Source of the DNA: Marinicella sediminis
GTDB lineage: Bacteria > Pseudomonadota > Gammaproteobacteria > Xanthomonadales > Marinicellaceae
Length of the DNA stretch: 64,000 nt
Reading direction: 5' to 3'
Assembly: GCF_002000055.1 (NCBI RefSeq)
Contig: NZ_MVBD01000011.1
Location: forward strand, 1 to 64,000
In this document: one piece after another, positions 1 to 64,000 of the stretch
Numbering within the stretch: the first letter of the stretch is position 1
Layout: each line of letters opens with the position of its first letter
Made by a program: the position numbers and the translations under genes
Notes under the pieces: model-generated
What the model was told of the DNA's origin: nothing
The model's input: only the letters and a program-made list of their open reading frames with translations
Database searches by the model: none

Positions 1-948
1 ACGGCACCGCCAGCGGTGGCCGAACAGGTCACCACATTGCCGGCTTCAGCGCCACAGGCATAACCCGGAATGGTCACGGTGGCACCGGTTTCAACACCGG
101 TACAGGTCGCGGTCAGGGCTGTGCCGTCATTGGCAGGATCCGGAGTCACGGTACACACCGGAGCCGCCGGAGGCGTGTTGTCCAGAGTAAAGAAGGCATC
201 AGACTGCACTGAGTTACCTGCCGCATCGGTGGTGGTGGCTTGTTCATCACCATCCACAGCACCGCCAGCGGTGGCCGAACAGGTCACCACATTGCCGGCT
301 TCAGCGCCACAGGCATAACCCGGAATGGTCACGGTGGCACCGGTTTCAACACCGGTACAGGTCGCGGTCAGGGCCGTGCCGTCATTGGCAGGATCCGGAG
401 TTACGGTACACACCGGTGCAGCCGGAGGTGTGTTGTCCAACACAAATGGTGCAGGTGAGGTGGCTGTGTTGCCTACAGCATCGGTGGCTGTGGCGATTTC
501 ATCACCATCCACAGCGCCACCGGCGGTGGCCGAACAAGTAACTTGATTACCGGCTTCTGCACCACAGACATAGCCTGGAATGGTCACGGTGGCACCGGTT
601 TCAACACCGGTACACACTGCTGTCAATGGCGTGCCATCGTTGGCAGGGTTAGGGGTCACAGTACACGCGCCTATGGTTGGGGGTGTGTTATCCAGGGTGA
701 AGGCTGCAACCGAAGTGGCGGTGTTACCGGCTGCATCTGAAGTGGTGGCGGTTTCATCACCGGATACCTGACCCAGGCCGGTACCGGCAGTGGCGGTACA
801 GGTGACGGTGCCACCCACTTCGGCACCACAGCTGTAATTGGGGATCGACACCGAACCGCCAGACTCAACGCCGGTACAGGTGGCGGTCAGGGCTGTGCCA
901 TTGTTGGCTGGATTGGGTGATACGGTACACACCGCAGCGCTTGGTGGC
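1..948 (-). repeat. Tandem Ig-module repeat, 255-bp period
   Basis: The same coding unit recurs within the first gene. The TACAGG/TACACA marker falls at 101, 356, 611 and 875, giving spacings of 255, 255 and 264 bp. The 264-bp unit encodes three extra residues. The two units nearest the left edge (1-165 and 256-420) differ at only about three positions by eye, while the older units have diverged clearly. This suggests recent tandem duplication or gene conversion at the C-terminal side, and the array continues beyond the window. Confidence 0.9.
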
Positions 949-2456
949 GTGATGTCTGAAATGGTTACATCAGCTGAATCACTGCCAGTGAAGTCAGTGG
1001 TTGGTAAAGTGGTCGAATTGGCCACCACATCAGCGGTATTGGTGATGGTGCCTACTGGTGCGTCATTGTTAATGGTCACCTGGAAGCTGATGGTTGCACC
1101 TTCATTGGGAGCAAATGTACCGCCTGATGACGATGTGGCACCGTTGCCCAAATAAATGGTGACCTGAGATCCGTCAAATTCACCTTGGTCATTCCCAGCA
1201 GAGTCTGATAATGAGCCGATCGGATCACCGGCATCTGAACTGACGATTTGCATGCTGCCGGGAACGTATGTGGTGTTGGCCGGGATGACGTCGGTCAATA
1301 CAGTGTTGATGGCATCATCGGTTCCGGTGTTCTGGAAAGTGATGGTGTATTCGATGACATCCCCTCTGACAACGCCGCCACCATTCAGGTCAGTGGCGGT
1401 CTTGCTCATGGTCGATGAATAATCCGGAACAAACAATTCAGTGGCAAAAGCCAGGTAATGTGGAAAATAAGAATCACCATTGGTGACAAAATCAATGTCT
1501 GCAGTGGTTGAACTGGGAGCCAGTAATCCCGATACATCGATCAGATCAAGGTCCATACTGAGTTGGTTGACGTAATCCGGGTTTTTGGTGGTGACCCTGG
1601 ATCCCAGGCTGGTGATGCTGGAGTTCCAAAAGTCAGTTGCTGGATTCAAACCAGTTTGAGACAAGGTGTTTGTCTCAAACACAAATGAATCACCAGTCAG
1701 CGAATTATCACCTTCCCAGACCAGAGCGCCAACAGTGGTGTTAAAACCAGGTGTTGTGGGTGTAACCAGACCTGTAATGGTGATGGATACGGTTTGTGTG
1801 CCAATCACCCTGGCAGCGCCATCATAAACATTCAGGCGTTTGAATGACTGGCTGTTATCCTGATAAATCACGGCCAAAGACCAACCGCCATAAAAGCCCA
1901 AACCATCGTTACCGGTCAGGGCCGTCATGCCACCAACGGCGTAAGTGCCGTTACCGGCTGACTGAACCAGGCTGGTGACGTTGGCAAAGGCCTGATAAGG
2001 ACGGGAACCACTGGCACCATCGTTATTGAAGGTGTCAATCTGACTGGCGCTGACGGTGTTCCAGCTGCCGGAACCAGGCAGGCGCATGTATATGGTACCG
2101 CGACTGGCTTCGGTTTGCCCGGCGCGGCCACCCCAATAAAGACCGGCCCACAGAACACTGGATCCGGCTGGCGTGTTTAACTGGGCTTCAGAAGAATTGG
2201 CGTAACTGCCGGGGGCCGTGGGGTCCACATCAACGAAGATCATGGCCCGGCCATTCAGTCCGGCGGTGGTGCCGTCCTGAACCTGGGCACAATCACCTCC
2301 GGCCTGACAGGTGAACAAAGTGTTGCCCACCAGGGTGATGTTTCCATTGACGTCAAAACCAGCCCGCTCGACAAAATTACGGGTGGTTTGTGCGTTCACT
2401 TCCCCCAAAGCAAAAACACACAGCAAAGCGATAGCGCAAGATTTAAAAGCTCTCAT
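1..2456 (-). CDS. Giant exported DUF11 / Ig-like repeat protein (3' end outside window)
   Basis: The minus-strand frame is open from ATG 2454-2456 to the left edge, giving 818 codons without a stop, so the C-terminus is missing. Residues 1-23 form a signal peptide (MRAFKSC start, hydrophobic core, cut near VNAQ). Residues about 24-340 are a beta-rich N-terminal domain I cannot name, containing WAGLYWGG. Residues about 345-500 are a DUF11-type repeat (TATDLNGGG, VIEYTITFQNTGTDDA, VIPANTTYVPGS). From about 505 onward come tandem Ig-like modules of about 85 residues, each with four cysteines and a PANDGTALTATC / VTIPGY / DGDE core. The likely role is as a cell-surface or secreted structural protein. 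The promoter side carries two CRP-like sites. I predict that the unseen C-terminus bears the tag found on its neighbours. Confident as an exported repeat protein; the ligand is unknown. Confidence 0.85.
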   Translation of the reverse strand, partial: MRAFKSCAIALLCVFALGEVNAQTTRNFVERAGFDVNGNITLVGNTLFTCQAGGDCAQVQDGTTAGLNGRAMIFVDVDPTAPGSYANSSEAQLNTPAGSSVLWAGLYWGGRAGQTEASRGTIYMRLPGSGSWNTVSASQIDTFNNDGASGSRPYQAFANVTSLVQSAGNGTYAVGGMTALTGNDGLGFYGGWSLAVIYQDNSQSFKRLNVYDGAARVIGTQTVSITITGLVTPTTPGFNTTVGALVWEGDNSLTGDSFVFETNTLSQTGLNPATDFWNSSITSLGSRVTTKNPDYVNQLSMDLDLIDVSGLLAPSSTTADIDFVTNGDSYFPHYLAFATELFVPDYSSTMSKTATDLNGGGVVRGDVIEYTITFQNTGTDDAINTVLTDVIPANTTYVPGSMQIVSSDAGDPIGSLSDSAGNDQGEFDGSQVTIYLGNGATSSSGGTFAPNEGATISFQVTINNDAPVGTITNTADVVANSTTLPTTDFTGSDSADVTISDITPPSAAVCTVSPNPANNGTALTATCTGVESGGSVSIPNYSCGAEVGGTVTCTATAGTGLGQVSGDETATTSDAAGNTATSVAAFTLDNTPPTIGACTVTPNPANDGTPLTAVCTGVETGATVTIPGYVCGAEAGNQVTCSATAGGAVDGDEIATATDAVGNTATSPAPFVLDNTPPAAPVCTVTPDPANDGTALTATCTGVETGATVTIPGYACGAEAGNVVTCSATAGGAVDGDEQATTTDAAGNSVQSDAFFTLDNTPPAAPVCTVTPDPANDGTALTATCTGVETGATVTIPGYACGAEAGNVVTCSATAGGA

Positions 2457-2488
2457 ATGATTCCACACACTGTAGGTTAATTGAATAG

Positions 2489-2504
2489 TGTGACTTATAT
2501 CACA
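2489..2504. promoter_or_regulatory. CRP-like site upstream of the DUF11/Ig giant gene
   Basis: TGTGA-CTTATA-TCACA is a perfect match to the CRP half-sites with the canonical 6-bp spacer. It is centred about 40 bp upstream of the ATG at 2456. On the minus strand a possible sigma70 pair, TTTACT-N16-TATAAG, runs through this palindrome, so CRP bound here could repress rather than activate. Binding is inferred. Confidence 0.55.
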
Positions 2505-2558
2505 GAAATGAGCACAGTAAAGGGCGTAAACCGTCTAAACCCTATTTTTTTGACAATT

Positions 2559-2574
2559 TGTTACATTCGTCACA
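2559..2574. promoter_or_regulatory. Second CRP-like site, 70 bp upstream of the first
   Basis: TGTTA-CATTCG-TCACA has one mismatch in the left half-site. It lies exactly 70 bp from the site at 2489-2504. The flanking sequence is repeated too: an AAATGAGCA segment and a G-rich run follow both copies (2500-2524 and 2570-2594). The whole stretch 2457-2699 otherwise holds no credible gene. Confidence 0.4.
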
Positions 2575-2699
2575 AAAATGAGCAAAAAAGGGGGTGGTTT
2601 GTAACAACAATAGCGGACTTTAAGAGGAGTCATCATTCGTTCATGACAATAATTGTCAAAGCATATTTATATGCTAAAACAACGATTTAATTCAGGTTT

Positions 2700-3227
2700 T
2701 TATTGCTGTGGCACCATTTGTATCAATGACCGGTCATATCCCTCATCAACAGCAATTTGTATCAAGCGCTCCAATTCTCTGGCAGAGACGTGGGGTTCCC
2801 GGGCCATGATCCAGACATAATCACGCTTGGTGCGGCCAATGATGGTGTATTCATAGGCAGGGTCGACATAAACGATGATGTATTCAGATTTGAATGGCCA
2901 GAGAAACTGCATCTTCCACTCGGCGTTGGATGGATCATCCTGCACAAAACCCGTTGGGTTGTATTCTTTTTTGGGTCCGGTGAAGCTGTCCTTGTTGAAA
3001 CTGAATCGGGTGTCAATGACTTTGTCTGACGTGCGGGAGTAACTTTCCACCGCATTGTGCGCACCTTTTTCGATGAAAGTGGGGATGTTGGCAATCACGT
3101 ACCAGTCACCCATGAACAAGTCGAGGTTGACCTGTTCTGCCATACGGATGGGCGGTCCCTGTCGACACGATTGGAATGTAAATAAGGAAATCAAAATAAG
3201 TAAAACCAGTCCGATGATTTTTTTCAT
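2700..3227 (-). CDS. blc: Lipocalin-family lipoprotein (Blc type)
   Basis: A 175-residue protein of the usual size for bacterial outer-membrane lipocalins, which bind lipids or lysophospholipids at the periplasmic face of the outer membrane. The N-terminus is a lipoprotein signal, KKIIGLVLLILISLFTFQSC, with Cys21 as the likely lipidated residue. The -3 to -1 residues FQS are a loose lipobox. The lipocalin signature GDWYVIANIPTF follows at about residue 40. Later motifs YTIIGRTKRDYVWIMARE and the C-terminal IQMVPQQ also fit the family. On the minus strand TTGACC at 3278-3283 could be a -35 element, but no good -10 was seen. It lies downstream of the DUF11 gene and is separated from it by a terminator, so it is probably transcribed on its own. 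Confidence 0.9.
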   Translation of the reverse strand: MKKIIGLVLLILISLFTFQSCRQGPPIRMAEQVNLDLFMGDWYVIANIPTFIEKGAHNAVESYSRTSDKVIDTRFSFNKDSFTGPKKEYNPTGFVQDDPSNAEWKMQFLWPFKSEYIIVYVDPAYEYTIIGRTKRDYVWIMAREPHVSARELERLIQIAVDEGYDRSLIQMVPQQ

Positions 3228-3290
3228 GGCCGTTGATAACTAAAAACTTCAGTGTATGACTGCCACTGTGAAAATCCGGTCAAGTAGTCA

Positions 3291-3316
3291 AAAAAAGGCG
3301 CCACACGGACGCCTTT
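3291..3316 (-). terminator. Rho-independent terminator of the DUF11 gene
   Basis: AAAGGCG (3294-3300) pairs with CGCCTTT (3310-3316) around a 9-base loop. Read on the minus strand, the stem is followed by a run of seven T. It sits just past the stop codon of the gene ending at 3343 and before the lipocalin promoter. Confidence 0.8.
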
Positions 3317-3342
3317 CTTTTGCTTTTGACCAACAGTCAGGA

Positions 3343-6300
3343 TCAGTCATTAAAACCATTGCCAAAGATCAGGTCGCTGTAAATCAGTCTGAAGGCATCG
3401 GCATAGGCTTCAAACAAGTTGTTGACCGGTTCCACCATGGCCATGGTGCAGGCTGCAGAGGCTGACCCATCGGGGATCAGCATGAGTGACGAATAGACGT
3501 CCCAGCTGGCCGGGTTGGCCGGCGGCAGCATGAAGCTTGCACTGCGGTCACCCAGTAAACTTCCGGTACAGTCTGTACTATCAAAGAACGCACAGGTCAT
3601 CAATACATCAATGTCCTGTATCTGTGATGACACACCACGGGCGGCCATGGTAAAGGTGTGACTGCCGAAGGTATCCAGATTGGTACATTGCTCGACGCCC
3701 ATGTCACTGCCGCTGCCACCTTGCAGATAAACTGAACCTGATAAGGATGAATCGTCACTGTCCTGCGCGGTGGTCGCACTGACGGTATCTCCTGGATTGG
3801 TGAAGGTGGTCCAGTCCAACAGTGAAGCCGGGTTGTCGGCACAGTCATCGAGGTAGGCATTGGTCAACAGGTTATCCGTATCCACCCTGAACTGCCGCCA
3901 CAGGTCACCACCTTGGTGGCCGCTGTTGTCACCATCAATGGCATTGCCTGCAGCATCGGTGATGGCATCACAAATCTGCAACACATATTGACCGTTTGGC
4001 AGGGTCTCACTTAAGGTCATGGTGACGTTTGGAGCGGTGGCTGTACCCCCGGTTACGAAGCTTTGGAATGTCACCAGCGTGTCATCCCCGGCCACCACGC
4101 CACAATTTGTGCTTTGTAAATCCTGATCCGGGCCGGTGTCAATCAACGCAAAGTTGGCAGGATCATCCACCCCGATCAAACCCGGATTGTCATCCAGGAA
4201 AGACACAAACAAACCGTTGATGGCAGCCCTGTTCTGACTGCAGGAAGTGATTTCTGTGACCGATGGATCGGCATCAATCAAGGTGACCACCGGAATTTGT
4301 TTATCAACCGGTGTCATCACCGTGTCCTGATCAGATGAGGTGGTGTTGGAACCGGCAATCGATGCGGTATTGGTCAACTCTGTGACTCCACCACCCAGGG
4401 ATGCATCGACCCGCACGGCAAAGAATGTATTCACCTTGGTGCCGCCTCCGGCCAGGGTGCCCAGATCAAACTGACAGCTTGAGCCCGCGCTGTTGTCTGG
4501 CACACATGACCATCCGGTGGTGCTTGCCGGAGGGTAGAACGTGGTGTTATCCGGAACTGTTTCGGTCAATGTGGTATCAGCGGCATCGCGGTCACCGTTG
4601 TTGAAAGCGATCAGGGTGTAATTGATCACTTTGTCCAGTCCGGCAGTGATGCCGCCATCGGCTTTCACCAGATTAAAGTCAGCATCGGCTACCACCGGGG
4701 TGCTGTCTTGCGCATTGGCGCTGGCCGCATTGTCTGCCGACAGGGTGACGTCGTTGTTCAGCACAGTGAGGTCGGTGGGCACCGGGTTGTCAACCAACAA
4801 AGCGAAGTTCACCGCTGACACCACATTACCCCCAAGGGTGCCCAATGTGGCTGTGCAGGTGCTGCCCGGGTTGTTATCAGGGGCACACATCCAGCCACCT
4901 GTGCTGTTAACCCCGTCAAAGGTGGTGTTGGGCAATACAGTCTCGGTCAATACGGTGTTGGCTGCGTCCTGGTTGCCGTTGTTGGCGTAATCAATCTGAA
5001 AGATCACCGATTGTCCCGGAATGGCATCGGCATCACCGTCTGATTTACTGACGGCCAGTACCGCAGCAGAAGTCACTGGTGTGGTGTCCGCGGCCATCAT
5101 GGTGGCCGCATTGTCTGCACTGACCGATGCCTGGTTGCTGATTTCAGTGGTGCCGGCAGGTACCGATGGGACAATCTGCACATGAAAGGTGGTGGCAATG
5201 CTTTGTGCACCCAAATCTACCGGGCTGGTGGTACAGGTGGAGCCGGCGGTGTTATCCGGTGTGCAGTTCCAGGTGAATGGCACCGTAGGGATGTAGGTGG
5301 TGTTGGCCGGTACGGTTTCAGTGATCACCACATTGCTGGCGATGCGGTCGCCGGTGTTGTCCACGGTGATGTCGTAGGCGACGGTGTCTCCGGGAACGGC
5401 AGAAGTGAGGTCATTGTCTGTTTTGCTGATGGTCAGGATTGCACTGGCGGTGATGGGCGTGGTGTCACTGGCCATCACGTCGTTTAAGGCATTGGTGGCT
5501 GCCAGGGTTGCGGTGTTGCTGATTTCTGTGAGGGCCGCAGAGACATAGGCGTCTACCTGTACGGTAAAAGTGACCGATGCATTACCACCCGGGCCCAATT
5601 CACCCGGGGTGATGGTGCAGGTCGATCCGGCGGTGTTATCCGGCAGACAATTCCAGCCTGCGGTGCTGCTGGCAGGCAGGAAGGTGGTCTCAGCCGGGAC
5701 CGTCTCAGTGATGTTTAGCCCTGAAGTGGCGCCTGCCCCTGCCGCATTGGCGTAATTGAGGGTGTAGGTGATGGTGTCTCCGGGAAAGGCACTGACATCG
5801 CCATCTGTTTTACCAAGCGACAACTCAGGTCCGGGCAATACCTCGATACCGGCATAGCCATTGGTTTGTACCTGAGCGGCATTTTCAATGTCTGCATTGC
5901 TGCTGGTTTGGTTGGGCAGATCAACGCTGTACAGGCTCCATTTGTTGGCATTGGCACCGGTTGATGGCCGGCCAATGAAGAAAAAGATGGAAGATTGGGT
6001 GTCCAGGGCAGCCAAACCGCTGGCTGTCAGGATGGCGTCACCAAAATCAATCTCGATGTTGTTGACCTGAAACAACTCATCAAACTCATTGAAGTTATCG
6101 TCGCCCATGACTTCCATCAACTGGCGGTCACCATTGATGTTGTCCTCATTGTATAAAAACCAAATGGTACCGGTGTCTTTGTGCCACTCCAGGCCAAACA
6201 CACTGCTGGTGTTCAGGGCGCCACTGATCTCCCCCGAGACCTCAAAGAACCAGGAAGTGTTGGCGGTGTTGGTTGAAATCACATACAGGTTGCCATTGAT

Positions 6301-6864
6301 CAGGGTAAAGACCCGGTCATTGGCAGAATCACCGGTCATCAGGCCGCTGCCCAGCCCGCCGGCACCATCCCCATTGGTGACGTCGTTGTGTTGTTGGGTC
6401 ACCACTCCCGTGGTGGTATTGATTGACGTCAATTCAATGGTGCCTGAACCATTGACATCATTGAACAAGGCATACAGCACACCATCTGGTTCGTCATACC
6501 ACACTCCCCAATTATTGTCTGTGGTGTAAAATCCGGACAGTATGGGGTCGGTGTCGGTGATGCCAGTATTCAGGTCGACGGTGTAGATTCTGCTGTCACC
6601 ATTGGTGTCGCGGGCGATGAAATAAGACTTGTTGCTGTTGACATTCAAAGCCGTGGCTCCGGTGGTCATGGCCAAAGCTCCGGTTTCCACCGAAGTGTTG
6701 GTGCCGAGCAGGCCGATGCTGCCATCGGCTGGACTGATGGTGCCGATTTGTTTTTCCCCGAAATTGGTGGCTGGCGGCAAACTGAACACACCATAGACCC
6801 CTTGAGCAAAAATTAACGGGCTAAATAACAACATCAAAACAACGCTAAGAAATTGATTTTTCAT
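3343..6864 (-). CDS. Exported DUF11 repeat protein with C-terminal IFxNGF tag
   Basis: A 1173-residue protein with a Sec signal peptide (MKNQFLSVVLMLLFSPLIFAQ) and a good ribosome site (GGGGA six bases before the ATG). Residues about 22-345 look like a beta-propeller or LVIVD-like region with IYTVDLNTG and EWHKDTGTIWFLY. Four DUF11 repeats follow, starting near residues 345, 475, 600 and 725, each with a GD(T/K)(I/V)xYxLxYxNxGD start and an ETVPxNTTF turn. An Ig-like region with paired cysteines starts near 850, and a C-terminal domain covers about 1000-1160. The last residues are SDLIFGNGFND, the tag shared with six other exported proteins here. It is probably a secreted or surface structural protein. 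No enzymatic motif was seen. Confidence 0.9.
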   Translation of the reverse strand: MKNQFLSVVLMLLFSPLIFAQGVYGVFSLPPATNFGEKQIGTISPADGSIGLLGTNTSVETGALAMTTGATALNVNSNKSYFIARDTNGDSRIYTVDLNTGITDTDPILSGFYTTDNNWGVWYDEPDGVLYALFNDVNGSGTIELTSINTTTGVVTQQHNDVTNGDGAGGLGSGLMTGDSANDRVFTLINGNLYVISTNTANTSWFFEVSGEISGALNTSSVFGLEWHKDTGTIWFLYNEDNINGDRQLMEVMGDDNFNEFDELFQVNNIEIDFGDAILTASGLAALDTQSSIFFFIGRPSTGANANKWSLYSVDLPNQTSSNADIENAAQVQTNGYAGIEVLPGPELSLGKTDGDVSAFPGDTITYTLNYANAAGAGATSGLNITETVPAETTFLPASSTAGWNCLPDNTAGSTCTITPGELGPGGNASVTFTVQVDAYVSAALTEISNTATLAATNALNDVMASDTTPITASAILTISKTDNDLTSAVPGDTVAYDITVDNTGDRIASNVVITETVPANTTYIPTVPFTWNCTPDNTAGSTCTTSPVDLGAQSIATTFHVQIVPSVPAGTTEISNQASVSADNAATMMAADTTPVTSAAVLAVSKSDGDADAIPGQSVIFQIDYANNGNQDAANTVLTETVLPNTTFDGVNSTGGWMCAPDNNPGSTCTATLGTLGGNVVSAVNFALLVDNPVPTDLTVLNNDVTLSADNAASANAQDSTPVVADADFNLVKADGGITAGLDKVINYTLIAFNNGDRDAADTTLTETVPDNTTFYPPASTTGWSCVPDNSAGSSCQFDLGTLAGGGTKVNTFFAVRVDASLGGGVTELTNTASIAGSNTTSSDQDTVMTPVDKQIPVVTLIDADPSVTEITSCSQNRAAINGLFVSFLDDNPGLIGVDDPANFALIDTGPDQDLQSTNCGVVAGDDTLVTFQSFVTGGTATAPNVTMTLSETLPNGQYVLQICDAITDAAGNAIDGDNSGHQGGDLWRQFRVDTDNLLTNAYLDDCADNPASLLDWTTFTNPGDTVSATTAQDSDDSSLSGSVYLQGGSGSDMGVEQCTNLDTFGSHTFTMAARGVSSQIQDIDVLMTCAFFDSTDCTGSLLGDRSASFMLPPANPASWDVYSSLMLIPDGSASAACTMAMVEPVNNLFEAYADAFRLIYSDLIFGNGFND

Positions 6865-6971
6865 GATTTTCCCCGGATTTTTTGTACAATTACCATAACA
6901 CAGACGGGTTGTTTTTTGAATGATTCACCATGATATCCGGTCAATGTGTGCAACAGATGACAAACAACACG

Positions 6972-7493
6972 ATGAAAACAATCAAACAATGGCGCAAGAA
7001 CACATACAATGCCTGGCTGATGGACGCCTGTCTGGTGGCCATACTGTTGCTGGCATTGTCCTGGTATCAAACCAGAGGCACCCTCAAGGCCGATGGTCAA
7101 CCCGCACCAGACTTTTTGTTGACTGATCTGCACGGGCAACAACATCAACTCAGTGATTACCGGGGTAAACAGGTTTTGTTGTATTTTTTTGCGCCCTGGT
7201 GCGCGGTGTGCCGGTTGTCGGCCGACAACCTCAATAACCTGCGGGCAGCCAGGGATGACAGTGACTGGGTGATTCTGAGTATGGCCCTGTCTTATGAACA
7301 ACGCATTGAAGTAGACGAGTTTGTCAGAGACCTTGATCTTCAGGTGCCAGTATTGCTGGGTAGCGAGCAGCAAATGAAGGACTATCAGATTCAGGCTTTT
7401 CCCACCTATTATGTATTGGATGAGGCTGGATTGTTGTTGCGCAGATCAGTGGGTTACAGCACCGAACTGGGCCTGCGGGTACGAACTTTTTAA
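6972..7493 (+). CDS. Membrane-anchored thioredoxin-like protein (TlpA/ScsD type)
   Basis: A 173-residue protein with one N-terminal membrane segment (about residues 14-32, LMDACLVAILLLALSWY). The thioredoxin fold then faces the periplasm. The redox centre is PWCAVCR and the cis-proline loop is AFPTYYV. The PDF..TDLHGQQHQLSDYRGK lead-in is typical of the AhpC/TlpA-like group. Such proteins act in periplasmic disulfide reduction or cytochrome c maturation; the partner is not visible here. I chose the ATG at 6972 because the membrane segment begins shortly after it; an in-frame ATG at 6930 would add 14 polar residues. Neither has a strong ribosome site. The gene is divergent from the DUF11 gene across about 107 bp. 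Confidence 0.85.
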   Translation: MKTIKQWRKNTYNAWLMDACLVAILLLALSWYQTRGTLKADGQPAPDFLLTDLHGQQHQLSDYRGKQVLLYFFAPWCAVCRLSADNLNNLRAARDDSDWVILSMALSYEQRIEVDEFVRDLDLQVPVLLGSEQQMKDYQIQAFPTYYVLDEAGLLLRRSVGYSTELGLRVRTF

Positions 7494-7555
7494 AGGCGCT
7501 CATTGGTGTTTTTCAGTTAATCCCTGATTTCAGGGCAGGCGTGACGAAAGACGGC

Positions 7556-7584
7556 TTGTTCATTGCTGACTGAAAACGTATAAT
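7556..7584 (+). promoter_or_regulatory. Sigma70-type promoter of leuS
   Basis: TTGTTC (7556-7561), a 17-bp spacer and a perfect TATAAT (7579-7584) predict a start near 7591, about 43 bp before the leuS ATG. It would drive leuS-lptE-holA. Confidence 0.75.
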
Positions 7585-7606
7585 TTCCGCTTTGTCACCC
7601 CTTTAA

Positions 7607-10548
<2,942 letters not shown>

Positions 10549-10550
10549 TC

Positions 10551-11549
10551 ATGCGACTTTACATCAATCAGCTGGCTGCGCAACTTAAACAGCAATTGTT
10601 GCCAGTTTATCTGTTGGTTGGTGATGAGCCATTGCAATTGCAGGAAGCCTCTGATGCCATCAGACAAACAGCAGCCATGCAAGGATTCACCGAACGAGAA
10701 TCTTATCTGGCTGACAACAGTTTTCAGTGGCATGAGTTGCACAACAGTGCAGGCAACATGTCTTTGTTTGCCAGCCAACGATTGATTGACTTACATTTGC
10801 CTACCGGAAAGCCTGGTGCCAAAGGATCGGCTGCCATCGTGTCATTCATTGAAAACATGCCGTCCGATGTGATGTTGTTGATTCGCTGTGATGAGTGGAA
10901 TATGGCCAATGACAAAACCAAGTGGGTCAAAACCATTGTTGACCGAGGGGCCTTTCTTCGTGTTTATCAACCCAAAGCCGCAGAACTCCCTCAGTGGATT
11001 CGCCAGCGTTGTCAGCAGATAGGTCTGCAGGTTGATCAGGATGCTGTGAATCTGCTGAGTTTGCGTCTGGAGGGTAATTTACTGGCGGCCGCGCAGGAAT
11101 TGGAAAAACTCAAGATGCGTTTTGCTGAACAAACCATTACGGGCCGGGATATCATGGGATTGGTGGCAGACAGTGCTCGGTTTGACGTGTTCCGGCTGAC
11201 CGATTCACTGCTGGAGAAACAACCGGTCAGGGCCATCAGGATACTCAGGTCATTACAAAAAAATGACGTCTCTCCGGTGGTCATTCACTGGGCCCTTGAG
11301 CGTGAAACCAGGATGTTGTGCGAGTTGGCCTTTATCCGCAGTCAGAAACGCCAGGTTGGCCCCGCAGATTATCGGAGGTTGGGCGTCTGGCAAAACCGCC
11401 AGGCAGTGATTCAGTCGGTGTTGAATGACAAACCATTGTCCCATTGGGAAGGCTGTCTGCAGCAGCTCAGTGACATCGATCGGGTCATCAAAGGCCGTCA
11501 ATCAGGTGATGCCTGGTTGAACCTTGAACAGTGGTTGATTGCATTCTGA
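10551..11549 (+). CDS. holA: DNA polymerase III delta subunit
   Basis: A 332-residue subunit of the clamp loader, which opens the beta clamp. Family features include the N-terminal LYLLVGDE-like segment (LPVYLLVGDEPLQLQEASDAIR), the central DRGAFLRVYQPKAAELPQWIRQR, and VNLLSLRLEGNLLAAAQELEKL, the usual NLL/ELEKL region. Length is normal. It is the third gene of the leuS operon, with a two-base gap to lptE. Confidence 0.97.
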   Translation: MRLYINQLAAQLKQQLLPVYLLVGDEPLQLQEASDAIRQTAAMQGFTERESYLADNSFQWHELHNSAGNMSLFASQRLIDLHLPTGKPGAKGSAAIVSFIENMPSDVMLLIRCDEWNMANDKTKWVKTIVDRGAFLRVYQPKAAELPQWIRQRCQQIGLQVDQDAVNLLSLRLEGNLLAAAQELEKLKMRFAEQTITGRDIMGLVADSARFDVFRLTDSLLEKQPVRAIRILRSLQKNDVSPVVIHWALERETRMLCELAFIRSQKRQVGPADYRRLGVWQNRQAVIQSVLNDKPLSHWEGCLQQLSDIDRVIKGRQSGDAWLNLEQWLIAF

Positions 11550-11768
11550 CGTCCTCGGTAGGTTTGACTTGGTGTACACCTCGGATTGAGGTCTGTTGAT
11601 TGGGTGTTCAAGGCGGTTTATTGATGAGGATGATCACAAAAACTGATTGTCTGGCGCAGAACAATCCTGAACGATCGATGTTGTCCTCAGTGTCTTGAAA
11701 ATGCTGACAGATGATTGTTATGAAGAGTGAAGTGACCATTGGCAGCCGTAGGCTGGCAGGATGATAAA

Positions 11769-12782
11769 TTGAAGCAGCAGTTGAACCCCCTCCCGGAAAA
11801 CCGTCGCTGGTTAGCGATCTGGGTGTTGGCTGTGTTGTTTTTACTTGGATCATTGCTGGGTTATGAGTGGCTTTTGAAAACACGCGGATTCAAGCCTTCG
11901 GTTGAAGTGACTCAGGATTTGTGGTCATGGAACAGAAGCAGGGCATCACAGGATAACGCCTTGGTGTTGGTTGGAGCTTCACGGATCCAACTGGCAATCG
12001 ATATTGAGACATTGAGGGAACAGTGGCCGGATAAACACATTGCTTCTTTGGCAGTCAATGGCTCATTTCCTATGAGCACTTTGATTGATCTGGCAGCTGA
12101 TGAAGAATTCAATGGTTTGGTATTGCTGTCGTTTCATGCCCGGATGTTGGAGCCGGACTACTTTGATATGCAAAAGCCTTATGTTGATCACTACCACAAT
12201 TCAGCTGGATACCTGGATATGATGAATGCCAGGGTCATGGCCTGGTTGCAAAGCAAGTGGCGTTTATTGCATCCCCTGATGAACTTGCATGATCTGTTAC
12301 ATTTTTTTATTGAAAACAGGCGATTCCCGGATCCGCCTTACATCAGTTTTCATCCAGATACCACTGCTTCGGCAGATTATCAGATCTCCGATGTGAATGC
12401 ATTGCGGCATTACTTTTTACAGAGCAAACAACGGGATTATCAGCAGCACAAGGCCATGAATGATGATGTGTGGGTTGATGGCGTTCAGCGTATGATGCTG
12501 GCGATCAGAGCCATAGAACAACGCGGAGGACAGGTGATTGTATTGCGTTTTCCGGTTGGTCCGGCTCATTGGTTGCTTGATCAGGCAGAGTATCCGCGAG
12601 CCAGGTATTGGGATGTGATGCTCCTTCGGAATCCGGATCTCAAGGCATTGCATTTTTTGGAACATCCAGGGTGGCAGGCATTTGACTTTCCTGACAGTTC
12701 GCACCTGGATGCCAGCGATAAAGTGGCTTTTACTGAACAGCTACTGTCAACCATATTGTTGCACTGGCCTGAGTTGCATTGA
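11769..12782 (+). CDS. SGNH/GDSL-like membrane-anchored protein (AlgX/DltD-like context-free)
   Basis: A 337-residue protein with one N-terminal membrane segment (LAIWVLAVLFLLGSLLGYEW). The exposed domain has an SGNH-type block I, LVLVGASRIQL, with the candidate nucleophile Ser. Near the C-terminus FPDSSHLDASDK carries the D-x-x-H pair expected for block V. Proteins of this design often work with MBOAT acyltransferases in polymer O-acetylation, but no MBOAT gene is in the window. The start is unusual: no in-frame ATG lies before the membrane segment. TTG at 11769 has CAGGA seven bases upstream and is preferred over TTG at 11739. A TGA at 11733 closes the frame upstream. Function is inferred from motifs only. 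Confidence 0.7.
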   Translation: MKQQLNPLPENRRWLAIWVLAVLFLLGSLLGYEWLLKTRGFKPSVEVTQDLWSWNRSRASQDNALVLVGASRIQLAIDIETLREQWPDKHIASLAVNGSFPMSTLIDLAADEEFNGLVLLSFHARMLEPDYFDMQKPYVDHYHNSAGYLDMMNARVMAWLQSKWRLLHPLMNLHDLLHFFIENRRFPDPPYISFHPDTTASADYQISDVNALRHYFLQSKQRDYQQHKAMNDDVWVDGVQRMMLAIRAIEQRGGQVIVLRFPVGPAHWLLDQAEYPRARYWDVMLLRNPDLKALHFLEHPGWQAFDFPDSSHLDASDKVAFTEQLLSTILLHWPELH

Positions 12783-12837
12783 AACAGGTCTTGGAGGTAA
12801 AGCAGGGGAGCTGATGGGCAGCTTTGAAACTGACCTG

Positions 12838-12879
12838 ATGGGTTCGCAAAGTGCTCAATGAAGGCGTTTGCGAACCCAT
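12838..12879. terminator. Long perfect hairpin between convergent genes
   Basis: A 13-bp perfect stem, ATGGGTTCGCAAA (12838-12850) with its complement at 12867-12879, closes a 16-base loop. It lies between the SGNH-like gene and nhaA, whose 3' ends converge. There is no long T-run on either side, only a T-rich stretch downstream on the plus strand, so it may be a two-way transcription stop or an mRNA-protecting hairpin. Confidence 0.5.
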
Positions 12880-12887
12880 GTCATTGT

Positions 12888-14096
12888 TTATTTATCGGTT
12901 GCTTCCGAATCCGGAGCAGGTCCTCCAAATTGCGTTTTCAATACAAAGTAGCCGATGATGGCTGATACCATTGAACCAATGATGATGCCCAGCCGCTCAT
13001 CAAAGATGATGTTAAATTGAGTTTCCTCATAGGCCAGAGAGCCAATGAATAAACTCATGGTAAAGCCAATACCGCACAAGGCAGAGATTCCGTAAATTGA
13101 TACCCAGTTGGCACGATCAGGCATGGCAGCCCATTTCAGTTTGATGGCCAGCCAGCACAAGCCAAAAATGCCTACTTGTTTCCCGACAATCAGACCCAGT
13201 GCAATGCCCAGAGGAACCGGATGCATGACCTGTTCCAAGCCAATGCCTTTGAGGTCAAGCCCTGAGTTAGCGAAGGCAAAGATGGGTAGTATGATGTATG
13301 CCACTGCGGAGTGGAGGTTGTGTTCCAACTCTTTGAGTGGCGAGGATCCCGGATTGATTTTGGATTTGATGGGAATGAACATGGCCAGAATCACCCCGGT
13401 GAGTGTGGCGTGGACGCCCGATTTCAACATGGCCACCCACATGATAACACCAATCAGAATGTAGGTACTGGTGGCTTCAACGCCCTTGCGGTTGATCAAC
13501 CACAACAGTGGAACACACAAAGCAACCACAATCAAGGCAGTCAAAGATATTTGTGATGTGTAGAAAAATGCAATCACCAGGATGGCTCCGATGTCATCGA
13601 AGATGGCCAAAGAAGTGAGGAATATTTTCAGGCTTGTCGGCACCCTGGGTCCCAACAATTTCAATACACCCAGGGCAAACGCGATGTCTGTTGCCGCAGG
13701 TATGGCCCAGCCTTGAAGAGCCATTGGATCGTCTTTGTTAAACCAGAAGAAGATAAAAGCCGGAACAAACATCCCGCCAATGGCACCGATTCCGGGCAGG
13801 ACAATGTTCTTTTTATCTGACAATTCACCTTCCACCAACTCGCGTTTCAGTTCCAGGCCGACGAGAAAGAAAAACACCGCCATCAAACCATCATTGATCC
13901 ACAGTAACAACGGTTTTGATATATTGAGTGCTCCAATCTGAATGGCCACTGGAGTGTCCAGCAACAGGTTGTAGTATGCAGAAAGCGGCGTATTGGCGAT
14001 GATCAGAGCCAGTACTGCGGACATGAACAGCAAAATACCTGCGGCTGATTCCATTCTGAAGAAGTTTTTAATAAACGATGCGGCCACTTTAGTCAT
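12888..14096 (-). CDS. nhaA: Na+/H+ antiporter NhaA
   Basis: A 402-residue inner-membrane antiporter that exchanges internal Na+ for external protons and supports pH and salt tolerance. About 12 hydrophobic segments are visible. The paired ion-binding aspartates sit in LAIFDDIGAILVIA, and the upstream conserved Asp is in PAATDIAFALGVLKLLG. The pH-sensing N-terminal region with GLELKRELVEGEL is present. Length and order of motifs match the family. It is monocistronic and divergent from the photolyase gene. Confidence 0.98.
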   Translation of the reverse strand: MTKVAASFIKNFFRMESAAGILLFMSAVLALIIANTPLSAYYNLLLDTPVAIQIGALNISKPLLLWINDGLMAVFFFLVGLELKRELVEGELSDKKNIVLPGIGAIGGMFVPAFIFFWFNKDDPMALQGWAIPAATDIAFALGVLKLLGPRVPTSLKIFLTSLAIFDDIGAILVIAFFYTSQISLTALIVVALCVPLLWLINRKGVEATSTYILIGVIMWVAMLKSGVHATLTGVILAMFIPIKSKINPGSSPLKELEHNLHSAVAYIILPIFAFANSGLDLKGIGLEQVMHPVPLGIALGLIVGKQVGIFGLCWLAIKLKWAAMPDRANWVSIYGISALCGIGFTMSLFIGSLAYEETQFNIIFDERLGIIIGSMVSAIIGYFVLKTQFGGPAPDSEATDK

Positions 14097-14154
14097 GTGT
14101 TTTCACTTAAATTCGATTGACGGTTGATATATTATCAGTCAGATTATTTTCAAG

Positions 14155-14176
14155 CATAATCGTAATGATTTTCATT
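14155..14176. promoter_or_regulatory. Fur-box-like sequence before the photolyase gene
   Basis: CATAATCGTAATGATTTTC (14155-14173) matches the E. coli 19-bp Fur consensus at 14 of 19 positions by my count. It contains the inverted repeat AATGA-TTT-TCATT. It lies about 25 bp before the photolyase start and in the divergent nhaA promoter region. This AT-rich region could match by chance. Confidence 0.3.
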
Positions 14177-14196
14177 CATAATTAAAGGAGTTTCTC

Positions 14197-15558
14197 ATGA
14201 ATCTTGTGTGGTTCAGGAATGACCTGCGTCTGGCAGATAATCCAGCCCTCTCAGCGGCCCTTAAAACAGGCCGGCCAACACGGGCTGTTTTTGTACTGAC
14301 ACCCGAACAACATGCGCTTCATGGAGAAGCCCCCCAAAAATTTGAGTTTATCAAAGCTCATGTGAATAATTTGTGTCAGAGACTGGCAAAACTGGGGGTT
14401 GTTTTGAGTGTTCGTCAGGCGTCAGTGTTTGCTGATGTGCCTGCTGTCATACAGGCGTGTTGTGCTGAACATCAAGTGACGGAGCTGTATTACAATGAAG
14501 CGTATTGGGTGAATGAAATCGATAGAGACCAGAAAGTGAACACTGTGTTATCAGAAGCGGGCATAGGTGTTCATACTTTTCACAGTGAATACCTCCTGCC
14601 ACCAGGTACAGTTCGCAAGCAGGATGGCGGAATGTATCACGTCTTTACACCGTACAAAAACAAGTTCATTGAACAACTCAAGGAACGACATGCTCAACCG
14701 CTGCCGGTACCAGCGTATCAGGGCCAGGAGCTTGCCGCAGCAGAACCACCCATCGATGTCGACTTCAACTTGCCAGGCTGGGTGATTGGTGAGCAAAGTG
14801 TACATGCTCAGTTAAAAGACTTTTTGGCTGATCATGACTATCAACAGGAACGGGATTATCCGGCCATCGATGGAACCAGCAGGCTATCGCCCTATCTGGC
14901 CATCGGGGTGATCAATGCCCGCTTGTGTCTGGCACATGCATTGAAAAAAGAAGGCGAGCAGGCTTTTCACGGTACCTGGGTATCAGAGTTGATCTGGCGG
15001 GACTTTTACAATGACTTGATGTATGAATATCCCAGGTTAGCCAAACACCAAACTTTCAAGCAAGAAGCGCCTCAGTCGTGGCCGGGTGATGGTGAATTGC
15101 TGGCAGCCTGGAAAGCGGGAAAAACTGGTTTTCCGATCATTGATGCAGGTATGCGGCAATTGACAAAAACGGGTTGGATGCATAACCGGGTTCGCATGCT
15201 GACAGCTTCTTTTCTCAGCAAACTCTGCCTGGTTGACTGGCATTCAGGCGAAGCCCATTTTATGGCGAACTTACTGGACGGTGATCTGGCTTCCAACAAT
15301 GGTGGATGGCAATGGTCTTCAGCCACAGGCTGTGATGCGGCGCCTTACTTCCGGATCTTTAACCCCACAACACAGTCGGAAAAATTTGATCCTGACGGTC
15401 GGTATATTCGTGAATTTGTACCCGAATTGAGTGAACTACAGGGCAAAAGCATACACAATCCAGATAATGGGCAACGGCAGCAATGTGGATACCCACTGCC
15501 TGTGATTGATTACAAAGCGGCCAGGCAACAAGCACTCGACTGGTTCAAGAGTCACTGA
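14197..15558 (+). CDS. phrB: Deoxyribodipyrimidine photo-lyase (class I cryptochrome/photolyase)
   Basis: A 453-residue flavoprotein that repairs UV-induced cyclobutane pyrimidine dimers using blue light. The N-terminal Rossmann antenna domain begins NLVWFRNDLRLADNPAL. The FAD-binding C-terminal domain shows GTSRLSPYLAIGVI, ELIWRDFY, GFPIIDAGMRQL, TGWMHNR, NLLDGDLASNNGGWQW and the FRIFNPTTQSEKFDPDG block, all diagnostic. A strong ribosome site (AAAGGAG) lies before the ATG. A Fur-like palindrome overlaps its leader. The gene appears monocistronic. Confidence 0.97.
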   Translation: MNLVWFRNDLRLADNPALSAALKTGRPTRAVFVLTPEQHALHGEAPQKFEFIKAHVNNLCQRLAKLGVVLSVRQASVFADVPAVIQACCAEHQVTELYYNEAYWVNEIDRDQKVNTVLSEAGIGVHTFHSEYLLPPGTVRKQDGGMYHVFTPYKNKFIEQLKERHAQPLPVPAYQGQELAAAEPPIDVDFNLPGWVIGEQSVHAQLKDFLADHDYQQERDYPAIDGTSRLSPYLAIGVINARLCLAHALKKEGEQAFHGTWVSELIWRDFYNDLMYEYPRLAKHQTFKQEAPQSWPGDGELLAAWKAGKTGFPIIDAGMRQLTKTGWMHNRVRMLTASFLSKLCLVDWHSGEAHFMANLLDGDLASNNGGWQWSSATGCDAAPYFRIFNPTTQSEKFDPDGRYIREFVPELSELQGKSIHNPDNGQRQQCGYPLPVIDYKAARQQALDWFKSH

Positions 15559-15694
15559 AGCCGGCTCACCGGTTCCATTGGCGAACGGGAGGCAGTTGAT
15601 TTTTTTTGAACAGAGCATGAATTTGGCTTAAACTCATGGGGGTGTGATCACTGCTGCATGACATACACGTGTGGCTCATAACCTGGAGATTGCG

Positions 15695-18600
15695 ATGAAA
15701 CCTGTTCAATTGACTATTGGAGCGATGACTCTGTTGGTGTTAATGGCCATGATGGGATTTTATCAACAGCGTGCTGGTTCAGGGATTGGAAGCATAGAAG
15801 TGCCCCGTCCATCCATGAAAACCCCATCGGCTGCTTTCGAGCGGCAGCAATATTTTTTACAAAAACGCATGCCGGCTGATGTTGACCAGTTGCCGATGGA
15901 TCCATACCGTGATGCACGGCAGGTCACCAGCCAACAAGCAGTGTTCAGTACCCGTGTGGGCAGACAGCTGACCAACACAGAGCAATCGGCTGCGGAGAAA
16001 GCCGCAACAGAGTGGCAGTGGTTAGGACCAGGTAACATTGGTGGTCGGACCAGGGCGTTGGTATTTCATCCGGAAAATAGTGACGTGATGTATACGGCAG
16101 GTGTTTCCGGAGGTATCTGGAAAACCGTTGATGCAGGAGACAGCTGGACAGCACTGGCAGACCAAATGGCCAACATCAATGTGGGCGCATTGGCGATTGA
16201 CCCCAGTGATCCCAACACACTCTATGCCGGTACTGGCGAACTATACCGGCTGACGCTCAGGCCTTACTCAAGCATGACCGGGGCAGGAATGTTCAAAACC
16301 ACCGACGGAGGGCAAACCTGGTTCCAGTTGGAGGCCACAGTCAATGATTCTTTTTTATACGTCAGTGATATAGTGATCAGTCCCAATGACTCCAAAATCA
16401 TCTATGTGGCCACCAATACCGGTGTCTGGCGTTCCACCGATGGAGGCATCAATTTCAATCAATCTCTGAACCCTCAGTCCGCCGCCGGCGCTTCTTTGTA
16501 TGAGGGTTGTAGTGATCTGAGCATGCGCACTGATAAGCCCGATGACTGGCTGTTGGTCAGCTGTGCATCGCGTTCAACAGATGACCGTTACTTTCTGCCT
16601 GGGCTGTTGCCTGATGCCTGTGATGGGCCATGTGACGCAAGGATATACCTGAATACCCGGGCTCAGGCCACTGACAACTGGCAGGTTACCCTCACTGAGT
16701 CAGGTATGGGTCGTACTTCGCTGGCCATCCACCAGGCCAATCAGGACATCATGTATGCCGCTTCTTCCAACATTGATGGCGGGCCTGATTTGAGTGGTGA
16801 CGGGGAACCGGATTTGCACAATGGGCTACATGCCATATTTCGTTCCACAGATGGCGGTCAAAGCTGGCAGGCCAGGTTACGCAACACCGATGCCGCGTTG
16901 TTGAATACCCAGTTGTTTTCCTATGCCGATGGCGCGTTGAATAGCAGCTGTGGTAATGGCAACAATTGGTATTACAGTGCTGGCTGGTATAACCAGGCGA
17001 TCGCGGTAAGCCCCACAGATCCCGATGTGGTTTGGGTTGGTGGCATGGAAATATACCGGTCTGATGATGGCGGTGCTAATTTTGGGATGGCATCACACTG
17101 GGATGCGCTCTATTTTGATGATCCGGCTTATGAGCCAGCGTATGTTCATGCCGATCAGCATGGTCTGATTTTTCATCCTGATTATGATGGGGTGAACAAT
17201 AAAACCCTGTTGGCCATCAATGATGGTGGTGTGTTTCTTACTGAAGATGATTCGCTTCCAGTGACTTATGGTGTGAATGCCCCTTGTACGCCACACACCA
17301 CAGGTATCCGCTGGCGCAGCATCAATAACAATTATGGAGTGACGCAATTTTATGCCGGAGCAGTGTTTTCTGACGCCACTTCTGTGCTTGCCGGAGCCCA
17401 GGATAATGGCACCCAATATGGCAGCGAATTGTTGGGGCCTAATGGTTGGTCCATCATCAATGGCGGTGACGGTGGTGATCTGGCCATCAACCCCACAGAT
17501 GACCTGAATTATTTGGTGTCATCGCAGAATGCCAACATACTGCGTACCACCAACGGAGGTAACACATTCACTCATTTATGGGATCTGGCTTCCAGTTCAC
17601 CCACCCCAACGCCATACCATCCATCAAGTGCCAACCCAAATCGCATATTCATCACGCCTTTTGAACTGGATCCGAATCAACCCAGTCGGCTATTTCTGGG
17701 TGGACAAAAATTGTGGCGTAGTGATGACCAGGGTACCAGTTGGTTACCAGCGAGCTATGATGCAGGTGATACTTTCGATGACCTGATTTCTGCATTGGCC
17801 ATCGCCCCCGGTAATTCCAACCGGGTGTTGTACGGAAACAGTAAAATCATAGCTGTGGTCAACCAGGCGCTGGATGAAAATGGTTTCTTTAGGGTCACGT
17901 TCAGCACACCAAGGTTAGGCTGGGTCTCATCGTTGGCCTTTGAGCCTGGCAATCAGGATGTGGCTTATGCCACGTATTCAACGTTCGGAGGAAAACACGT
18001 TTGGAAAACCACCAATGGAGGTCAGTTCTGGGTGCCCATTGATGGCTCGGGCGATGGGCAGTTGCCTGATGTACCCGTGCACAAACTGGTGGTCGATCCG
18101 AATGACCCTCAACGGCTTTATATAGGCACGGATCTGGGGGTGTTTGTGACCACTGATGGTGGGGCAAACTGGGCGGTTGAAAACACCGGATTCAGTCAGG
18201 TCATTGTAGAAGATCTGGTCATCAGAACGCCTGCTCAGGGGGGTGATCCGCAATTGTTTGCCTTCACCTATGGTCGTGGTGTGTGGAAAGTACCGTTGGC
18301 CGCACTGGATGGATCTCCTGACTATGTGATTGATGATCAGGTCAGCGGAGTTTGGTATAACAGTGAGCAATCTGGACATGGGTTGCAACTGGAGGTATTG
18401 GATATTGATGGGCAAACGGCTGTGCTGGCTGCATGGTATGCTTATCTTGATGGTGATCCGATTTGGTTGATTGGGGTTGGAGCGGTGAAAAACAACCGGG
18501 TAGACATTGACATGGGCATCAATGACAACACCGGATTTCCACTCGCTGATTTTGATCCAGAGGAAGTCAATCAGCAACTGTGGGGCAAAGTTAACCTGGT

Positions 18601-19105
18601 GCTGGATTCAGACCGTCAGGGCACCCTGGGCTGGTCATCGGTGCTGCCTGAATATAACAACGGCGCCATGCGCATTGAGCGTTTAACAGGCATCGCCAAC
18701 AGTGATCAGGGAGCCAATGGCATCAATCATTGTCACAGTGGGTCCTGGTATAACCCGGATCAGGATGGTCATGGATTCATGGCAGAAGTGATCCCTGCAG
18801 GCGACGGATTGAATATGCTGATGACCTGGTATACCTACTTTGAAGGGCAGCAATACTGGATTCTGGCCAATGGCCCGGTCTCAGGTAACACCGCCACCAT
18901 GTTGGCTTCCAGTTCTTCAGGCAGCAGTTTCCCCACCGATTTCAACAGCGATGATGTGCTGACTTTTGAGTGGGGAGAACTGCGCTTCACATTGTTGGAT
19001 GACAACAATGCAGTGGTGGCCTGGGACAGTGTGCTGCCTGGTTTTCCGGGCAATGAATTGAACGTCACCCGCCTGACTCAACTCAAAGGCCATGGTTGTG
19101 ACTGA
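15695..19105 (+). CDS. Large exported Asp-box (BNR/VPS10-like) beta-propeller protein
   Basis: A 1136-residue exported protein. The ATG at 15695 follows GGAG by seven bases and opens a signal anchor (LTIGAMTLLVLMAMMGFY). An upstream in-frame GTG is less likely. The body is a multi-bladed propeller with many Asp-box motifs of the type S-T-D-G-G-x-x-W (TTDGGQTW, STDGGQSW, TTNGGQFW, TTDGGANW) alternating with D-P-x-x-P-N-x-x-Y segments, as in sialidase/VPS10-like and xyloglucanase-like repeats. No glycosidase catalytic set was recognised. The last 260 residues hold two copies of a GxWYN..HG module (see separate entry). Unlike its exported neighbours it lacks the C-terminal IFxNGF tag and ends KGHGCD. 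Confidence 0.85.
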   Translation: MKPVQLTIGAMTLLVLMAMMGFYQQRAGSGIGSIEVPRPSMKTPSAAFERQQYFLQKRMPADVDQLPMDPYRDARQVTSQQAVFSTRVGRQLTNTEQSAAEKAATEWQWLGPGNIGGRTRALVFHPENSDVMYTAGVSGGIWKTVDAGDSWTALADQMANINVGALAIDPSDPNTLYAGTGELYRLTLRPYSSMTGAGMFKTTDGGQTWFQLEATVNDSFLYVSDIVISPNDSKIIYVATNTGVWRSTDGGINFNQSLNPQSAAGASLYEGCSDLSMRTDKPDDWLLVSCASRSTDDRYFLPGLLPDACDGPCDARIYLNTRAQATDNWQVTLTESGMGRTSLAIHQANQDIMYAASSNIDGGPDLSGDGEPDLHNGLHAIFRSTDGGQSWQARLRNTDAALLNTQLFSYADGALNSSCGNGNNWYYSAGWYNQAIAVSPTDPDVVWVGGMEIYRSDDGGANFGMASHWDALYFDDPAYEPAYVHADQHGLIFHPDYDGVNNKTLLAINDGGVFLTEDDSLPVTYGVNAPCTPHTTGIRWRSINNNYGVTQFYAGAVFSDATSVLAGAQDNGTQYGSELLGPNGWSIINGGDGGDLAINPTDDLNYLVSSQNANILRTTNGGNTFTHLWDLASSSPTPTPYHPSSANPNRIFITPFELDPNQPSRLFLGGQKLWRSDDQGTSWLPASYDAGDTFDDLISALAIAPGNSNRVLYGNSKIIAVVNQALDENGFFRVTFSTPRLGWVSSLAFEPGNQDVAYATYSTFGGKHVWKTTNGGQFWVPIDGSGDGQLPDVPVHKLVVDPNDPQRLYIGTDLGVFVTTDGGANWAVENTGFSQVIVEDLVIRTPAQGGDPQLFAFTYGRGVWKVPLAALDGSPDYVIDDQVSGVWYNSEQSGHGLQLEVLDIDGQTAVLAAWYAYLDGDPIWLIGVGAVKNNRVDIDMGINDNTGFPLADFDPEEVNQQLWGKVNLVLDSDRQGTLGWSSVLPEYNNGAMRIERLTGIANSDQGANGINHCHSGSWYNPDQDGHGFMAEVIPAGDGLNMLMTWYTYFEGQQYWILANGPVSGNTATMLASSSSGSSFPTDFNSDDVLTFEWGELRFTLLDDNNAVVAWDSVLPGFPGNELNVTRLTQLKGHGCD
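18345..19085 (+). repeat. Two copies of a ~110-residue GxWYN-x-HG module
   Basis: Within the propeller protein the segments at about 18345-18690 and 18735-19085 encode paralogous modules. Each starts G(V/S)WYNxxQxGHG, continues WY(A/T)Y(L/F)(D/E)G(D/Q)xxW(L/I), and ends near a LGWSSVLP / VAWDSVLP strand. I know similar C-terminal modules in gammaproteobacterial secreted proteins but no established function for them. Confidence 0.7.
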
Positions 19106-19519
19106 AGCCACTGCACAAGCAGGTTGAATCTGTCACAGCCATGTCATCATTAGGGAATGATCTTGGAACTTCATTCACTTTTGTTACTGACAAAAATGAA
19201 AGCGGCCTCGGCGATCATATCGCGTGATCAAGCGTTCGACTCTCTGATTCGCTATCGCTCACGGCTTATCGATCATTCCATTATGGCTTCTTGACTTCGT
19301 CAAACCGCCATATCTGCATGATCTGCCTAACCAAGTCGGCGGGTCGAGCTGATCTTCAGCTTTCCGATGACTGGTGGCGTGGAACTTGCTGAGGGCAGGC
19401 TGAACAGGAGACTGCGAAAAACCTGATTTGCATCAAAAATTGTCGACTCAAATCAAAAAGCGCCGCTGGTGTGGTGTTTTATTGGTTACAATGTTTGTCA
19501 CATGAGGGTAAAAACAAGC
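19106..19519. other. Intergenic region with inverted repeats, no recognised gene
   Basis: This stretch of about 410 bp has no credible long gene. It contains GGAATGATC (19154-19162) and its complement GATCATTCC (19271-19279), with partial matching outside them, plus the small palindrome GCGAT-CAT-ATCGC near 19217. A 33-codon plus-strand frame starts at ATG 19196. The composition around 19200-19260 (GCGGCC, TCGGCG, CGCG) looks different from the neighbouring genes. It could be a dispersed non-coding repeat or the remains of one. No T-run terminator was seen. Confidence 0.4.
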
Positions 19520-21676
19520 ATGACCGTTCACAGCACACAATGTTCACAAGCCATTGATTTCATCACCAGCCAGATAGGTCAAAACTGGATTGTGGGTACC
19601 CCACTTGGCATCGGCAAGCCCAATCAATTGATCAATGCTTTGTATGAGCATGCCAAAGCAAACAATTCAGTGAATCTAGAGATATTTACCGCCTTATCAC
19701 TGGAAGTGCCACATGGTAATTCGTTGCTGGAACGAAGGTTCCTGAATAATTTTGGCCGACGTTTTTTTGGTAACTATCCTGAGCTGGGATACCTGAGTGA
19801 TGTGAAGCACAGTACCGTCCCTGATAACATCACGGTGCGTGAGTTTTATATGCAATCGGGTAAGTCTTTGCGCAGCCGGGCTGCCCAACAAAACTACGTC
19901 AGCAGTAATTACACCCATGTAGCCAGAGACATGGTTGACCGGCAAGTTAATGTGATCCTGCAAATGATCGCAGTTCAACGAGATGAGCAAGGCGTGCGTT
20001 ACAGCCTCAGCTGTAATCCAGACCTGACCCTTGATATTCTGCGCATTGCTGAACGCAAAGGTCAGCCCAAGCCCCTGGTACTGGCCATGGTTAATGAAGA
20101 GTTGCCTTTCATGGGTGGTCAGGCGGAAGTAGGGGCTGAGTTTTTTGATTGGATTTGTGATCATCCGGAACACTATTTTGCGCCATTTGCCACTCCGGCC
20201 CAACCAATCAATGTCACTGATTACAGCATCGGTTTGCTGACCAGCACCTTGATAGAAGATGGTGGTACTTTACAAATTGGCATTGGTTCACTGGCCGATG
20301 CACTGGTCTACAGTACCCAGATGCGCCATCAGAACAACACAACATACCAGGATCTGCTGAGCCATTCCGGGATCATTGACCGGCATCATCAATTGATTGA
20401 AACTTGCGGCGATACCGGTACTTTCAGACGCGGTCTGTATGCCGCCAGCGAGATGTTTGTAGAGGGGTTTGCACAATTGTTTGAATCAGGCATCCTCAAA
20501 AGGCAGGTATATCCAGATGCTCAATTGCAACAACTGATCAATGAAGATCGTTTTGCCACCCGCATAGGGCCGGGTTGCCTGCAACAACTGCTTGATCATC
20601 AGGTGATTGATGAAGTCATCACACGGCGCACTTTTGAACGTTTGCAGTATTTAGGCATTTTGAAACCAGACCTGCACTTTGCCCCGGGAGTGATCACCGA
20701 TGCATCAGGCCAAACGTATTCGGCTGATTTGCACAATGAGGAAAACCTGGCAGCAATTGAAACCCATTGTCTGGGTACCCATTTGTTACATGGGGCGGTG
20801 CTGCATGCCGCCTTTTTCATGGGTTCGAAGCGGTTTTACCAATGGCTACATGGATTGGATGAAAAGCAGAAACCATTATTTCAAATGACACCGGTCAGTC
20901 AAATCAATGAGCTTTATGGCGGTGAAGCACTGGATCGGGTACAACGCATCAAAGCACGATTCGTCAATACCTGTATGAAGGTGGATGTCCTCGGTGCCGC
21001 TGCCTCTGATACTTTGGATGATCATCAGGTGGTCAGTGGTGTTGGGGGACAATACAATTTCGTGGCCATGGCCCACGCGCTGGAAGACAGCCGTTCTGTG
21101 TTGATGTTGCGCAGCGTGCATGCCGGGAAAAAGACCGTTGAATCAAACATAGTATGGAAATACACATACTGTACCATCCCCCGTCACCTCAGAGACATTG
21201 TGGTCACTGAATATGGCATCGCTGATCTTCGGGGACAAACCGATGAGACCTGTATACAACGCATGATCTGTATTGCCGACAGCCGTTTTCAGGAGGGTCT
21301 GCGATCACAGGCAGTGGCCCAGCAAAAACTGTCAGCTGACTGGGAAGTACCGCAAGCATACCGGCATAACACCCCGGAAATGGTGGCTCAAAGGTTGGCC
21401 CATGCCCAATCTCAGGGTTATTTCCCGGCTTATCCGTTTGGCGAGGATTTTACCACTCAGGAAAAAACCATCATTGCAGCCCTTAAATGGCTGAAAACCC
21501 ATACCCGCAATAAATATGCCATCCTCACCACCCTCAGCAAAGCGTTGTGGGTCAGACCATCCGCCCAGGAACAGGGTCATCTTGAATGGATGGCATTGCA
21601 TCAACCAAACAGCTTCAAAGAGAAACTGTCGGCCAAACTACTGGTGCTGGCATTGCGGTATACCCGAACACCATGA
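19520..21676 (+). CDS. Acetyl-CoA hydrolase/transferase family protein, long form
   Basis: A protein of about 718 residues related to acetyl-CoA hydrolases and acyl-CoA:carboxylate CoA-transferases, cytoplasmic, moving CoA between acetate and other short acids. The C-terminal catalytic domain shows GVGGQYNFVAMAHAL and the YCTIPRHLRDIVVTEYGIADLRG block. LQIGIGSLADALVYS fits the CoA-binding region. It is longer than the common 430-510 residue enzymes, with an extra C-terminal segment of about 110 residues after the catalytic domain. I prefer ATG 19520, which follows GAGGG, over upstream starts at 19469 and 19502. The exact substrate cannot be read from the sequence. Confidence 0.85.
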   Translation: MTVHSTQCSQAIDFITSQIGQNWIVGTPLGIGKPNQLINALYEHAKANNSVNLEIFTALSLEVPHGNSLLERRFLNNFGRRFFGNYPELGYLSDVKHSTVPDNITVREFYMQSGKSLRSRAAQQNYVSSNYTHVARDMVDRQVNVILQMIAVQRDEQGVRYSLSCNPDLTLDILRIAERKGQPKPLVLAMVNEELPFMGGQAEVGAEFFDWICDHPEHYFAPFATPAQPINVTDYSIGLLTSTLIEDGGTLQIGIGSLADALVYSTQMRHQNNTTYQDLLSHSGIIDRHHQLIETCGDTGTFRRGLYAASEMFVEGFAQLFESGILKRQVYPDAQLQQLINEDRFATRIGPGCLQQLLDHQVIDEVITRRTFERLQYLGILKPDLHFAPGVITDASGQTYSADLHNEENLAAIETHCLGTHLLHGAVLHAAFFMGSKRFYQWLHGLDEKQKPLFQMTPVSQINELYGGEALDRVQRIKARFVNTCMKVDVLGAAASDTLDDHQVVSGVGGQYNFVAMAHALEDSRSVLMLRSVHAGKKTVESNIVWKYTYCTIPRHLRDIVVTEYGIADLRGQTDETCIQRMICIADSRFQEGLRSQAVAQQKLSADWEVPQAYRHNTPEMVAQRLAHAQSQGYFPAYPFGEDFTTQEKTIIAALKWLKTHTRNKYAILTTLSKALWVRPSAQEQGHLEWMALHQPNSFKEKLSAKLLVLALRYTRTP

Positions 21677-21701
21677 ACTGGAGTCAGCTGAAGGATATAT
21701 T

Positions 21702-22445
21702 ATGCATCGCTCGACAGTGTTCATATTGATTGGGCTCATGACCATGCAGATCAGCGCCAAACCCTTGATGATCGCCCACGCTGGGGGCGGTTACCTGGAT
21801 ACGGCTTATACCAACTCAATTGATGCATTGAATCAAAGTTATGAACGTGGATTCAGGCTGATTGAAATGGACTTTTCGTGGACGGCCGATGAGCAATTGG
21901 TGTGCTTGCATGACTGGGAAAGTACCCATAAAAAACTATTTGGCAACAAGCCCGCAGAACCCTTGAGCCTGCAGGCATTCGAACAACAGCTGGCAGCGCA
22001 CCCTCATTGGCAGGTTTGTACCGCTGCCACACTGGCTGTCTGGTTAGCGGTTCATGCTGACGTGCGGATCATCACCGACATCAAGCATCACAACCTCAAA
22101 GGCATCCGTAAATTGATCACTGACCACCCTCAGATTAAAGCGCAATTAATTCCACAGTTTTACCAACCTCAGGAATATCAGCAGCTCAGGGAGTTGGGGT
22201 TCGTTGACTTGATCTGGATTCTGTATCAATACAAAGGCTCAAAGCAATCGGTGGTTGAGTTGAGTCAGGATATGGAACTGATGGCCGTCAGTATGCGCTC
22301 CCGGCAGGCCAAAAGCCGGACATTGCAAAAACTGCGCAAAAAACACCGGCTGTTTGTTTACACCATCAATCAATCCAGGACCCTGGAAAAACTGCATCTT
22401 CGGTACGGTGTGAGCGGCTTTTATTCTGATTTTTTATCGCCCTGA
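21702..22445 (+). CDS. Exported glycerophosphodiester phosphodiesterase family protein
   Basis: A 247-residue protein with an N-terminal signal peptide (STVFILIGLMTMQISAK) placing it in the periplasm. The GDPD catalytic residues are visible: HAGG (general acid His), LIEMDFSW (metal ligands Glu and Asp) and LHDWE (second His). The later IITDIKHHN and VYTINQ segments fit the TIM barrel. It would split glycerophosphodiesters from phospholipid breakdown into glycerol-3-phosphate and an alcohol. ATG 21702 has AAGGA six bases upstream. It starts 25 bases after the CoA-transferase stop and may share its transcript. Confidence 0.88.
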   Translation: MHRSTVFILIGLMTMQISAKPLMIAHAGGGYLDTAYTNSIDALNQSYERGFRLIEMDFSWTADEQLVCLHDWESTHKKLFGNKPAEPLSLQAFEQQLAAHPHWQVCTAATLAVWLAVHADVRIITDIKHHNLKGIRKLITDHPQIKAQLIPQFYQPQEYQQLRELGFVDLIWILYQYKGSKQSVVELSQDMELMAVSMRSRQAKSRTLQKLRKKHRLFVYTINQSRTLEKLHLRYGVSGFYSDFLSP

Positions 22446-22475
22446 ACAATGATCAGCCACCAGTGATCCACATCA

Positions 22476-23456
22476 TCAGTTGCGGTCATGCGGTTCAAGC
22501 CAATCGATGTCCGGCCCGGCCGGTACCACGGCAGTGGGATTGATGGTCTCATGACTCATGTAGTAATGCTTTTTGATGTGTCTGAGGTTAACCGTTTCAG
22601 CGATACCAGGCATCTGATACAACTCCCTGAGGTAGCCACTGAGGTTAGGGAAATCTGCGATGCGTTTGAGGTTGCATTTGAAGTGTCCGACATAAACCGC
22701 ATCAAAACGAACCAGGGTGGTGAATAAACGCCAATCTGCCTCAGTCAGCTCATCACCGGTGAGGTAACGCCGTGAATTCAACAGTTCTTCAACCCATTCA
22801 AGGGCAGCAAACAATTTCCTCACATTGCCTTCGTAAGCGTGTTGGGTGGTGGCAAAACCTGCTTTGTAGACACCATTGTTGATGTCCTGATAAACCCGCT
22901 CATTGATGGCATCGATGTCATCCTGCAGGTGCAATGGGTAAAAATCCAGGTTTTCAGCACCCAAGTCATCAAATGCCGAATTGAACATTCTGATGATGTC
23001 GGCTGATTCATTACTGACAATGGTGTTGTGCTTGCGATCCCAAAGTACCGGTACGGTAACCCGGCCAGAATAAGCTGGGTCTGCCTGGGTGTAAACTTGG
23101 TGCATGAATTGATGATTGAGTTGTTGATCACCAACGAAGTCATCGGCTGGATCAGTTGCCTGAAAAGTCCAGCCATGTTCTTTCATGACATAATCCACCA
23201 CCGACACTCCAATTATCTTTTCCAGGCCTTTGAGTTTTCTGTAAATCAGCGTGCGATGTGCCCAGGGGCAAGCCAGCGATACGTATAAGTGGTAACGGCC
23301 GGCTTCGGCCTTGAAACCGCCGTCGCCCGTCGGTCCCGGACTACCATCTGCAGTCACAAAATGACGAAACTGTGATGCTGATCTTTTGAATTCACCATCG
23401 TGATCCCCGGTGTTGTACCATTGGTCATGCCAGACGCCTTGAATGAGTAATCCCAT
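22476..23456 (-). CDS. yqjG: Glutathionyl-hydroquinone reductase (Xi-class GST)
   Basis: A 326-residue cytoplasmic enzyme of the Xi GST class, which reduces glutathionyl-hydroquinones with glutathione. The catalytic motif is SLACPWAHR with Cys63. The N-terminal GEFKRSASQFRHFV and the C-terminal YQMPGIAETVNLRHIKKHYY are class signatures. It is the last gene of the stress operon DoxX-azoreductase-pirin-GST on the minus strand. Its ATG lies one base after the pirin stop, with a strong AGGAGGT site inside the end of pirin. The operon content supports a role in quinone or electrophile detoxification. Confidence 0.93.
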   Translation of the reverse strand: MGLLIQGVWHDQWYNTGDHDGEFKRSASQFRHFVTADGSPGPTGDGGFKAEAGRYHLYVSLACPWAHRTLIYRKLKGLEKIIGVSVVDYVMKEHGWTFQATDPADDFVGDQQLNHQFMHQVYTQADPAYSGRVTVPVLWDRKHNTIVSNESADIIRMFNSAFDDLGAENLDFYPLHLQDDIDAINERVYQDINNGVYKAGFATTQHAYEGNVRKLFAALEWVEELLNSRRYLTGDELTEADWRLFTTLVRFDAVYVGHFKCNLKRIADFPNLSGYLRELYQMPGIAETVNLRHIKKHYYMSHETINPTAVVPAGPDIDWLEPHDRN

Positions 23457-23457
23457 G

Positions 23458-24309
23458 TCACACCTCCTGTTGAATGAATTGACCTGACTGATAATCCTGA
23501 AAAGCCTGTTGCAATTGTTGGCGTGTATTCATCACAAATGGCCCAGCTCTCTGTACGGGTTCGTTCAGGGGCAGGCCTGAAACCACGATAAACTGACTGT
23601 CTTTGGTGGCTTCCAGCAGCAAAGTATCACCAGCAGTGAGCACCGTCAAAACACCAGCATCAATGGATTGGCTGTTGCCAACTATGAGCTGACCTTCATA
23701 AAGATAAACAAAAGCATTGTGTTTCGGATCCAGCCGATCGGTGAAGGTGGACCCTTGGGGCAGGCTTACGTCCCAGTAGTTAGGGTTGACAAAATCATTG
23801 TCAATGATGCCCTGGGTGCCGCGATTGGTTATACCGGCAATGACTTTGACACGGGTGGCATGATCACGCTCTTCCAGTGGAATTTCAGCAGCTGTGTTTT
23901 CCTGGTATTTGGGTGCTGTCATTTTGGCATCAGCCGGCAGATTTACCCACAATTGAAAACCCGAAAGCATACCCGCGGTTTGTTCCGGCATTTCTGAGTG
24001 GATGATGCCACTGCCTGCAGTCATCCATTGAATGCCGCCGTCTTCGATCACTCCATCGTTGCCGACGCTGTCCTGATGGCGCATTTTTCCTTGCAACATG
24101 TAGGTGACGGTTTCAAAGCCACGGTGAGGGTGGGGTGGAAAACCGCCAATGTAGTCACTGGCCTGATCTGAACCAAAATGATCCAGTAGCAGAAACGGAT
24201 CCAGTTCAGGAAGCAAATGAGTGCCGATCAGTCGTGTCAGCCTTACGCCGTCACCATCTGCAGTTGGGGTGCCTTTGATGGCCCGTTTGATTTGATTGAA
24301 TTCAGCCAT
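23458..24309 (-). CDS. Pirin family protein
   Basis: A 283-residue bicupin of the pirin family, some members of which act as quercetinases or redox-linked regulators. The metal-binding cupin motif FPPHPHRGFETVTYMLQG is intact, as is GGIQWMTAGSGIIHSEMP. The ATG at 24309 has AGGAGA six bases upstream and overlaps the end of the azoreductase gene by eight bases, so I use it instead of the 24336 start. The neighbours (azoreductase, GST, DoxX) suggest a quinone-type substrate or redox signal; this is inference. Confidence 0.93.
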   Translation of the reverse strand: MAEFNQIKRAIKGTPTADGDGVRLTRLIGTHLLPELDPFLLLDHFGSDQASDYIGGFPPHPHRGFETVTYMLQGKMRHQDSVGNDGVIEDGGIQWMTAGSGIIHSEMPEQTAGMLSGFQLWVNLPADAKMTAPKYQENTAAEIPLEERDHATRVKVIAGITNRGTQGIIDNDFVNPNYWDVSLPQGSTFTDRLDPKHNAFVYLYEGQLIVGNSQSIDAGVLTVLTAGDTLLLEATKDSQFIVVSGLPLNEPVQRAGPFVMNTRQQLQQAFQDYQSGQFIQQEV

Positions 24310-24913
24310 TGTGAGTCTCCTGATGATGGGTTTCATTTGCTGCGGTCAAATGATCCATCAGTTGTTCAAGTTGTTCTGCTTCATGATGATTGGCATCCAG
24401 AACAGTCACATCGTCTATACCGAGAAAACCCATGACCTGTTGTAAATATGGAGTGCCAAAATCCATGTCTGAACCAATAGGCACGCCACCTGAGGCCATC
24501 ACCAGAATGGCTTTTTTATGTTTCAACAAACCTTCGGGACCTGCAGCGGTGTAACGGAAAGTCAATTGTGCCCTGGCCACCTGGTCAATCCAGGCCTTGA
24601 GTACCGCAGGTACACTGAAATTATAAATCGGGGAGCCAATGATTACCCAGTCAGCGCGTTGTATCTCAGCGACCAGCTGATCTGACTCCTGCAAAGCCTC
24701 TGACTGTTGATGTGTGCGTTCATCAGCGGCAGTGAAATTGGCGCCGATCCATTTTTCATTGACAAATGGCAGCCCATGTACCAGATCCCTCTCGGTGACT
24801 TTAACAGCGGGATGCTGCTGCTTGATTCTGGCCAACACCTCGCCGGTCAGCCGGCGGGTGATGGATTCTGTTTGGCGTCCACTTGAGTGGATGATGAGTA
24901 TATTTTTATACAT
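24302..24913 (-). CDS. azoR: FMN-dependent NADH-azoreductase / quinone reductase
   Basis: A 203-residue flavodoxin-like protein of the AzoR family, which reduces quinones and azo compounds with two electrons from NAD(P)H using FMN. Motifs include ILIIHSSGRQTESITRRL (phosphate loop), GSPIYNFSVPAVLKAWIDQV (FMN binding) and VMASGGVPIGSDMDF. The start is ATG 24913, because the longer frame adds an unrelated tail read from the DoxX end. The gene lies between DoxX (34-base gap) and pirin (8-base overlap). Confidence 0.93.
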   Translation of the reverse strand: MYKNILIIHSSGRQTESITRRLTGEVLARIKQQHPAVKVTERDLVHGLPFVNEKWIGANFTAADERTHQQSEALQESDQLVAEIQRADWVIIGSPIYNFSVPAVLKAWIDQVARAQLTFRYTAAGPEGLLKHKKAILVMASGGVPIGSDMDFGTPYLQQVMGFLGIDDVTVLDANHHEAEQLEQLMDHLTAANETHHQETHNG

Positions 24914-24947
24914 AGTTAGTTCCAATGTGGGTTGGGTTGATGCCTGT

Positions 24948-25337
24948 TTACCGGGCGGTGAATCGATTGTCCAGGGCGTAGTACCCCGGACCATTGGCTA
25001 CCAAAAACAAAAAGCCGCCTGCTATGGCGATGTTTTTCATGAACATCAATGATTGCATTTGATCATTGAAATCCAGGTGAAAAATCAGCGCTGAAAGCAC
25101 GCAAAAACCCGCCAGAAGGAAAGCCACCAAGCGGGTTTTAAAGCCCAGCAAAACGGCGACTCCTCCGCCAATTTCGGTCAGAATGACCAGTGGTAGCAGA
25201 ATACCGGGAATGCCCACAGAGTCCATGTATCCGGCTGTGCCACTGTAAGCAGTGATTTTGCCAATGCCGGCAACGATGAAAATCAGACTGATGAATACCC
25301 GGCCCAACAAGGGGCTGAATGTTTGAATGAGTTGCAT
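24948..25337 (-). CDS. DoxX family membrane protein
   Basis: A 129-residue inner-membrane protein with four hydrophobic segments. The DoxX family start LLGRVFISLIFIVAGIGKI and the middle LTEIGGGVAVLLGFKTRLVA are typical. DoxX-type proteins accompany redox and thiol-stress functions, but their biochemical role is not settled. It is the first gene of the four-gene operon, with AGGAG seven bases before the ATG, and is divergent from the LysR gene. Confidence 0.9.
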   Translation of the reverse strand: MQLIQTFSPLLGRVFISLIFIVAGIGKITAYSGTAGYMDSVGIPGILLPLVILTEIGGGVAVLLGFKTRLVAFLLAGFCVLSALIFHLDFNDQMQSLMFMKNIAIAGGFLFLVANGPGYYALDNRFTAR

Positions 25338-25421
25338 GAGGTCTCTCCTGAGTTGTTGTTAAATGATGATGTCATTGTATTGTTTCATTTGAAAAGATAA
25401 ACAGTGTAGAATAGAATTTAA

Positions 25422-25440
25422 TGTTCAATAAAAGTGAACA
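25422..25440. promoter_or_regulatory. Probable LysR operator between lysR and the DoxX operon
   Basis: TGTTCA-ATAAAAG-TGAACA is a perfect 6-bp inverted repeat with a 7-bp spacer. It contains the T-N11-A pattern (TTCA-N7-TGAA) that LysR-type regulators bind. It lies in the 170-bp divergent region, 82 bp before the doxX start and 68 bp before the lysR start. Confidence 0.65.
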
Positions 25441-25507
25441 ATTGGTGCATGTATAGGCGCTTACAGGCATGTATCTTGAGTAAACCAGAACTTCAGGAGA
25501 TCAACAA

Positions 25508-26422
25508 ATGAGTACATTGGAGGACATGCAGGCTTTTGTCCGTGTGGTGGAAGCTGGCAGCATAACCAAAGCAGCAGAACAACTGAATACAGTTAAATCT
25601 GCCGTCAGTCAGCGCCTGAATCGTCTGGAAAGTCGTTTGGGTATCCAGTTGATGAACAGAACCACCCGTACCCAACACCTGACTGATGCCGGCCAACAAT
25701 ATTATCAGGACAGTTTGCGCATCATTGAAGAGGTGAGTGATGCCGAAGCCAGGGTGCAGCAAACCAATCGGGCACTGGCTGGCCCAATTCACCTGGCCGC
25801 ACCGTTGTCGTTTGGCCTGAATCATTTGTCCAGACCTCTCAGGCAATTCAATGAAATTCATCCAAATGTTGAGTTTCACATTGATTTTAATGATCGTCAG
25901 GTTGATTTGGTGAATGAAGGATTTGATTTGGCGATCCGAATAGCCCGATTGGCCGATTCTACATTGATGGCGAAAAAAATAACCCACACCCGTTTGGTGT
26001 TGTGCGCCAGTCCTGACTATCTGAAGGTCTATGGCACACCACAGCAACCTGAAGATTTGAGTGAAGGGCATCACAAGCTCAAGTACGTCAGCTCTCCTGA
26101 TATCTGGACGTTCATGAATGATGAGAATAAAAAAGTCAAAGTCAGGTTGCCCAATGCACTGACTTGTAACAACGGAGATTTTATGCGGGATGCGGCCATT
26201 GATGGCAAGGGTTTGGTGATGATTCCTGATTTTGTGTGTTACAAAGCCATCAAAACCGGTCAACTGATTCCATTGTTATGCACGTATCAGTTCGATAACA
26301 TACTGGATACCTATGCGGTGTACCCGCAAAACAGACACCTCTCACTGCGGGTGAAAAAATTGATTAATTTCCTGCAAGCCAGTTTTGGAGCAAGTCCATA
26401 CTGGGAAGTACCGGCACTTTGA
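25508..26422 (+). CDS. LysR-type transcriptional regulator
   Basis: A 304-residue regulator with the N-terminal winged helix (MQAFVRVVEAGSITKAAEQLNTVKSAVSQRLNRLESRLGIQLMNRTTR) and a periplasmic-binding-protein-like effector domain (GPIHLAAPLSFGLNHLSRPL, FDLAIRIARL). This arrangement resembles the CrgA/DsdC-like subgroup that controls adjacent redox genes. It has a strong AGGAGA ribosome site. Its divergence from the DoxX operon and the palindrome between them make it the probable regulator of that operon. The inducer is unknown but is likely an electrophile or quinone. Confidence 0.93.
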   Translation: MSTLEDMQAFVRVVEAGSITKAAEQLNTVKSAVSQRLNRLESRLGIQLMNRTTRTQHLTDAGQQYYQDSLRIIEEVSDAEARVQQTNRALAGPIHLAAPLSFGLNHLSRPLRQFNEIHPNVEFHIDFNDRQVDLVNEGFDLAIRIARLADSTLMAKKITHTRLVLCASPDYLKVYGTPQQPEDLSEGHHKLKYVSSPDIWTFMNDENKKVKVRLPNALTCNNGDFMRDAAIDGKGLVMIPDFVCYKAIKTGQLIPLLCTYQFDNILDTYAVYPQNRHLSLRVKKLINFLQASFGASPYWEVPAL

Positions 26423-26428
26423 TATCAG

Positions 26429-27295
26429 TCACAACAAGGGTAGGTAGATGTCAGTGACCAATTCACTCTCTGCCACCTGAGGAAACAAGTTGCGGTAGTG
26501 AAAAAAGCATGGAAAATCACGCAGCTGTTGTTCCTGTTCTATCACCCATTGATTGTACAGGTATCTGATTTTTTCATCCATCAGGTCATGTGATCCCTGG
26601 TGGGTAACCCTGGCACAGCGGCCTGCCGGGATGACCTGAGTCACCACCCCAAAACTGTTGTTACTGACTGGTCTTTGGACAGTTGAACACACATCAAAAC
26701 GAAAGGGTTCCGAGGAGGCCGGGTCACTGTATGCCAGGCCATATGTTTGACTGTTGTTGACTGGTGATTCATTGGTCTGTTTTCGCCATTCAATAAAGCG
26801 GGCTACGGTTTGGTTGATGAGGCGGTGATCACCGTGGTGCGGCAGGGCGGCCACCAGGGTTTCAGGAAACTGACAGATGTTGACTTCCATGGGATAAGGC
26901 TTGTTGAGGTAATAATTGTGTTGTTCAGACCAGGCAGACCAGTCGGGTTGTTTTCTGAACTGACTGGGGGTGATCTGGTACGTTCTCTTGAATGCCCGAG
27001 AGAAGGCTTCATGACTTTCAAAACCGGCATCAAGGGCTATGTCGATGATGGGCATTTGCGGAAAAAAGACCAGTTGGTAGCTGGCTTTTTTCAATCGCAA
27101 CCGTTGTACAAAGGTATTGATGTTCATGCCGACACAGGCTGCAAACAGACGATGAAAGTGAAATTTAGAAAAACCAGAAACGGCACTGAGTTCATCCAGG
27201 GTTAAGCCTGCAGGTTCTGTCGCGGCCAGGGATTCATAGATGTGATGGATCACCCGGTCTATGCTTTGCTGGTATCTGGGGTGGATGTGGCTCAT
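26429..27295 (-). CDS. AraC-family regulator with GyrI-like effector domain
   Basis: A 288-residue protein with a double helix-turn-helix AraC domain at the N-terminus (LTLDELSAVSGFSKFHFHRLFAACVG, LKKASYQLVF, DIALDAGFESHEAFSRAFKRTYQITPSQFR). The C-terminal GyrI/SHOCT-like ligand domain starts near residue 130, and its VIPAGRCARVTHQGSHD fits the Rob/GyrI family. Such proteins sense small drugs or metabolites. It is convergent with lysR (6-base gap) and overlaps the DUF2306-like gene by four bases, so the two are coupled. Confidence 0.93.
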   Translation of the reverse strand: MSHIHPRYQQSIDRVIHHIYESLAATEPAGLTLDELSAVSGFSKFHFHRLFAACVGMNINTFVQRLRLKKASYQLVFFPQMPIIDIALDAGFESHEAFSRAFKRTYQITPSQFRKQPDWSAWSEQHNYYLNKPYPMEVNICQFPETLVAALPHHGDHRLINQTVARFIEWRKQTNESPVNNSQTYGLAYSDPASSEPFRFDVCSTVQRPVSNNSFGVVTQVIPAGRCARVTHQGSHDLMDEKIRYLYNQWVIEQEQQLRDFPCFFHYRNLFPQVAESELVTDIYLPLL

Positions 27296-27786
27296 GTTGA
27301 TTGCCTGTGATTTTTGTCAGCAAAGCGATCATACCATGTACGGTAATGCAGCAGCATGCCAATGATGCCAGCCAAATAAACCAGCCCGCTGGAAACCACA
27401 ACCATAACAATGAATGGGGTATCTGGGATGCGGGTAAAGAGTTCTGCGACCAGGCCCATGTATAAACCAATAACAGACCAGTACATGAATTGTAGATGGA
27501 TCAATCGCGCGTTGCTGATTGGCTTAGGGGCCCACAAAGGCCACATGCCTGCCATCAATGTCAGGGTTGAGATCACAGATAACCAATGAAACAGGCCAAA
27601 ATAACCATACAAGCGGTAAGTCAGAAATGAACTGGTGAGCATCACTGTCATGGCAATCACATAGGCCAGACCTACTTTGCGGTGTAACCGACTGCCCTTG
27701 GCTTTGAACAACACCCAGGTACCCAGAATCAACGCTGTAAGGGCAGAGTAATAATGCAATTTGCCAAACAATTCTCCAGCAGTCAT
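27292..27786 (-). CDS. DUF2306-like membrane protein
   Basis: A 164-residue protein with four to five membrane segments. The features HYYSALTALILGTWVLFKAKGSRLHRKVGLAYV and FHWLSVISTLTLM resemble the DUF2306 family of unknown function, with histidines at membrane boundaries as in cytochrome-like membrane proteins. It precedes the AraC/GyrI regulator and overlaps it by four bases, so the regulator may control this gene. Confidence 0.75.
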   Translation of the reverse strand: MTAGELFGKLHYYSALTALILGTWVLFKAKGSRLHRKVGLAYVIAMTVMLTSSFLTYRLYGYFGLFHWLSVISTLTLMAGMWPLWAPKPISNARLIHLQFMYWSVIGLYMGLVAELFTRIPDTPFIVMVVVSSGLVYLAGIIGMLLHYRTWYDRFADKNHRQST

Positions 27787-27952
27787 TGTTTTGTCCTGAT
27801 TGAAAAATGCCAGCTTAACAAGTCTGACTGTTAGCTGCCTGACTGAAATTGCGCCGGGTATTCAATGTGTGATTGATCGCGCAGAATATGTTTATCAGGT
27901 ATGATCTGATGTAAGCGATTTACCTTGGTTGCTGAATTTAAGGCAGAACATC

Positions 27953-29389
27953 ATGAAGAAAAGCCACAAACTATTGAGCGTATTGTTCCTGACGGTGTTC
28001 AGTGAGCTGTTAATGGCTCAGTTAAAAGCCTTTCCCGAGGCAGAAGGTTTCGCCGCCATGGTCACCGGAGGACGGGGTGGTGATGTCCGCATTGTCACCA
28101 ACCTCAATGCCAGTGGTACCGGGTCATTGCAATGGGCGGTTTCTCAACCAGGCCCACGGATTGTGGTCTTTGCCGTGTCCGGACTCATTACAGGAGACCT
28201 GCACATCCCACATGGCGACCTGACCATCGCAGGACAAACAGCACCGGGCGCCGGCATCACACTGGTCGGTCACATGTATACCACCTATGGTAATGACACT
28301 GGCAATATCATCATCCGACACCTGCGCATCAGGCCACCAGATCCGGATGCTGTATGGCCCGCTAACCAACACGATGCCATTCAGTTTTCCACCGCCAATC
28401 ACATCATGCTGGACCACATCGATGCCTCCCATGGTGCCGATGAAACCATTGATTTTTGGGGAGGAGCTTCATACATCACCATTCAGTATTCTCACTTGTC
28501 TTTCCCGATATATGACACCGTTAATGGTTGGACCCACAACAAAGGCGTGATCAATCACCGGCCTTGCCTGGATTCAGGCAACTGTCAGCCTGGTGACCGC
28601 CCTGGCGGTCATATTTCAATCCTCAACAATGTCTTCACCCATTCCAGAAACCGCACCCCGGCATTATCCGTGGGGCCAGCTGAAGTGATCAACAACATCA
28701 CTTACAATGGTCGTGAGGGCTTTGTTCATCACAATGTGGCTGAAGGTGAGTTCAACATCATTGGCAACCAGTATGTGGCAGGCCCCAGCATCAGTTTATC
28801 ACCGTTTTGGTTTGACCCTGAAAACCCCAACCCACCCATTCCAACCACCTATTGGCTGCAGGATAACCGGGTAGATGACCCGGGAGAATACGTGGGCGTG
28901 GTGCAAAACCCATGGGATGATGCGTCTTTTGGTAACAGCTATACCTTTGCTTGCTGTGGGATCAACAGCGATCAATTCAATCAATCCGGAACATTTGATT
29001 TTACTGCCGACAGTGATTATGTAGCACCTCAGGTTCATGATCACAATTCGCTGGAGGATCGGCTGCTACCTGCGATTGGCGCTTATCCACATGATGTGGT
29101 GGCCAGACAATCAATTCTGGAATTGCTACAACGGTCAGGTCATTGGCGTAATTACCGGCCCGCAAATTTAATGGCAGGTCTGACAGCCACAACACCACCA
29201 TTGGACAGTGATGATGATGGCATGCCGGATCTCTGGGAACTGGCCAATGGTTTGAACCACCTCAATGGCAGCGATCACACAACCATCATGCCATCTGGCT
29301 ACAGTGCCATTGAAGAATACATCAACGCCCTGGCCACCGCGTTAATCGGTGACCTGATTTTTGCGGATGATTTTGATGATCAGCCCTGA
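27953..29389 (+). CDS. Exported pectate-lyase-like beta-helix protein with C-terminal tag
   Basis: A 478-residue exported protein. ATG 27953 opens a signal peptide (KKSHKLLSVLFLTVFSELLMAQ), with AAGG upstream. AFPEAEGFAAMVTGGRGGDV and GTGSLQWAVSQPGPRIVVF match the start of polysaccharide lyase family 1-like parallel beta-helices. NIIIRHLRIRP and HIMLDHIDASHGADETIDFWGG fit the rungs that carry the calcium-binding aspartates. After a DSDDDGMPDLWE calcium-like loop the chain ends GDLIFADDFDDQP, a version of the shared tag with two extra residues. It probably cleaves acidic polysaccharides outside the cell, but the substrate is not known. Confidence 0.85.
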   Translation: MKKSHKLLSVLFLTVFSELLMAQLKAFPEAEGFAAMVTGGRGGDVRIVTNLNASGTGSLQWAVSQPGPRIVVFAVSGLITGDLHIPHGDLTIAGQTAPGAGITLVGHMYTTYGNDTGNIIIRHLRIRPPDPDAVWPANQHDAIQFSTANHIMLDHIDASHGADETIDFWGGASYITIQYSHLSFPIYDTVNGWTHNKGVINHRPCLDSGNCQPGDRPGGHISILNNVFTHSRNRTPALSVGPAEVINNITYNGREGFVHHNVAEGEFNIIGNQYVAGPSISLSPFWFDPENPNPPIPTTYWLQDNRVDDPGEYVGVVQNPWDDASFGNSYTFACCGINSDQFNQSGTFDFTADSDYVAPQVHDHNSLEDRLLPAIGAYPHDVVARQSILELLQRSGHWRNYRPANLMAGLTATTPPLDSDDDGMPDLWELANGLNHLNGSDHTTIMPSGYSAIEEYINALATALIGDLIFADDFDDQP

Positions 29390-30186
29390 GGCGAATGGGC
29401 TGTCAAACCGTGACGCCAGCCAAACACCACAGCCAAAATACCCAGTAGTAAACCCGACAGGTAGATGGTGCCTGGATGCAATTGCGATAGATGCATGACC
29501 ACAGCAGCCCACCAGTTGGTTTGACCCACGGTGGCATAAAGGCCGTAACTGATCGCAGCGATACCTGCAGCCATCAGCCAGGGCCACCTGCTTTTGCGGT
29601 ACAACACAGCGAGACCTATGCCCAGCAATACCGAAAGCAGCATGCTTAATTGTATGGCATACTCAAAGCGATAAAGTGTATCCGGCCCTTCAATCATCAT
29701 GCCCGGTAGATAATTGGCAAATAAACGTGACAAGATGGGTGGTAACAGGCCAATCAAGGTACCGATGATCAGGGCACTGTGGATATGAACCAGGCGCCGC
29801 CAACGCATCGCCAGATAAACCTGTAACGCAGTACTGCACATCAGCCAAACATCAGCAGTCAGCAAAGCCTGACCAAACAACACATAAAATGGATGGTCTG
29901 CCACTGCTTTTTGAGCCCCCGCCCAGGTAACCAGTGCGAAAGCCGCAGTCATCAAGGGCACCATGACGAAAATCAATAATCCGGCTTTTCGATGGGCAGC
30001 CCTTCTGCCGTTGTGAATCAGCCAGCTTTGCCAGGCAATCAGTAGGATCCAGAGGGTCGAAGTGGCGCCGTGTAAATGATGGGCCAGCGGCGCGTCGTTC
30101 AGGCGGCCGAAATAACTGGGCCAGAAAGCGACCACCGTGATGATCAGAATCAGTAACATGAAGTAATGGGTTTTGCTGTACGGCAT
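29380..30186 (-). CDS. Multi-spanning membrane protein of unknown function
   Basis: A 268-residue protein with about seven hydrophobic segments. HHLHGATSTLWILLIAWQSW followed by HRKAGLLIF recalls the DUF2306/cytochrome-b-like membrane families with conserved histidines, but I cannot assign a family with certainty. Its 3' end overlaps the end of the pectate-lyase-like gene by ten bases. Upstream, the palindrome TGCCA-G-TGGCA (30240-30250) could be a regulatory site. No function is proposed. Confidence 0.7.
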   Translation of the reverse strand: MPYSKTHYFMLLILIITVVAFWPSYFGRLNDAPLAHHLHGATSTLWILLIAWQSWLIHNGRRAAHRKAGLLIFVMVPLMTAAFALVTWAGAQKAVADHPFYVLFGQALLTADVWLMCSTALQVYLAMRWRRLVHIHSALIIGTLIGLLPPILSRLFANYLPGMMIEGPDTLYRFEYAIQLSMLLSVLLGIGLAVLYRKSRWPWLMAAGIAAISYGLYATVGQTNWWAAVVMHLSQLHPGTIYLSGLLLGILAVVFGWRHGLTAHSPQG

Positions 30187-30442
30187 ATTGAGTTCCCCCA
30201 GGTGTTGTTGTTAATAAAATAATCCATCTGCTGATAAAATGCCAGTGGCACCAAAAAGCACACAAAAAGGATGATTCATTTGCAATCATGAGCAAGGATG
30301 GCAAATCATCATCGCAGAACAGCAAATCCAGTGCTAATCAATGGACAGTGAATTCCATCAGCTGCCAGTGTCTGTCTGTAGTGCTTAGTGCTTGTCAAGC
30401 CCGGTACAAACCAGTAAACTGATTTTTTTTATTGAGCCTGAC

Positions 30443-31063
30443 ATGATCGCACTGAACCAAACCATCATCATCATTGCCGCGACTTGTCTGGTGTCCTATC
30501 TGGCCTGGCAAAACCGTTTGCTGATGGAACGACTGATCTTCTGGTCGCCAGCCATCAAAGAAGGGCAGGTTGAGCGATTTGTCACCCACGGCTTTATTCA
30601 TGCCGATGGTATGCACCTGTTATTCAACATGTTTACCTTTTATTTCTTTGGTTCTATCATTGAAGCCTTTTATCGGCAATACCTCGGTGGAGCTGGTTAT
30701 GTGCTGTTTTATCTGGGGGCGATTGTGGTGGCCATGTTGCCATCGTATTTTCAACACAGGGATGACCGCAACTACTACAGTCTGGGTGCTTCAGGGGCGG
30801 TGTCAGCGGTGTTGTTTGCTTATATACTGTTCGCTCCCTGGGAGTTGATTTATTTATTTGGAGCGATTCCGGTACCAGCCATATTATTTGCCGTGGCTTA
30901 TGTCTATTACAGCATCAAGGCTCATCATGCAGCCAATGACAACATCAATCACAGCGCGCATTTATATGGTGGTTTGTTCGGGGTATTGATGACCATTCTG
31001 ATAGAACCCAGGGTGTTGCCTTATTTCTTCAGGCAATTATTGAACCCTTCCTGGTTGGGTTGA
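30443..31063 (+). CDS. Rhomboid family intramembrane serine protease
   Basis: A 206-residue inner-membrane protein with six membrane segments. The catalytic serine is in GASGA (Ser117) and the histidine in NHSAHLYGG (His173). The first-loop FIHADGMHLLFNM and the EAFYRQ part are also typical. ATG 30443 is chosen; the upstream TTG at 30392 only adds a polar stretch. Substrates cannot be read from the sequence. It is convergent with deoB, one base apart. Confidence 0.93.
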   Translation: MIALNQTIIIIAATCLVSYLAWQNRLLMERLIFWSPAIKEGQVERFVTHGFIHADGMHLLFNMFTFYFFGSIIEAFYRQYLGGAGYVLFYLGAIVVAMLPSYFQHRDDRNYYSLGASGAVSAVLFAYILFAPWELIYLFGAIPVPAILFAVAYVYYSIKAHHAANDNINHSAHLYGGLFGVLMTILIEPRVLPYFFRQLLNPSWLG

Positions 31064-31064
31064 T

Positions 31065-32294
31065 TTATCGGAAGTTGATTGCCACACCGTGGGGTAAGGC
31101 CGCCAAGCCAAAATGCTTGGCCAGGCTCTGACCCATGTCAGCCATTGATTTGCGGGGGCCGATGTTTTGCCCGCTGACTTCAGGTCCGTAGAACAACACC
31201 GGTACATGCTCCCTGGTATGATCTGATCCGGGTTGGGTGGGGTCGCATCCATGATCGGCCGTAATCAGTGCCAGGTCGCCCTGTTGCATCAGGGCTTCGA
31301 GTTCAGGTAATCGTGCATCAAATGCTTCCAAGGCGCAGGCATATCCGGGCACATCGCGACGGTGACCAAATAAACTGTCAAAATCAACAAAATTGACGAA
31401 CACGAGGCTGTGATCAGGCGCTTGTCTGAAGGCTTCAAGCATGGCATCAAATAAACCCATGTTGTCTCCGGCTTTGATGGATTGGGTGATGCCCCGGCCA
31501 GCGAAAATGTCTGCAATTTTACCCACTGATATCACTTCATGACCGGCTGCCTTCATGACATCAAGTAAGGTGGATTCTATCGGTGGTGTGGTCAGGTCTT
31601 TGCGGTTTGCCGTGCGCTGGAAATTGTTGGCATTGTCGCCCACAAATGGACGGGCAATAACCCGAGTGATGTTCAACTCATCAACCAACTGTTTGGCGAT
31701 GGCTGAAATTTCCAGCAACCGATCCAGGCCAAAATGTATTTCATGCGCCGCAATCTGAAACACCGAGTCAGCCGAGGTATAGCAGATGGGCTTACCGCTG
31801 CGGATGTGTTCTTCACCCATCTGTTTGATGATTTCAGTGCCTGAAGCATGACAGTTTCCCAAAATGCCCGGCAAGCCGGCTAATTCGATGAAGCGCTCAA
31901 TCAACTGATCTGGAAAACAGGGACTGCTTTTGGGGAACGTACCCCATTTGAACGGTACTGGTACACCTGTCATTTCCCAGTGCCCACTGGGGGTGTCTTT
32001 ATCCAGGCTTTGTTCGATGGCATGGCCAAAAGCGCCTTGCACGGTGGGATGATCAGTTCCACCAGCCAGGTTCATACCGCTGCTTTGTTTCAGGGCAGCA
32101 CCCAATCCCCAGCGCTCCAGGTGCGGAATCTTCAACGGACCATGCCTGACACCACTCACATCGGCTTGGCCACGCGCACATTGTTCGGCGATGTGCCCCA
32201 GGGTGTTGGCAGCCTCATCGCCATACAGTTGAGCGTCATCACTGGCACCGATGCCCAATGAATCCATCACCAATATCACTGCTCTTTTCATCAT
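31065..32294 (-). CDS. deoB: Phosphopentomutase
   Basis: A 409-residue cytoplasmic enzyme that interconverts ribose- or deoxyribose-1-phosphate and the 5-phosphate in nucleoside salvage. The metal-binding motifs are present: VMDSLGIGASDDA near the start, and the C-terminal VNFVDFDSLFGHRRD and ITADHGCDPT..SDHTREHVPVLFYG. Length matches the family. No other deo gene is nearby. It follows the winged-helix/TPR regulator with a four-base ATGA overlap, which is an unusual partner. Confidence 0.98.
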   Translation of the reverse strand: MMKRAVILVMDSLGIGASDDAQLYGDEAANTLGHIAEQCARGQADVSGVRHGPLKIPHLERWGLGAALKQSSGMNLAGGTDHPTVQGAFGHAIEQSLDKDTPSGHWEMTGVPVPFKWGTFPKSSPCFPDQLIERFIELAGLPGILGNCHASGTEIIKQMGEEHIRSGKPICYTSADSVFQIAAHEIHFGLDRLLEISAIAKQLVDELNITRVIARPFVGDNANNFQRTANRKDLTTPPIESTLLDVMKAAGHEVISVGKIADIFAGRGITQSIKAGDNMGLFDAMLEAFRQAPDHSLVFVNFVDFDSLFGHRRDVPGYACALEAFDARLPELEALMQQGDLALITADHGCDPTQPGSDHTREHVPVLFYGPEVSGQNIGPRKSMADMGQSLAKHFGLAALPHGVAINFR

Positions 32295-34612
32295 GTTCTG
32301 ACCTTTGTGTTGTGCCTCATCCGATCATTATAACCCTGTTGGTTTTCTGTTGTGGAATGGTCTGTGGACTGTTGTTTCAGTTGTTCCAGCAACAGTTGGT
32401 CTTCATATTGCCAATAATCGCCGGCTTTGAGCTTCAGTTCATTCATCAACCCCACTGCTTCGATGTGCTTTCCGGCGGCAGCTGCCGCTTGTGCCCGGTA
32501 TTTCTGGAATGGATAGATAAATGGCTTAAACATGGCCGTACGTTGCAGTTGGTCCACCAGTTTTGGCTGATTGAATGACAAATACAATTGGTTCAAACGG
32601 TTCATGACTTGCACCATTTGATCAAAGCGGCCACTGCCGTGCACGAGAACCATTGCTTCCAGATAATGCAGTTCACTGGCTGCCAGTTTGCCCTCAAGCA
32701 TGGCCAGGTCTCCCTGGTACATGGCCAATAAGGGATGGTCTTGTAAGGTCAATTCACGCACGAAGGTTTGTGCTCTGGGCACATCCGATTGCTCTATGGC
32801 CATGATCAACGAGGCTTCATTGAGCGCATCACCAATCTCTTTATGGGGGTGCTCAAGATACAATTGCCTGAGCATTTTCAGGTCTATATCAGCCTGTTCA
32901 AGGTTGTTCTCTGCCAGGTGGAGTTGCAGCAGCCATAGGTAAGCATCGGCATTGTTGCCATACAGTTCAAGTTCTGCATTCAGTCGCAGCACTTCCTGCC
33001 ATTGTTGATGGGCCAGTTGAAAACGGCCGGTTTGTTGATAGATGCGTGCCAGCTTGGTGCGGTTATCGCTGATCCCCCGGCGGTGTTTGAGCTGCTCTGC
33101 ATGGAACAGTGATTCCTTGACCAGTTGTTCGGCCTGTCTGAACTCATTGCGTTGTCTGAGGATGCTGGCCAGAACGGTTTTGGCTTGCATTTGATACCTC
33201 AGGTCGCCCGATTGCTGAAAAGCTTTGATGGCCAGCTGTGCTTTTTCAATGGCCACCAGGGGCTGATTCATTTCTCTGGCCAACTTGGCATGGGTGCTCA
33301 TGATGGTGCCATATAAATGAGGCTGGGAACTGGGATCAGTGACCTGACCGGCCATTTGTAAAGCCTGTTCGGCATTTTCAAATTGTTTGGTCTTGCGGTA
33401 GAGGATACCCTGACTGATGTAAACTGAGGCCATTCTGGCCGGATTCCTGCTTTCTTCAGCCCATTTCAGGGCTTCCAGGTAAACCTTTTCTGCCGCCGCC
33501 AATTCGCCTACAGAATCCAGACAATGTCCTTTGACCAATTCCACCCGAAAAGCCAGGTTCTGATCATTGGTCTGGATGGCCTCCAGGATACCAATGGCTT
33601 TGCGTGGATCGGCTTGCTTACGCAATGCAATGGCCAGTTCATACCAGGCCATTTTGAAATTGGGGTCCTGCTCAACGGCTGCTTCGAGGTAGGTCATCGC
33701 CTGATCGCTGTCACCAGAGACTTGTGCCGCCATGGCTTTGAAGTAACTGTGCATGGCGAACTCATTGCGGGTGTAGACCTGCTCATCCGCGGATTGGCTG
33801 ATGGCTTCAGGTCTAACCTGTTGCCGGACCCATTGACTGATGTGATCAAACAGTGTGATCAGTTGATTGGCTTCAAGTTGCTCACTGGCCTGAATGTCTT
33901 CCTGCCACTTGATTTGTACACTGGCCTGATAAGGGGGTTGTTGTTGATCAGGTTGGTGTAAATGCACCACCAGCTGGGTGAGCGCGGATGATTCCTGCCA
34001 CAAATCAAAACTGATGTAAGCGCGTTCAGCATGGCCCTCATTGATGCGACCTTGTTGAGCTTGCAAGCCATCGACGTTGTTCAGCAGGTGGCCGAGCAGG
34101 TTTTTTCCACCTGCGAGCATCCAGTTAGCCGGCTGAGCAGACTTGGGGCGGGCGCTTTGACTGACGACATGCACCTGTGGGGTGGTAATTGAGCCTGGTG
34201 GTTCTGTCCCCTGGTGCCACAGCAACCAGATGGCAATGAACACCAGCATAACACCAAATACCTTCAAACTGATGTGACTGCCTGTTTCACGGACAGGGGC
34301 ATCCTCAGGGCTGCTAACAGTTGGCAAAAACCGAAATCCCTGCCCATAAACGGTTTCAATGTATTCATCAGGCTGACAGGCATTCAGGGTTTTGCGGAGT
34401 TTAAGAACACATTGATCAATGGTGTTGTTGGTGACCACACGACCCATCCAGACTTCGTCAATCAACTCATCCCGGCTGATTAACTGATTGGGGTGAGTGA
34501 GTAAATACCGCAATAAATCATGATTCTTTTTGGTCAGGCTGAGTTCCTGACCATGATGTAACAGGGATTGCTGCTCCGGATCATATATAAATTCAGCAAA
34601 AGCGTAGGTCAT
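32291..34612 (-). CDS. CadC-like winged-helix regulator with membrane segment and TPR repeats
   Basis: A 773-residue one-component regulator. Residues 1-100 form an OmpR/PhoB-type winged helix (LTKKNHDLLRYLLTHPNQLISRDELIDEVWMGRVVTNNTIDQCVLKLRKTL..YIETVYGQGFRF). One membrane segment lies near 115-132 (SLKVFGVMLVFIAIWLLW). Residues about 290-740 are a long series of TPR-like helix pairs (AMTYLEAAVEQDPNFKMAWYELA). Such regulators bind DNA from the membrane, but the signal is unknown. Its stop overlaps deoB by four bases. Three 11-bp-phased TTCAGGA repeats upstream are its candidate operator. Confidence 0.9.
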   Translation of the reverse strand: MTYAFAEFIYDPEQQSLLHHGQELSLTKKNHDLLRYLLTHPNQLISRDELIDEVWMGRVVTNNTIDQCVLKLRKTLNACQPDEYIETVYGQGFRFLPTVSSPEDAPVRETGSHISLKVFGVMLVFIAIWLLWHQGTEPPGSITTPQVHVVSQSARPKSAQPANWMLAGGKNLLGHLLNNVDGLQAQQGRINEGHAERAYISFDLWQESSALTQLVVHLHQPDQQQPPYQASVQIKWQEDIQASEQLEANQLITLFDHISQWVRQQVRPEAISQSADEQVYTRNEFAMHSYFKAMAAQVSGDSDQAMTYLEAAVEQDPNFKMAWYELAIALRKQADPRKAIGILEAIQTNDQNLAFRVELVKGHCLDSVGELAAAEKVYLEALKWAEESRNPARMASVYISQGILYRKTKQFENAEQALQMAGQVTDPSSQPHLYGTIMSTHAKLAREMNQPLVAIEKAQLAIKAFQQSGDLRYQMQAKTVLASILRQRNEFRQAEQLVKESLFHAEQLKHRRGISDNRTKLARIYQQTGRFQLAHQQWQEVLRLNAELELYGNNADAYLWLLQLHLAENNLEQADIDLKMLRQLYLEHPHKEIGDALNEASLIMAIEQSDVPRAQTFVRELTLQDHPLLAMYQGDLAMLEGKLAASELHYLEAMVLVHGSGRFDQMVQVMNRLNQLYLSFNQPKLVDQLQRTAMFKPFIYPFQKYRAQAAAAAGKHIEAVGLMNELKLKAGDYWQYEDQLLLEQLKQQSTDHSTTENQQGYNDRMRHNTKVRT

Positions 34613-34711
34613 TGTTTCAGGTTTCAGTCAAACACATCTGATCAGTGGGCAAACGATGATAACACCGATTACCTGATTCGGAAATCAAAAAAGGGCCGAC
34701 TGATTCACGAA

Positions 34712-34740
34712 TTCAGGATTATTTCAGGACTCTTTCAGGA
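34712..34740. promoter_or_regulatory. Three TTCAGGA repeats at 11-bp period
   Basis: TTCAGGA begins at 34712, 34723 and 34734, exactly 11 bp apart, on one face of the helix. The region lies between the divergent winged-helix regulator and DUF3592 genes. A possible -10 for the latter, TACAAT, is at 34760-34765. Proteins with an OmpR/PhoB winged helix bind tandem direct repeats with this period, so the regulator encoded next door is the obvious candidate. Confidence 0.6.
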
Positions 34741-34803
34741 TTGATTGGCTTTCCACAGCTACAATCTTTAGTCATGATTCAATGAAAACAAGAGGGCATT
34801 AAG

Positions 34804-35325
34804 ATGAAGACAGTGAGTTGGGTTTTGGCGGTACTGGGGTTATTGCTGTTCGCCGTGGGTATCTGGATGCTGACCACGGCCATGGCCAGTAATGACTGGC
34901 CAACGGTGGAAGGTAAAGTGGTGACTCCCAATGTGGTGGGACGATTGCGACAGGCTACCAATGCCCGGCACCGCAGCCTGGAATACATTGTTGAAGTGAC
35001 CTACCGATATCAGGTGAAAGGTCGCTCGTACCAGGCTAAACGATATTCGCTGGGCAAAGGAATGACCACAGCAGATGGATTCAATGACCGTGCTGAGGCC
35101 CGTGAATGGATCAAACAATCACCTTATCAGCCAGGTGAACCAGTGACCGTTTATGTCGACCCGGCAGACCCCGAAAACACCGTGCTCAATGCCGGCATTC
35201 AGGGTTCAACCTGGGTGCCGGTATTGCTGGGTTTGTTGTTTGGCTTGTTGGCCTGGCTTAATCATCATGTTCTGATGAAGCAGGCCGCCAACAAACCCAT
35301 TCAGTCGGTGGTTTTCAAGATCTGA
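34804..35325 (+). CDS. DUF3592 domain membrane protein
   Basis: A 173-residue protein with an N-terminal membrane segment (VLAVLGLLLFAVGIWMLTTAMA) and a second near the C-terminus (WVPVLLGLLFGLLAWL). Between them is the DUF3592 fold: WPTVEGKVV, VEVTYRYQVKGRSYQAKRYSLG, and YQPGEPVTVYVDPADPENTVL. Function is unknown for the family. GAGGG lies upstream of the ATG, and the region before it holds the TTCAGGA repeats. Confidence 0.9.
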   Translation: MKTVSWVLAVLGLLLFAVGIWMLTTAMASNDWPTVEGKVVTPNVVGRLRQATNARHRSLEYIVEVTYRYQVKGRSYQAKRYSLGKGMTTADGFNDRAEAREWIKQSPYQPGEPVTVYVDPADPENTVLNAGIQGSTWVPVLLGLLFGLLAWLNHHVLMKQAANKPIQSVVFKI

Positions 35326-35348
35326 ATTCCATCTTGATTCCGCGTGGA

Positions 35349-38147
35349 TCAATCATCAAAGCCATTGATAAAGATGACTTCGCTGGGGTCTGTAAAATGC
35401 GCTGTGAGTACTTTGTCACGTTCCATCATCAGCGCGCAGGGATTGGTTTGATCAACGCAATTTCCAAAATCCACTGACCAACCAACAAAATGCATGCCCT
35501 GATCCGGTGTGGCCACCAGGGTCAGTTCAGTACCCAGGGGAAAATCATAAGTGCAACTCATGTCACAGTTGATGCCTGATGTGCCTGCAACCTGGCCAAA
35601 GCCTTCAACCACCACCTGCAGATTCAGGTCCGGGCCACCCTGTTGATATAAAAACAACTCTTCATGCCCGGGATGATTGGCCACCGCAGTCCACTCCGGG
35701 GTTTGTCTGGCAGTAAACAGCACACCAATCCGTGCAGGGGTGACGGTGGTGTTTTCCATGACTTGCATGCGTATCCCCACAATGCTGTCAACATGCTGAC
35801 CCTGATTGCTCAGTGAAATGATCCGGCCAGTATCGGTCTGACTGTCATACAAAACCAGGTCATCACGGCGATCATCATCGCCGGCAAAGTCGATGCCATC
35901 AAAGGTGCTCTCTGTGAATTTATAAGCCACATAACGGCCACTGTCAGAAACGCTTGAGTAATAGATACTGGCATTGTCACTGTACAGCGGCAAACCCGAT
36001 TCGTTTTTTGACGCCAGGCTCAATGTGGTGTTGATCCGGTCATACATCAGCACCTGGGAATCACCCGCCTGACTGTAGTCATCGGTGGTCAAGTTGGACG
36101 CCCTTGTGATGAAGGTTATTTGAGAGCCATCGGCAGAGATATCAGCTGAATTGGACTGGTCATTGCCCTCTGTACCGGCGGCGGTTTGACTGACCCGGGT
36201 GATTGGGCCGCTGGGTAGTTGTTTGATGAACACATCTCCAAAACCATTGGTGTCAGCAGGGACCAGCTCATCACTTTCAGAATCAAAGACCACAAAAGTG
36301 TTTGCGCCGGTTCCGCCGATTGACGGTTGTACGCCAGTGGCTGCTAAACCATTGAGGTCCTCAGATACCAGGCTGATGTTTTGTGTTACGGGATCAAACA
36401 GGTAGATGTCATACGTGGTGTTGAGGTCATTGGCTGCGATGCTTTTGATGGTTTGAAACACCACCAGCCCTGCATCGTTGACTTGTGCGAGCACCCCTTC
36501 ATCAATTGCCAGAATGCTGTCATCTTGACGGTCATATAAATAAATGTGAGATGAACCCAGATCCAAAGTACCTCCGGGGTGAAAGTAATTCGATGAAAAA
36601 ACCACAAAACGTCCTGAAGGTGAGATGCCATTGACGCCGGCATTTTCGACCAGCAGCTGAATGTCGTTGCTGTGGCGGTTGAGCAGATACAAGTGGCTGA
36701 AGGCCGGATCAACCGGGTCAGGTGTCATGTTGGCTGCTTTGGTGTTGAACACCACCCACATCTGGTCACTGCTGCTGAAGGCAACTGAGATGTCATCAAT
36801 GATGGTGTGGGGATCAAACAATGGTGTGGAAACTTTAGTGAACTGTGCTGTGCTGAATTGATGAACAAAAATTTCGGTTTCACCGGGCAACACCTGTTGT
36901 TGGTTGAAGTCGCTGGCTGCTGAAATCAGGGTCAGCCGGTTGCCGTTCAGAGACAAATCGCTTCCAGCACTGTAACCATTGGCAGAAACGTTTTGTTCAT
37001 TGACCGTGATCAGGCTCAGGGTTTCTGTGGTCGGATCATAGCTGAACAAATCATAGAAGTCATTTGCATCATTGCTGACCAGGTTACTGGCATTGTGAGA
37101 AAACACGATGCGGCTGCCATCACCACTGATGTCGACGCCAGATGGAAAACCATCCGTTAACTCATGACCATTGAGGTCCAGGCTGATCCGGTTGATGATG
37201 CCATTGTCGTACACAAAAACATCATCACGGCCGTTGTTGTCATTGGCCACCAAATCACCCTGGCTGGTAATGAACACCACCACACCGGTGTTGCTGACTG
37301 CTGCGGGAATGGAAAAATCATCGAAAGCCGATGATTGCCCGGTGGGTGTGATGTTGATCAGTGTGGTGGTGTTGTTCTGGGTGTCCCGCAGAAACAGGTT
37401 GTCTCTGGAGTTTAGGATCACATCATTGGTGAGGTTGGTGGCTTCTGAAGCCATCAGGACATACCTGCCATTATCTGAGACCCCGGCCACAGCGGTGTAA
37501 TCGTCAGCAACAGCCAGCCCATCGGCAGAAATGCTGAGCAACTCATAGGTATTGTTGGTCAGGTTTTTTCGGTATACCTGATAACGAAAACTGGTTTGCA
37601 GCGGATCAATGGCGTCGCTGGAAGCAAAAGTAATGAATTGACCATCGTCACTCAGGTGAACCCCGTTATAGGTATCAAAATAAAGGCCATTGCCATATTC
37701 ACTGAGGTTGGTCAGGGTGCCGGTCACCAGGTCTTTGAGGTATATGTGGTCATAGACAGAACCCTGGTTGTTAGGCAGGGTTTCATCATCACTGACAAAT
37801 GCCACGTAGCGTCCGTCAGAAGTGGGTTTGGAATACGCTGACACGAAGCTGCTCAATTGGCTGCCATCTGAGCGACTGGTCACCAGTGTTGTGTTGCCCA
37901 GTTGCAGGTCTCTGATGAACACATCGGACAGGCCATTGTCATCACCATTGATCAGGTTGCTGGCATGTGAACCGAAGGTCACGTAGCGTCCATTGGTTGA
38001 TATTTGGGCGCCGTAAGATGTGTTGTTGGCGATGTCGCCAGCCTGACCTGTGGCTTCGGATAACCAGCTGATGAGTTGGCTTTGGGCCAGACCAGCAAAC
38101 AATAAAAAGCCCGTGGCAGACCATATTTTCAAGGTAAAAAAACGCAT
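35349..38147 (-). CDS. Exported PD40/TolB-type beta-propeller with InlB-like repeat and C-terminal tag
   Basis: A 932-residue protein with a signal peptide (FFTLKIWSATGFLLFAGLAQSQ) and a strong AGAGGAG site. Most of the chain is a run of TolB/PD40-like propeller blades (SxDGRYVAFVSDD, SDDGQFITFAS, SPSGRFVVFSS, SADGSQITFITRASNL). The last 90 residues contain one divergent InlB/Bact-repeat module (GFGQVAGTSGINCDMSCTY, GTELTLVATPDQGMHFVGW) with paired cysteines. The chain ends SEVIFINGFDD, the shared tag. It starts 15 bases after the stop of the beta-helix gene, so the two form an operon. Likely secreted or surface bound; ligand unknown. Confidence 0.88.
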   Translation of the reverse strand: MRFFTLKIWSATGFLLFAGLAQSQLISWLSEATGQAGDIANNTSYGAQISTNGRYVTFGSHASNLINGDDNGLSDVFIRDLQLGNTTLVTSRSDGSQLSSFVSAYSKPTSDGRYVAFVSDDETLPNNQGSVYDHIYLKDLVTGTLTNLSEYGNGLYFDTYNGVHLSDDGQFITFASSDAIDPLQTSFRYQVYRKNLTNNTYELLSISADGLAVADDYTAVAGVSDNGRYVLMASEATNLTNDVILNSRDNLFLRDTQNNTTTLINITPTGQSSAFDDFSIPAAVSNTGVVVFITSQGDLVANDNNGRDDVFVYDNGIINRISLDLNGHELTDGFPSGVDISGDGSRIVFSHNASNLVSNDANDFYDLFSYDPTTETLSLITVNEQNVSANGYSAGSDLSLNGNRLTLISAASDFNQQQVLPGETEIFVHQFSTAQFTKVSTPLFDPHTIIDDISVAFSSSDQMWVVFNTKAANMTPDPVDPAFSHLYLLNRHSNDIQLLVENAGVNGISPSGRFVVFSSNYFHPGGTLDLGSSHIYLYDRQDDSILAIDEGVLAQVNDAGLVVFQTIKSIAANDLNTTYDIYLFDPVTQNISLVSEDLNGLAATGVQPSIGGTGANTFVVFDSESDELVPADTNGFGDVFIKQLPSGPITRVSQTAAGTEGNDQSNSADISADGSQITFITRASNLTTDDYSQAGDSQVLMYDRINTTLSLASKNESGLPLYSDNASIYYSSVSDSGRYVAYKFTESTFDGIDFAGDDDRRDDLVLYDSQTDTGRIISLSNQGQHVDSIVGIRMQVMENTTVTPARIGVLFTARQTPEWTAVANHPGHEELFLYQQGGPDLNLQVVVEGFGQVAGTSGINCDMSCTYDFPLGTELTLVATPDQGMHFVGWSVDFGNCVDQTNPCALMMERDKVLTAHFTDPSEVIFINGFDD

Positions 38148-38162
38148 GAGAGACTCCTCTGA

Positions 38163-40244
38163 TTACTCAAAACTGTTGGCAAAAATCACATCAGAAACCA
38201 CAAAAGTGATGGCACGTGTGTAGGTGTCCTGACCACCGTTGACGACTCCGCCATCATCCCGCAGGCTGATATCTACCAGGGCCTGTCCGCTGGCGTCTGC
38301 TGCGAGCTCAAATGTCAGGTCTCCCGTACCGGGATCGATGGCAGGAAAACCACTGAAAAACCCCACCGGTGCGGCGCTGACATCAACGGCAAACACCAGT
38401 TGCTGACCGGCTTCGTTGGTTGGTCCGGCACTCAGGTCAGTCGCCCAATTGTTTACTGTTATGAACTGACCTTGAATACCAGCCACTGTCTCACTCGAAA
38501 CCGAGTAGAAGGGGGCATCATTGACTGGCTCGACGATGAATTCGGAAGTGATGGTGCTGCGATTGAACAGATCAGTGATGGTGTAATCAAAAGTGGTCAC
38601 CCCATAGCCATCTGCATCATCAGCCTGAAATTGCAAAGCCCCATCAGGCCTGAGTGTCAATTGCCCCTGGGCATCTCCGGTGCTGGTGCTGAACTGGCCT
38701 GCCGATATCACCACCAAGGGATCATCATCAACATCATTAGACAGTACACCATTGGCGGCAGTGAGGGTCAGAGTGGCTCCTTCCAGCAAGATATAACTGT
38801 CGGCAGTGGCCACTGGTAAGGGGTCACTGGCGATTGATCCCAATTCAACGGCACCAATATCGCAGCCATCAAAAAAGTCACTGATGCCTGGTTGATCCAC
38901 GCTGCGTAAGCCGCTTTGGTCGTTGTACTGCCCCCTTTGGTCGCTGGTCAGTGCATTGCACTTGCCTTGATCTACGGCCACAGAATTGATCAGTAGCTGA
39001 CGGGTTGGTGTTGGGCCTCCATTGTCAGCCAAAGGTGAAACCAACGGCAGAATAATCACCGGAGGTTCACCGACGAAGTCATCATTGATGTTTGGTTGTC
39101 CAGCGGGAAAAGTGGTACTGATCTGTTGATTGTTGCCAATCAGGTTGTTGCCAAAAGTGATAAAACCACCGGTCAGTTCCGGAGCCGCACTTTGTGACTG
39201 ATCACTGTTGCCGGCAATCAGATTATTCTTCAGGTTAACCCCGGCAGATGAAGAGGAATAGATCGCTCCTCCACCGGAATCATTGCCGGTCTGATCATTG
39301 TTAAAGTCTGCTTGATTGGCGACCCATGTGTTGTGTCGCAATGTGACTTCAGCGCTTTCCAAGGGGTAGCCCGGACCACCCATGGCCAGTGCTCCACCAA
39401 CGCCATCAGCAATGTTTTCTGAAAAAGTACTTTGTGTGATTTCCACAGTTGATACAAAAGCCGCGCCATTGGCTCTGACCAGGATGGCACCACCGGCGGC
39501 ATCATCCAAGGGGTTATTGCCTGCCAGGTTAGTGGCGGTGTTGTTGGCAAAAGTACTGTTCTCAATGATGACGTTTTGTTGGCCACCAATGAATACAGCG
39601 CCACCACCGGCCACGGTTTGATCTATGCCCTGAACGAAATTACCGGAAAAGTAACTGTCACGAATGGTTGTGGTGTTGTTGCTACCGGCGTACAGCCCTA
39701 TGGCGCCACCACCGCGTTCAGAGTTGTTGCGTAAAAAATCCACCCGTTCAATGGTCAATGAAGCCCCACTGATGTGATAAGCCCAGATCGCTGCTCCATA
39801 ATCACTGGCTGGCAAGCGGATGCTGGTGTCAGCAAAGGTCACATCGCTGATGATGAATTCGGCATCGGCTTGCAGATTACTGATTTCCAGGATTCTGCTC
39901 TGTGCAATGCCGGCAAAAGTGACCAGCTCTTTGGCGGGTCCCTTCAGATGGATTGATTCTGACAGTGTGTAGGTTTCAAAGGTGGCAAAGTAAGCCGGCA
40001 GTATGGCGTTATCAAAGGTAATCTCATCAACCACCGGATGGGCCTCGCCGGCGGCACACTCGCCAGCCAGTTGCCCTGATGCCAGGTTGGTGTTGGCGGC
40101 GTCGATGGCTTCAACCAGGGTGCACAGACCATCGTCAGCTGGCAGGTTGGTTAAATCAGTGGTGTTAATGACGATCTGGGCAGCAGACAAAGGAGTTGTC
40201 ACCAGCACAAAACTCATGAAAAAAAACAGCTTCCGGGTATCCAT
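38163..40244 (-). CDS. Exported parallel beta-helix protein (choice-of-anchor Q type) with C-terminal tag
   Basis: A 693-residue protein starting at ATG 40244 (TTG 40259 is less likely) with a signal peptide (TRKLFFFMSFVLVTTPLSAAQ). It opens with the CSLREAIDAAN-like motif TLVEAIDAANTN of Chlamydia-polymorphic-like beta helices. Right-handed rungs follow, with repeated N-x-T/S-x-x-x-N motifs. The choice-of-anchor Q region NGGPTPTRQLL..VDQG..FFDGCDIGAVELG lies near residue 450. Cadherin/Ig-like domains follow to residue 680. It ends SDVIFANSFE, the shared tag. It is the upstream partner of the propeller gene. A small lipoprotein frame lies 130 bp before it. Confidence 0.87.
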   Translation of the reverse strand: MDTRKLFFFMSFVLVTTPLSAAQIVINTTDLTNLPADDGLCTLVEAIDAANTNLASGQLAGECAAGEAHPVVDEITFDNAILPAYFATFETYTLSESIHLKGPAKELVTFAGIAQSRILEISNLQADAEFIISDVTFADTSIRLPASDYGAAIWAYHISGASLTIERVDFLRNNSERGGGAIGLYAGSNNTTTIRDSYFSGNFVQGIDQTVAGGGAVFIGGQQNVIIENSTFANNTATNLAGNNPLDDAAGGAILVRANGAAFVSTVEITQSTFSENIADGVGGALAMGGPGYPLESAEVTLRHNTWVANQADFNNDQTGNDSGGGAIYSSSSAGVNLKNNLIAGNSDQSQSAAPELTGGFITFGNNLIGNNQQISTTFPAGQPNINDDFVGEPPVIILPLVSPLADNGGPTPTRQLLINSVAVDQGKCNALTSDQRGQYNDQSGLRSVDQPGISDFFDGCDIGAVELGSIASDPLPVATADSYILLEGATLTLTAANGVLSNDVDDDPLVVISAGQFSTSTGDAQGQLTLRPDGALQFQADDADGYGVTTFDYTITDLFNRSTITSEFIVEPVNDAPFYSVSSETVAGIQGQFITVNNWATDLSAGPTNEAGQQLVFAVDVSAAPVGFFSGFPAIDPGTGDLTFELAADASGQALVDISLRDDGGVVNGGQDTYTRAITFVVSDVIFANSFE

Positions 40245-40374
40245 AAGGGTTCTCAGCAATTGAAAACCTCAGCTTAGGTTCTGCCTGATGTTGAATCATG
40301 AACGGCTTATGAAAAGGTTATTATTTTTCAGCCAGGCTCCTGACAGCTGGCTTTCATAGCAGTCATTCTGTACA

Positions 40375-40620
40375 TCAATGTTCTGTTTGTGCATCTGTCA
40401 GCACAGCAGCGTCTATGGTGTCCTGCCGGATGACGATGGTGTGAGTCAGTTGCAGAGAAAGCTGAACCGGCTTTTCTGTGGGAGACAGGTGATGAATGCC
40501 AATCAACTTCTTATCAGTTTCGGAAATCAGTGTTAAACCGTTCTGGGTGTTGACCGACGAGGCTGAAAAGCAACCCAACAGGAGCATCCAAAACCGGCTT
40601 CTGGCAGCAGAAAAATTCAT
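40375..40620 (-). CDS. Possible small lipoprotein
   Basis: An 81-residue frame with a basic N-terminus and a good lipobox, WMLLLGCFSA, with Cys17 as the likely lipidation site. A polar chain follows (LISETDKKLIGIHHLSPTEK). No ribosome site is evident before ATG 40620, and there is no recognised family. It lies upstream of, and in the same direction as, the beta-helix/propeller operon and is divergent from the second winged-helix regulator. The rest of 40245-40775 holds only the phased repeats listed separately. Confidence 0.4.
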   Translation of the reverse strand: MNFSAARSRFWMLLLGCFSASSVNTQNGLTLISETDKKLIGIHHLSPTEKPVQLSLQLTHTIVIRQDTIDAAVLTDAQTEH

Positions 40621-40675
40621 TGGCGCGTTCGATCAGACATGGTTTTCATCTTAAAGACACGGGTAATGCTTAATG

Positions 40676-40713
40676 TGATGAAGAGGTGATGGTTGTATGA
40701 TGATCGGCTGATT
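40676..40713. promoter_or_regulatory. Four TGAT repeats at 11-bp period
   Basis: TGATG, TGATG, TGATG and TGATT begin at 40676, 40687, 40698 and 40709, all exactly 11 bp apart. They lie about 60 bp before the winged-helix/TPR gene at 40776 and in its divergent region. The spacing matches tandem winged-helix binding. The half-site differs from the TTCAGGA set near 34712, consistent with a paralogous regulator of different specificity. Confidence 0.5.
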
Positions 40714-40775
40714 GGGTGTCGGAACAGCTGATGTTCTGAGCTATTGAACATCAACAGGAGCTTGTTGCCATTGCA

Positions 40776-42746
40776 ATGACCTCTGCCCTGAGCTACCATG
40801 AACGGGTCGTCAGCGATCAGTCAATCCCACCCATGAAAAGCAGTCCTGAACACACCACTGTCTATTGTTTTGATCAGTTCGAGCTGGATGTTGAACGATT
40901 TGTGTTGCTGGCTGATGGCCAGCCTGTGACGTTGGAACCCAAATTGTTCAACTTGCTATGGTTACTGGTCCGACAGGCTGGCAAGGTGGTCACTCAGGAA
41001 GACATGATTGAGCAAATCTGGCAAGGCCGTGTGGTCACCAGCAATGCCATCTCCCGGGCTGTTTATGAATTGAGAAAAATCTTAGACCAGACACAGGGCG
41101 CAGATTCGATGATCAAAACCGTTCGCGCCAGGGGCTATCAGTTCAATGTGGCAGTGAAGCAAGTGTCAGCTTCGCCCAATAAACGCACTGCAACTCACTT
41201 CAGACCACTGTGGTTATTGTTGTCTGTTTTTATGTTGTTGGCAGTGGGGGTGATGTGGTTTGTTTTGAAAGACAATCAAGACGAATTCTCTGCAATTCAA
41301 GCGGTTGCTCAACAAGAAGTTTCATTGGTGATATTACCCTGGGTCAGGGAGCAGGCTGATGATCGGTTGGTGCATTTGTCACATGTACTGGTTGATCAAT
41401 TGATGGTCCAGTTGAGTGCCACTGATGTCAATCGGGTGATCGGCCCAGACAGTTTGTCGGGCATCTCGGCTCAATTCAATGACATGTTGACCATTCAAAA
41501 AGCCACCCATGCCAACTATATCCTGGAGGGCTTCGTCACGGAACCAGCCCCTGAACAACTGCGTTTGCACCTGACCTTACATCATTTTAACGGTGGTGTG
41601 ATGGAGCCTTATGATTTGGGGGCTTTTGATTTCCCGTGGCCGCAGGATCGGTTGGCTGTTCAGGCTTTGTATAACCAAAGGAAAAACACCGTCCGGGAGA
41701 TTGTTAAACTGATTCAGCCCAAAGCGCAATTGTTGACCGAAGATACGGGACTCATTCCTGATCCAGGGGTATATCGGTTATTGATAACGGCTCACCATTT
41801 GGGGCGCAGCAATGATTGTGAACAGATCAGTCGGGCCATGGAATTGCTCAGTGCAGCCATTGAACAGGATGACCAGTTTGCTTATGCCTGGCATCTGCTG
41901 ATGGGTAATCACTTCAAACAAATCTGGATTTGTGGCGGATCAAACGTGCATTATGACCTGGCTTTGAAAGCAGCTGAACAAGTTGAGTCATTGGCCCCCG
42001 GGCGTTTTGAATCAGCCAAAATAGCCCGCAATGCCATTTTGCTGGAACACAATAAAGTGGAACAAGCATATGAATTGAATCGCCATTTACCTGAACATAA
42101 AAATCGCCTGATGTATTTGAAAGTCTCCAATTTGCGCTACGCAGGGTTCCTCAATAAAGCCGCTGCATTGAACCAGACAATGCTGATACGTGATCCTTAT
42201 TTTTATAGTTCACGTCCCATCTATCAGGCACCAAACACCTTTCTGTACTTGAATGAGTTTGAAAAGCACCTGGCTTTACTGGCTTCACCAGGTAACCAGT
42301 ATCATGATTATTACCGGGCATTGAATCTGATGCTCAGTGGTGATGCCAGCGGCGCCCATGAGGTTTTACTGCGGGTACTGGAAGATCAGCCTAAGGGTGT
42401 TTTCGGGGATTTTTCCAGGGCCTTGCTGGCCATCATTCAAGGGGATAACCAGGCCGCCATCCGTAAGGTAGAAGAAACCATTCAATTACGCAATAAACAA
42501 GGCCTGAGTGATGGTGAAGTCACCTATAAGCAGGTACAGTTAATGGCTTTGGCCGGTGCACAAGATGATGCTTTGGATTTACTCGAGCTCACCTTGAAGC
42601 AGGGTTTTTTTGCGGCCAATTACTGGCAATCAGATCCGGCCATGAAAGCCCTGCACAACCATCCCCGGTTTAATTCCCTGGTAGCGTCAGCCCGGCAACG
42701 ACACCGGGCATTCGCCAGGCGATTTGACCTGGCAGCAGAATTTTAG
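40776..42746 (+). CDS. CadC-like winged-helix/TPR regulator (second copy)
   Basis: A 656-residue protein built like the regulator at 32291-34612. The OmpR-type winged helix lies near residues 30-130 (VTLEPKLFNLLWLLVRQAGKVVTQEDMIEQIWQGRVVTSNAISRAVYELRKIL..IKTVRARGYQF). One membrane segment covers about 148-168 (LWLLLSVFMLLAVGVMWFVL). The large outer part has an N-terminal TolB-like region (VSLVILPWVREQADDRLVHLSHVLVDQLMVQL) and TPR-like repeats. ATG 40776 is taken although AGGAG is 15 bases away; an in-frame ATG at 40833 is possible. It faces the beta-helix/propeller operon across a region with 11-bp-phased repeats and converges with the NHL-propeller gene. Confidence 0.88.
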   Translation: MTSALSYHERVVSDQSIPPMKSSPEHTTVYCFDQFELDVERFVLLADGQPVTLEPKLFNLLWLLVRQAGKVVTQEDMIEQIWQGRVVTSNAISRAVYELRKILDQTQGADSMIKTVRARGYQFNVAVKQVSASPNKRTATHFRPLWLLLSVFMLLAVGVMWFVLKDNQDEFSAIQAVAQQEVSLVILPWVREQADDRLVHLSHVLVDQLMVQLSATDVNRVIGPDSLSGISAQFNDMLTIQKATHANYILEGFVTEPAPEQLRLHLTLHHFNGGVMEPYDLGAFDFPWPQDRLAVQALYNQRKNTVREIVKLIQPKAQLLTEDTGLIPDPGVYRLLITAHHLGRSNDCEQISRAMELLSAAIEQDDQFAYAWHLLMGNHFKQIWICGGSNVHYDLALKAAEQVESLAPGRFESAKIARNAILLEHNKVEQAYELNRHLPEHKNRLMYLKVSNLRYAGFLNKAAALNQTMLIRDPYFYSSRPIYQAPNTFLYLNEFEKHLALLASPGNQYHDYYRALNLMLSGDASGAHEVLLRVLEDQPKGVFGDFSRALLAIIQGDNQAAIRKVEETIQLRNKQGLSDGEVTYKQVQLMALAGAQDDALDLLELTLKQGFFAANYWQSDPAMKALHNHPRFNSLVASARQRHRAFARRFDLAAEF

Positions 42747-42783
42747 AAAAGCCGGTATCAATTACCGCATTGATTCTGATACA

Positions 42784-44013
42784 TTAAAAATCAAAACCAT
42801 TCCTGAATATCAAGTCGGTGGATTCAGCTGCGCCGCTCACTCTGAAGGCATTGTCACTACCACCACCCGATACATAGACGTCCACATCGTTGCCAATGGC
42901 GACATTTCCCGGTCCATCTAATATGGCAACGCCATCACCATTGGCATCGATGATTTCAGTGATGATACATGGTGTGGAACTGGTGCTGCAATTAACCGGG
43001 TTATCAATTCGAAATGCATTGTCACCATTGCCACCGGCAAAATAGATGTTGTCGGCACTGTCAACGGCCATGTTGCCTGCTTGTTGTGGTGTTGGCGTAT
43101 TGAAAATTTCAGTGATGGTGCAAGCAGTACCAGCGGTGCTACAGGTTCCTGGGGTGTTGATTTTGAATACCGCGGCATTCTCAAAAAAACCCAGTGAGGT
43201 TAAATATACATTATCCTGACTGTCAACCACCAGCCCACGGCCAAAAGCACTGGCTGTTAAGCTTGATTCGTCAATGATTTCGGTGATCGTACATGGTGTG
43301 CCGTTGGTTGAACAGCTGCCCGGATTGGCTATTTTGAACACATTGTCTGAATTTTGTGTGGTCACAAACACATTGTTTTGACTGTCGATTGCCAAACCGA
43401 CAGGCTGGCTGATGATGTTCCCGTTGTTGTCACCTGATTCATCAATGATTTCGGTGACGGTACAGGCTGGACCTCCGGTTCCACAAGTGGTTGATGCTGC
43501 GATGCGAAAAACATTGTGAGATACAGCGCCTGCCACATAGACATGACCAGAATGGTCCACTGCTAATGCCACAGGTGTATCCAACGGGTTGCTGCCATCA
43601 CCTGACGGTCCAATGATCTCTTCAATGTTACAAGCGGTGCCGCTGGTGCTGCAGTTAATTGGATTCAAAATACGCCAGACATTGTCACTGAACTGTCCTG
43701 CAACGTAAACATTTCCGTCAGCATCGGTGGCTACTGCACTGGTACGGTCATGCGCAATGACACCGTCTCCGCTGGCATCCAGAATTTCTATGATTTCACA
43801 GTCAGCAGTGGTGCAGGATGTCGATGCACTGATGCGAAATAAATTATCGGTGTTGACGCCAGTGATGTAGACATTTCCATTGTCATCTACATTCAGTCCG
43901 ACTCCATCAACGGTGTTGCCATTGCCATCACCTGAACTGTCGATGATCTCCATGATGGCCGCCTGAGCCACGCCATTGGCCATTATAACCAGTATCAATA
44001 TCCACTTTTTCAT
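42784..44013 (-). CDS. Exported NHL/SBBP-type beta-propeller with C-terminal tag
   Basis: A 409-residue protein with a signal peptide (KKWILILVIMANGVAQAA). Seven to eight similar blades follow, each with a D-x-x-G-N-V-Y-(I/V)-(A/T) strand (DDNGNVYITG, DADGNVYVAG, DHSGHVYVAG, DSQNNVFVTT, DSADNIYFAG), an N-x-F-R-I turn and a CSTxxxxC(T/I)ITEII segment. NHL-type propellers bind proteins or sugars. The chain ends STDLIFRNGFDF, the shared tag. It is alone in its transcript, with a good promoter at 44057-44084. Confidence 0.87.
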   Translation of the reverse strand: MKKWILILVIMANGVAQAAIMEIIDSSGDGNGNTVDGVGLNVDDNGNVYITGVNTDNLFRISASTSCTTADCEIIEILDASGDGVIAHDRTSAVATDADGNVYVAGQFSDNVWRILNPINCSTSGTACNIEEIIGPSGDGSNPLDTPVALAVDHSGHVYVAGAVSHNVFRIAASTTCGTGGPACTVTEIIDESGDNNGNIISQPVGLAIDSQNNVFVTTQNSDNVFKIANPGSCSTNGTPCTITEIIDESSLTASAFGRGLVVDSQDNVYLTSLGFFENAAVFKINTPGTCSTAGTACTITEIFNTPTPQQAGNMAVDSADNIYFAGGNGDNAFRIDNPVNCSTSSTPCIITEIIDANGDGVAILDGPGNVAIGNDVDVYVSGGGSDNAFRVSGAAESTDLIFRNGFDF

Positions 44014-44056
44014 CTCATATCCCGTTAAATCAGTCGATTTACATGGACATGCCTTG

Positions 44057-44084
44057 ATTATAAATCATCAATTAAATTTGCCCA
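44057..44084 (-). promoter_or_regulatory. Sigma70-type promoter of the NHL propeller gene
   Basis: On the minus strand TGGGCA (44084-44079), a 16-bp spacer and a perfect TATAAT (44062-44057) point at the gene starting at 44013, with a predicted leader of about 35 bases. Confidence 0.6.
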
Positions 44085-44216
44085 CACCACTTATTTATTA
44101 TAGCCCCGCTGTTGTCGCCTGACAAATGAAGGAGAGATTAAATAAAACTGTTTTTGTCATACGCCTCTTTTTGAAAATGTTTACAATAAAATTAATTCCT
44201 TCGCATCACTCAAGTC

Positions 44217-44990
44217 ATGGATATATTCATTGTTTCACTGGTGGCTTTGCTGGCTTCAGGGTTGACTTTGTTCTCAGGTTTTGGCCTGGGCACATTACTG
44301 ATGCCGGTGGTGGCCTTGTTTTTTCCTCTGGAAGTGGCCATCGGTGTCACTGCCATAGTCCATCTGGCGAATAACCTGTTCAAAGTGGCACTGTTGGGCC
44401 GTCATACCGAATGGTCGGTGTTCTGGCGTTTTGGTGGTCCGGCCATGGTGGCCGCCTTGCTGGGTGCCTGGGTGCTCGGCTGGCTGGCTGCCGGTGAAGC
44501 GAGCCTGTCATACAACTTGCTGGGGTACAGCTTGCAGACCACTGCACTGCGACTCATTGTCGGTGGCTTGATATTGATTTTTGTATTGTTGGAATTTTCC
44601 AGGTGGTTTGCGGCCCTGGCACTGCACCGCAGATACTTGCCATTGGGTGGGATGATCAGTGGCTTTTTTGGTGGTTTATCCGGTCATCAGGGGGCATTTC
44701 GCAGCATGTTCCTGATTAAGGCAGGGCTGACCAAAGAACAGTTTGTCGCCACCGGTGTGATGGTGGCGGTGGTGGTTGACGTTTCCAGGTTGTTGGTTTA
44801 CGGAAAGCACCTGTCAGCCAGCTATCAACAGATTGAATGGTCGCTGGTTGTGGCGGCTTGCTTGTCGGCATTTTTGGGTGCCTGGCTGGGGCGAAGATTG
44901 TTACAAAAAGTCACCCTCAAGGCGGTTCACCTGATGGTCTCAGTGTTATTGGGGGTGGTGGCTTTGGGGTTGATGGCAGGTCTAATCTGA
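44217..44990 (+). CDS. TauE/SafE family permease
   Basis: A 257-residue inner-membrane protein with about eight membrane segments. It starts IVSLVALLASGLTLFSGFGLGTLLMPVVALFFPLEVAIGVTAIVHLANNLFK, the first repeat of the TauE/SafE (DUF81) family. The second repeat carries GMISGFFGGLSGHQGAFRSMFLIKAGL. The family exports sulfite, sulfoacetate or related anions, but the substrate here is not evident. It ends 88 bp before the TonB receptor and is probably not part of the Fur-controlled unit. Confidence 0.93.
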   Translation: MDIFIVSLVALLASGLTLFSGFGLGTLLMPVVALFFPLEVAIGVTAIVHLANNLFKVALLGRHTEWSVFWRFGGPAMVAALLGAWVLGWLAAGEASLSYNLLGYSLQTTALRLIVGGLILIFVLLEFSRWFAALALHRRYLPLGGMISGFFGGLSGHQGAFRSMFLIKAGLTKEQFVATGVMVAVVVDVSRLLVYGKHLSASYQQIEWSLVVAACLSAFLGAWLGRRLLQKVTLKAVHLMVSVLLGVVALGLMAGLI

Positions 44991-45015
44991 AGGGCAGGAT
45001 AAATAATTTACAAAT

Positions 45016-45040
45016 ACAATTGCGAATCATTATCAATTGC
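45016..45040. promoter_or_regulatory. Fur box before the TonB-dependent receptor operon
   Basis: GCGAATCATTATCAATTGC (45022-45040) closely resembles known Fur operators. The 19-bp window ending at ATTATC (45016-45034) matches the E. coli consensus at 13 positions by my count, including an unbroken run of ten. It is centred about 50 bp before the receptor ATG. Confidence 0.75.
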
Positions 45041-45077
45041 ATTAACATACGCTTTTTTAAATATTGGCGCGTGTTAA

Positions 45078-47243
45078 ATGAATTCATTCAAATCTATTTT
45101 TCTACTCATGCTGTTCCATGGTTTGGTTCTGGCTGATGTTGATGATGATCCTGCAAGCCCGGATGAAGACAGTGAGCAACTTGAAGATATTCAGGTCACT
45201 GCTTCTTCATCCGGACTGATTTCCTATGTATCGGCTACCGGAGCAAAAACCGATACGCCGATTGTCGATACTGCCAGCTCAGTGTCTGTTCTGACTGCTC
45301 AGCGCATTGCAGATCTGGGGGCTGAAACGGTGCAGGACGCATTGGGCTATGTGGCTGGGGTTTATAACGGACCTTACGGCGTTGACAGTCGGGGGGACTG
45401 GTCACAGATCAGATCAGTCTCTCCGGTACAGTATTTGGATGGCTTGCGAACCAATTTTAACTTCTACAACAATACCCGACCCAATCCCTATACCCTGCAA
45501 CAGGTAGAAATTCTCAAAGGTCCCAGTTCGGTGTTATATGGTCAGGGCAGTCTCGGTGGCATCATCAATATGGTCTCAAAAAAGCCACAAACAGAATTCA
45601 GTGGTCAGCTTTGGGGACAACTGGGTTCATTTGACCGTCGTCAATTGGCAATTGATGTAACCGGGGCTGTCAATCAGCAAGCCAGTGTGTTGTACAGAGC
45701 GGTGGCGCTGTTGAGGGACTCAGGCAGCCAGACGGATTTTGTTGACGATGATTCACTGTTGTTCAATCCGTCAGTGACCATTCATCTGTCAGATATGACC
45801 GAATTGACTGTGATTGGCCATTGGCAAAACAGTGAAACCGGTTCCAGCACCCAGTTTTTTCCACATGAAGGCACCCGGTTACCGGCCCCTAACGGACCAA
45901 TTCCGGTCAATCGGTTTGTCAGTGAACCTGCATTTGATGGTTATGATTCTGAACAGCAGGCATTAACGGCTTTGTTGCAGCATGATTTCTCCAATGGCTG
46001 GTCAGTGCAGGCCGGAAGCCGTTACTCAGACTCAACTGTGGATTATCGCACCATGTATGGCTGGCCTCCGGTATTTCAGGCTGATGACCGCAGTTTGTTG
46101 CGTTCGATATACATCAGTGATAACCAGGCCAGAACCCTGACCACAGATCTGCGTTTACATGGCAATCACATGTGGGGAAACAGCCTGCATAAAGTGGTTT
46201 TGGGAATTGATTACCAGAACGCCAAAACAGATAATGACAGCCTGTTTCTGTTTGGACAGGGCGGCTTGCTCGATCTGTATGATCCGGTTTACGGAATGAT
46301 CAGCAACTTTCCATCAATGGATGAGGTGATTGATACCCCTGCCAATCACATCTTACAAACCGGCGTCTATCTGCAGGATCAAATCTATCTGGGTGATAAT
46401 TGGATTATCTCCGCCGCCTTGCGTCATGACCGGGTTAAAAACAAAACGGCCGTGACCACAAGCCAGTTGTCTGAAGCCACCACTGGTAAGTTTGGTCTGA
46501 TGTATCAGTTTGCCAATAACTGGTCTCCATACCTCAGTTATTCTGAATCATTTGAACCCATTGTGGGCGAGGACGCCTATGGTCAGTCTTATGAGCCCAA
46601 ATCAGGTGAGCAGTTTGAGCTGGGATTGAAGTATCAGCCAGCTGGTACAGAGCATTTGCTGACCGCCAGTGTTTATCAGATCACCGAGCAAAATCGCACC
46701 ACGCCTTTATCTGCTGCTGACCTGAATGATCCGGCTGTGATCAATCCCGCAGGCAGTATACAGGTCGGAGCAGCTGAAATCACCGGGTTGGAGCTTGAGG
46801 GACAATTTGAGTGGCAGACCATTGATGTGTACGCCAGTTATGCTTATACCGATTCTGAAATCACCCAAAGTAACACGCTGGGTGAATTGGGTGCCAGACT
46901 GGCTGCGACGCCGGATCACATGTTCTCCAGTTGGTTGACTTGGCGTCCTGAACATTTCTGGCCAGGTTTTAAAATCGGCGCCGGGATTCGCTATGTGGGT
47001 GAAACTTCTGATGGCAGTGCCCGTGTTGTCGCAGAGGATGGGTCAGTGTTGAATGAGCCACTGTTAACCCGGGATTACACTTTACTGGATTTTATGTTGG
47101 GCTATGAATCAGGACCCTATGATTTCAGCTTTAATGTGGATAACCTGACAGATAAAACGGTGACCACCAGTTGTCTGGCCAGAGGTGATTGTTTTTACGG
47201 GCAAAAACGCACCATCACTGCCAGTGTTAAATATCAGTTCTGA
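45078..47243 (+). CDS. TonB-dependent siderophore receptor
   Basis: A 721-residue outer-membrane receptor. A signal peptide is followed by the TonB-box-like EQLEDIQVTASS. The plug domain shows TDTPIVDTASSVSVLTAQRI, the VEILKGPSSVLYGQGSLGGIINMVSKKP block and the QIRSVSPVQYLDGLRTNF part typical of hydroxamate or ferrichrome-type receptors. The 22-strand barrel includes LSYSESFEPIVG and YEPKSGEQFELGLKYQ, and ends YGQKRTITASVKYQF with a terminal Phe. It takes up ferric siderophores with TonB energy. A Fur box precedes it. The next gene starts on the last base of its stop codon. Confidence 0.96.
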   Translation: MNSFKSIFLLMLFHGLVLADVDDDPASPDEDSEQLEDIQVTASSSGLISYVSATGAKTDTPIVDTASSVSVLTAQRIADLGAETVQDALGYVAGVYNGPYGVDSRGDWSQIRSVSPVQYLDGLRTNFNFYNNTRPNPYTLQQVEILKGPSSVLYGQGSLGGIINMVSKKPQTEFSGQLWGQLGSFDRRQLAIDVTGAVNQQASVLYRAVALLRDSGSQTDFVDDDSLLFNPSVTIHLSDMTELTVIGHWQNSETGSSTQFFPHEGTRLPAPNGPIPVNRFVSEPAFDGYDSEQQALTALLQHDFSNGWSVQAGSRYSDSTVDYRTMYGWPPVFQADDRSLLRSIYISDNQARTLTTDLRLHGNHMWGNSLHKVVLGIDYQNAKTDNDSLFLFGQGGLLDLYDPVYGMISNFPSMDEVIDTPANHILQTGVYLQDQIYLGDNWIISAALRHDRVKNKTAVTTSQLSEATTGKFGLMYQFANNWSPYLSYSESFEPIVGEDAYGQSYEPKSGEQFELGLKYQPAGTEHLLTASVYQITEQNRTTPLSAADLNDPAVINPAGSIQVGAAEITGLELEGQFEWQTIDVYASYAYTDSEITQSNTLGELGARLAATPDHMFSSWLTWRPEHFWPGFKIGAGIRYVGETSDGSARVVAEDGSVLNEPLLTRDYTLLDFMLGYESGPYDFSFNVDNLTDKTVTTSCLARGDCFYGQKRTITASVKYQF

Positions 47244-47794
47244 TGACTAGCTGGCAGGTTGAAATATGGTCCATTGGCGGATTGTTGCTGATGATCTGGT
47301 GCTGGTTTAAGGCACAACAGAGCAGCACCGGGGGGCGTCAATTGTTCAGGGTCATGTATGTGTTGCTGTCGCTGTTGTTGCTGGCGTTGTCTCATCGCCT
47401 ATGGTCAATGGTATCAGGCCCGGAGTTCAGTGTCCTGTATGTCTTGTTTCATATCAGCTGGGTGGCATGGTTGTTGATTGCCAGCCGGGCCACAATCAAA
47501 TACAAAACGTATCGCGAAAAGCAAACGACTGAGGTCAAAGCTGACTATTCCCGGCGCCATAAATGCTTGGTTTTTCTGCTTGCTGCGCCGATCGCATTGA
47601 TCACTGCGGTTTGTTTGGCTGTGTGGTTTTCCAGGCTATTGGTCAGTGAGCTGGCAAACCAGTGGGTGCTGACCTTCATATTGGTGCCGTTGCTGTGGGG
47701 GTGCCTGGCAGTCTGGTTTGCTGCAGAACGGCGGTTAATCAGGCCAGCAGTCTTTTCATTGATGGTGATTCCTTTGAGTATGTTGTTGTTATGA
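47243..47794 (+). CDS. Membrane protein of the siderophore-uptake operon, unknown function
   Basis: A 183-residue protein with about five hydrophobic segments (GGLLLMIWCWFKAQ, VMYVLLSLLLLALSHRLW, VLFHISWVAWLLIASR, and two near the end). No family is recognised with confidence; small membrane proteins such as DUF3325/DUF3649 occupy this place in other iron operons. The start shares one base with the receptor stop, and the stop overlaps the PepSY gene by four bases, so the three genes are tightly coupled. A role in iron uptake is inferred from position only. Confidence 0.8.
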   Translation: MTSWQVEIWSIGGLLLMIWCWFKAQQSSTGGRQLFRVMYVLLSLLLLALSHRLWSMVSGPEFSVLYVLFHISWVAWLLIASRATIKYKTYREKQTTEVKADYSRRHKCLVFLLAAPIALITAVCLAVWFSRLLVSELANQWVLTFILVPLLWGCLAVWFAAERRLIRPAVFSLMVIPLSMLLL

Positions 47795-49236
47795 AATTAT
47801 TAAAACAATTGACCCCTTCAAGAAACCTGGTTAAACAGACATTGCGCAGTCATGCCTGGATTGGCCTGGTGTTGGCGGCGGTGCTGTATCTGGTGTGCCT
47901 GAGTGGATCTCTGTTGGTATTCAAGAGTGACTTTGAGCGCTGGGAGCAGTCCAGTTCCGAGCCCTATTTGAGCATCAGTGATCAGGCCATCAGCCGGGCA
48001 CTGGCTGCATTTCAGACCAAGGTCAACAGGCCTGTTGAGGCGCTCTATTTTGTCTATCCCAGTAAGGATTTGCCCAGGGCTCATGTTGCTGATGCCCTTG
48101 ATGAGTGGTGGGTGGACAAAGATGGTGCATTGACAGCGCCGGTTGATATCCCGTGGACAGACATGCTGACAGATTTGCATTATTACCTGCACTTACCGGG
48201 AACCTGGGGCATGATCATTGTTGGTATGCTGGGTGCCATGATGTGTGGGCTGATGGTTTCTGGCTTGTTGTCACATCCTAATTTATTCAAGGATGCCTTT
48301 AAACTCAGGTTGGGCAGTAACCGCCAATTGGAACAAACCGATGTTCATAATCGCTTGAGTGTATGGAGTTTGCCCTTCTTCTTTGTGATCAGCCTGACCG
48401 GAGGTTACATCGGTTTGTTCGGTATCAGCATGACTTTGGTTGATTATTTTGAGGAGGACTATCAGGCTGAGCAAATCATCAGTGAAGTATTTGGACATGA
48501 TCCGTCAGTCGATCAGCCGGCTGTGGTGCCACAAATTAATAAAATCCATCGGGATCTAAACAACAGAGCACCAGATGCCCAGCCGCTTTATCTGGTGGTA
48601 CAAAATCCAGGTACTGATCAACAATACATAGAAGTGGCGGCCTATCCGCCGGACCGGTTGATCTATTCAGAAATTTACCGCTATCACAGCGATGGATCAT
48701 TCATTGATTATCAGCACTTGGCTGATGGCTCGGCCGGCCGGCAAGTGGCGTATTCCAGTTATCGTCTGCACTTTGGTACTTTTGGTGGACCAATCACTCA
48801 GTGGTTGTATCTTGTGCTGGGTCTGGCCATGACTGTAATCACAGTCACCGGAGTCAACATGTGGTTTGAAAAACGCAATGTTCGCAATCGTTGGTACACC
48901 AGCTGGCGCGGCTTTGTCTGGCTCACACCGCTGGCTTTGGTGGCGTCCGCTTTCGGCACGGTGTTATTGGACTGGTCTGCAGTTGGCATTTTCTGGCTGG
49001 TACTGGCCGGAGGATCGCTGTTGTTGTGGGCGGGCATGTATAGGATCCATCGGTTCAATCAGCAGACCTTATATCTCTGGATGAAACAGGCTGCTTTACT
49101 GTTGCTGATTGTGTTGTTGTTCGCCCATGGGTTCGGGCATACCGATCAGCCATGGTATTGGTCATTTTCTTTGGCCTTAACCGGTTTGTTGAGCTTGCCG
49201 ATGATTAACTTTCGTCGCTTAATACCAAACCCCTAA
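47791..49236 (+). CDS. PepSY-associated membrane protein (siderophore-iron reductase type)
   Basis: A 481-residue inner-membrane protein beginning at ATG 47791, which overlaps the previous stop as ATGA. The PepSY_TM signature is present: TLRSHAWIGLVLAAVLYLVCLSGSLLVFKSDFERWE, then DLHYYLHLPGTWGMIIVGMLG, and DVHNRLSVWSLPFFFVISLTGGYIGLF with the conserved histidines. Two further membrane segments close the chain. Proteins of this type lie next to TonB siderophore receptors and are thought to reduce or release iron in the periplasm. It is the third gene of the Fur-preceded operon. A hairpin follows at 49247-49280. Confidence 0.93.
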   Translation: MKLLKQLTPSRNLVKQTLRSHAWIGLVLAAVLYLVCLSGSLLVFKSDFERWEQSSSEPYLSISDQAISRALAAFQTKVNRPVEALYFVYPSKDLPRAHVADALDEWWVDKDGALTAPVDIPWTDMLTDLHYYLHLPGTWGMIIVGMLGAMMCGLMVSGLLSHPNLFKDAFKLRLGSNRQLEQTDVHNRLSVWSLPFFFVISLTGGYIGLFGISMTLVDYFEEDYQAEQIISEVFGHDPSVDQPAVVPQINKIHRDLNNRAPDAQPLYLVVQNPGTDQQYIEVAAYPPDRLIYSEIYRYHSDGSFIDYQHLADGSAGRQVAYSSYRLHFGTFGGPITQWLYLVLGLAMTVITVTGVNMWFEKRNVRNRWYTSWRGFVWLTPLALVASAFGTVLLDWSAVGIFWLVLAGGSLLLWAGMYRIHRFNQQTLYLWMKQAALLLLIVLLFAHGFGHTDQPWYWSFSLALTGLLSLPMINFRRLIPNP

Positions 49237-49246
49237 AAAGCACAAA

Positions 49247-49280
49247 CCCCACTTCAGGTCGCTATCAGCCTGTTGTGGGG
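49247..49280 (+). terminator. Hairpin after the siderophore operon
   Basis: CCCCAC pairs with GTGGGG and, further inside, CAGG pairs with CCTG, separated by a TT/TT internal loop. The stem is followed by a T-rich but interrupted stretch (TGTTTCTCTC). It is a probable terminator for the PepSY gene. Confidence 0.55.
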
Positions 49281-49353
49281 GGCGTGTTTCTCTCCCATTA
49301 AAACTGACCGTTGAGTGACTCAATCTGACCGTTTGTCCGGTTAAAAAACCACA

Positions 49354-49395
49354 TGTGAATGGAGTCACAATTTTTTCGATACACCTCTGTATATT
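49354..49395 (+). promoter_or_regulatory. CRP-like site and -10 element of the DUF1800 operon
   Basis: TGTGA-ATGGAG-TCACA (49354-49369) is a perfect half-site pair with 6-bp spacing. TATATT at 49390-49395 would place the start near 49402, with the CRP centre about 41 bp upstream, the geometry of a class II CRP-activated promoter. Confidence 0.65.
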
Positions 49396-49428
49396 GGCTT
49401 TTTAATTAGGCACAAACAGAGGGTAATT

Positions 49429-51120
49429 ATGAAATTTAAGCTGTCTCAGCAATGGGTGATGATGGGCCTGTTGTTTACGTTTTACTCTACGGACAGTCGG
49501 GCTTACTGTGCGTCAGATGTGGTATATAAATCAGGTATCGAAGACCTGTTTCCCCCCGAACAAGCTGGCGCTTTATTGGATCAGGAATCAGCCAGCCGGT
49601 TTTTATATCAGGCCACCTTTGGCCCTAAACTGTCTGAAGTGAGGCGTTTGCAGGCCATGGGTATTGATGCCTGGCTGGCAGAACAGATGGCCATACCAGC
49701 GACTTTACAAAGACCCTGCATGGAAGACATCCAGGCCAATCCGGATTTACCGCTTTATCAGAACTCCAGAATGGAGGCCTGGTTTTTAAATTCTGCTGAA
49801 GGTACCGACCAACTCAGACAACGCATGGCATTTGCCCTGTCTGAATTGTTTGTTGTATCGGACGCAGCCAGTCTGAATAATGAAGTGATGGGGTTGGCCC
49901 GATATTATGACCTGCTGGCAGTAAACGCTTTTGGTAATTACCGTGATTTACTTGAAGATGTGACCCTGAATACCATGATGGGGTTTTATCTTGGCATGTT
50001 CAGAAATGCCAAGGCTGATCCGGTACTGGGCACCCAACCTGATGAAAATTATGCCCGTGAAGTATTGCAACTGTTTTCCATTGGTTTGCATCAGTTGAAC
50101 ATGGATGGTACAGAAATGCTGGATGTGGATGACAACCCGATACCCACATATGACCAAACCGTTATAGAGCATTTTGCCCGGGTATTCACAGGCTGGAATT
50201 TTTCCGGTTGCGCAGAAAACAACTGGCAATGGTGTAACCCCTCGGAACCAGGTGTGGAGGCTTATGCACCAATGGAGCCCATTGAAGCCTACCATGACAC
50301 CGGTGAAAAGACCTTGCTCAATGGTCAGGTGTTGCCAGCCGGTCAAACGGCCCGGCAGGATCTGACTGCTGCACTGGACAATATCTTTAATCATCCCAAT
50401 GTGCCGCCATTCATCAGTAAACAATTGATTCAACGTTTTGTTACCAGCAATCCGTCACCGGCTTATGTACAGCGGGTGGCCACCGTTTTTGCTGACAATG
50501 GCAGTGGTGTCAGGGGAGACCTGAATGCCGTGATGCGTACCATTTTGCTGGATGATGAAGCCCGTAATCCAGCCTTTATCCATGTCAGTACCTACGGTAA
50601 GCTCAAAGAGCCCCTGATACGGTATCTGGGTTTGTTGCGGGCTTTTGAAGCGCGCAGCCGCAATGGCCGCTATGGAAACTGGAACCCTGAGTTCAGTTAT
50701 TTGCAGCGTCCGTTGGGTTCACCATCGGTGTTTAATTTCTTTTCCCCTCATTTTCAATTGCCAGGGCCGGTTCGTGACCAGGGCCTGGTATCCCCGGAAT
50801 TTCAAATCACCAGCGAAACCACAGTGACCACGGTAGCCAATGAAATGAATGAGGCCGTCAACAGGGGGCACCATCTGTATGACCATTGGAATGAGAGTAT
50901 GCCATTACTGCAGCTGCAGCGAGAATTGTTATTGAGCAATGATGACAATGCCTTACTTGACCACCTGGACTTGCTGTTGTTTGCAGGTCAGATGTCACCT
51001 GCTACCCGCAACATAGCGGCCAATTTGTGGATTAACACCAGCGGAGCAGATGACATCACCAGAATGACTTCATTGATCCATGTGTTGGTCTTGTCACCTG
51101 AATATGTGGTGCAACGCTGA
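49429..51120 (+). CDS. Exported DUF1800 family protein with N-terminal tag-like motif
   Basis: A 563-residue protein with a signal peptide (about residues 1-25). The mature N-terminus reads SDVVYKSGIEDLF (residues 29-41), closely resembling the C-terminal tag of the other exported proteins. The DUF1800 core follows: ASRFLYQATFGPKLSEVRRL, LRQRMAFALSELFVVS, ARYYDLLAVNAFGNYRDLLEDVTLNTMMGFYLG, NYAREVLQLFSIGLHQLNMDG and PPFISKQLIQRFVTSNPSPAYVQRVATVF. DUF1800 proteins are regularly encoded beside DUF1501 proteins, and neither activity is established. GAGGG is close before the ATG. It is the first gene of the operon with DUF1501 and the haem lipoprotein. Confidence 0.95.
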   Translation: MKFKLSQQWVMMGLLFTFYSTDSRAYCASDVVYKSGIEDLFPPEQAGALLDQESASRFLYQATFGPKLSEVRRLQAMGIDAWLAEQMAIPATLQRPCMEDIQANPDLPLYQNSRMEAWFLNSAEGTDQLRQRMAFALSELFVVSDAASLNNEVMGLARYYDLLAVNAFGNYRDLLEDVTLNTMMGFYLGMFRNAKADPVLGTQPDENYAREVLQLFSIGLHQLNMDGTEMLDVDDNPIPTYDQTVIEHFARVFTGWNFSGCAENNWQWCNPSEPGVEAYAPMEPIEAYHDTGEKTLLNGQVLPAGQTARQDLTAALDNIFNHPNVPPFISKQLIQRFVTSNPSPAYVQRVATVFADNGSGVRGDLNAVMRTILLDDEARNPAFIHVSTYGKLKEPLIRYLGLLRAFEARSRNGRYGNWNPEFSYLQRPLGSPSVFNFFSPHFQLPGPVRDQGLVSPEFQITSETTVTTVANEMNEAVNRGHHLYDHWNESMPLLQLQRELLLSNDDNALLDHLDLLLFAGQMSPATRNIAANLWINTSGADDITRMTSLIHVLVLSPEYVVQR

Positions 51121-51149
51121 ATGGCCTCCATCAAACACAGGAAAATACC

Positions 51150-52535
51150 ATGAACAGAAGAAAATTTTTATCCAGCTCTTTAACCAGTGCACTGGCAGCC
51201 GGGGGCCTATGCTCTGCCGGCGGTTTTTTACAGTTGGCTCAAGCCGCATCGGCGCACAACAGCAGTATTCGGGGAACCGGGTATAAAGCCCTGGTGTGTG
51301 TGTTTCTGGATGGCGGTAACGACAGTGCAAACACCGTGGTGCCTTTGGGTACCAGCGAACACAATGCGTACAGCCAGGTGCGTGGCGATCTGGCACTGGA
51401 TGCCGGATCCTTATTGCCCATCAGTCCAGCCAATGATGGAGGCCGCAGTTGGGGATTACATCCTGAGTTGACAGGTATTCACAATTTATTCAGTCAAAAC
51501 CAGGCTGCTGTAGTGACCAATGTGGGATCACTGGCATTTCCTATCACTCAGCTTGAATACAATAATGGCTCGGTACCGGTGCCCCCGAATCTGTTTTCCC
51601 ATTCTGATCAACAAAGTCAGTGGCAAACTTCAGTGGCTGATCAGCCTTCCATTTCCGGCTGGACCGGCCGCATCGCGGACCTGTTGCACAGCACAGTCAA
51701 TGGCGGGAATGATCTGTCGATGAATATTTCACTGGCTGGTAACAACATCCTGCAAGTGGGTGAGCTGATTAATCAGTATCACCTGACCAATCAGGGGAGC
51801 GTGCGTCTGAATGACATAACCTGGGGTGCTGGCCCTGAGCGGCTGGCCGCTTTGCAAAGTCTGCTCAATGAGCCACAAGCCAATTTATTTCAACAGGGTT
51901 ATGCCGATATATTTAACCGTGCCATCAACCTTGATCAAATCATTTCCGCCGGACTGGAAGGTGCCACTCCGGTAGCCACCCCGTTTCCTGATCAGCAGGG
52001 GTATAACACCCTGTCATCACAGCTGGAAATGGTGGCCAATATGATCAACATCCAAAGTACACTGGGCATGAACCGGCAAGTGTTTTTTGTGAAGTTGGGT
52101 GGCTTTGATAATCATGACAATCACCTCAATGATCACGCCATCGGGATGCAAAACCTTGACGGCGCTGTCAGTGCCTTTTATGCAGCCATGGTTGAACTGG
52201 GTATGCAAAATGATGTGACGTTGTTCACGGCATCTGATTTTTCCCGCACCTGGGTATCCAATGGTCAGGGTTCTGATCATGGCTGGGGAGCCAGTCATTT
52301 TGTGGTTGGTGGTGATGTGCAGGGTGGCGATTTTTATGGCGCCATGCCGCTGATTGAGCAGGGCAGTACCGATACCGTGAGTGATCACGGCCGCTGTATC
52401 CCTACCATTGCAGTGGATGAATATGCTGCCACATTGGCTCAATGGTTCGGTGTGGGCGGCGGGCAGGTGAGTGACATATTTCCCAACATTGGCCGATTCA
52501 ACACCAGTGACCTGGGTTTCATGAATCTGGTGTGA
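51150..52535 (+). CDS. DUF1501 family protein, Tat-exported
   Basis: A 461-residue protein. The twin-arginine signal NRRKFLSSSLTSALAAGG directs folded export. The core CVFLDGGNDSANTVVPL, LALDAGSLLPI, WGLHPELTGIHNLF, VTNVGSL and FFVKLGGFDNHDNH..HAIGMQNLDGAVSAFYAAM..NDVTLFTASDFSRTW..GSDHGWGASHFVVGG match DUF1501, an alkaline-phosphatase-fold family. The Asp/His residues (GGFDNH, DHGWG) fit metal ligands of that fold. AGGA lies eight bases before the ATG. The stop overlaps the next ATG by one base. Confidence 0.95.
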   Translation: MNRRKFLSSSLTSALAAGGLCSAGGFLQLAQAASAHNSSIRGTGYKALVCVFLDGGNDSANTVVPLGTSEHNAYSQVRGDLALDAGSLLPISPANDGGRSWGLHPELTGIHNLFSQNQAAVVTNVGSLAFPITQLEYNNGSVPVPPNLFSHSDQQSQWQTSVADQPSISGWTGRIADLLHSTVNGGNDLSMNISLAGNNILQVGELINQYHLTNQGSVRLNDITWGAGPERLAALQSLLNEPQANLFQQGYADIFNRAINLDQIISAGLEGATPVATPFPDQQGYNTLSSQLEMVANMINIQSTLGMNRQVFFVKLGGFDNHDNHLNDHAIGMQNLDGAVSAFYAAMVELGMQNDVTLFTASDFSRTWVSNGQGSDHGWGASHFVVGGDVQGGDFYGAMPLIEQGSTDTVSDHGRCIPTIAVDEYAATLAQWFGVGGGQVSDIFPNIGRFNTSDLGFMNLV

Positions 52536-52954
52536 TGCGGGTACTGATGATTTTGTTGTTGCTGCCAGTGCCTTTATTGGCAGGCATCAGTGGGTGTGAT
52601 GACCTGGCGGCCATTCCGGAAACACCGCAGGTCGATTTCAGTCTTGAGATTCAGCCCATCTTCGATGACAATTGTGTGGTCTGTCATGGTGGTCCCAATC
52701 CAATTGCTGACATGAATCTGGAGCTCGGTTATGAGCAGTTGGTAAGTATTCCCAGCTTTCAAATTCCGGGTTTGAACCGAATTGAGCCGAACCTGCCTTC
52801 AATGAGTTACCTGTTTTTTAAAATCAACTGCAGCAATCAGTTATCTGGTGACCGGATGCCCAGGGACGCCGACCCATTGAATGTTTTTGATCAGGCCCTG
52901 ATTCGTGACTGGATCAACCAGATGATTATTTTCAGCGATGGTTTTGAAGAATGA
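52535..52954 (+). CDS. Small c-type haem lipoprotein with C-terminal tag
   Basis: A 139-residue protein. The signal peptide ends ISGC with Cys21 as the lipobox cysteine. IQPIFDDNCVVCHGG carries one CxxCH haem-binding motif (Cys47, Cys50, His51) in the context typical of planctomycete-type cytochrome c domains. GDRMPRDADPL holds a possible sixth ligand, Met. The chain ends INQMIIFSDGFEE, the shared tag. It is third in the DUF1800-DUF1501 operon, with a TGATG start overlap. The trio suggests an exported redox complex on unknown substrates. The presence of both an N-terminal lipid anchor and the tag is notable. Confidence 0.85.
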   Translation: MRVLMILLLLPVPLLAGISGCDDLAAIPETPQVDFSLEIQPIFDDNCVVCHGGPNPIADMNLELGYEQLVSIPSFQIPGLNRIEPNLPSMSYLFFKINCSNQLSGDRMPRDADPLNVFDQALIRDWINQMIIFSDGFEE

Positions 52955-53767
52955 TCACCATTTTTTGCGTGGCAAAAATGGTTTTTGCTGATCGGCTTTG
53001 TGGGTTTGGTTGTGGGCTTTGATGCGACTGTTTTTGCCAAAAATAACCCGCAGTTGATACCAGGTTTCGCGGAATAACAAAGCGCCTTTGCTGCCGGTCC
53101 AGCTTTTGTTATAGAGTTTTTTAACACCGGCCACTGCATCGGGTGATTGCTGGCATATGGTTGCTGCCAGTTGTTCGGCATGTGACATCGGATCATCACT
53201 GACATGGGTGATCAGCCCAGCTTTCCGGGCTTGTTCCCCATCCAGCAATTCTGAAGTGAACGTCAATTGTTTGGCCACATCCAGCCGGCAATGCCGGCGC
53301 AGGGTTTCCAGGCCGCCCATATCAGGTATCAGGCCCCATCGGCCTTCCATGATGGACAACGAAGCATCCGGGGTGGCCATGCGTACATCTGCACCCAAAG
53401 CGATGTGTAAACCACCTCCCCAGCACCTGCCATGAATCACGGCAATGACCGGCACCGGGATGCTTTGCCAGCCAATAGACACTTGTTGTGCCATGTTGGC
53501 GTTTCTCGGGTTGACTTTAAACAACAGCTTCAAGGGACCACTGGTTGATTTCAGCATCGACTTGACATCCAGCCCGGTACAAAAATCAGGCCCTTCTCCT
53601 GACACAATGACGGCCCGGATATGGCGGTCTTTGCGCAATTGTTTGATGGTTTTGACCACCGCCTGAAACATAGTCATATCCAGTGCATTGTGTTTTTCCG
53701 GCCTGGCCAGCTTGACATAGGCGACTTGATTGACGATTTCCAGTTGTACGCGGTTGGTCTCTGTCAT
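52955..53767 (-). CDS. Enoyl-CoA hydratase/isomerase (crotonase) family protein
   Basis: A 270-residue crotonase-fold enzyme. VSGEGPDFCTGLDVKSML holds the first oxyanion segment, and HGRCWGGGLHIALGADVRMATPDASLSIMEGRWGLIPDMGG holds the second with the catalytic Glu position. Such enzymes hydrate or isomerise enoyl-CoA in fatty-acid or amino-acid breakdown. In this family YhaR/EchA-like members of about 270 residues with a basic C-terminus (KPFLPRKKW) occur. The gene converges directly with the haem lipoprotein (no gap). Confidence 0.93.
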   Translation of the reverse strand: MTETNRVQLEIVNQVAYVKLARPEKHNALDMTMFQAVVKTIKQLRKDRHIRAVIVSGEGPDFCTGLDVKSMLKSTSGPLKLLFKVNPRNANMAQQVSIGWQSIPVPVIAVIHGRCWGGGLHIALGADVRMATPDASLSIMEGRWGLIPDMGGLETLRRHCRLDVAKQLTFTSELLDGEQARKAGLITHVSDDPMSHAEQLAATICQQSPDAVAGVKKLYNKSWTGSKGALLFRETWYQLRVIFGKNSRIKAHNQTHKADQQKPFLPRKKW

Positions 53768-53884
53768 GGGTGTTCTGTTTGATGAAAAGGATTACTTTAA
53801 CCAATGCCAGACGCGCTGTCCATGATTCCTTGAATACCGGTATTGAATCAACCCTCGGTTGCAATATGCTCAGCCATAAAAAAA

Positions 53885-53910
53885 GGCAGGTCAGCGTGTA
53901 CTGACCTGCC
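53885..53910 (-). terminator. Strong terminator of the small cysteine-containing gene
   Basis: GGCAGGTCAG pairs perfectly with CTGACCTGCC over a 6-base loop. On the minus strand the stem is followed by seven T. It sits 71 bp after the stop of the gene ending at 53982. Confidence 0.9.
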
Positions 53911-53981
53911 TTCTTCCCCCTTTACATGTTAAACCAGGGTGTGTGTAGTATATAAAATATGTCCTGGTTTAACAGTCGTGA

Positions 53982-54335
53982 TCAACACTTACCGAAAGAT
54001 TTGCTCACAATGGTTACACCCGCTACGCTGATGGTGACTCTGACGCCAGTCGGAAAGCCAAAGGTGGTACAAATATGCAGACATGCCTGAACCACCTGGC
54101 CATCGTATTTAATGGGAACCGGGATACAGACACTGCCGATACCCAGTGGCAGGTTAAGACAGGCTTTCCCGTTTTTAACAGAAACGGAAATGCATTCAGC
54201 CAACAATGCCAGGTGGCCGTCATCACTGGCAACGTTGCTGGCACGGCTTTTCAGTGCCCCACTGTCATAATGGTCTTTGGCTGCCTGAATGGCATGTTGT
54301 ACAGCTTCTTCGGAAAAAGTTGGATAATCTGACAT
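53982..54335 (-). CDS. Small cysteine-containing protein, unknown function
   Basis: A 117-residue protein. ATG 54335 has AGGAG eight bases upstream; a longer frame from 54449 adds a polar stretch without a ribosome site. The N-terminal half is helical and acidic (SEEAVQHAIQAAKDHYDSGALKSR). The C-terminal half is a beta-rich, hydrophobic stretch with five cysteines spaced through ECISVSV, KACLNLPLG, SVCIPVPI, QACLHICTTFGFPTG (a CxxxC), ending GKC. No signal peptide and no recognised family. A strong dedicated terminator and ribosome site suggest good expression. It could be a small structural or peptide-precursor-like protein, but no maturation enzymes are adjacent. I do not assign a function. 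Confidence 0.75.
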   Translation of the reverse strand: MSDYPTFSEEAVQHAIQAAKDHYDSGALKSRASNVASDDGHLALLAECISVSVKNGKACLNLPLGIGSVCIPVPIKYDGQVVQACLHICTTFGFPTGVRVTISVAGVTIVSKSFGKC

Positions 54336-54708
54336 GATGTTTACTCCTCTTGAATATTGAATTTTTATTGTTCTGTCTTGTCCCGGGTGTTCTTTATCGG
54401 CCTCAGGATTCAAGGCTTGGTCATCGTTTTGCTGTTGATTCATGTACAAATCGATGTCGCACTTCCTATTGTGTGCATCTCTGAAAAAAAGTCCTTACGG
54501 GTGACTTGAGCTTTCTTACCAAAACCTTACGGTCAGCTATACTGTGGTTTGCGGAGGGTTTTTTTTACGAATACAGAAGCAAAAATGACTGCATTGCCAG
54601 CCACCATGGCGTCAGGAAAACAGCATGATGTTGTGTTAATGACACTGAGTATGTTGATTTGATTGGTCAGATGCTGCTCATATGAAGGTGCGGTGCTGCT
54701 AGGGAGGC
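54336..54708. other. Intergenic leader of the small gene; 32-bp-spaced direct repeat
   Basis: No gene is seen. CCTTACGG occurs at 54493-54500 and again at 54525-54532, 32 bp (three helical turns) apart, in the upstream region of the minus-strand gene at 53982-54335. A G/T-rich segment with eight T lies near 54555. No convincing terminator for the GGDEF gene was found. Confidence 0.35.
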
Positions 54709-56121
54709 CTAATTGGCGAGACTGATGCGGTTGCCACCTTGTGACTTGGCCTGATATAGCGCGCGGTCAGCCCGATTAAACAAGCCGGTAAACTCATCTT
54801 CCGGTTGTAATTCAGCGATGCCATAACTGCATGACAATTGAGATAGGCCGATGGTGATGTTTGCTGTGGCGGTCTGGATGCGCTCGATCAACTGATTGGA
54901 TTGTTGTTGATCAGTGCCTGGTAACAACAAGACAAATTCATCGCCACCAAAACGAGCGATCACATCATGTCTGCGCAAAACTGCTTTGGCAGTGGCGCAG
55001 ATCTGTTGTAAAGCCTGATCACCTGCAGCGTGTCCATACTGGTCATTGATTGCTTTGAAGTTATCCAAATCAAACACCACCAGAGACAGGTTCAGATTTT
55101 GTTCATGACAACGTGAGATTTCCAATTCAGCGCGTTGTTCCATGTAATGCCGGGATGAAACTTGTGTCAGGGCATCGGTAAAAACCAATTGCTCCAAAGC
55201 TGCATTGTGTGCTTTGAGTTGCGGTATGGCTATACCGAACAAAGCATTCGCGGCTATCACATTGAGGGCAAACTGATAGACCATGACATGATCCATCAAA
55301 TCAAAAACGTGGACCAGCAGGACAATCAACAGGCTGCTGATGGCCAGGCTGAAGACATTGAATCGAGGGCTTTCTGTGGTGGCAATCCACATGTGGGTGA
55401 TGGCCAGAAAGAAAATGGCAAATGTGCTTTCATATGAGTCACTCAGGTAAGCCAGTAACATGGTGACAAGAATCAACACCGCATTGAGGATCAATTTGTT
55501 GGTCAGCCTTTTGTATGAACCGGTTTCCCGCCCGGTGAATTCCTTGAGATCAGTCAGGGGATCAGGATAAAAATGAATCAGGATGCCACTGAACAAGGGC
55601 GAGAGTACCACCACCCCGGCCAGGTCACCAATCCAGAATGGCAATAGGGTTTTGCTGATGTCTTCATATGGCATTTGCTCGGTGAACACCAATGATGTGA
55701 GCACCAGCAAGGTAGCGATCAAGGTACAAAATCCAGCCACCAGTAAAAACGTGACAATCAGCTTGGGCACGCTGTGGCTATGCTCCCGGGCCACCTGCCT
55801 GACCAGCCATGCTCCCCCCCAGTAAGGCAGGATGTGTGCCAGACCAAACAACAGACCGGCCCAGGCCAGTTCTTCCATGGTCAGTGGTAATTGATAGTGG
55901 CTGCCATTCCAGATGGTAATGACAATGGCGGCACACATGATGGGAAGGAAAGCCCGTTTACCCAGTATCAATAAACAGGAAAAAGAAAAACCAGCTGCTG
56001 GAAACCAGACGCTGGCATGATCGGTGTATTCGACCAGGCGCCCAAGTTGCCAGACTGTCAGCCAGGCCACAAACACAAACAAACCGCGAAGCCAGGCAGA
56101 CTGATGCAGTTGATGGGTCAT
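54709..56121 (-). CDS. MASE1-GGDEF diguanylate cyclase
   Basis: A protein of about 470 residues. The N-terminal MASE1 sensory domain has eight or more membrane segments (LFVFVAWLTVWQLGRLVEYTDHASVWFPAAGFSFSCLLILG). The C-terminal GGDEF domain is complete: FTDALTQVSSRHYMEQRAELEISR, FDLDNFKAINDQYGHAAGDQAL and ARFGGDEFVLLLPG, with the inhibitory I-site RRHD five residues before GGDEF. It should make cyclic di-GMP from GTP in response to an unknown signal. The start is uncertain: ATG 56121 is used, and an in-frame TTG at 56229 would add 36 residues with no ribosome site. Confidence 0.93.
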   Translation of the reverse strand: MTHQLHQSAWLRGLFVFVAWLTVWQLGRLVEYTDHASVWFPAAGFSFSCLLILGKRAFLPIMCAAIVITIWNGSHYQLPLTMEELAWAGLLFGLAHILPYWGGAWLVRQVAREHSHSVPKLIVTFLLVAGFCTLIATLLVLTSLVFTEQMPYEDISKTLLPFWIGDLAGVVVLSPLFSGILIHFYPDPLTDLKEFTGRETGSYKRLTNKLILNAVLILVTMLLAYLSDSYESTFAIFFLAITHMWIATTESPRFNVFSLAISSLLIVLLVHVFDLMDHVMVYQFALNVIAANALFGIAIPQLKAHNAALEQLVFTDALTQVSSRHYMEQRAELEISRCHEQNLNLSLVVFDLDNFKAINDQYGHAAGDQALQQICATAKAVLRRHDVIARFGGDEFVLLLPGTDQQQSNQLIERIQTATANITIGLSQLSCSYGIAELQPEDEFTGLFNRADRALYQAKSQGGNRISLAN

Positions 56122-56427
56122 TTCATTCAGGACCGATTGGGGTAGGGCATGGGAAGTGTGTTTTGTCAAAGGGGTATCCGGCCGAGAAGTAACCGGTGTT
56201 GAGGGATCAGAATTGCTGATGCACCACAATGGGGTAGTTTTTGTTTGGGGTACAGCGATTGTACTGGTCGCTGGTAATTAAATTCCCTGGCCATGTTTCA
56301 CACTTCATTTTTTACACACACAAAAAGTATATCGTTTGCCTTACACAATTTCCATGGTTGATGAGGGTTCAATAAGAAAACCCGCTGCTGAGCGCGCATC
56401 AATAAGCCTGATTGGCCAAGTGATTGA

Positions 56428-56464
56428 CCCGGGAAACTGTTCAGGTCCCGGGGTGCTGTTTTTT
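56428..56464 (+). terminator. GC-rich hairpin with T-run, plus orientation
   Basis: CCCGGGA (56428-56434) pairs with TCCCGGG (56446-56452), followed six bases later by TTTTTT. It lies between two minus-strand genes (aminopeptidase and GGDEF), so no plus-strand gene ends here. It could block antisense transcription or be a two-way stop. The rest of 56230-56517 holds nothing recognisable. Confidence 0.35.
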
Positions 56465-56517
56465 GTCACCTGATGAAAACAGCCCCCCGGGAATGATGTG
56501 TCATTGATTTCTGCAAA

Positions 56518-58110
56518 TTATTCGGAACTGTTCTCGAAATGTGTGATGATGTATTCATTCAATAAACGGATCCCATAGGCAGTGGCACCCGGTGACGAAT
56601 GGGTCGGAGAGGCTTTGTCGCCCCAGGCGACTCCAGCGATGTCCAGGTGCACCCAGGGGGTGGTGTCACGAACAAAGGCACCGATGAAAGCAGCGCCAGC
56701 ACTGGCTCCTGGTGCATCAGGCCCGGAATTCATGACATCGGCCACCTGATTTTCAATGGCTTTGAAATGATTGTCATTCAATGGCAATTGCCAGACTTCA
56801 TCCCCGCTATCCAGGCCTGCATTGATGAAAGGCTGAACCAGGTCATCATGACGGGTGAACAAACCGGCATAATCCTTACCCAGGGCCCGACCGACTGAAC
56901 CGGTCAGGGTGGCCAGGTCGACCAGCAAAGCCGGATCATAAGTGCTGTCGGCATAATACATGCCATCGGCCAATACCAGGCGCCCTTCGGCATCGGTTGA
57001 ACGAATCTGAATGGTTTTACCTGACAATGAGTGCACCACATCTCCAGGTCGCTGGGCGTTGGGACCTGGCATATTTTCTGCCAGTGCAGCGATGGCCACG
57101 GCATTGACTTTGGCTCCACGGGCTGCGAGGGCATACAAAGTACCCATGCTGCTGGCCGCACCAGACATGTCAAATTTCATGTTCCACATATTGGGTGGGT
57201 TTTTCAGGCTGATGCCCCCGGTATCAAAAGTGATGCCTTTACCAACCACCACCACAGGGGCTTCATCCTGGCCGCCGGCCATGTATTCAACCACCATCAT
57301 TCTGGGTGGACGGGCGCTGCCTTTACCGACGCCATAAAGGGCCCCCATGCCTTGTTTTTGCATGTCTTTTTCATCATAGACTCTGATTTTGATGTTTTTC
57401 AGGCCTTTGAAATGTTGGCGCCACTGGTCCACAAAACTTTCCGGATAAATGACATTGGCCGGTTCGTTGGACATGTTGCGCGTCAGAATAATGGCATCGG
57501 CGACCGGATTGAGTTGTTGAGCATAATAGGCATGTGTCGCCTGGGGATCATCAGTAACGACGGTCAGTTGTTCAATGTGCTTTAAGCGGCTGTCGTCGGT
57601 GTAATAGCGATCAAAATAGTAGCCGCCTAATTTAGCACCAAGGGCCAAATGAGCGACGACTTGTTCAGGTGAAGGTACGTTTGCAACATCAAATGACATC
57701 GGTGCAGCAGCTGAAAAGTGATTGACGGCAGTTTGTATGGCATGGCCTCCCAGGTTTTGCCAGTCTATGGGTTTTCTGGGGTCATCAGGATGGCCCATGC
57801 CAACCAGCAGAATTTGTTTCAGCCCGGATGCTGCCGGAGCAGTTATGACCTGAGTTTTCAGCCATTCGCCGGTGAAATCGTTGGCTTTAAGCGCATGTGA
57901 AAGGGCCAGTCTGATCTCTGTGGATCCCTCAGTGTTTGGCCATGTGGGTGACTGTTCCTGAAAGACACCCAGGATCAGGTGCCCATCAGCTGGCCACTGA
58001 TCAGTGAACTGAACGTCAGTGAGAGCAGGAGCTGGGTGGTCAGAAGCGTTTTGGGTTGTGGATATGGTTAACAGCATTGCGGTGAGGAATGCCCGGAAAA
58101 AAATGTACAT
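56518..58110 (-). CDS. Exported M17 leucyl aminopeptidase
   Basis: A 530-residue protein starting at ATG 58110, with AGGA eight bases upstream and a signal peptide (YIFFRAFLTAMLLTISTTQNAS). Cytosol aminopeptidases of the M17 family normally lack one, so this is a periplasmic or secreted form. The metal-binding catalytic region is intact: VVVGKGITFDTGGISLK with Lys and Asp, MKFDMSGAASSMG, LAENMPGPNAQRPGDVV and the signature STDAEGRLVLADGMYYA (usually NTDAEGRL). AWGDKASPTHSSPGATAYGIRLL ends the domain. It removes N-terminal residues from peptides. A palindrome overlaps its promoter. Confidence 0.95.
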   Translation of the reverse strand: MYIFFRAFLTAMLLTISTTQNASDHPAPALTDVQFTDQWPADGHLILGVFQEQSPTWPNTEGSTEIRLALSHALKANDFTGEWLKTQVITAPAASGLKQILLVGMGHPDDPRKPIDWQNLGGHAIQTAVNHFSAAAPMSFDVANVPSPEQVVAHLALGAKLGGYYFDRYYTDDSRLKHIEQLTVVTDDPQATHAYYAQQLNPVADAIILTRNMSNEPANVIYPESFVDQWRQHFKGLKNIKIRVYDEKDMQKQGMGALYGVGKGSARPPRMMVVEYMAGGQDEAPVVVVGKGITFDTGGISLKNPPNMWNMKFDMSGAASSMGTLYALAARGAKVNAVAIAALAENMPGPNAQRPGDVVHSLSGKTIQIRSTDAEGRLVLADGMYYADSTYDPALLVDLATLTGSVGRALGKDYAGLFTRHDDLVQPFINAGLDSGDEVWQLPLNDNHFKAIENQVADVMNSGPDAPGASAGAAFIGAFVRDTTPWVHLDIAGVAWGDKASPTHSSPGATAYGIRLLNEYIITHFENSSE

Positions 58111-58146
58111 GTTGGTGATCCTTGAAGGTTGGTGGTTGAAATACAC

Positions 58147-58169
58147 GTTGACAGTTTATTATCGTCAAC
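58147..58169. promoter_or_regulatory. Palindrome over the aminopeptidase promoter
   Basis: GTTGAC-N11-GTCAAC is a perfect 6-bp inverted repeat. On the minus strand its first arm supplies TTGACG, a -35 element 17 bp from TGTATT, so a bound protein would cover the promoter. The regulator is not identified. Confidence 0.45.
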
Positions 58170-58209
58170 ACGGTAAACAATGAACAGTCAAAATCCTGTG
58201 GAAATGGTT

Positions 58210-59847
58210 TTATTTCAGCAGAATTCTGTTGATCAGTGTGGCGGTGTCGATGAGTTTTGGCAGTTGGCCGTAGGCACCAAAGCGTGGTTTTGACAGACGA
58301 CCTATGCAGTAGGCTTCAGCCCAATCCGGCTGGTCATGCTGAAGCAACAATCCAGCCTGCATGAACATGGCCAGTTCTGAGACCCATGACCTGGCCCGAT
58401 AGGTATCTACCTGAGCAGGGTGCTGGTGTTCTATGAATTGCATTACCTGTTGGTCGTAGATGTCCTGAGTTCCACAGGCCTGCTGCAACATCTGGCTGAC
58501 GGCTGTCCAGCTGTCTGGTTGCTTTTGCAAAGCGCGAAGTACATCAAGGCATTGTACATTACCACTGCCTTCCCAAATGGAATTGACCGGTGCTTCACGG
58601 TACAGGCGTGCATTGATGTGTTCTTCAATGTAGCCGGCACCACCCATACATTCGCAGGCCTCCGCGGTGAGCATCATGGCCTGTTTACAAATCCAGTATT
58701 TGCCCACGGCAGTCATTAATCGAACGAAGGCCTGCTCAGCGGGGTCGTGATTTTGATCCAGGGCATGTGCCAGGCGACTGGTCAACGCCAAAGCGCCTAC
58801 CCAATCCAATGCCATATCAACCACCACATTTTGCATCAATGGCTGATCAATCAATTTTTTGCCCATGACTGTGCGTTGACTGATGTGGTTGATTACTTGA
58901 CTCAAAGCCTGACGCATCAAAGCAGTGGAGCCAATCATGCAGTCATAGCGGGTCAATGCCACCATTTGAATGATGGTCCGAACACCTTGATCGGGCTTAC
59001 CCAGCAACCAGCCCTGAGCCTGATGAAATTCAATTTCAGATGAGGCATTTGAACGGTTGCCTAATTTGTTTTTCAGGCGTTGAATGTGAATTGGATTTTT
59101 ATCGCCGTTCAGGGTCCAGCGTGGCATCAAAAAGCAACTCAGGCCCTGCTCAGTCTGAGCCAGGGTCAGAAAAGCGTCACTCATGGGCGCCGAACAAAAC
59201 CATTTGTGGCCACTCATCAGGTAACGTTCACCCCAGTCATCAGAACCATCATAAATGGCCCTGCTGGTGTTGGCCCGAACATCAGTGCCACCTTGTTTTT
59301 CAGTCATTGCCATACCGATGGTCAAACCCTTTTTGTCCTGCATGGGCTGGTTGGAAGGGTCATACTGACTCGCTGTGACACCGGGCAGCCAGTGTTGAGC
59401 AATGGCCGGTGAAGCCTGCAGGCTGGGATGACAGGCAAATGTCATTGTCAGGGGACAGGCAGAGCCTGCTTCATTCTGGTTATGACAATAATTCTTGGCC
59501 ATCCTGACCACATGTGCTCCTGCTTGTTGGGTCTGCCAGGGGAGGGCATGGATGTTATGACTGATGGCTAAATCCATTAACGCATGGTAAGCCGGATGAT
59601 ACCTGACTTCGTCCCTGCGGTATCCTGCCGCATCATGGGTGAACAGCTGAGGGATGTGCTCATTGGCTGTGTGTCCCCGCTCAATCCAGGCCGGCTGACC
59701 GAGCGTGCTGGCCAACTCCTGAATATCACTGGCGCCCCAGTGTCCGTTAAAATGTTGAACCCAGTGCACCAGTTGAGGATCGCTGAGCATTAAATTGTAG
59801 TCAGTTAATGGTTTGGGCTGGTTACTTACCTGGTGGGTGTCAAACAT
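58210..59847 (-). CDS. aidB: AidB-like acyl-CoA dehydrogenase
   Basis: A 545-residue flavoprotein of the acyl-CoA dehydrogenase superfamily in its AidB branch. N-terminal NQPKPLTDYNLMLSDPQL, YHPAYHALMDLAI, MAMTEKQGGTDVRANTSRA, YLMSGHKWFCSAPMSDAFLTLAQT and LGNRSNASSEIEFHQAQGWLLG all match AidB. The C-terminal CMGGAGYIEEHINARLYREAPVNSIWEGSGNVQCLDVLRAL carries the Arg/Glu region of the family. E. coli AidB is linked to protection against alkylating agents, although its reaction is unsettled; general acyl-CoA dehydrogenase activity is possible. It is monocistronic. Confidence 0.9.
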   Translation of the reverse strand: MFDTHQVSNQPKPLTDYNLMLSDPQLVHWVQHFNGHWGASDIQELASTLGQPAWIERGHTANEHIPQLFTHDAAGYRRDEVRYHPAYHALMDLAISHNIHALPWQTQQAGAHVVRMAKNYCHNQNEAGSACPLTMTFACHPSLQASPAIAQHWLPGVTASQYDPSNQPMQDKKGLTIGMAMTEKQGGTDVRANTSRAIYDGSDDWGERYLMSGHKWFCSAPMSDAFLTLAQTEQGLSCFLMPRWTLNGDKNPIHIQRLKNKLGNRSNASSEIEFHQAQGWLLGKPDQGVRTIIQMVALTRYDCMIGSTALMRQALSQVINHISQRTVMGKKLIDQPLMQNVVVDMALDWVGALALTSRLAHALDQNHDPAEQAFVRLMTAVGKYWICKQAMMLTAEACECMGGAGYIEEHINARLYREAPVNSIWEGSGNVQCLDVLRALQKQPDSWTAVSQMLQQACGTQDIYDQQVMQFIEHQHPAQVDTYRARSWVSELAMFMQAGLLLQHDQPDWAEAYCIGRLSKPRFGAYGQLPKLIDTATLINRILLK

Positions 59848-59968
59848 GGTGTGATCAGCGTTTGTGTTAAACTTTATTGTATCAGTTGTGTGTTTTCAGT
59901 TCATGCTTAATCTGACAGCTGATTTAAAGACCTGTTAACAGGCAATGGTCATAACATTCTGGCAGTTA

Positions 59969-62533
59969 CTATTCAGCAAAGTCATTTCGGTAGATCACAT
60001 CATTAACCACATTGATGGTGACCCTCGCCGGGGTGTAATTACCTTGATCATCGGTGGCCCAATACCGGAATGAGTCGGTGCCGGAGAAGCCAAAGTCTGT
60101 AAGGTATGTCACGGTTCCATCCAGGTTGTCAGTGACCAGGCCATGTTCAGGCTGAACAATGCCATCAATGCTCAATGGGTCACTTTCAGGGTCGGTGTCA
60201 TTGGCTATTAAATTGAGTACTGCTGGACGAGCAGTGCTGACCCAGTACTGATCATCCATGGCTACTGGTGATTGCGAGCTGAGGTCTATCATACCGGCTT
60301 GAAAAGCATCACGCCAGGCGTGAAATTCATTGCCAAGTAAAGCGTCCACATCTGGTCCAAGTAATGTCTTTAAACCCATTTTGTGGATCGTGCCAGTGGC
60401 TCGTTCTGTGAAGTATTCTTCAACGATCGCATAGGGTGTTCCACCGGCAGTCCGGTAATAGCCATCCTCTTCCAGGGTGTTGATCATGTCAAAGACCGGC
60501 ACACCCAGATCATCGGTGCCAGCAGGGATCGGGCTGTTGCCGATTTGGTCGGTCTTTTGTCCCACCCAGGGCAACCCTGAGCCCGCACCAGTGGCTGGTG
60601 AGAGGTATTCATAGATCCCACCATTGATGTCAATATTGAACTGTTCGGGGATCAGGTCTGCCTGGCTGAGCAACTGATCAATTGAAGGATCATATTCTTC
60701 CAAATGTTGGCTGACGTTATTAAATTGCACATCAATCAGCACATATTGGTTGGTCTCAGGCGGAACCGGGTCGGTGTAGTTTTTACTCAGAATCACTCCG
60801 ACATTCATGTCGGCAATTTGCGCACCATTGATCACCATATCACTGGTGTTGGTACCAAACTCAATGCCAAATGCCGGATTGCGAAATGGTTCCGGGGTGT
60901 TGCCTATGACATCAAAGTTTTCCAACAGGTAATGTGCAGTGTATTCCATGGCAGAGCCAGCACGGACTTCCCAGGCGGTGAAATCTTTGAAGTGGCTGTG
61001 GACATCGTGTTGCTGGTTGGGGTTGGCTTTCACCACATAAAGGCCAACTGTTGAAGCGAAACTTTCATTCCCCAGAAAAGACATGACAGGTGCGTCATCC
61101 GGTGCGGTGAGCACGCCCCGTGGCAGTGCCTCAGGCAACATGAATTCTGCGCCGGGAAAAGGCAGCATACCACTGCCCCGGTGCAGGTAGACAAAGCCGT
61201 GATTGACACTGGCGGCAATGTTGTTAACGCTGCGTACCAGACGGCCCTGAAACCAAAAGCCATCACCGGTGCGGCCCATGTCAAAAGCATCCCGGTCATT
61301 GCCATTTTTTGGGTTAAATGCACTGTTTCCTTCAGCTTTGATGGCCAAATTGGCTGTCCAGGCACCGATTTCATTACCGGTTTCTGCGACGAATCCGGCA
61401 CCAAAAGTATCGAATGACACATTGTTGTGAAAAATGGCATGGCTGTCGTGATGTACATACCCCCAACCTGGCGATCCAAATACTGCGTTGCCAATGGCAA
61501 TCACTGGTGCTTGATCATGAAAAGCACCTTTGCGGTGCAAGTGAAAGGCATAACGGCCACGTACATTGCTGGTTGGGGTGATGGTGCCAAAATCAGCCGC
61601 TTCCAGGCTTGGCATCGATTTGTCGGTGCGGCCCAATTGCCAGAATGAAACGTAACGCACATCGACATGCGCTTGTTGCATAAACATCACATGCCCCCGG
61701 CGATGTGTGGGTGTGGTGTCAGGAAATTCAGTGGCCAGGGTGATGCTTCTGCTCATGTTTGCTACCGATGTTTTCAGATCAGCTCTTGGGGTGAAGTGGT
61801 CGTACTGAAGGGTCTCATTGAGGCCAATGACAGCCCCATTGATGGCTGCAATGGTGACCACTTCATCCTGGGTGCCATGGTATCTGACTGCCTGGATGCT
61901 GTTGTCCCATTTCCAGCCAGAGTATTTGGTGCCTGCGAGTACCAGGGTATCGCCGACCTGCCAGTTCAGTGGTGCAGTTGCGAGGGTCAGTTGCTGGTCA
62001 CCGGCCATTGGGTCAACAGCCACTTTGCTGTGCGGTGTTTTGGGTAAACCATGCATGATCACGGGTCCACTGGCCAATAAGCCGCGGCTCATTAGGCTTG
62101 GGTCGCTTGTCACATCCAGGTCGCCGGTGTCACGAAACAACAAATCAATGGTGACTCCTGGCGCTACCGGGCGATTTTCTGTGCCCATGACCAAACGGCC
62201 ACTGGGTTGTACCAACAGGGTATCAACGATCATTTGACTGGATTGATGAACAGCGAAGGTCAATTGTCCCTCAACCCGGACCGCCTGCAGGCTCACTGCA
62301 CTGACCTGGTCATACACCACAGTTGTGCCGCTGGGAATCAACACCTGTGCATTGGCATCTGGTATGCTGCCTTCCTGCCAGGTGCTGGTGGCAAACCAGG
62401 AACCGGACTGACTGGCTGTGTGGGTGATACCATCATCACCAAACAAGTTATTGACCATCAATTGATGGTGGTCTGAAGCCGTTGATATGAAGCAACTCAG
62501 GATCAGACAGGCGGTTAATATGTGGTGTTTCAT
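59969..62533 (-). CDS. Exported G8-domain protein (CEMIP-like) with C-terminal tag
   Basis: An 854-residue protein with a signal peptide (HHILTACLILSCFISTASD) and a strong AAGGAGA site. Residues about 30-170 are a G8 domain (SGSWFATSTWQEGSIPDANAQVLIPSGTTVVYD, VRVEGQLTFA, LLVQPSGRLVMG). A long parallel beta-helix follows (AFHLHRKGA, GWGYVHHDSHAIFHNNVSFDTFGAGFVAETGN), as in animal CEMIP/TMEM2 hyaluronan-degrading proteins and bacterial relatives. A cadherin/Ig-like domain lies near 755-845 (LIANDTDPESDPLSIDG, FSGTDSFRYWATDDQG). It ends VVNDVIYRNDFAE, the shared tag. A polysaccharide-binding or -cleaving role is inferred. Confidence 0.85.
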   Translation of the reverse strand: MKHHILTACLILSCFISTASDHHQLMVNNLFGDDGITHTASQSGSWFATSTWQEGSIPDANAQVLIPSGTTVVYDQVSAVSLQAVRVEGQLTFAVHQSSQMIVDTLLVQPSGRLVMGTENRPVAPGVTIDLLFRDTGDLDVTSDPSLMSRGLLASGPVIMHGLPKTPHSKVAVDPMAGDQQLTLATAPLNWQVGDTLVLAGTKYSGWKWDNSIQAVRYHGTQDEVVTIAAINGAVIGLNETLQYDHFTPRADLKTSVANMSRSITLATEFPDTTPTHRRGHVMFMQQAHVDVRYVSFWQLGRTDKSMPSLEAADFGTITPTSNVRGRYAFHLHRKGAFHDQAPVIAIGNAVFGSPGWGYVHHDSHAIFHNNVSFDTFGAGFVAETGNEIGAWTANLAIKAEGNSAFNPKNGNDRDAFDMGRTGDGFWFQGRLVRSVNNIAASVNHGFVYLHRGSGMLPFPGAEFMLPEALPRGVLTAPDDAPVMSFLGNESFASTVGLYVVKANPNQQHDVHSHFKDFTAWEVRAGSAMEYTAHYLLENFDVIGNTPEPFRNPAFGIEFGTNTSDMVINGAQIADMNVGVILSKNYTDPVPPETNQYVLIDVQFNNVSQHLEEYDPSIDQLLSQADLIPEQFNIDINGGIYEYLSPATGAGSGLPWVGQKTDQIGNSPIPAGTDDLGVPVFDMINTLEEDGYYRTAGGTPYAIVEEYFTERATGTIHKMGLKTLLGPDVDALLGNEFHAWRDAFQAGMIDLSSQSPVAMDDQYWVSTARPAVLNLIANDTDPESDPLSIDGIVQPEHGLVTDNLDGTVTYLTDFGFSGTDSFRYWATDDQGNYTPARVTINVVNDVIYRNDFAE

Positions 62534-62834
62534 AGTTGTCTCCTTTGTAGCTGGTTAGGATATCATCATCTGGGGCATTGAAATTGTGATCTCATTAACA
62601 CTGTGCTGTGGTAAATCCCGGAAGGCTTTGAACCTGGCAAAATTGAATCTTCAGGATTCACCACCATCAACTGTATCGATAAAAGGGCCAGCAGATCTAC
62701 TTGATTGGGTTGTTTTTTCTGATTCATGCCGTTTTTTCTCACAGTGACTGATTAATCAGAGAAAGTGCTGCTTTGATTCGCAGAATATGCGACACCATGA
62801 TGATTAAATGGCTATTTATGAATAATTGAGGGCA
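62534..62834. other. Divergent intergenic region with a CRP-like site
   Basis: About 300 bp between the G8 gene and the DUF2235 gene. TGTGA-TCTCAT-TAACA (62585-62600) is CRP-like with one mismatch, centred 59 bp before the G8 ATG. No other site or gene is recognised. Confidence 0.35.
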
Positions 62835-62837
62835 ATG

Positions 62838-64000
62838 ATGAAACGCATATTTTTGTGTCTGGATGGTACCTGGAACAATACTTATCGAAAGGGTCAGCGT
62901 GATGATGGCATGCGGGTGGTCAAGCCCACCAATGTGTTGAAAGCTGCCCGTGCGATTGAGCCAGTGGATGATGCAGGCATTCAACAGGTGGTCTATTACC
63001 GCACCGGTGTGGGCTCTATGTCCCGCTACCCTGGTATGTCAAACCGACTGTTGCGCCGATTTGACAAATACCTCGGTGGTGCCTGGGGTGCTGGATTTGA
63101 GGGGCAAGTAGAAGCAGCACTGACCTTTCTGGTACATAACTATAACAGCGGTGATCAAGTCTTTATTCTGGGTTTTTCCAGGGGTGCCGCCACGGCTCGC
63201 GCATTGACTCAGCTGATTGGCTGGATGGGTGGTGTTCCGGTCAAAGCAGATGCATTTTACTTGCCCAAAATCTATCGCCATTACATGCGCTCAAAAGGCC
63301 GGCAGTCTGTTGAGGATGTCAAACATATAATCAAGTCAGCCATTGATCAACTCAACAGAGAACGCAGTCGGCATATCATAGATCACCCTTTTGCCAGTTG
63401 GCATCAACTGCAAATTGACTTTTTAGGGGTGTGGGACAGCGTGCTGGCCCTGGGTAGCCGATTCTGGCATCGTCAGGACCGACAGTTTTACCTGCATAAC
63501 GCCCCGGCATCTTGCGTCGATCACGCCCGCCAGGCGCTGGCCATTGATGAATGCCGCCATGACTTTTTGCCGGCCATCTGGCGTCACCGGAGTCGTGAGG
63601 AGCAAACCCTGAAACAACACTGGTTTGCTGGCAGTCATGCCAATGTCGGTGGCGGTTATGTGCGCGATGGTCTGGCCAATGTAACACTGCACTGGATGTT
63701 GCAGGAATTGTGTCACTTATTCCCGCAGGTTGCCTTGAACCATGGCTATCTGAAACATTACAAAGCCTTTGCTTATGATGAGTTGGTGGATTCATATCAA
63801 TGGGCTTATCAGCTCAAAGACCGGCTGACCAGCCGTTCGGGTCGTCGCAACATATACACCAGCCAGGACCCTGAATACAAGGACTCCGGACTGTTCATTG
63901 ATGACAGTGTCTTCACGCGGATGAACAGTGAGCCGGGAAAAATTGTCAGTGATTTGTCTGGCTACCGGCCTGCAAATTTATTGGCCTATTTACAGTCCCG
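62838..64000 (+). CDS. DUF2235 family alpha/beta hydrolase (3' end outside window)
   Basis: The plus-strand frame is open from ATG 62838 to the right edge (387 codons), so the C-terminus is missing. GAGGG at 62828-62832 lies five bases before ATG 62838; an ATG at 62835 is two bases away and less likely. KRIFLCLDGTWNN is the family's N-terminal motif. GFSRGAATARAL carries the nucleophilic Ser (G-x-S-x-G), LGVWDSVLALG is the next conserved strand, and SHANVGGGY holds the catalytic His/Asn region. DUF2235 includes type VI secretion phospholipase effectors (Tle1) and stand-alone hydrolases. No T6SS gene is visible, so the role is open. Confidence 0.9.
   Translation, partial: MKRIFLCLDGTWNNTYRKGQRDDGMRVVKPTNVLKAARAIEPVDDAGIQQVVYYRTGVGSMSRYPGMSNRLLRRFDKYLGGAWGAGFEGQVEAALTFLVHNYNSGDQVFILGFSRGAATARALTQLIGWMGGVPVKADAFYLPKIYRHYMRSKGRQSVEDVKHIIKSAIDQLNRERSRHIIDHPFASWHQLQIDFLGVWDSVLALGSRFWHRQDRQFYLHNAPASCVDHARQALAIDECRHDFLPAIWRHRSREEQTLKQHWFAGSHANVGGGYVRDGLANVTLHWMLQELCHLFPQVALNHGYLKHYKAFAYDELVDSYQWAYQLKDRLTSRSGRRNIYTSQDPEYKDSGLFIDDSVFTRMNSEPGKIVSDLSGYRPANLLAYLQS

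Follow-up and report, generated by a model that had tools for sequence, protein, structure and literature searches.

The TTCAGGA repeats and their neighbouring genes

The window (the whole stretch of DNA that was analysed, 64 kb) contains three copies of TTCAGGA at 34712-34718, 34723-34729 and 34734-34740, with start-to-start distances of 11 and 11 bp. They lie between the ORF of a regulator and that of a DUF3592 protein, exactly where an earlier note on this DNA had placed three identical 7-mers. As far as can be judged from the sequence, the functional unit exceeds this triplet and comprises a 33-bp box plus a -10-like hexamer. The earlier note mentions neither this hexamer nor the second box (40293-40325) nor the promoter class of the family that is described below. 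The features of the locus are the following:

32291..34612, minus strand: proposed regulator, 773 aa (Pfam, hydropathy, PDB match)
34711..34743, plus strand: predicted operator box, 33 bp, 11-bp direct repeats ATTCAGGATTA / TTTCAGGACTC / TTTCAGGATTG (sequence, alignment, R1 model)
34760..34765, plus strand: -10-like hexamer TACAAT, separated from the box by exactly 16 nt (TAnnnT at the same spacing in 6/6 aligned orthologous promoters)
34804..35325, plus strand: DUF3592 protein, 173 aa, about 2 TM helices, predicted target (Pfam PF12158, E 1.3e-13; hydropathy)

The box scored 35.5 bits (E 4.4e-10 within the window) with R1, a sequence-only model built from six aligned promoter sites, among which the box itself served as a training site. 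Short repeats are frequent in AT-rich intergenic DNA, and the triplet might be one of them, devoid of function. However, equally spaced triples of identical 7-mers (spacing 8-15) were found nowhere else in the window and did not occur at all in 40 Markov-randomised windows. The search for TTCAGGA-N4-TTCAGGA that the earlier note had proposed gave a single location across the 3.99-Mb genome, the triplet site (the genome-wide statistics reported here are pattern searches). Together with the conservation, the fixed spacing and the 143 pattern matches as compared to 4 in a control (see below), the result on randomised windows makes a chance origin extraordinarily improbable.

The adjacent regulator has a winged helix of the OmpR/PhoB type (Trans_reg_C, PF00486) at residues 21-95 (E 4.4e-20), a TM helix at about 114-132 according to hydropathy, and TPR from about residue 290 according to Pfam, while no match to a receiver domain was found in it. 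The best PDB match of its DNA-binding domain is that of CadC (5ju7, E 7.6e-14). This plan, with a cytoplasmic winged helix, one TM helix and a periplasmic sensor, corresponds to that of CadC/ToxR-like transmembrane regulators, the topology being deduced from hydropathy; with 61.8 bits as compared to a cut-off of 400, the protein falls outside the NCBIfam CadC equivalogs. Two features of OmpR/PhoB-type operators are present: direct repeats at 11-bp spacing, here three and exact, with the spacing kept in orthologues, and a nearby Trans_reg_C winged-helix protein, here the adjacent regulator. The triplet is a predicted three-copy operator with an 11-bp repeat.

Inspection of the DUF3592 promoter revealed no -35 consensus. 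The TCA cores of the box lie 47, 36 and 25 nt upstream of the -10, and the third repeat covers the -35 position. The -10-like hexamer follows the box at a fixed spacing of 16 nt, and the position of the box suggests activation, not repression. We consider it very likely that the triplet serves as the operator within an activator-dependent DUF3592 promoter read by the adjacent membrane-anchored regulator. The wider prediction, that the triplet is a real switch on which this regulator or its kin lands so as to activate genes that encode membrane and surface proteins, is almost certainly correct.

According to the mechanism that we propose, the N-terminal winged helix of the regulator would bind the three repeats on one face of the DNA, and the bound array would recruit RNA polymerase as PhoB does, giving rise to DUF3592 transcription. 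A second, degenerate box would drive a CSLREA-like/TolB-like pair of surface-protein genes, and the periplasmic TPR domain presumably senses the input. The regulator's own gene would not be an evident target, which differs from the self-control suggested in the earlier note. The box indeed lies upstream of the regulator gene, only 99 bp from its start, a location that would suit a box serving mainly for autoregulation. Nevertheless, all the boxes within 300 bp upstream of listed regulators (8/8) are oriented, with their -10, away from the regulator, none was found facing the regulator gene, and in three distant orthologous loci (G019, G028 and G005) the box is on the far side of this gene. As the box is directed away from the regulator, self-control is unsupported, and autoregulation as the main function appears very unlikely; the promoter of the divergent regulator gene may still be repressed as a secondary effect.

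Orthologous promoters in Marinicella

The earlier note had regarded the loss of the repeats in species that keep both genes as evidence against its proposal. The exact TTCAGGA is in fact absent from the orthologous loci, also in species that keep both genes, which, taken literally, would count as a refutation. The TCA triple at 11 bp persists there, however, so that an exact-pattern search alone would lead to a wrong conclusion. A degenerate triple with a lag of 11 was found in G004, G003, G002 and G015 (p 0.05, 0.01, 0.005 and 0.005, respectively, by whole-triple scoring), on the same strand in every case, at 78-114 bp from the regulator. In this scoring, the best match to the triple exceeds shuffles in L011, L012 and L038 (p 0.005-0.01) and is borderline in L009 (p 0.05). 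The G002 site shares the register of the window site if TTAAG, which is less conserved, is accepted as its first copy, and the G016 site is a reading by eye that is non-significant by the triple score (p 0.28).

In the TCA register, the alignment of the six orthologous promoters is gapless across 55 columns, which include three 11-mers, 16 nt and TAnnnT. The invariant columns are TCA in copies 2 and 3 and TA...T. Because the -10 is outside the scoring, its fixed place represents independent support. A MAFFT alignment of longer flanks was gappy and was left unused.

The divergent gene is DUF3592 in G004, G003 and G015 and CSLREA-like in G002 and G016. No box was found at L010 (G017), where the regulator is 54% identical and contains an in-frame TGA, and where the divergent target is gone. 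In the more distant G019, G028 and G005, other genes lie upstream of the regulator orthologue, and the box there precedes a relocated nearby target (CSLREA-like, DUF3592 and TolB-like, respectively). Synteny of box, targets and regulator orthologue persists in nine genomes.

Among the ten closest DUF3592 homologues, a strict upstream box was found in six; two further ones have a box whose third repeat deviates at one position (by eye), which brings the total to 8/10, and no box lies directly upstream of the remaining two (G025:C6 and G005). Control of the DUF3592 gene, as the earlier note had supposed, is the claim that the comparison favours: the box faces the DUF3592 promoter and appears to move with the target genes. 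DUF3592 adjoins winged-helix/TPR regulators of two clades, and it does so also at G032:C514 and G025:C40. This adjacency raises the possibility that DUF3592 is a partner or a feedback component of the regulator.

A second box upstream of a surface-protein gene pair

Beyond the DUF3592 gene, the window contains a second, degenerate box and, next to a second regulator, a triple box of a different type:

35349..38147, minus strand: TolB-like repeat surface protein, C-terminus VIFINGFDD, follows the CSLREA-like gene after 15 nt
38163..40244, minus strand: CSLREA-like/choice-of-anchor-Q surface protein, predicted target (start ATG at 40244; C-terminus VIFANSFE)
40271..40276, minus strand: -10-like TAAGCT, separated from the second box by 16 nt
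40293..40325, minus strand: second, degenerate box AATAATAACCT / TTTCATAAGCC / GTTCATGATTC (sequence and register)
40375-40620, minus strand: 81-aa ORF with hydrophobic N-terminus, behind the CATCA box (sequence)
40648-40653, minus strand: -10-like TAAGAT of the CATCA box (sequence)
40670..40702, minus strand: different-type (CATCA) triple box CATCATACAAC / CATCACCTCTT / CATCACATTAA, adjoining the second regulator
40776-42746, plus strand: second winged-helix regulator, beyond the CSLREA-like gene

The names TolB-like and CSLREA-like are descriptive and derive from sequence features, the tool-backed assignments being Flg_new_2 and choice_anch_Q, respectively. The R1 model matched the second box weakly (6.0 bits). 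A counterpart exists in G004 (L128), where ATTAACAATGA/ATTCATGGTGA/CATCAGGATTG is followed after 16 nt by TATGCT. Homologues of the window CSLREA-like gene stand behind boxes in relatives. The TolB-like gene is probably the operon partner of the CSLREA-like gene; its homologues in G002, G004, G005, G013 and G015 have a box of their own.

An IFxxxF(D/E)-like C-terminal tail is common to six large proteins of the window, encoded at 3346-6924 (minus), 27905-29386 (plus), 35349-38147 (minus), 38163-40244 (minus), 42787-44064 (minus) and 59972-62554 (minus), and many proteins behind boxes in relatives end in the same way. This tail looks like a sorting or anchoring signal. No box above background was found before the remaining IFxxxF genes of the window. 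CATCA boxes similar to that at 40670-40702 adjoin related regulators in G004 and G017.

Comparison with PhoB, CadC and ToxR

By definition, a pho box consists of two direct repeats of 11 bp (PMC3978041). The window box resembles it in its head-to-tail 11-bp repeats with a TCA core and in overlapping or replacing the -35, and the regulator shares with PhoB the Trans_reg_C winged-helix fold. Given that PhoB also binds 11-bp tandem repeats, and that core, lag and rotational register are the same, the box might be a phosphate box; some matches to the general pattern described below are PhoB-like, and one precedes pst genes (G013:C1:443282). The pstS promoters of the genus differ, however, in that most of the genomes examined carry TGTCA units 25 and 14 nt upstream of the -10 (in the own genome, TGTCATATAACTGTCACAAAGG-n5-TAGAAT). 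The window box has three rungs of TTTCAG units (TTTCAGGA) at 47, 36 and 25 nt and none at 14, as opposed to TGTCA(T/C), and therefore lies in the rotational register of PhoB but one rung further upstream. Moreover, it occurs together with the winged-helix/TPR regulator and the targets of that protein and not with phosphate genes, and this regulator, unlike PhoB, is membrane-anchored and lacks a receiver-domain match. A PhoB box is thus highly improbable, and we retain the adjacent regulator as the reader. Promoters of pstS in the PhoB register were seen at L203 (around 938-993) and, similarly, in L204-L212; in G007, a PhoB-register box also precedes a response-regulator gene.

CadC is the nearest solved relative of the DNA-binding domain and has the same winged helix-TM-periplasmic plan. 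It binds two AT-rich TTAxxxxT sites arranged head to head (PMC5430869), whereas the TTCAGGA repeats of the window are tandem and do not correspond to a CadC operator; the periplasmic part of the window regulator, in addition, is TPR by Pfam, unlike that of CadC. The tox-box of ToxR, in the part of the source drawn on here, is the direct repeat TNAAA-N5-TNAAA (PMC8517210). According to that part, ToxR from Vibrio is likewise a membrane-bound winged-helix activator with a direct-repeat site, but this site consists of two AT-rich units of other sequence, and neither a TPR domain nor a fixed 16-nt link to a -10 is described there. In the ToxR/ToxS and VtrA/VtrC cassettes, the gene of the membrane regulator adjoins that of a small membrane or periplasmic protein (PMC9214523), as DUF3592 repeatedly adjoins winged-helix/TPR regulators. 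Unlike ToxS and VtrC, DUF3592 has a box to itself and in most cases is oriented divergently or convergently, and its role as a sensor partner is only putative. The kind of operator is known, and what is new is the three-rung, upstream-shifted, paralogue-specific layout. A limited literature search found no description of TPR-sensor members or of their operators. The locus yields a predicted operator, target set and positional rule for membrane-tethered one-component regulators.

A promoter class in the family

With the R1 model, further sites were detected upstream of genes for surface proteins in several species. Matches with E of about 0.01-1 outside the regulon (for example at enoyl-CoA hydratase-like genes, L064 and L066) were taken as chance.

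When 33 genomes of the family were searched for TCA-N8-TCA-N8-TCA-N22-TAnnnT, 143 matches were listed, as compared to 4 for the reversed control. Shortening the -10 spacing by one base (N21) gave 28 vs. 14 in the control, and a lag of 10 bp instead of 11 gave 22 vs. 12. The genes that follow the 143 matches mostly encode exported proteins. Since the class includes some PhoB-like sites, 143 is not the regulon size of the window regulator. No more than 6 kb separate 31 of the 143 matches from a listed regulator, where about 2 were expected (an estimate from covered length), so that boxes are enriched about 15-fold near winged-helix/TPR regulators. At 67 sites, A is preferred at those -10 positions that the pattern leaves free (58% and 67%; compare TAtAAT); an ORF starts within 110 nt downstream of 62 of these sites, and 51 of these 62 ORFs have a hydrophobic N-terminus. 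Many proteins behind boxes end in IFxxxF(E/D). These observations suggest that the same promoter design recurs before surface-protein genes across the family, with repeat letters that track the adjacent regulator, and predict co-regulation of IFxxxF-tailed surface proteins, which offers a handle on their function. The pattern shows a modest excess in other families of the order, and because this excess is partly PhoB-like (TCAC/TCAT, by eye), the class is claimed for Marinicella and genus g3 only.

Covariation of repeats and regulators

Across 26 pairs of regulator and box, regulators with more identical winged helices tend to have boxes that are more similar outside TCA (Mantel, r 0.52, p 5e-5); with one member of the window regulator's orthogroup retained, r was 0.47 (p 5e-5). 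Shared ancestry of the loci contributes to this covariation, so recognition is supported but unproven. Nonetheless, the covariation of the repeats with the DNA-binding domain, together with the conserved degenerate triple and -10 spacing, argues for the earlier note's view that the repeats are an operator of this regulator family.

The operator may be real and still be read by a different protein, such as a paralogous winged-helix/TPR regulator, a soluble response regulator, or several of these. The own genome contains 16 winged-helix matches to the regulator, the regulator itself counted, and TTTCAG-type boxes are present at other loci of it; as similar TTTCAG units occur at several paralogues, one of these could bind the window box. 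An orphan DUF3592 gene in G013 also has a near-perfect box (by eye) with no close regulator orthologue nearby. We consider a different reader unlikely, because box, targets and orthologue are syntenic in nine genomes and the box covaries with the domain of the adjacent regulator, which remains our preferred reader.

The paralogous regulators of Marinicella and its sister genus appear, from their sequences, to use the same layout with repeat sequences of their own. We are somewhat inclined to see in them an expanded membrane-anchored winged-helix/TPR system in which each member would act through its own three-rung 11-bp operator, placed one rung upstream of the PhoB register and at a fixed 16 nt from the -10, on genes for IFxxxF(E/D)-tailed surface proteins, often with DUF3592, so as to form a library of matched pairs. 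If true, this expanded regulator-operator family would provide natural matched pairs for reading the recognition code of the OmpR family, since dozens of paralogue-box pairs in one family, with three unit copies each, are data on OmpR-type DNA choice. Units common to orthologous pairs are ATTCACGATTA-like in L148 and L152 and AATCAGAA-like in L143 and L146. Back-to-back divergent triple boxes were observed near one regulator in L148 (3081, minus, and 3087, plus) and in L152 (3594, minus, and 3656, plus); the two boxes of L148 differ in their unit, TCACGATTA vs. TCATAAA.
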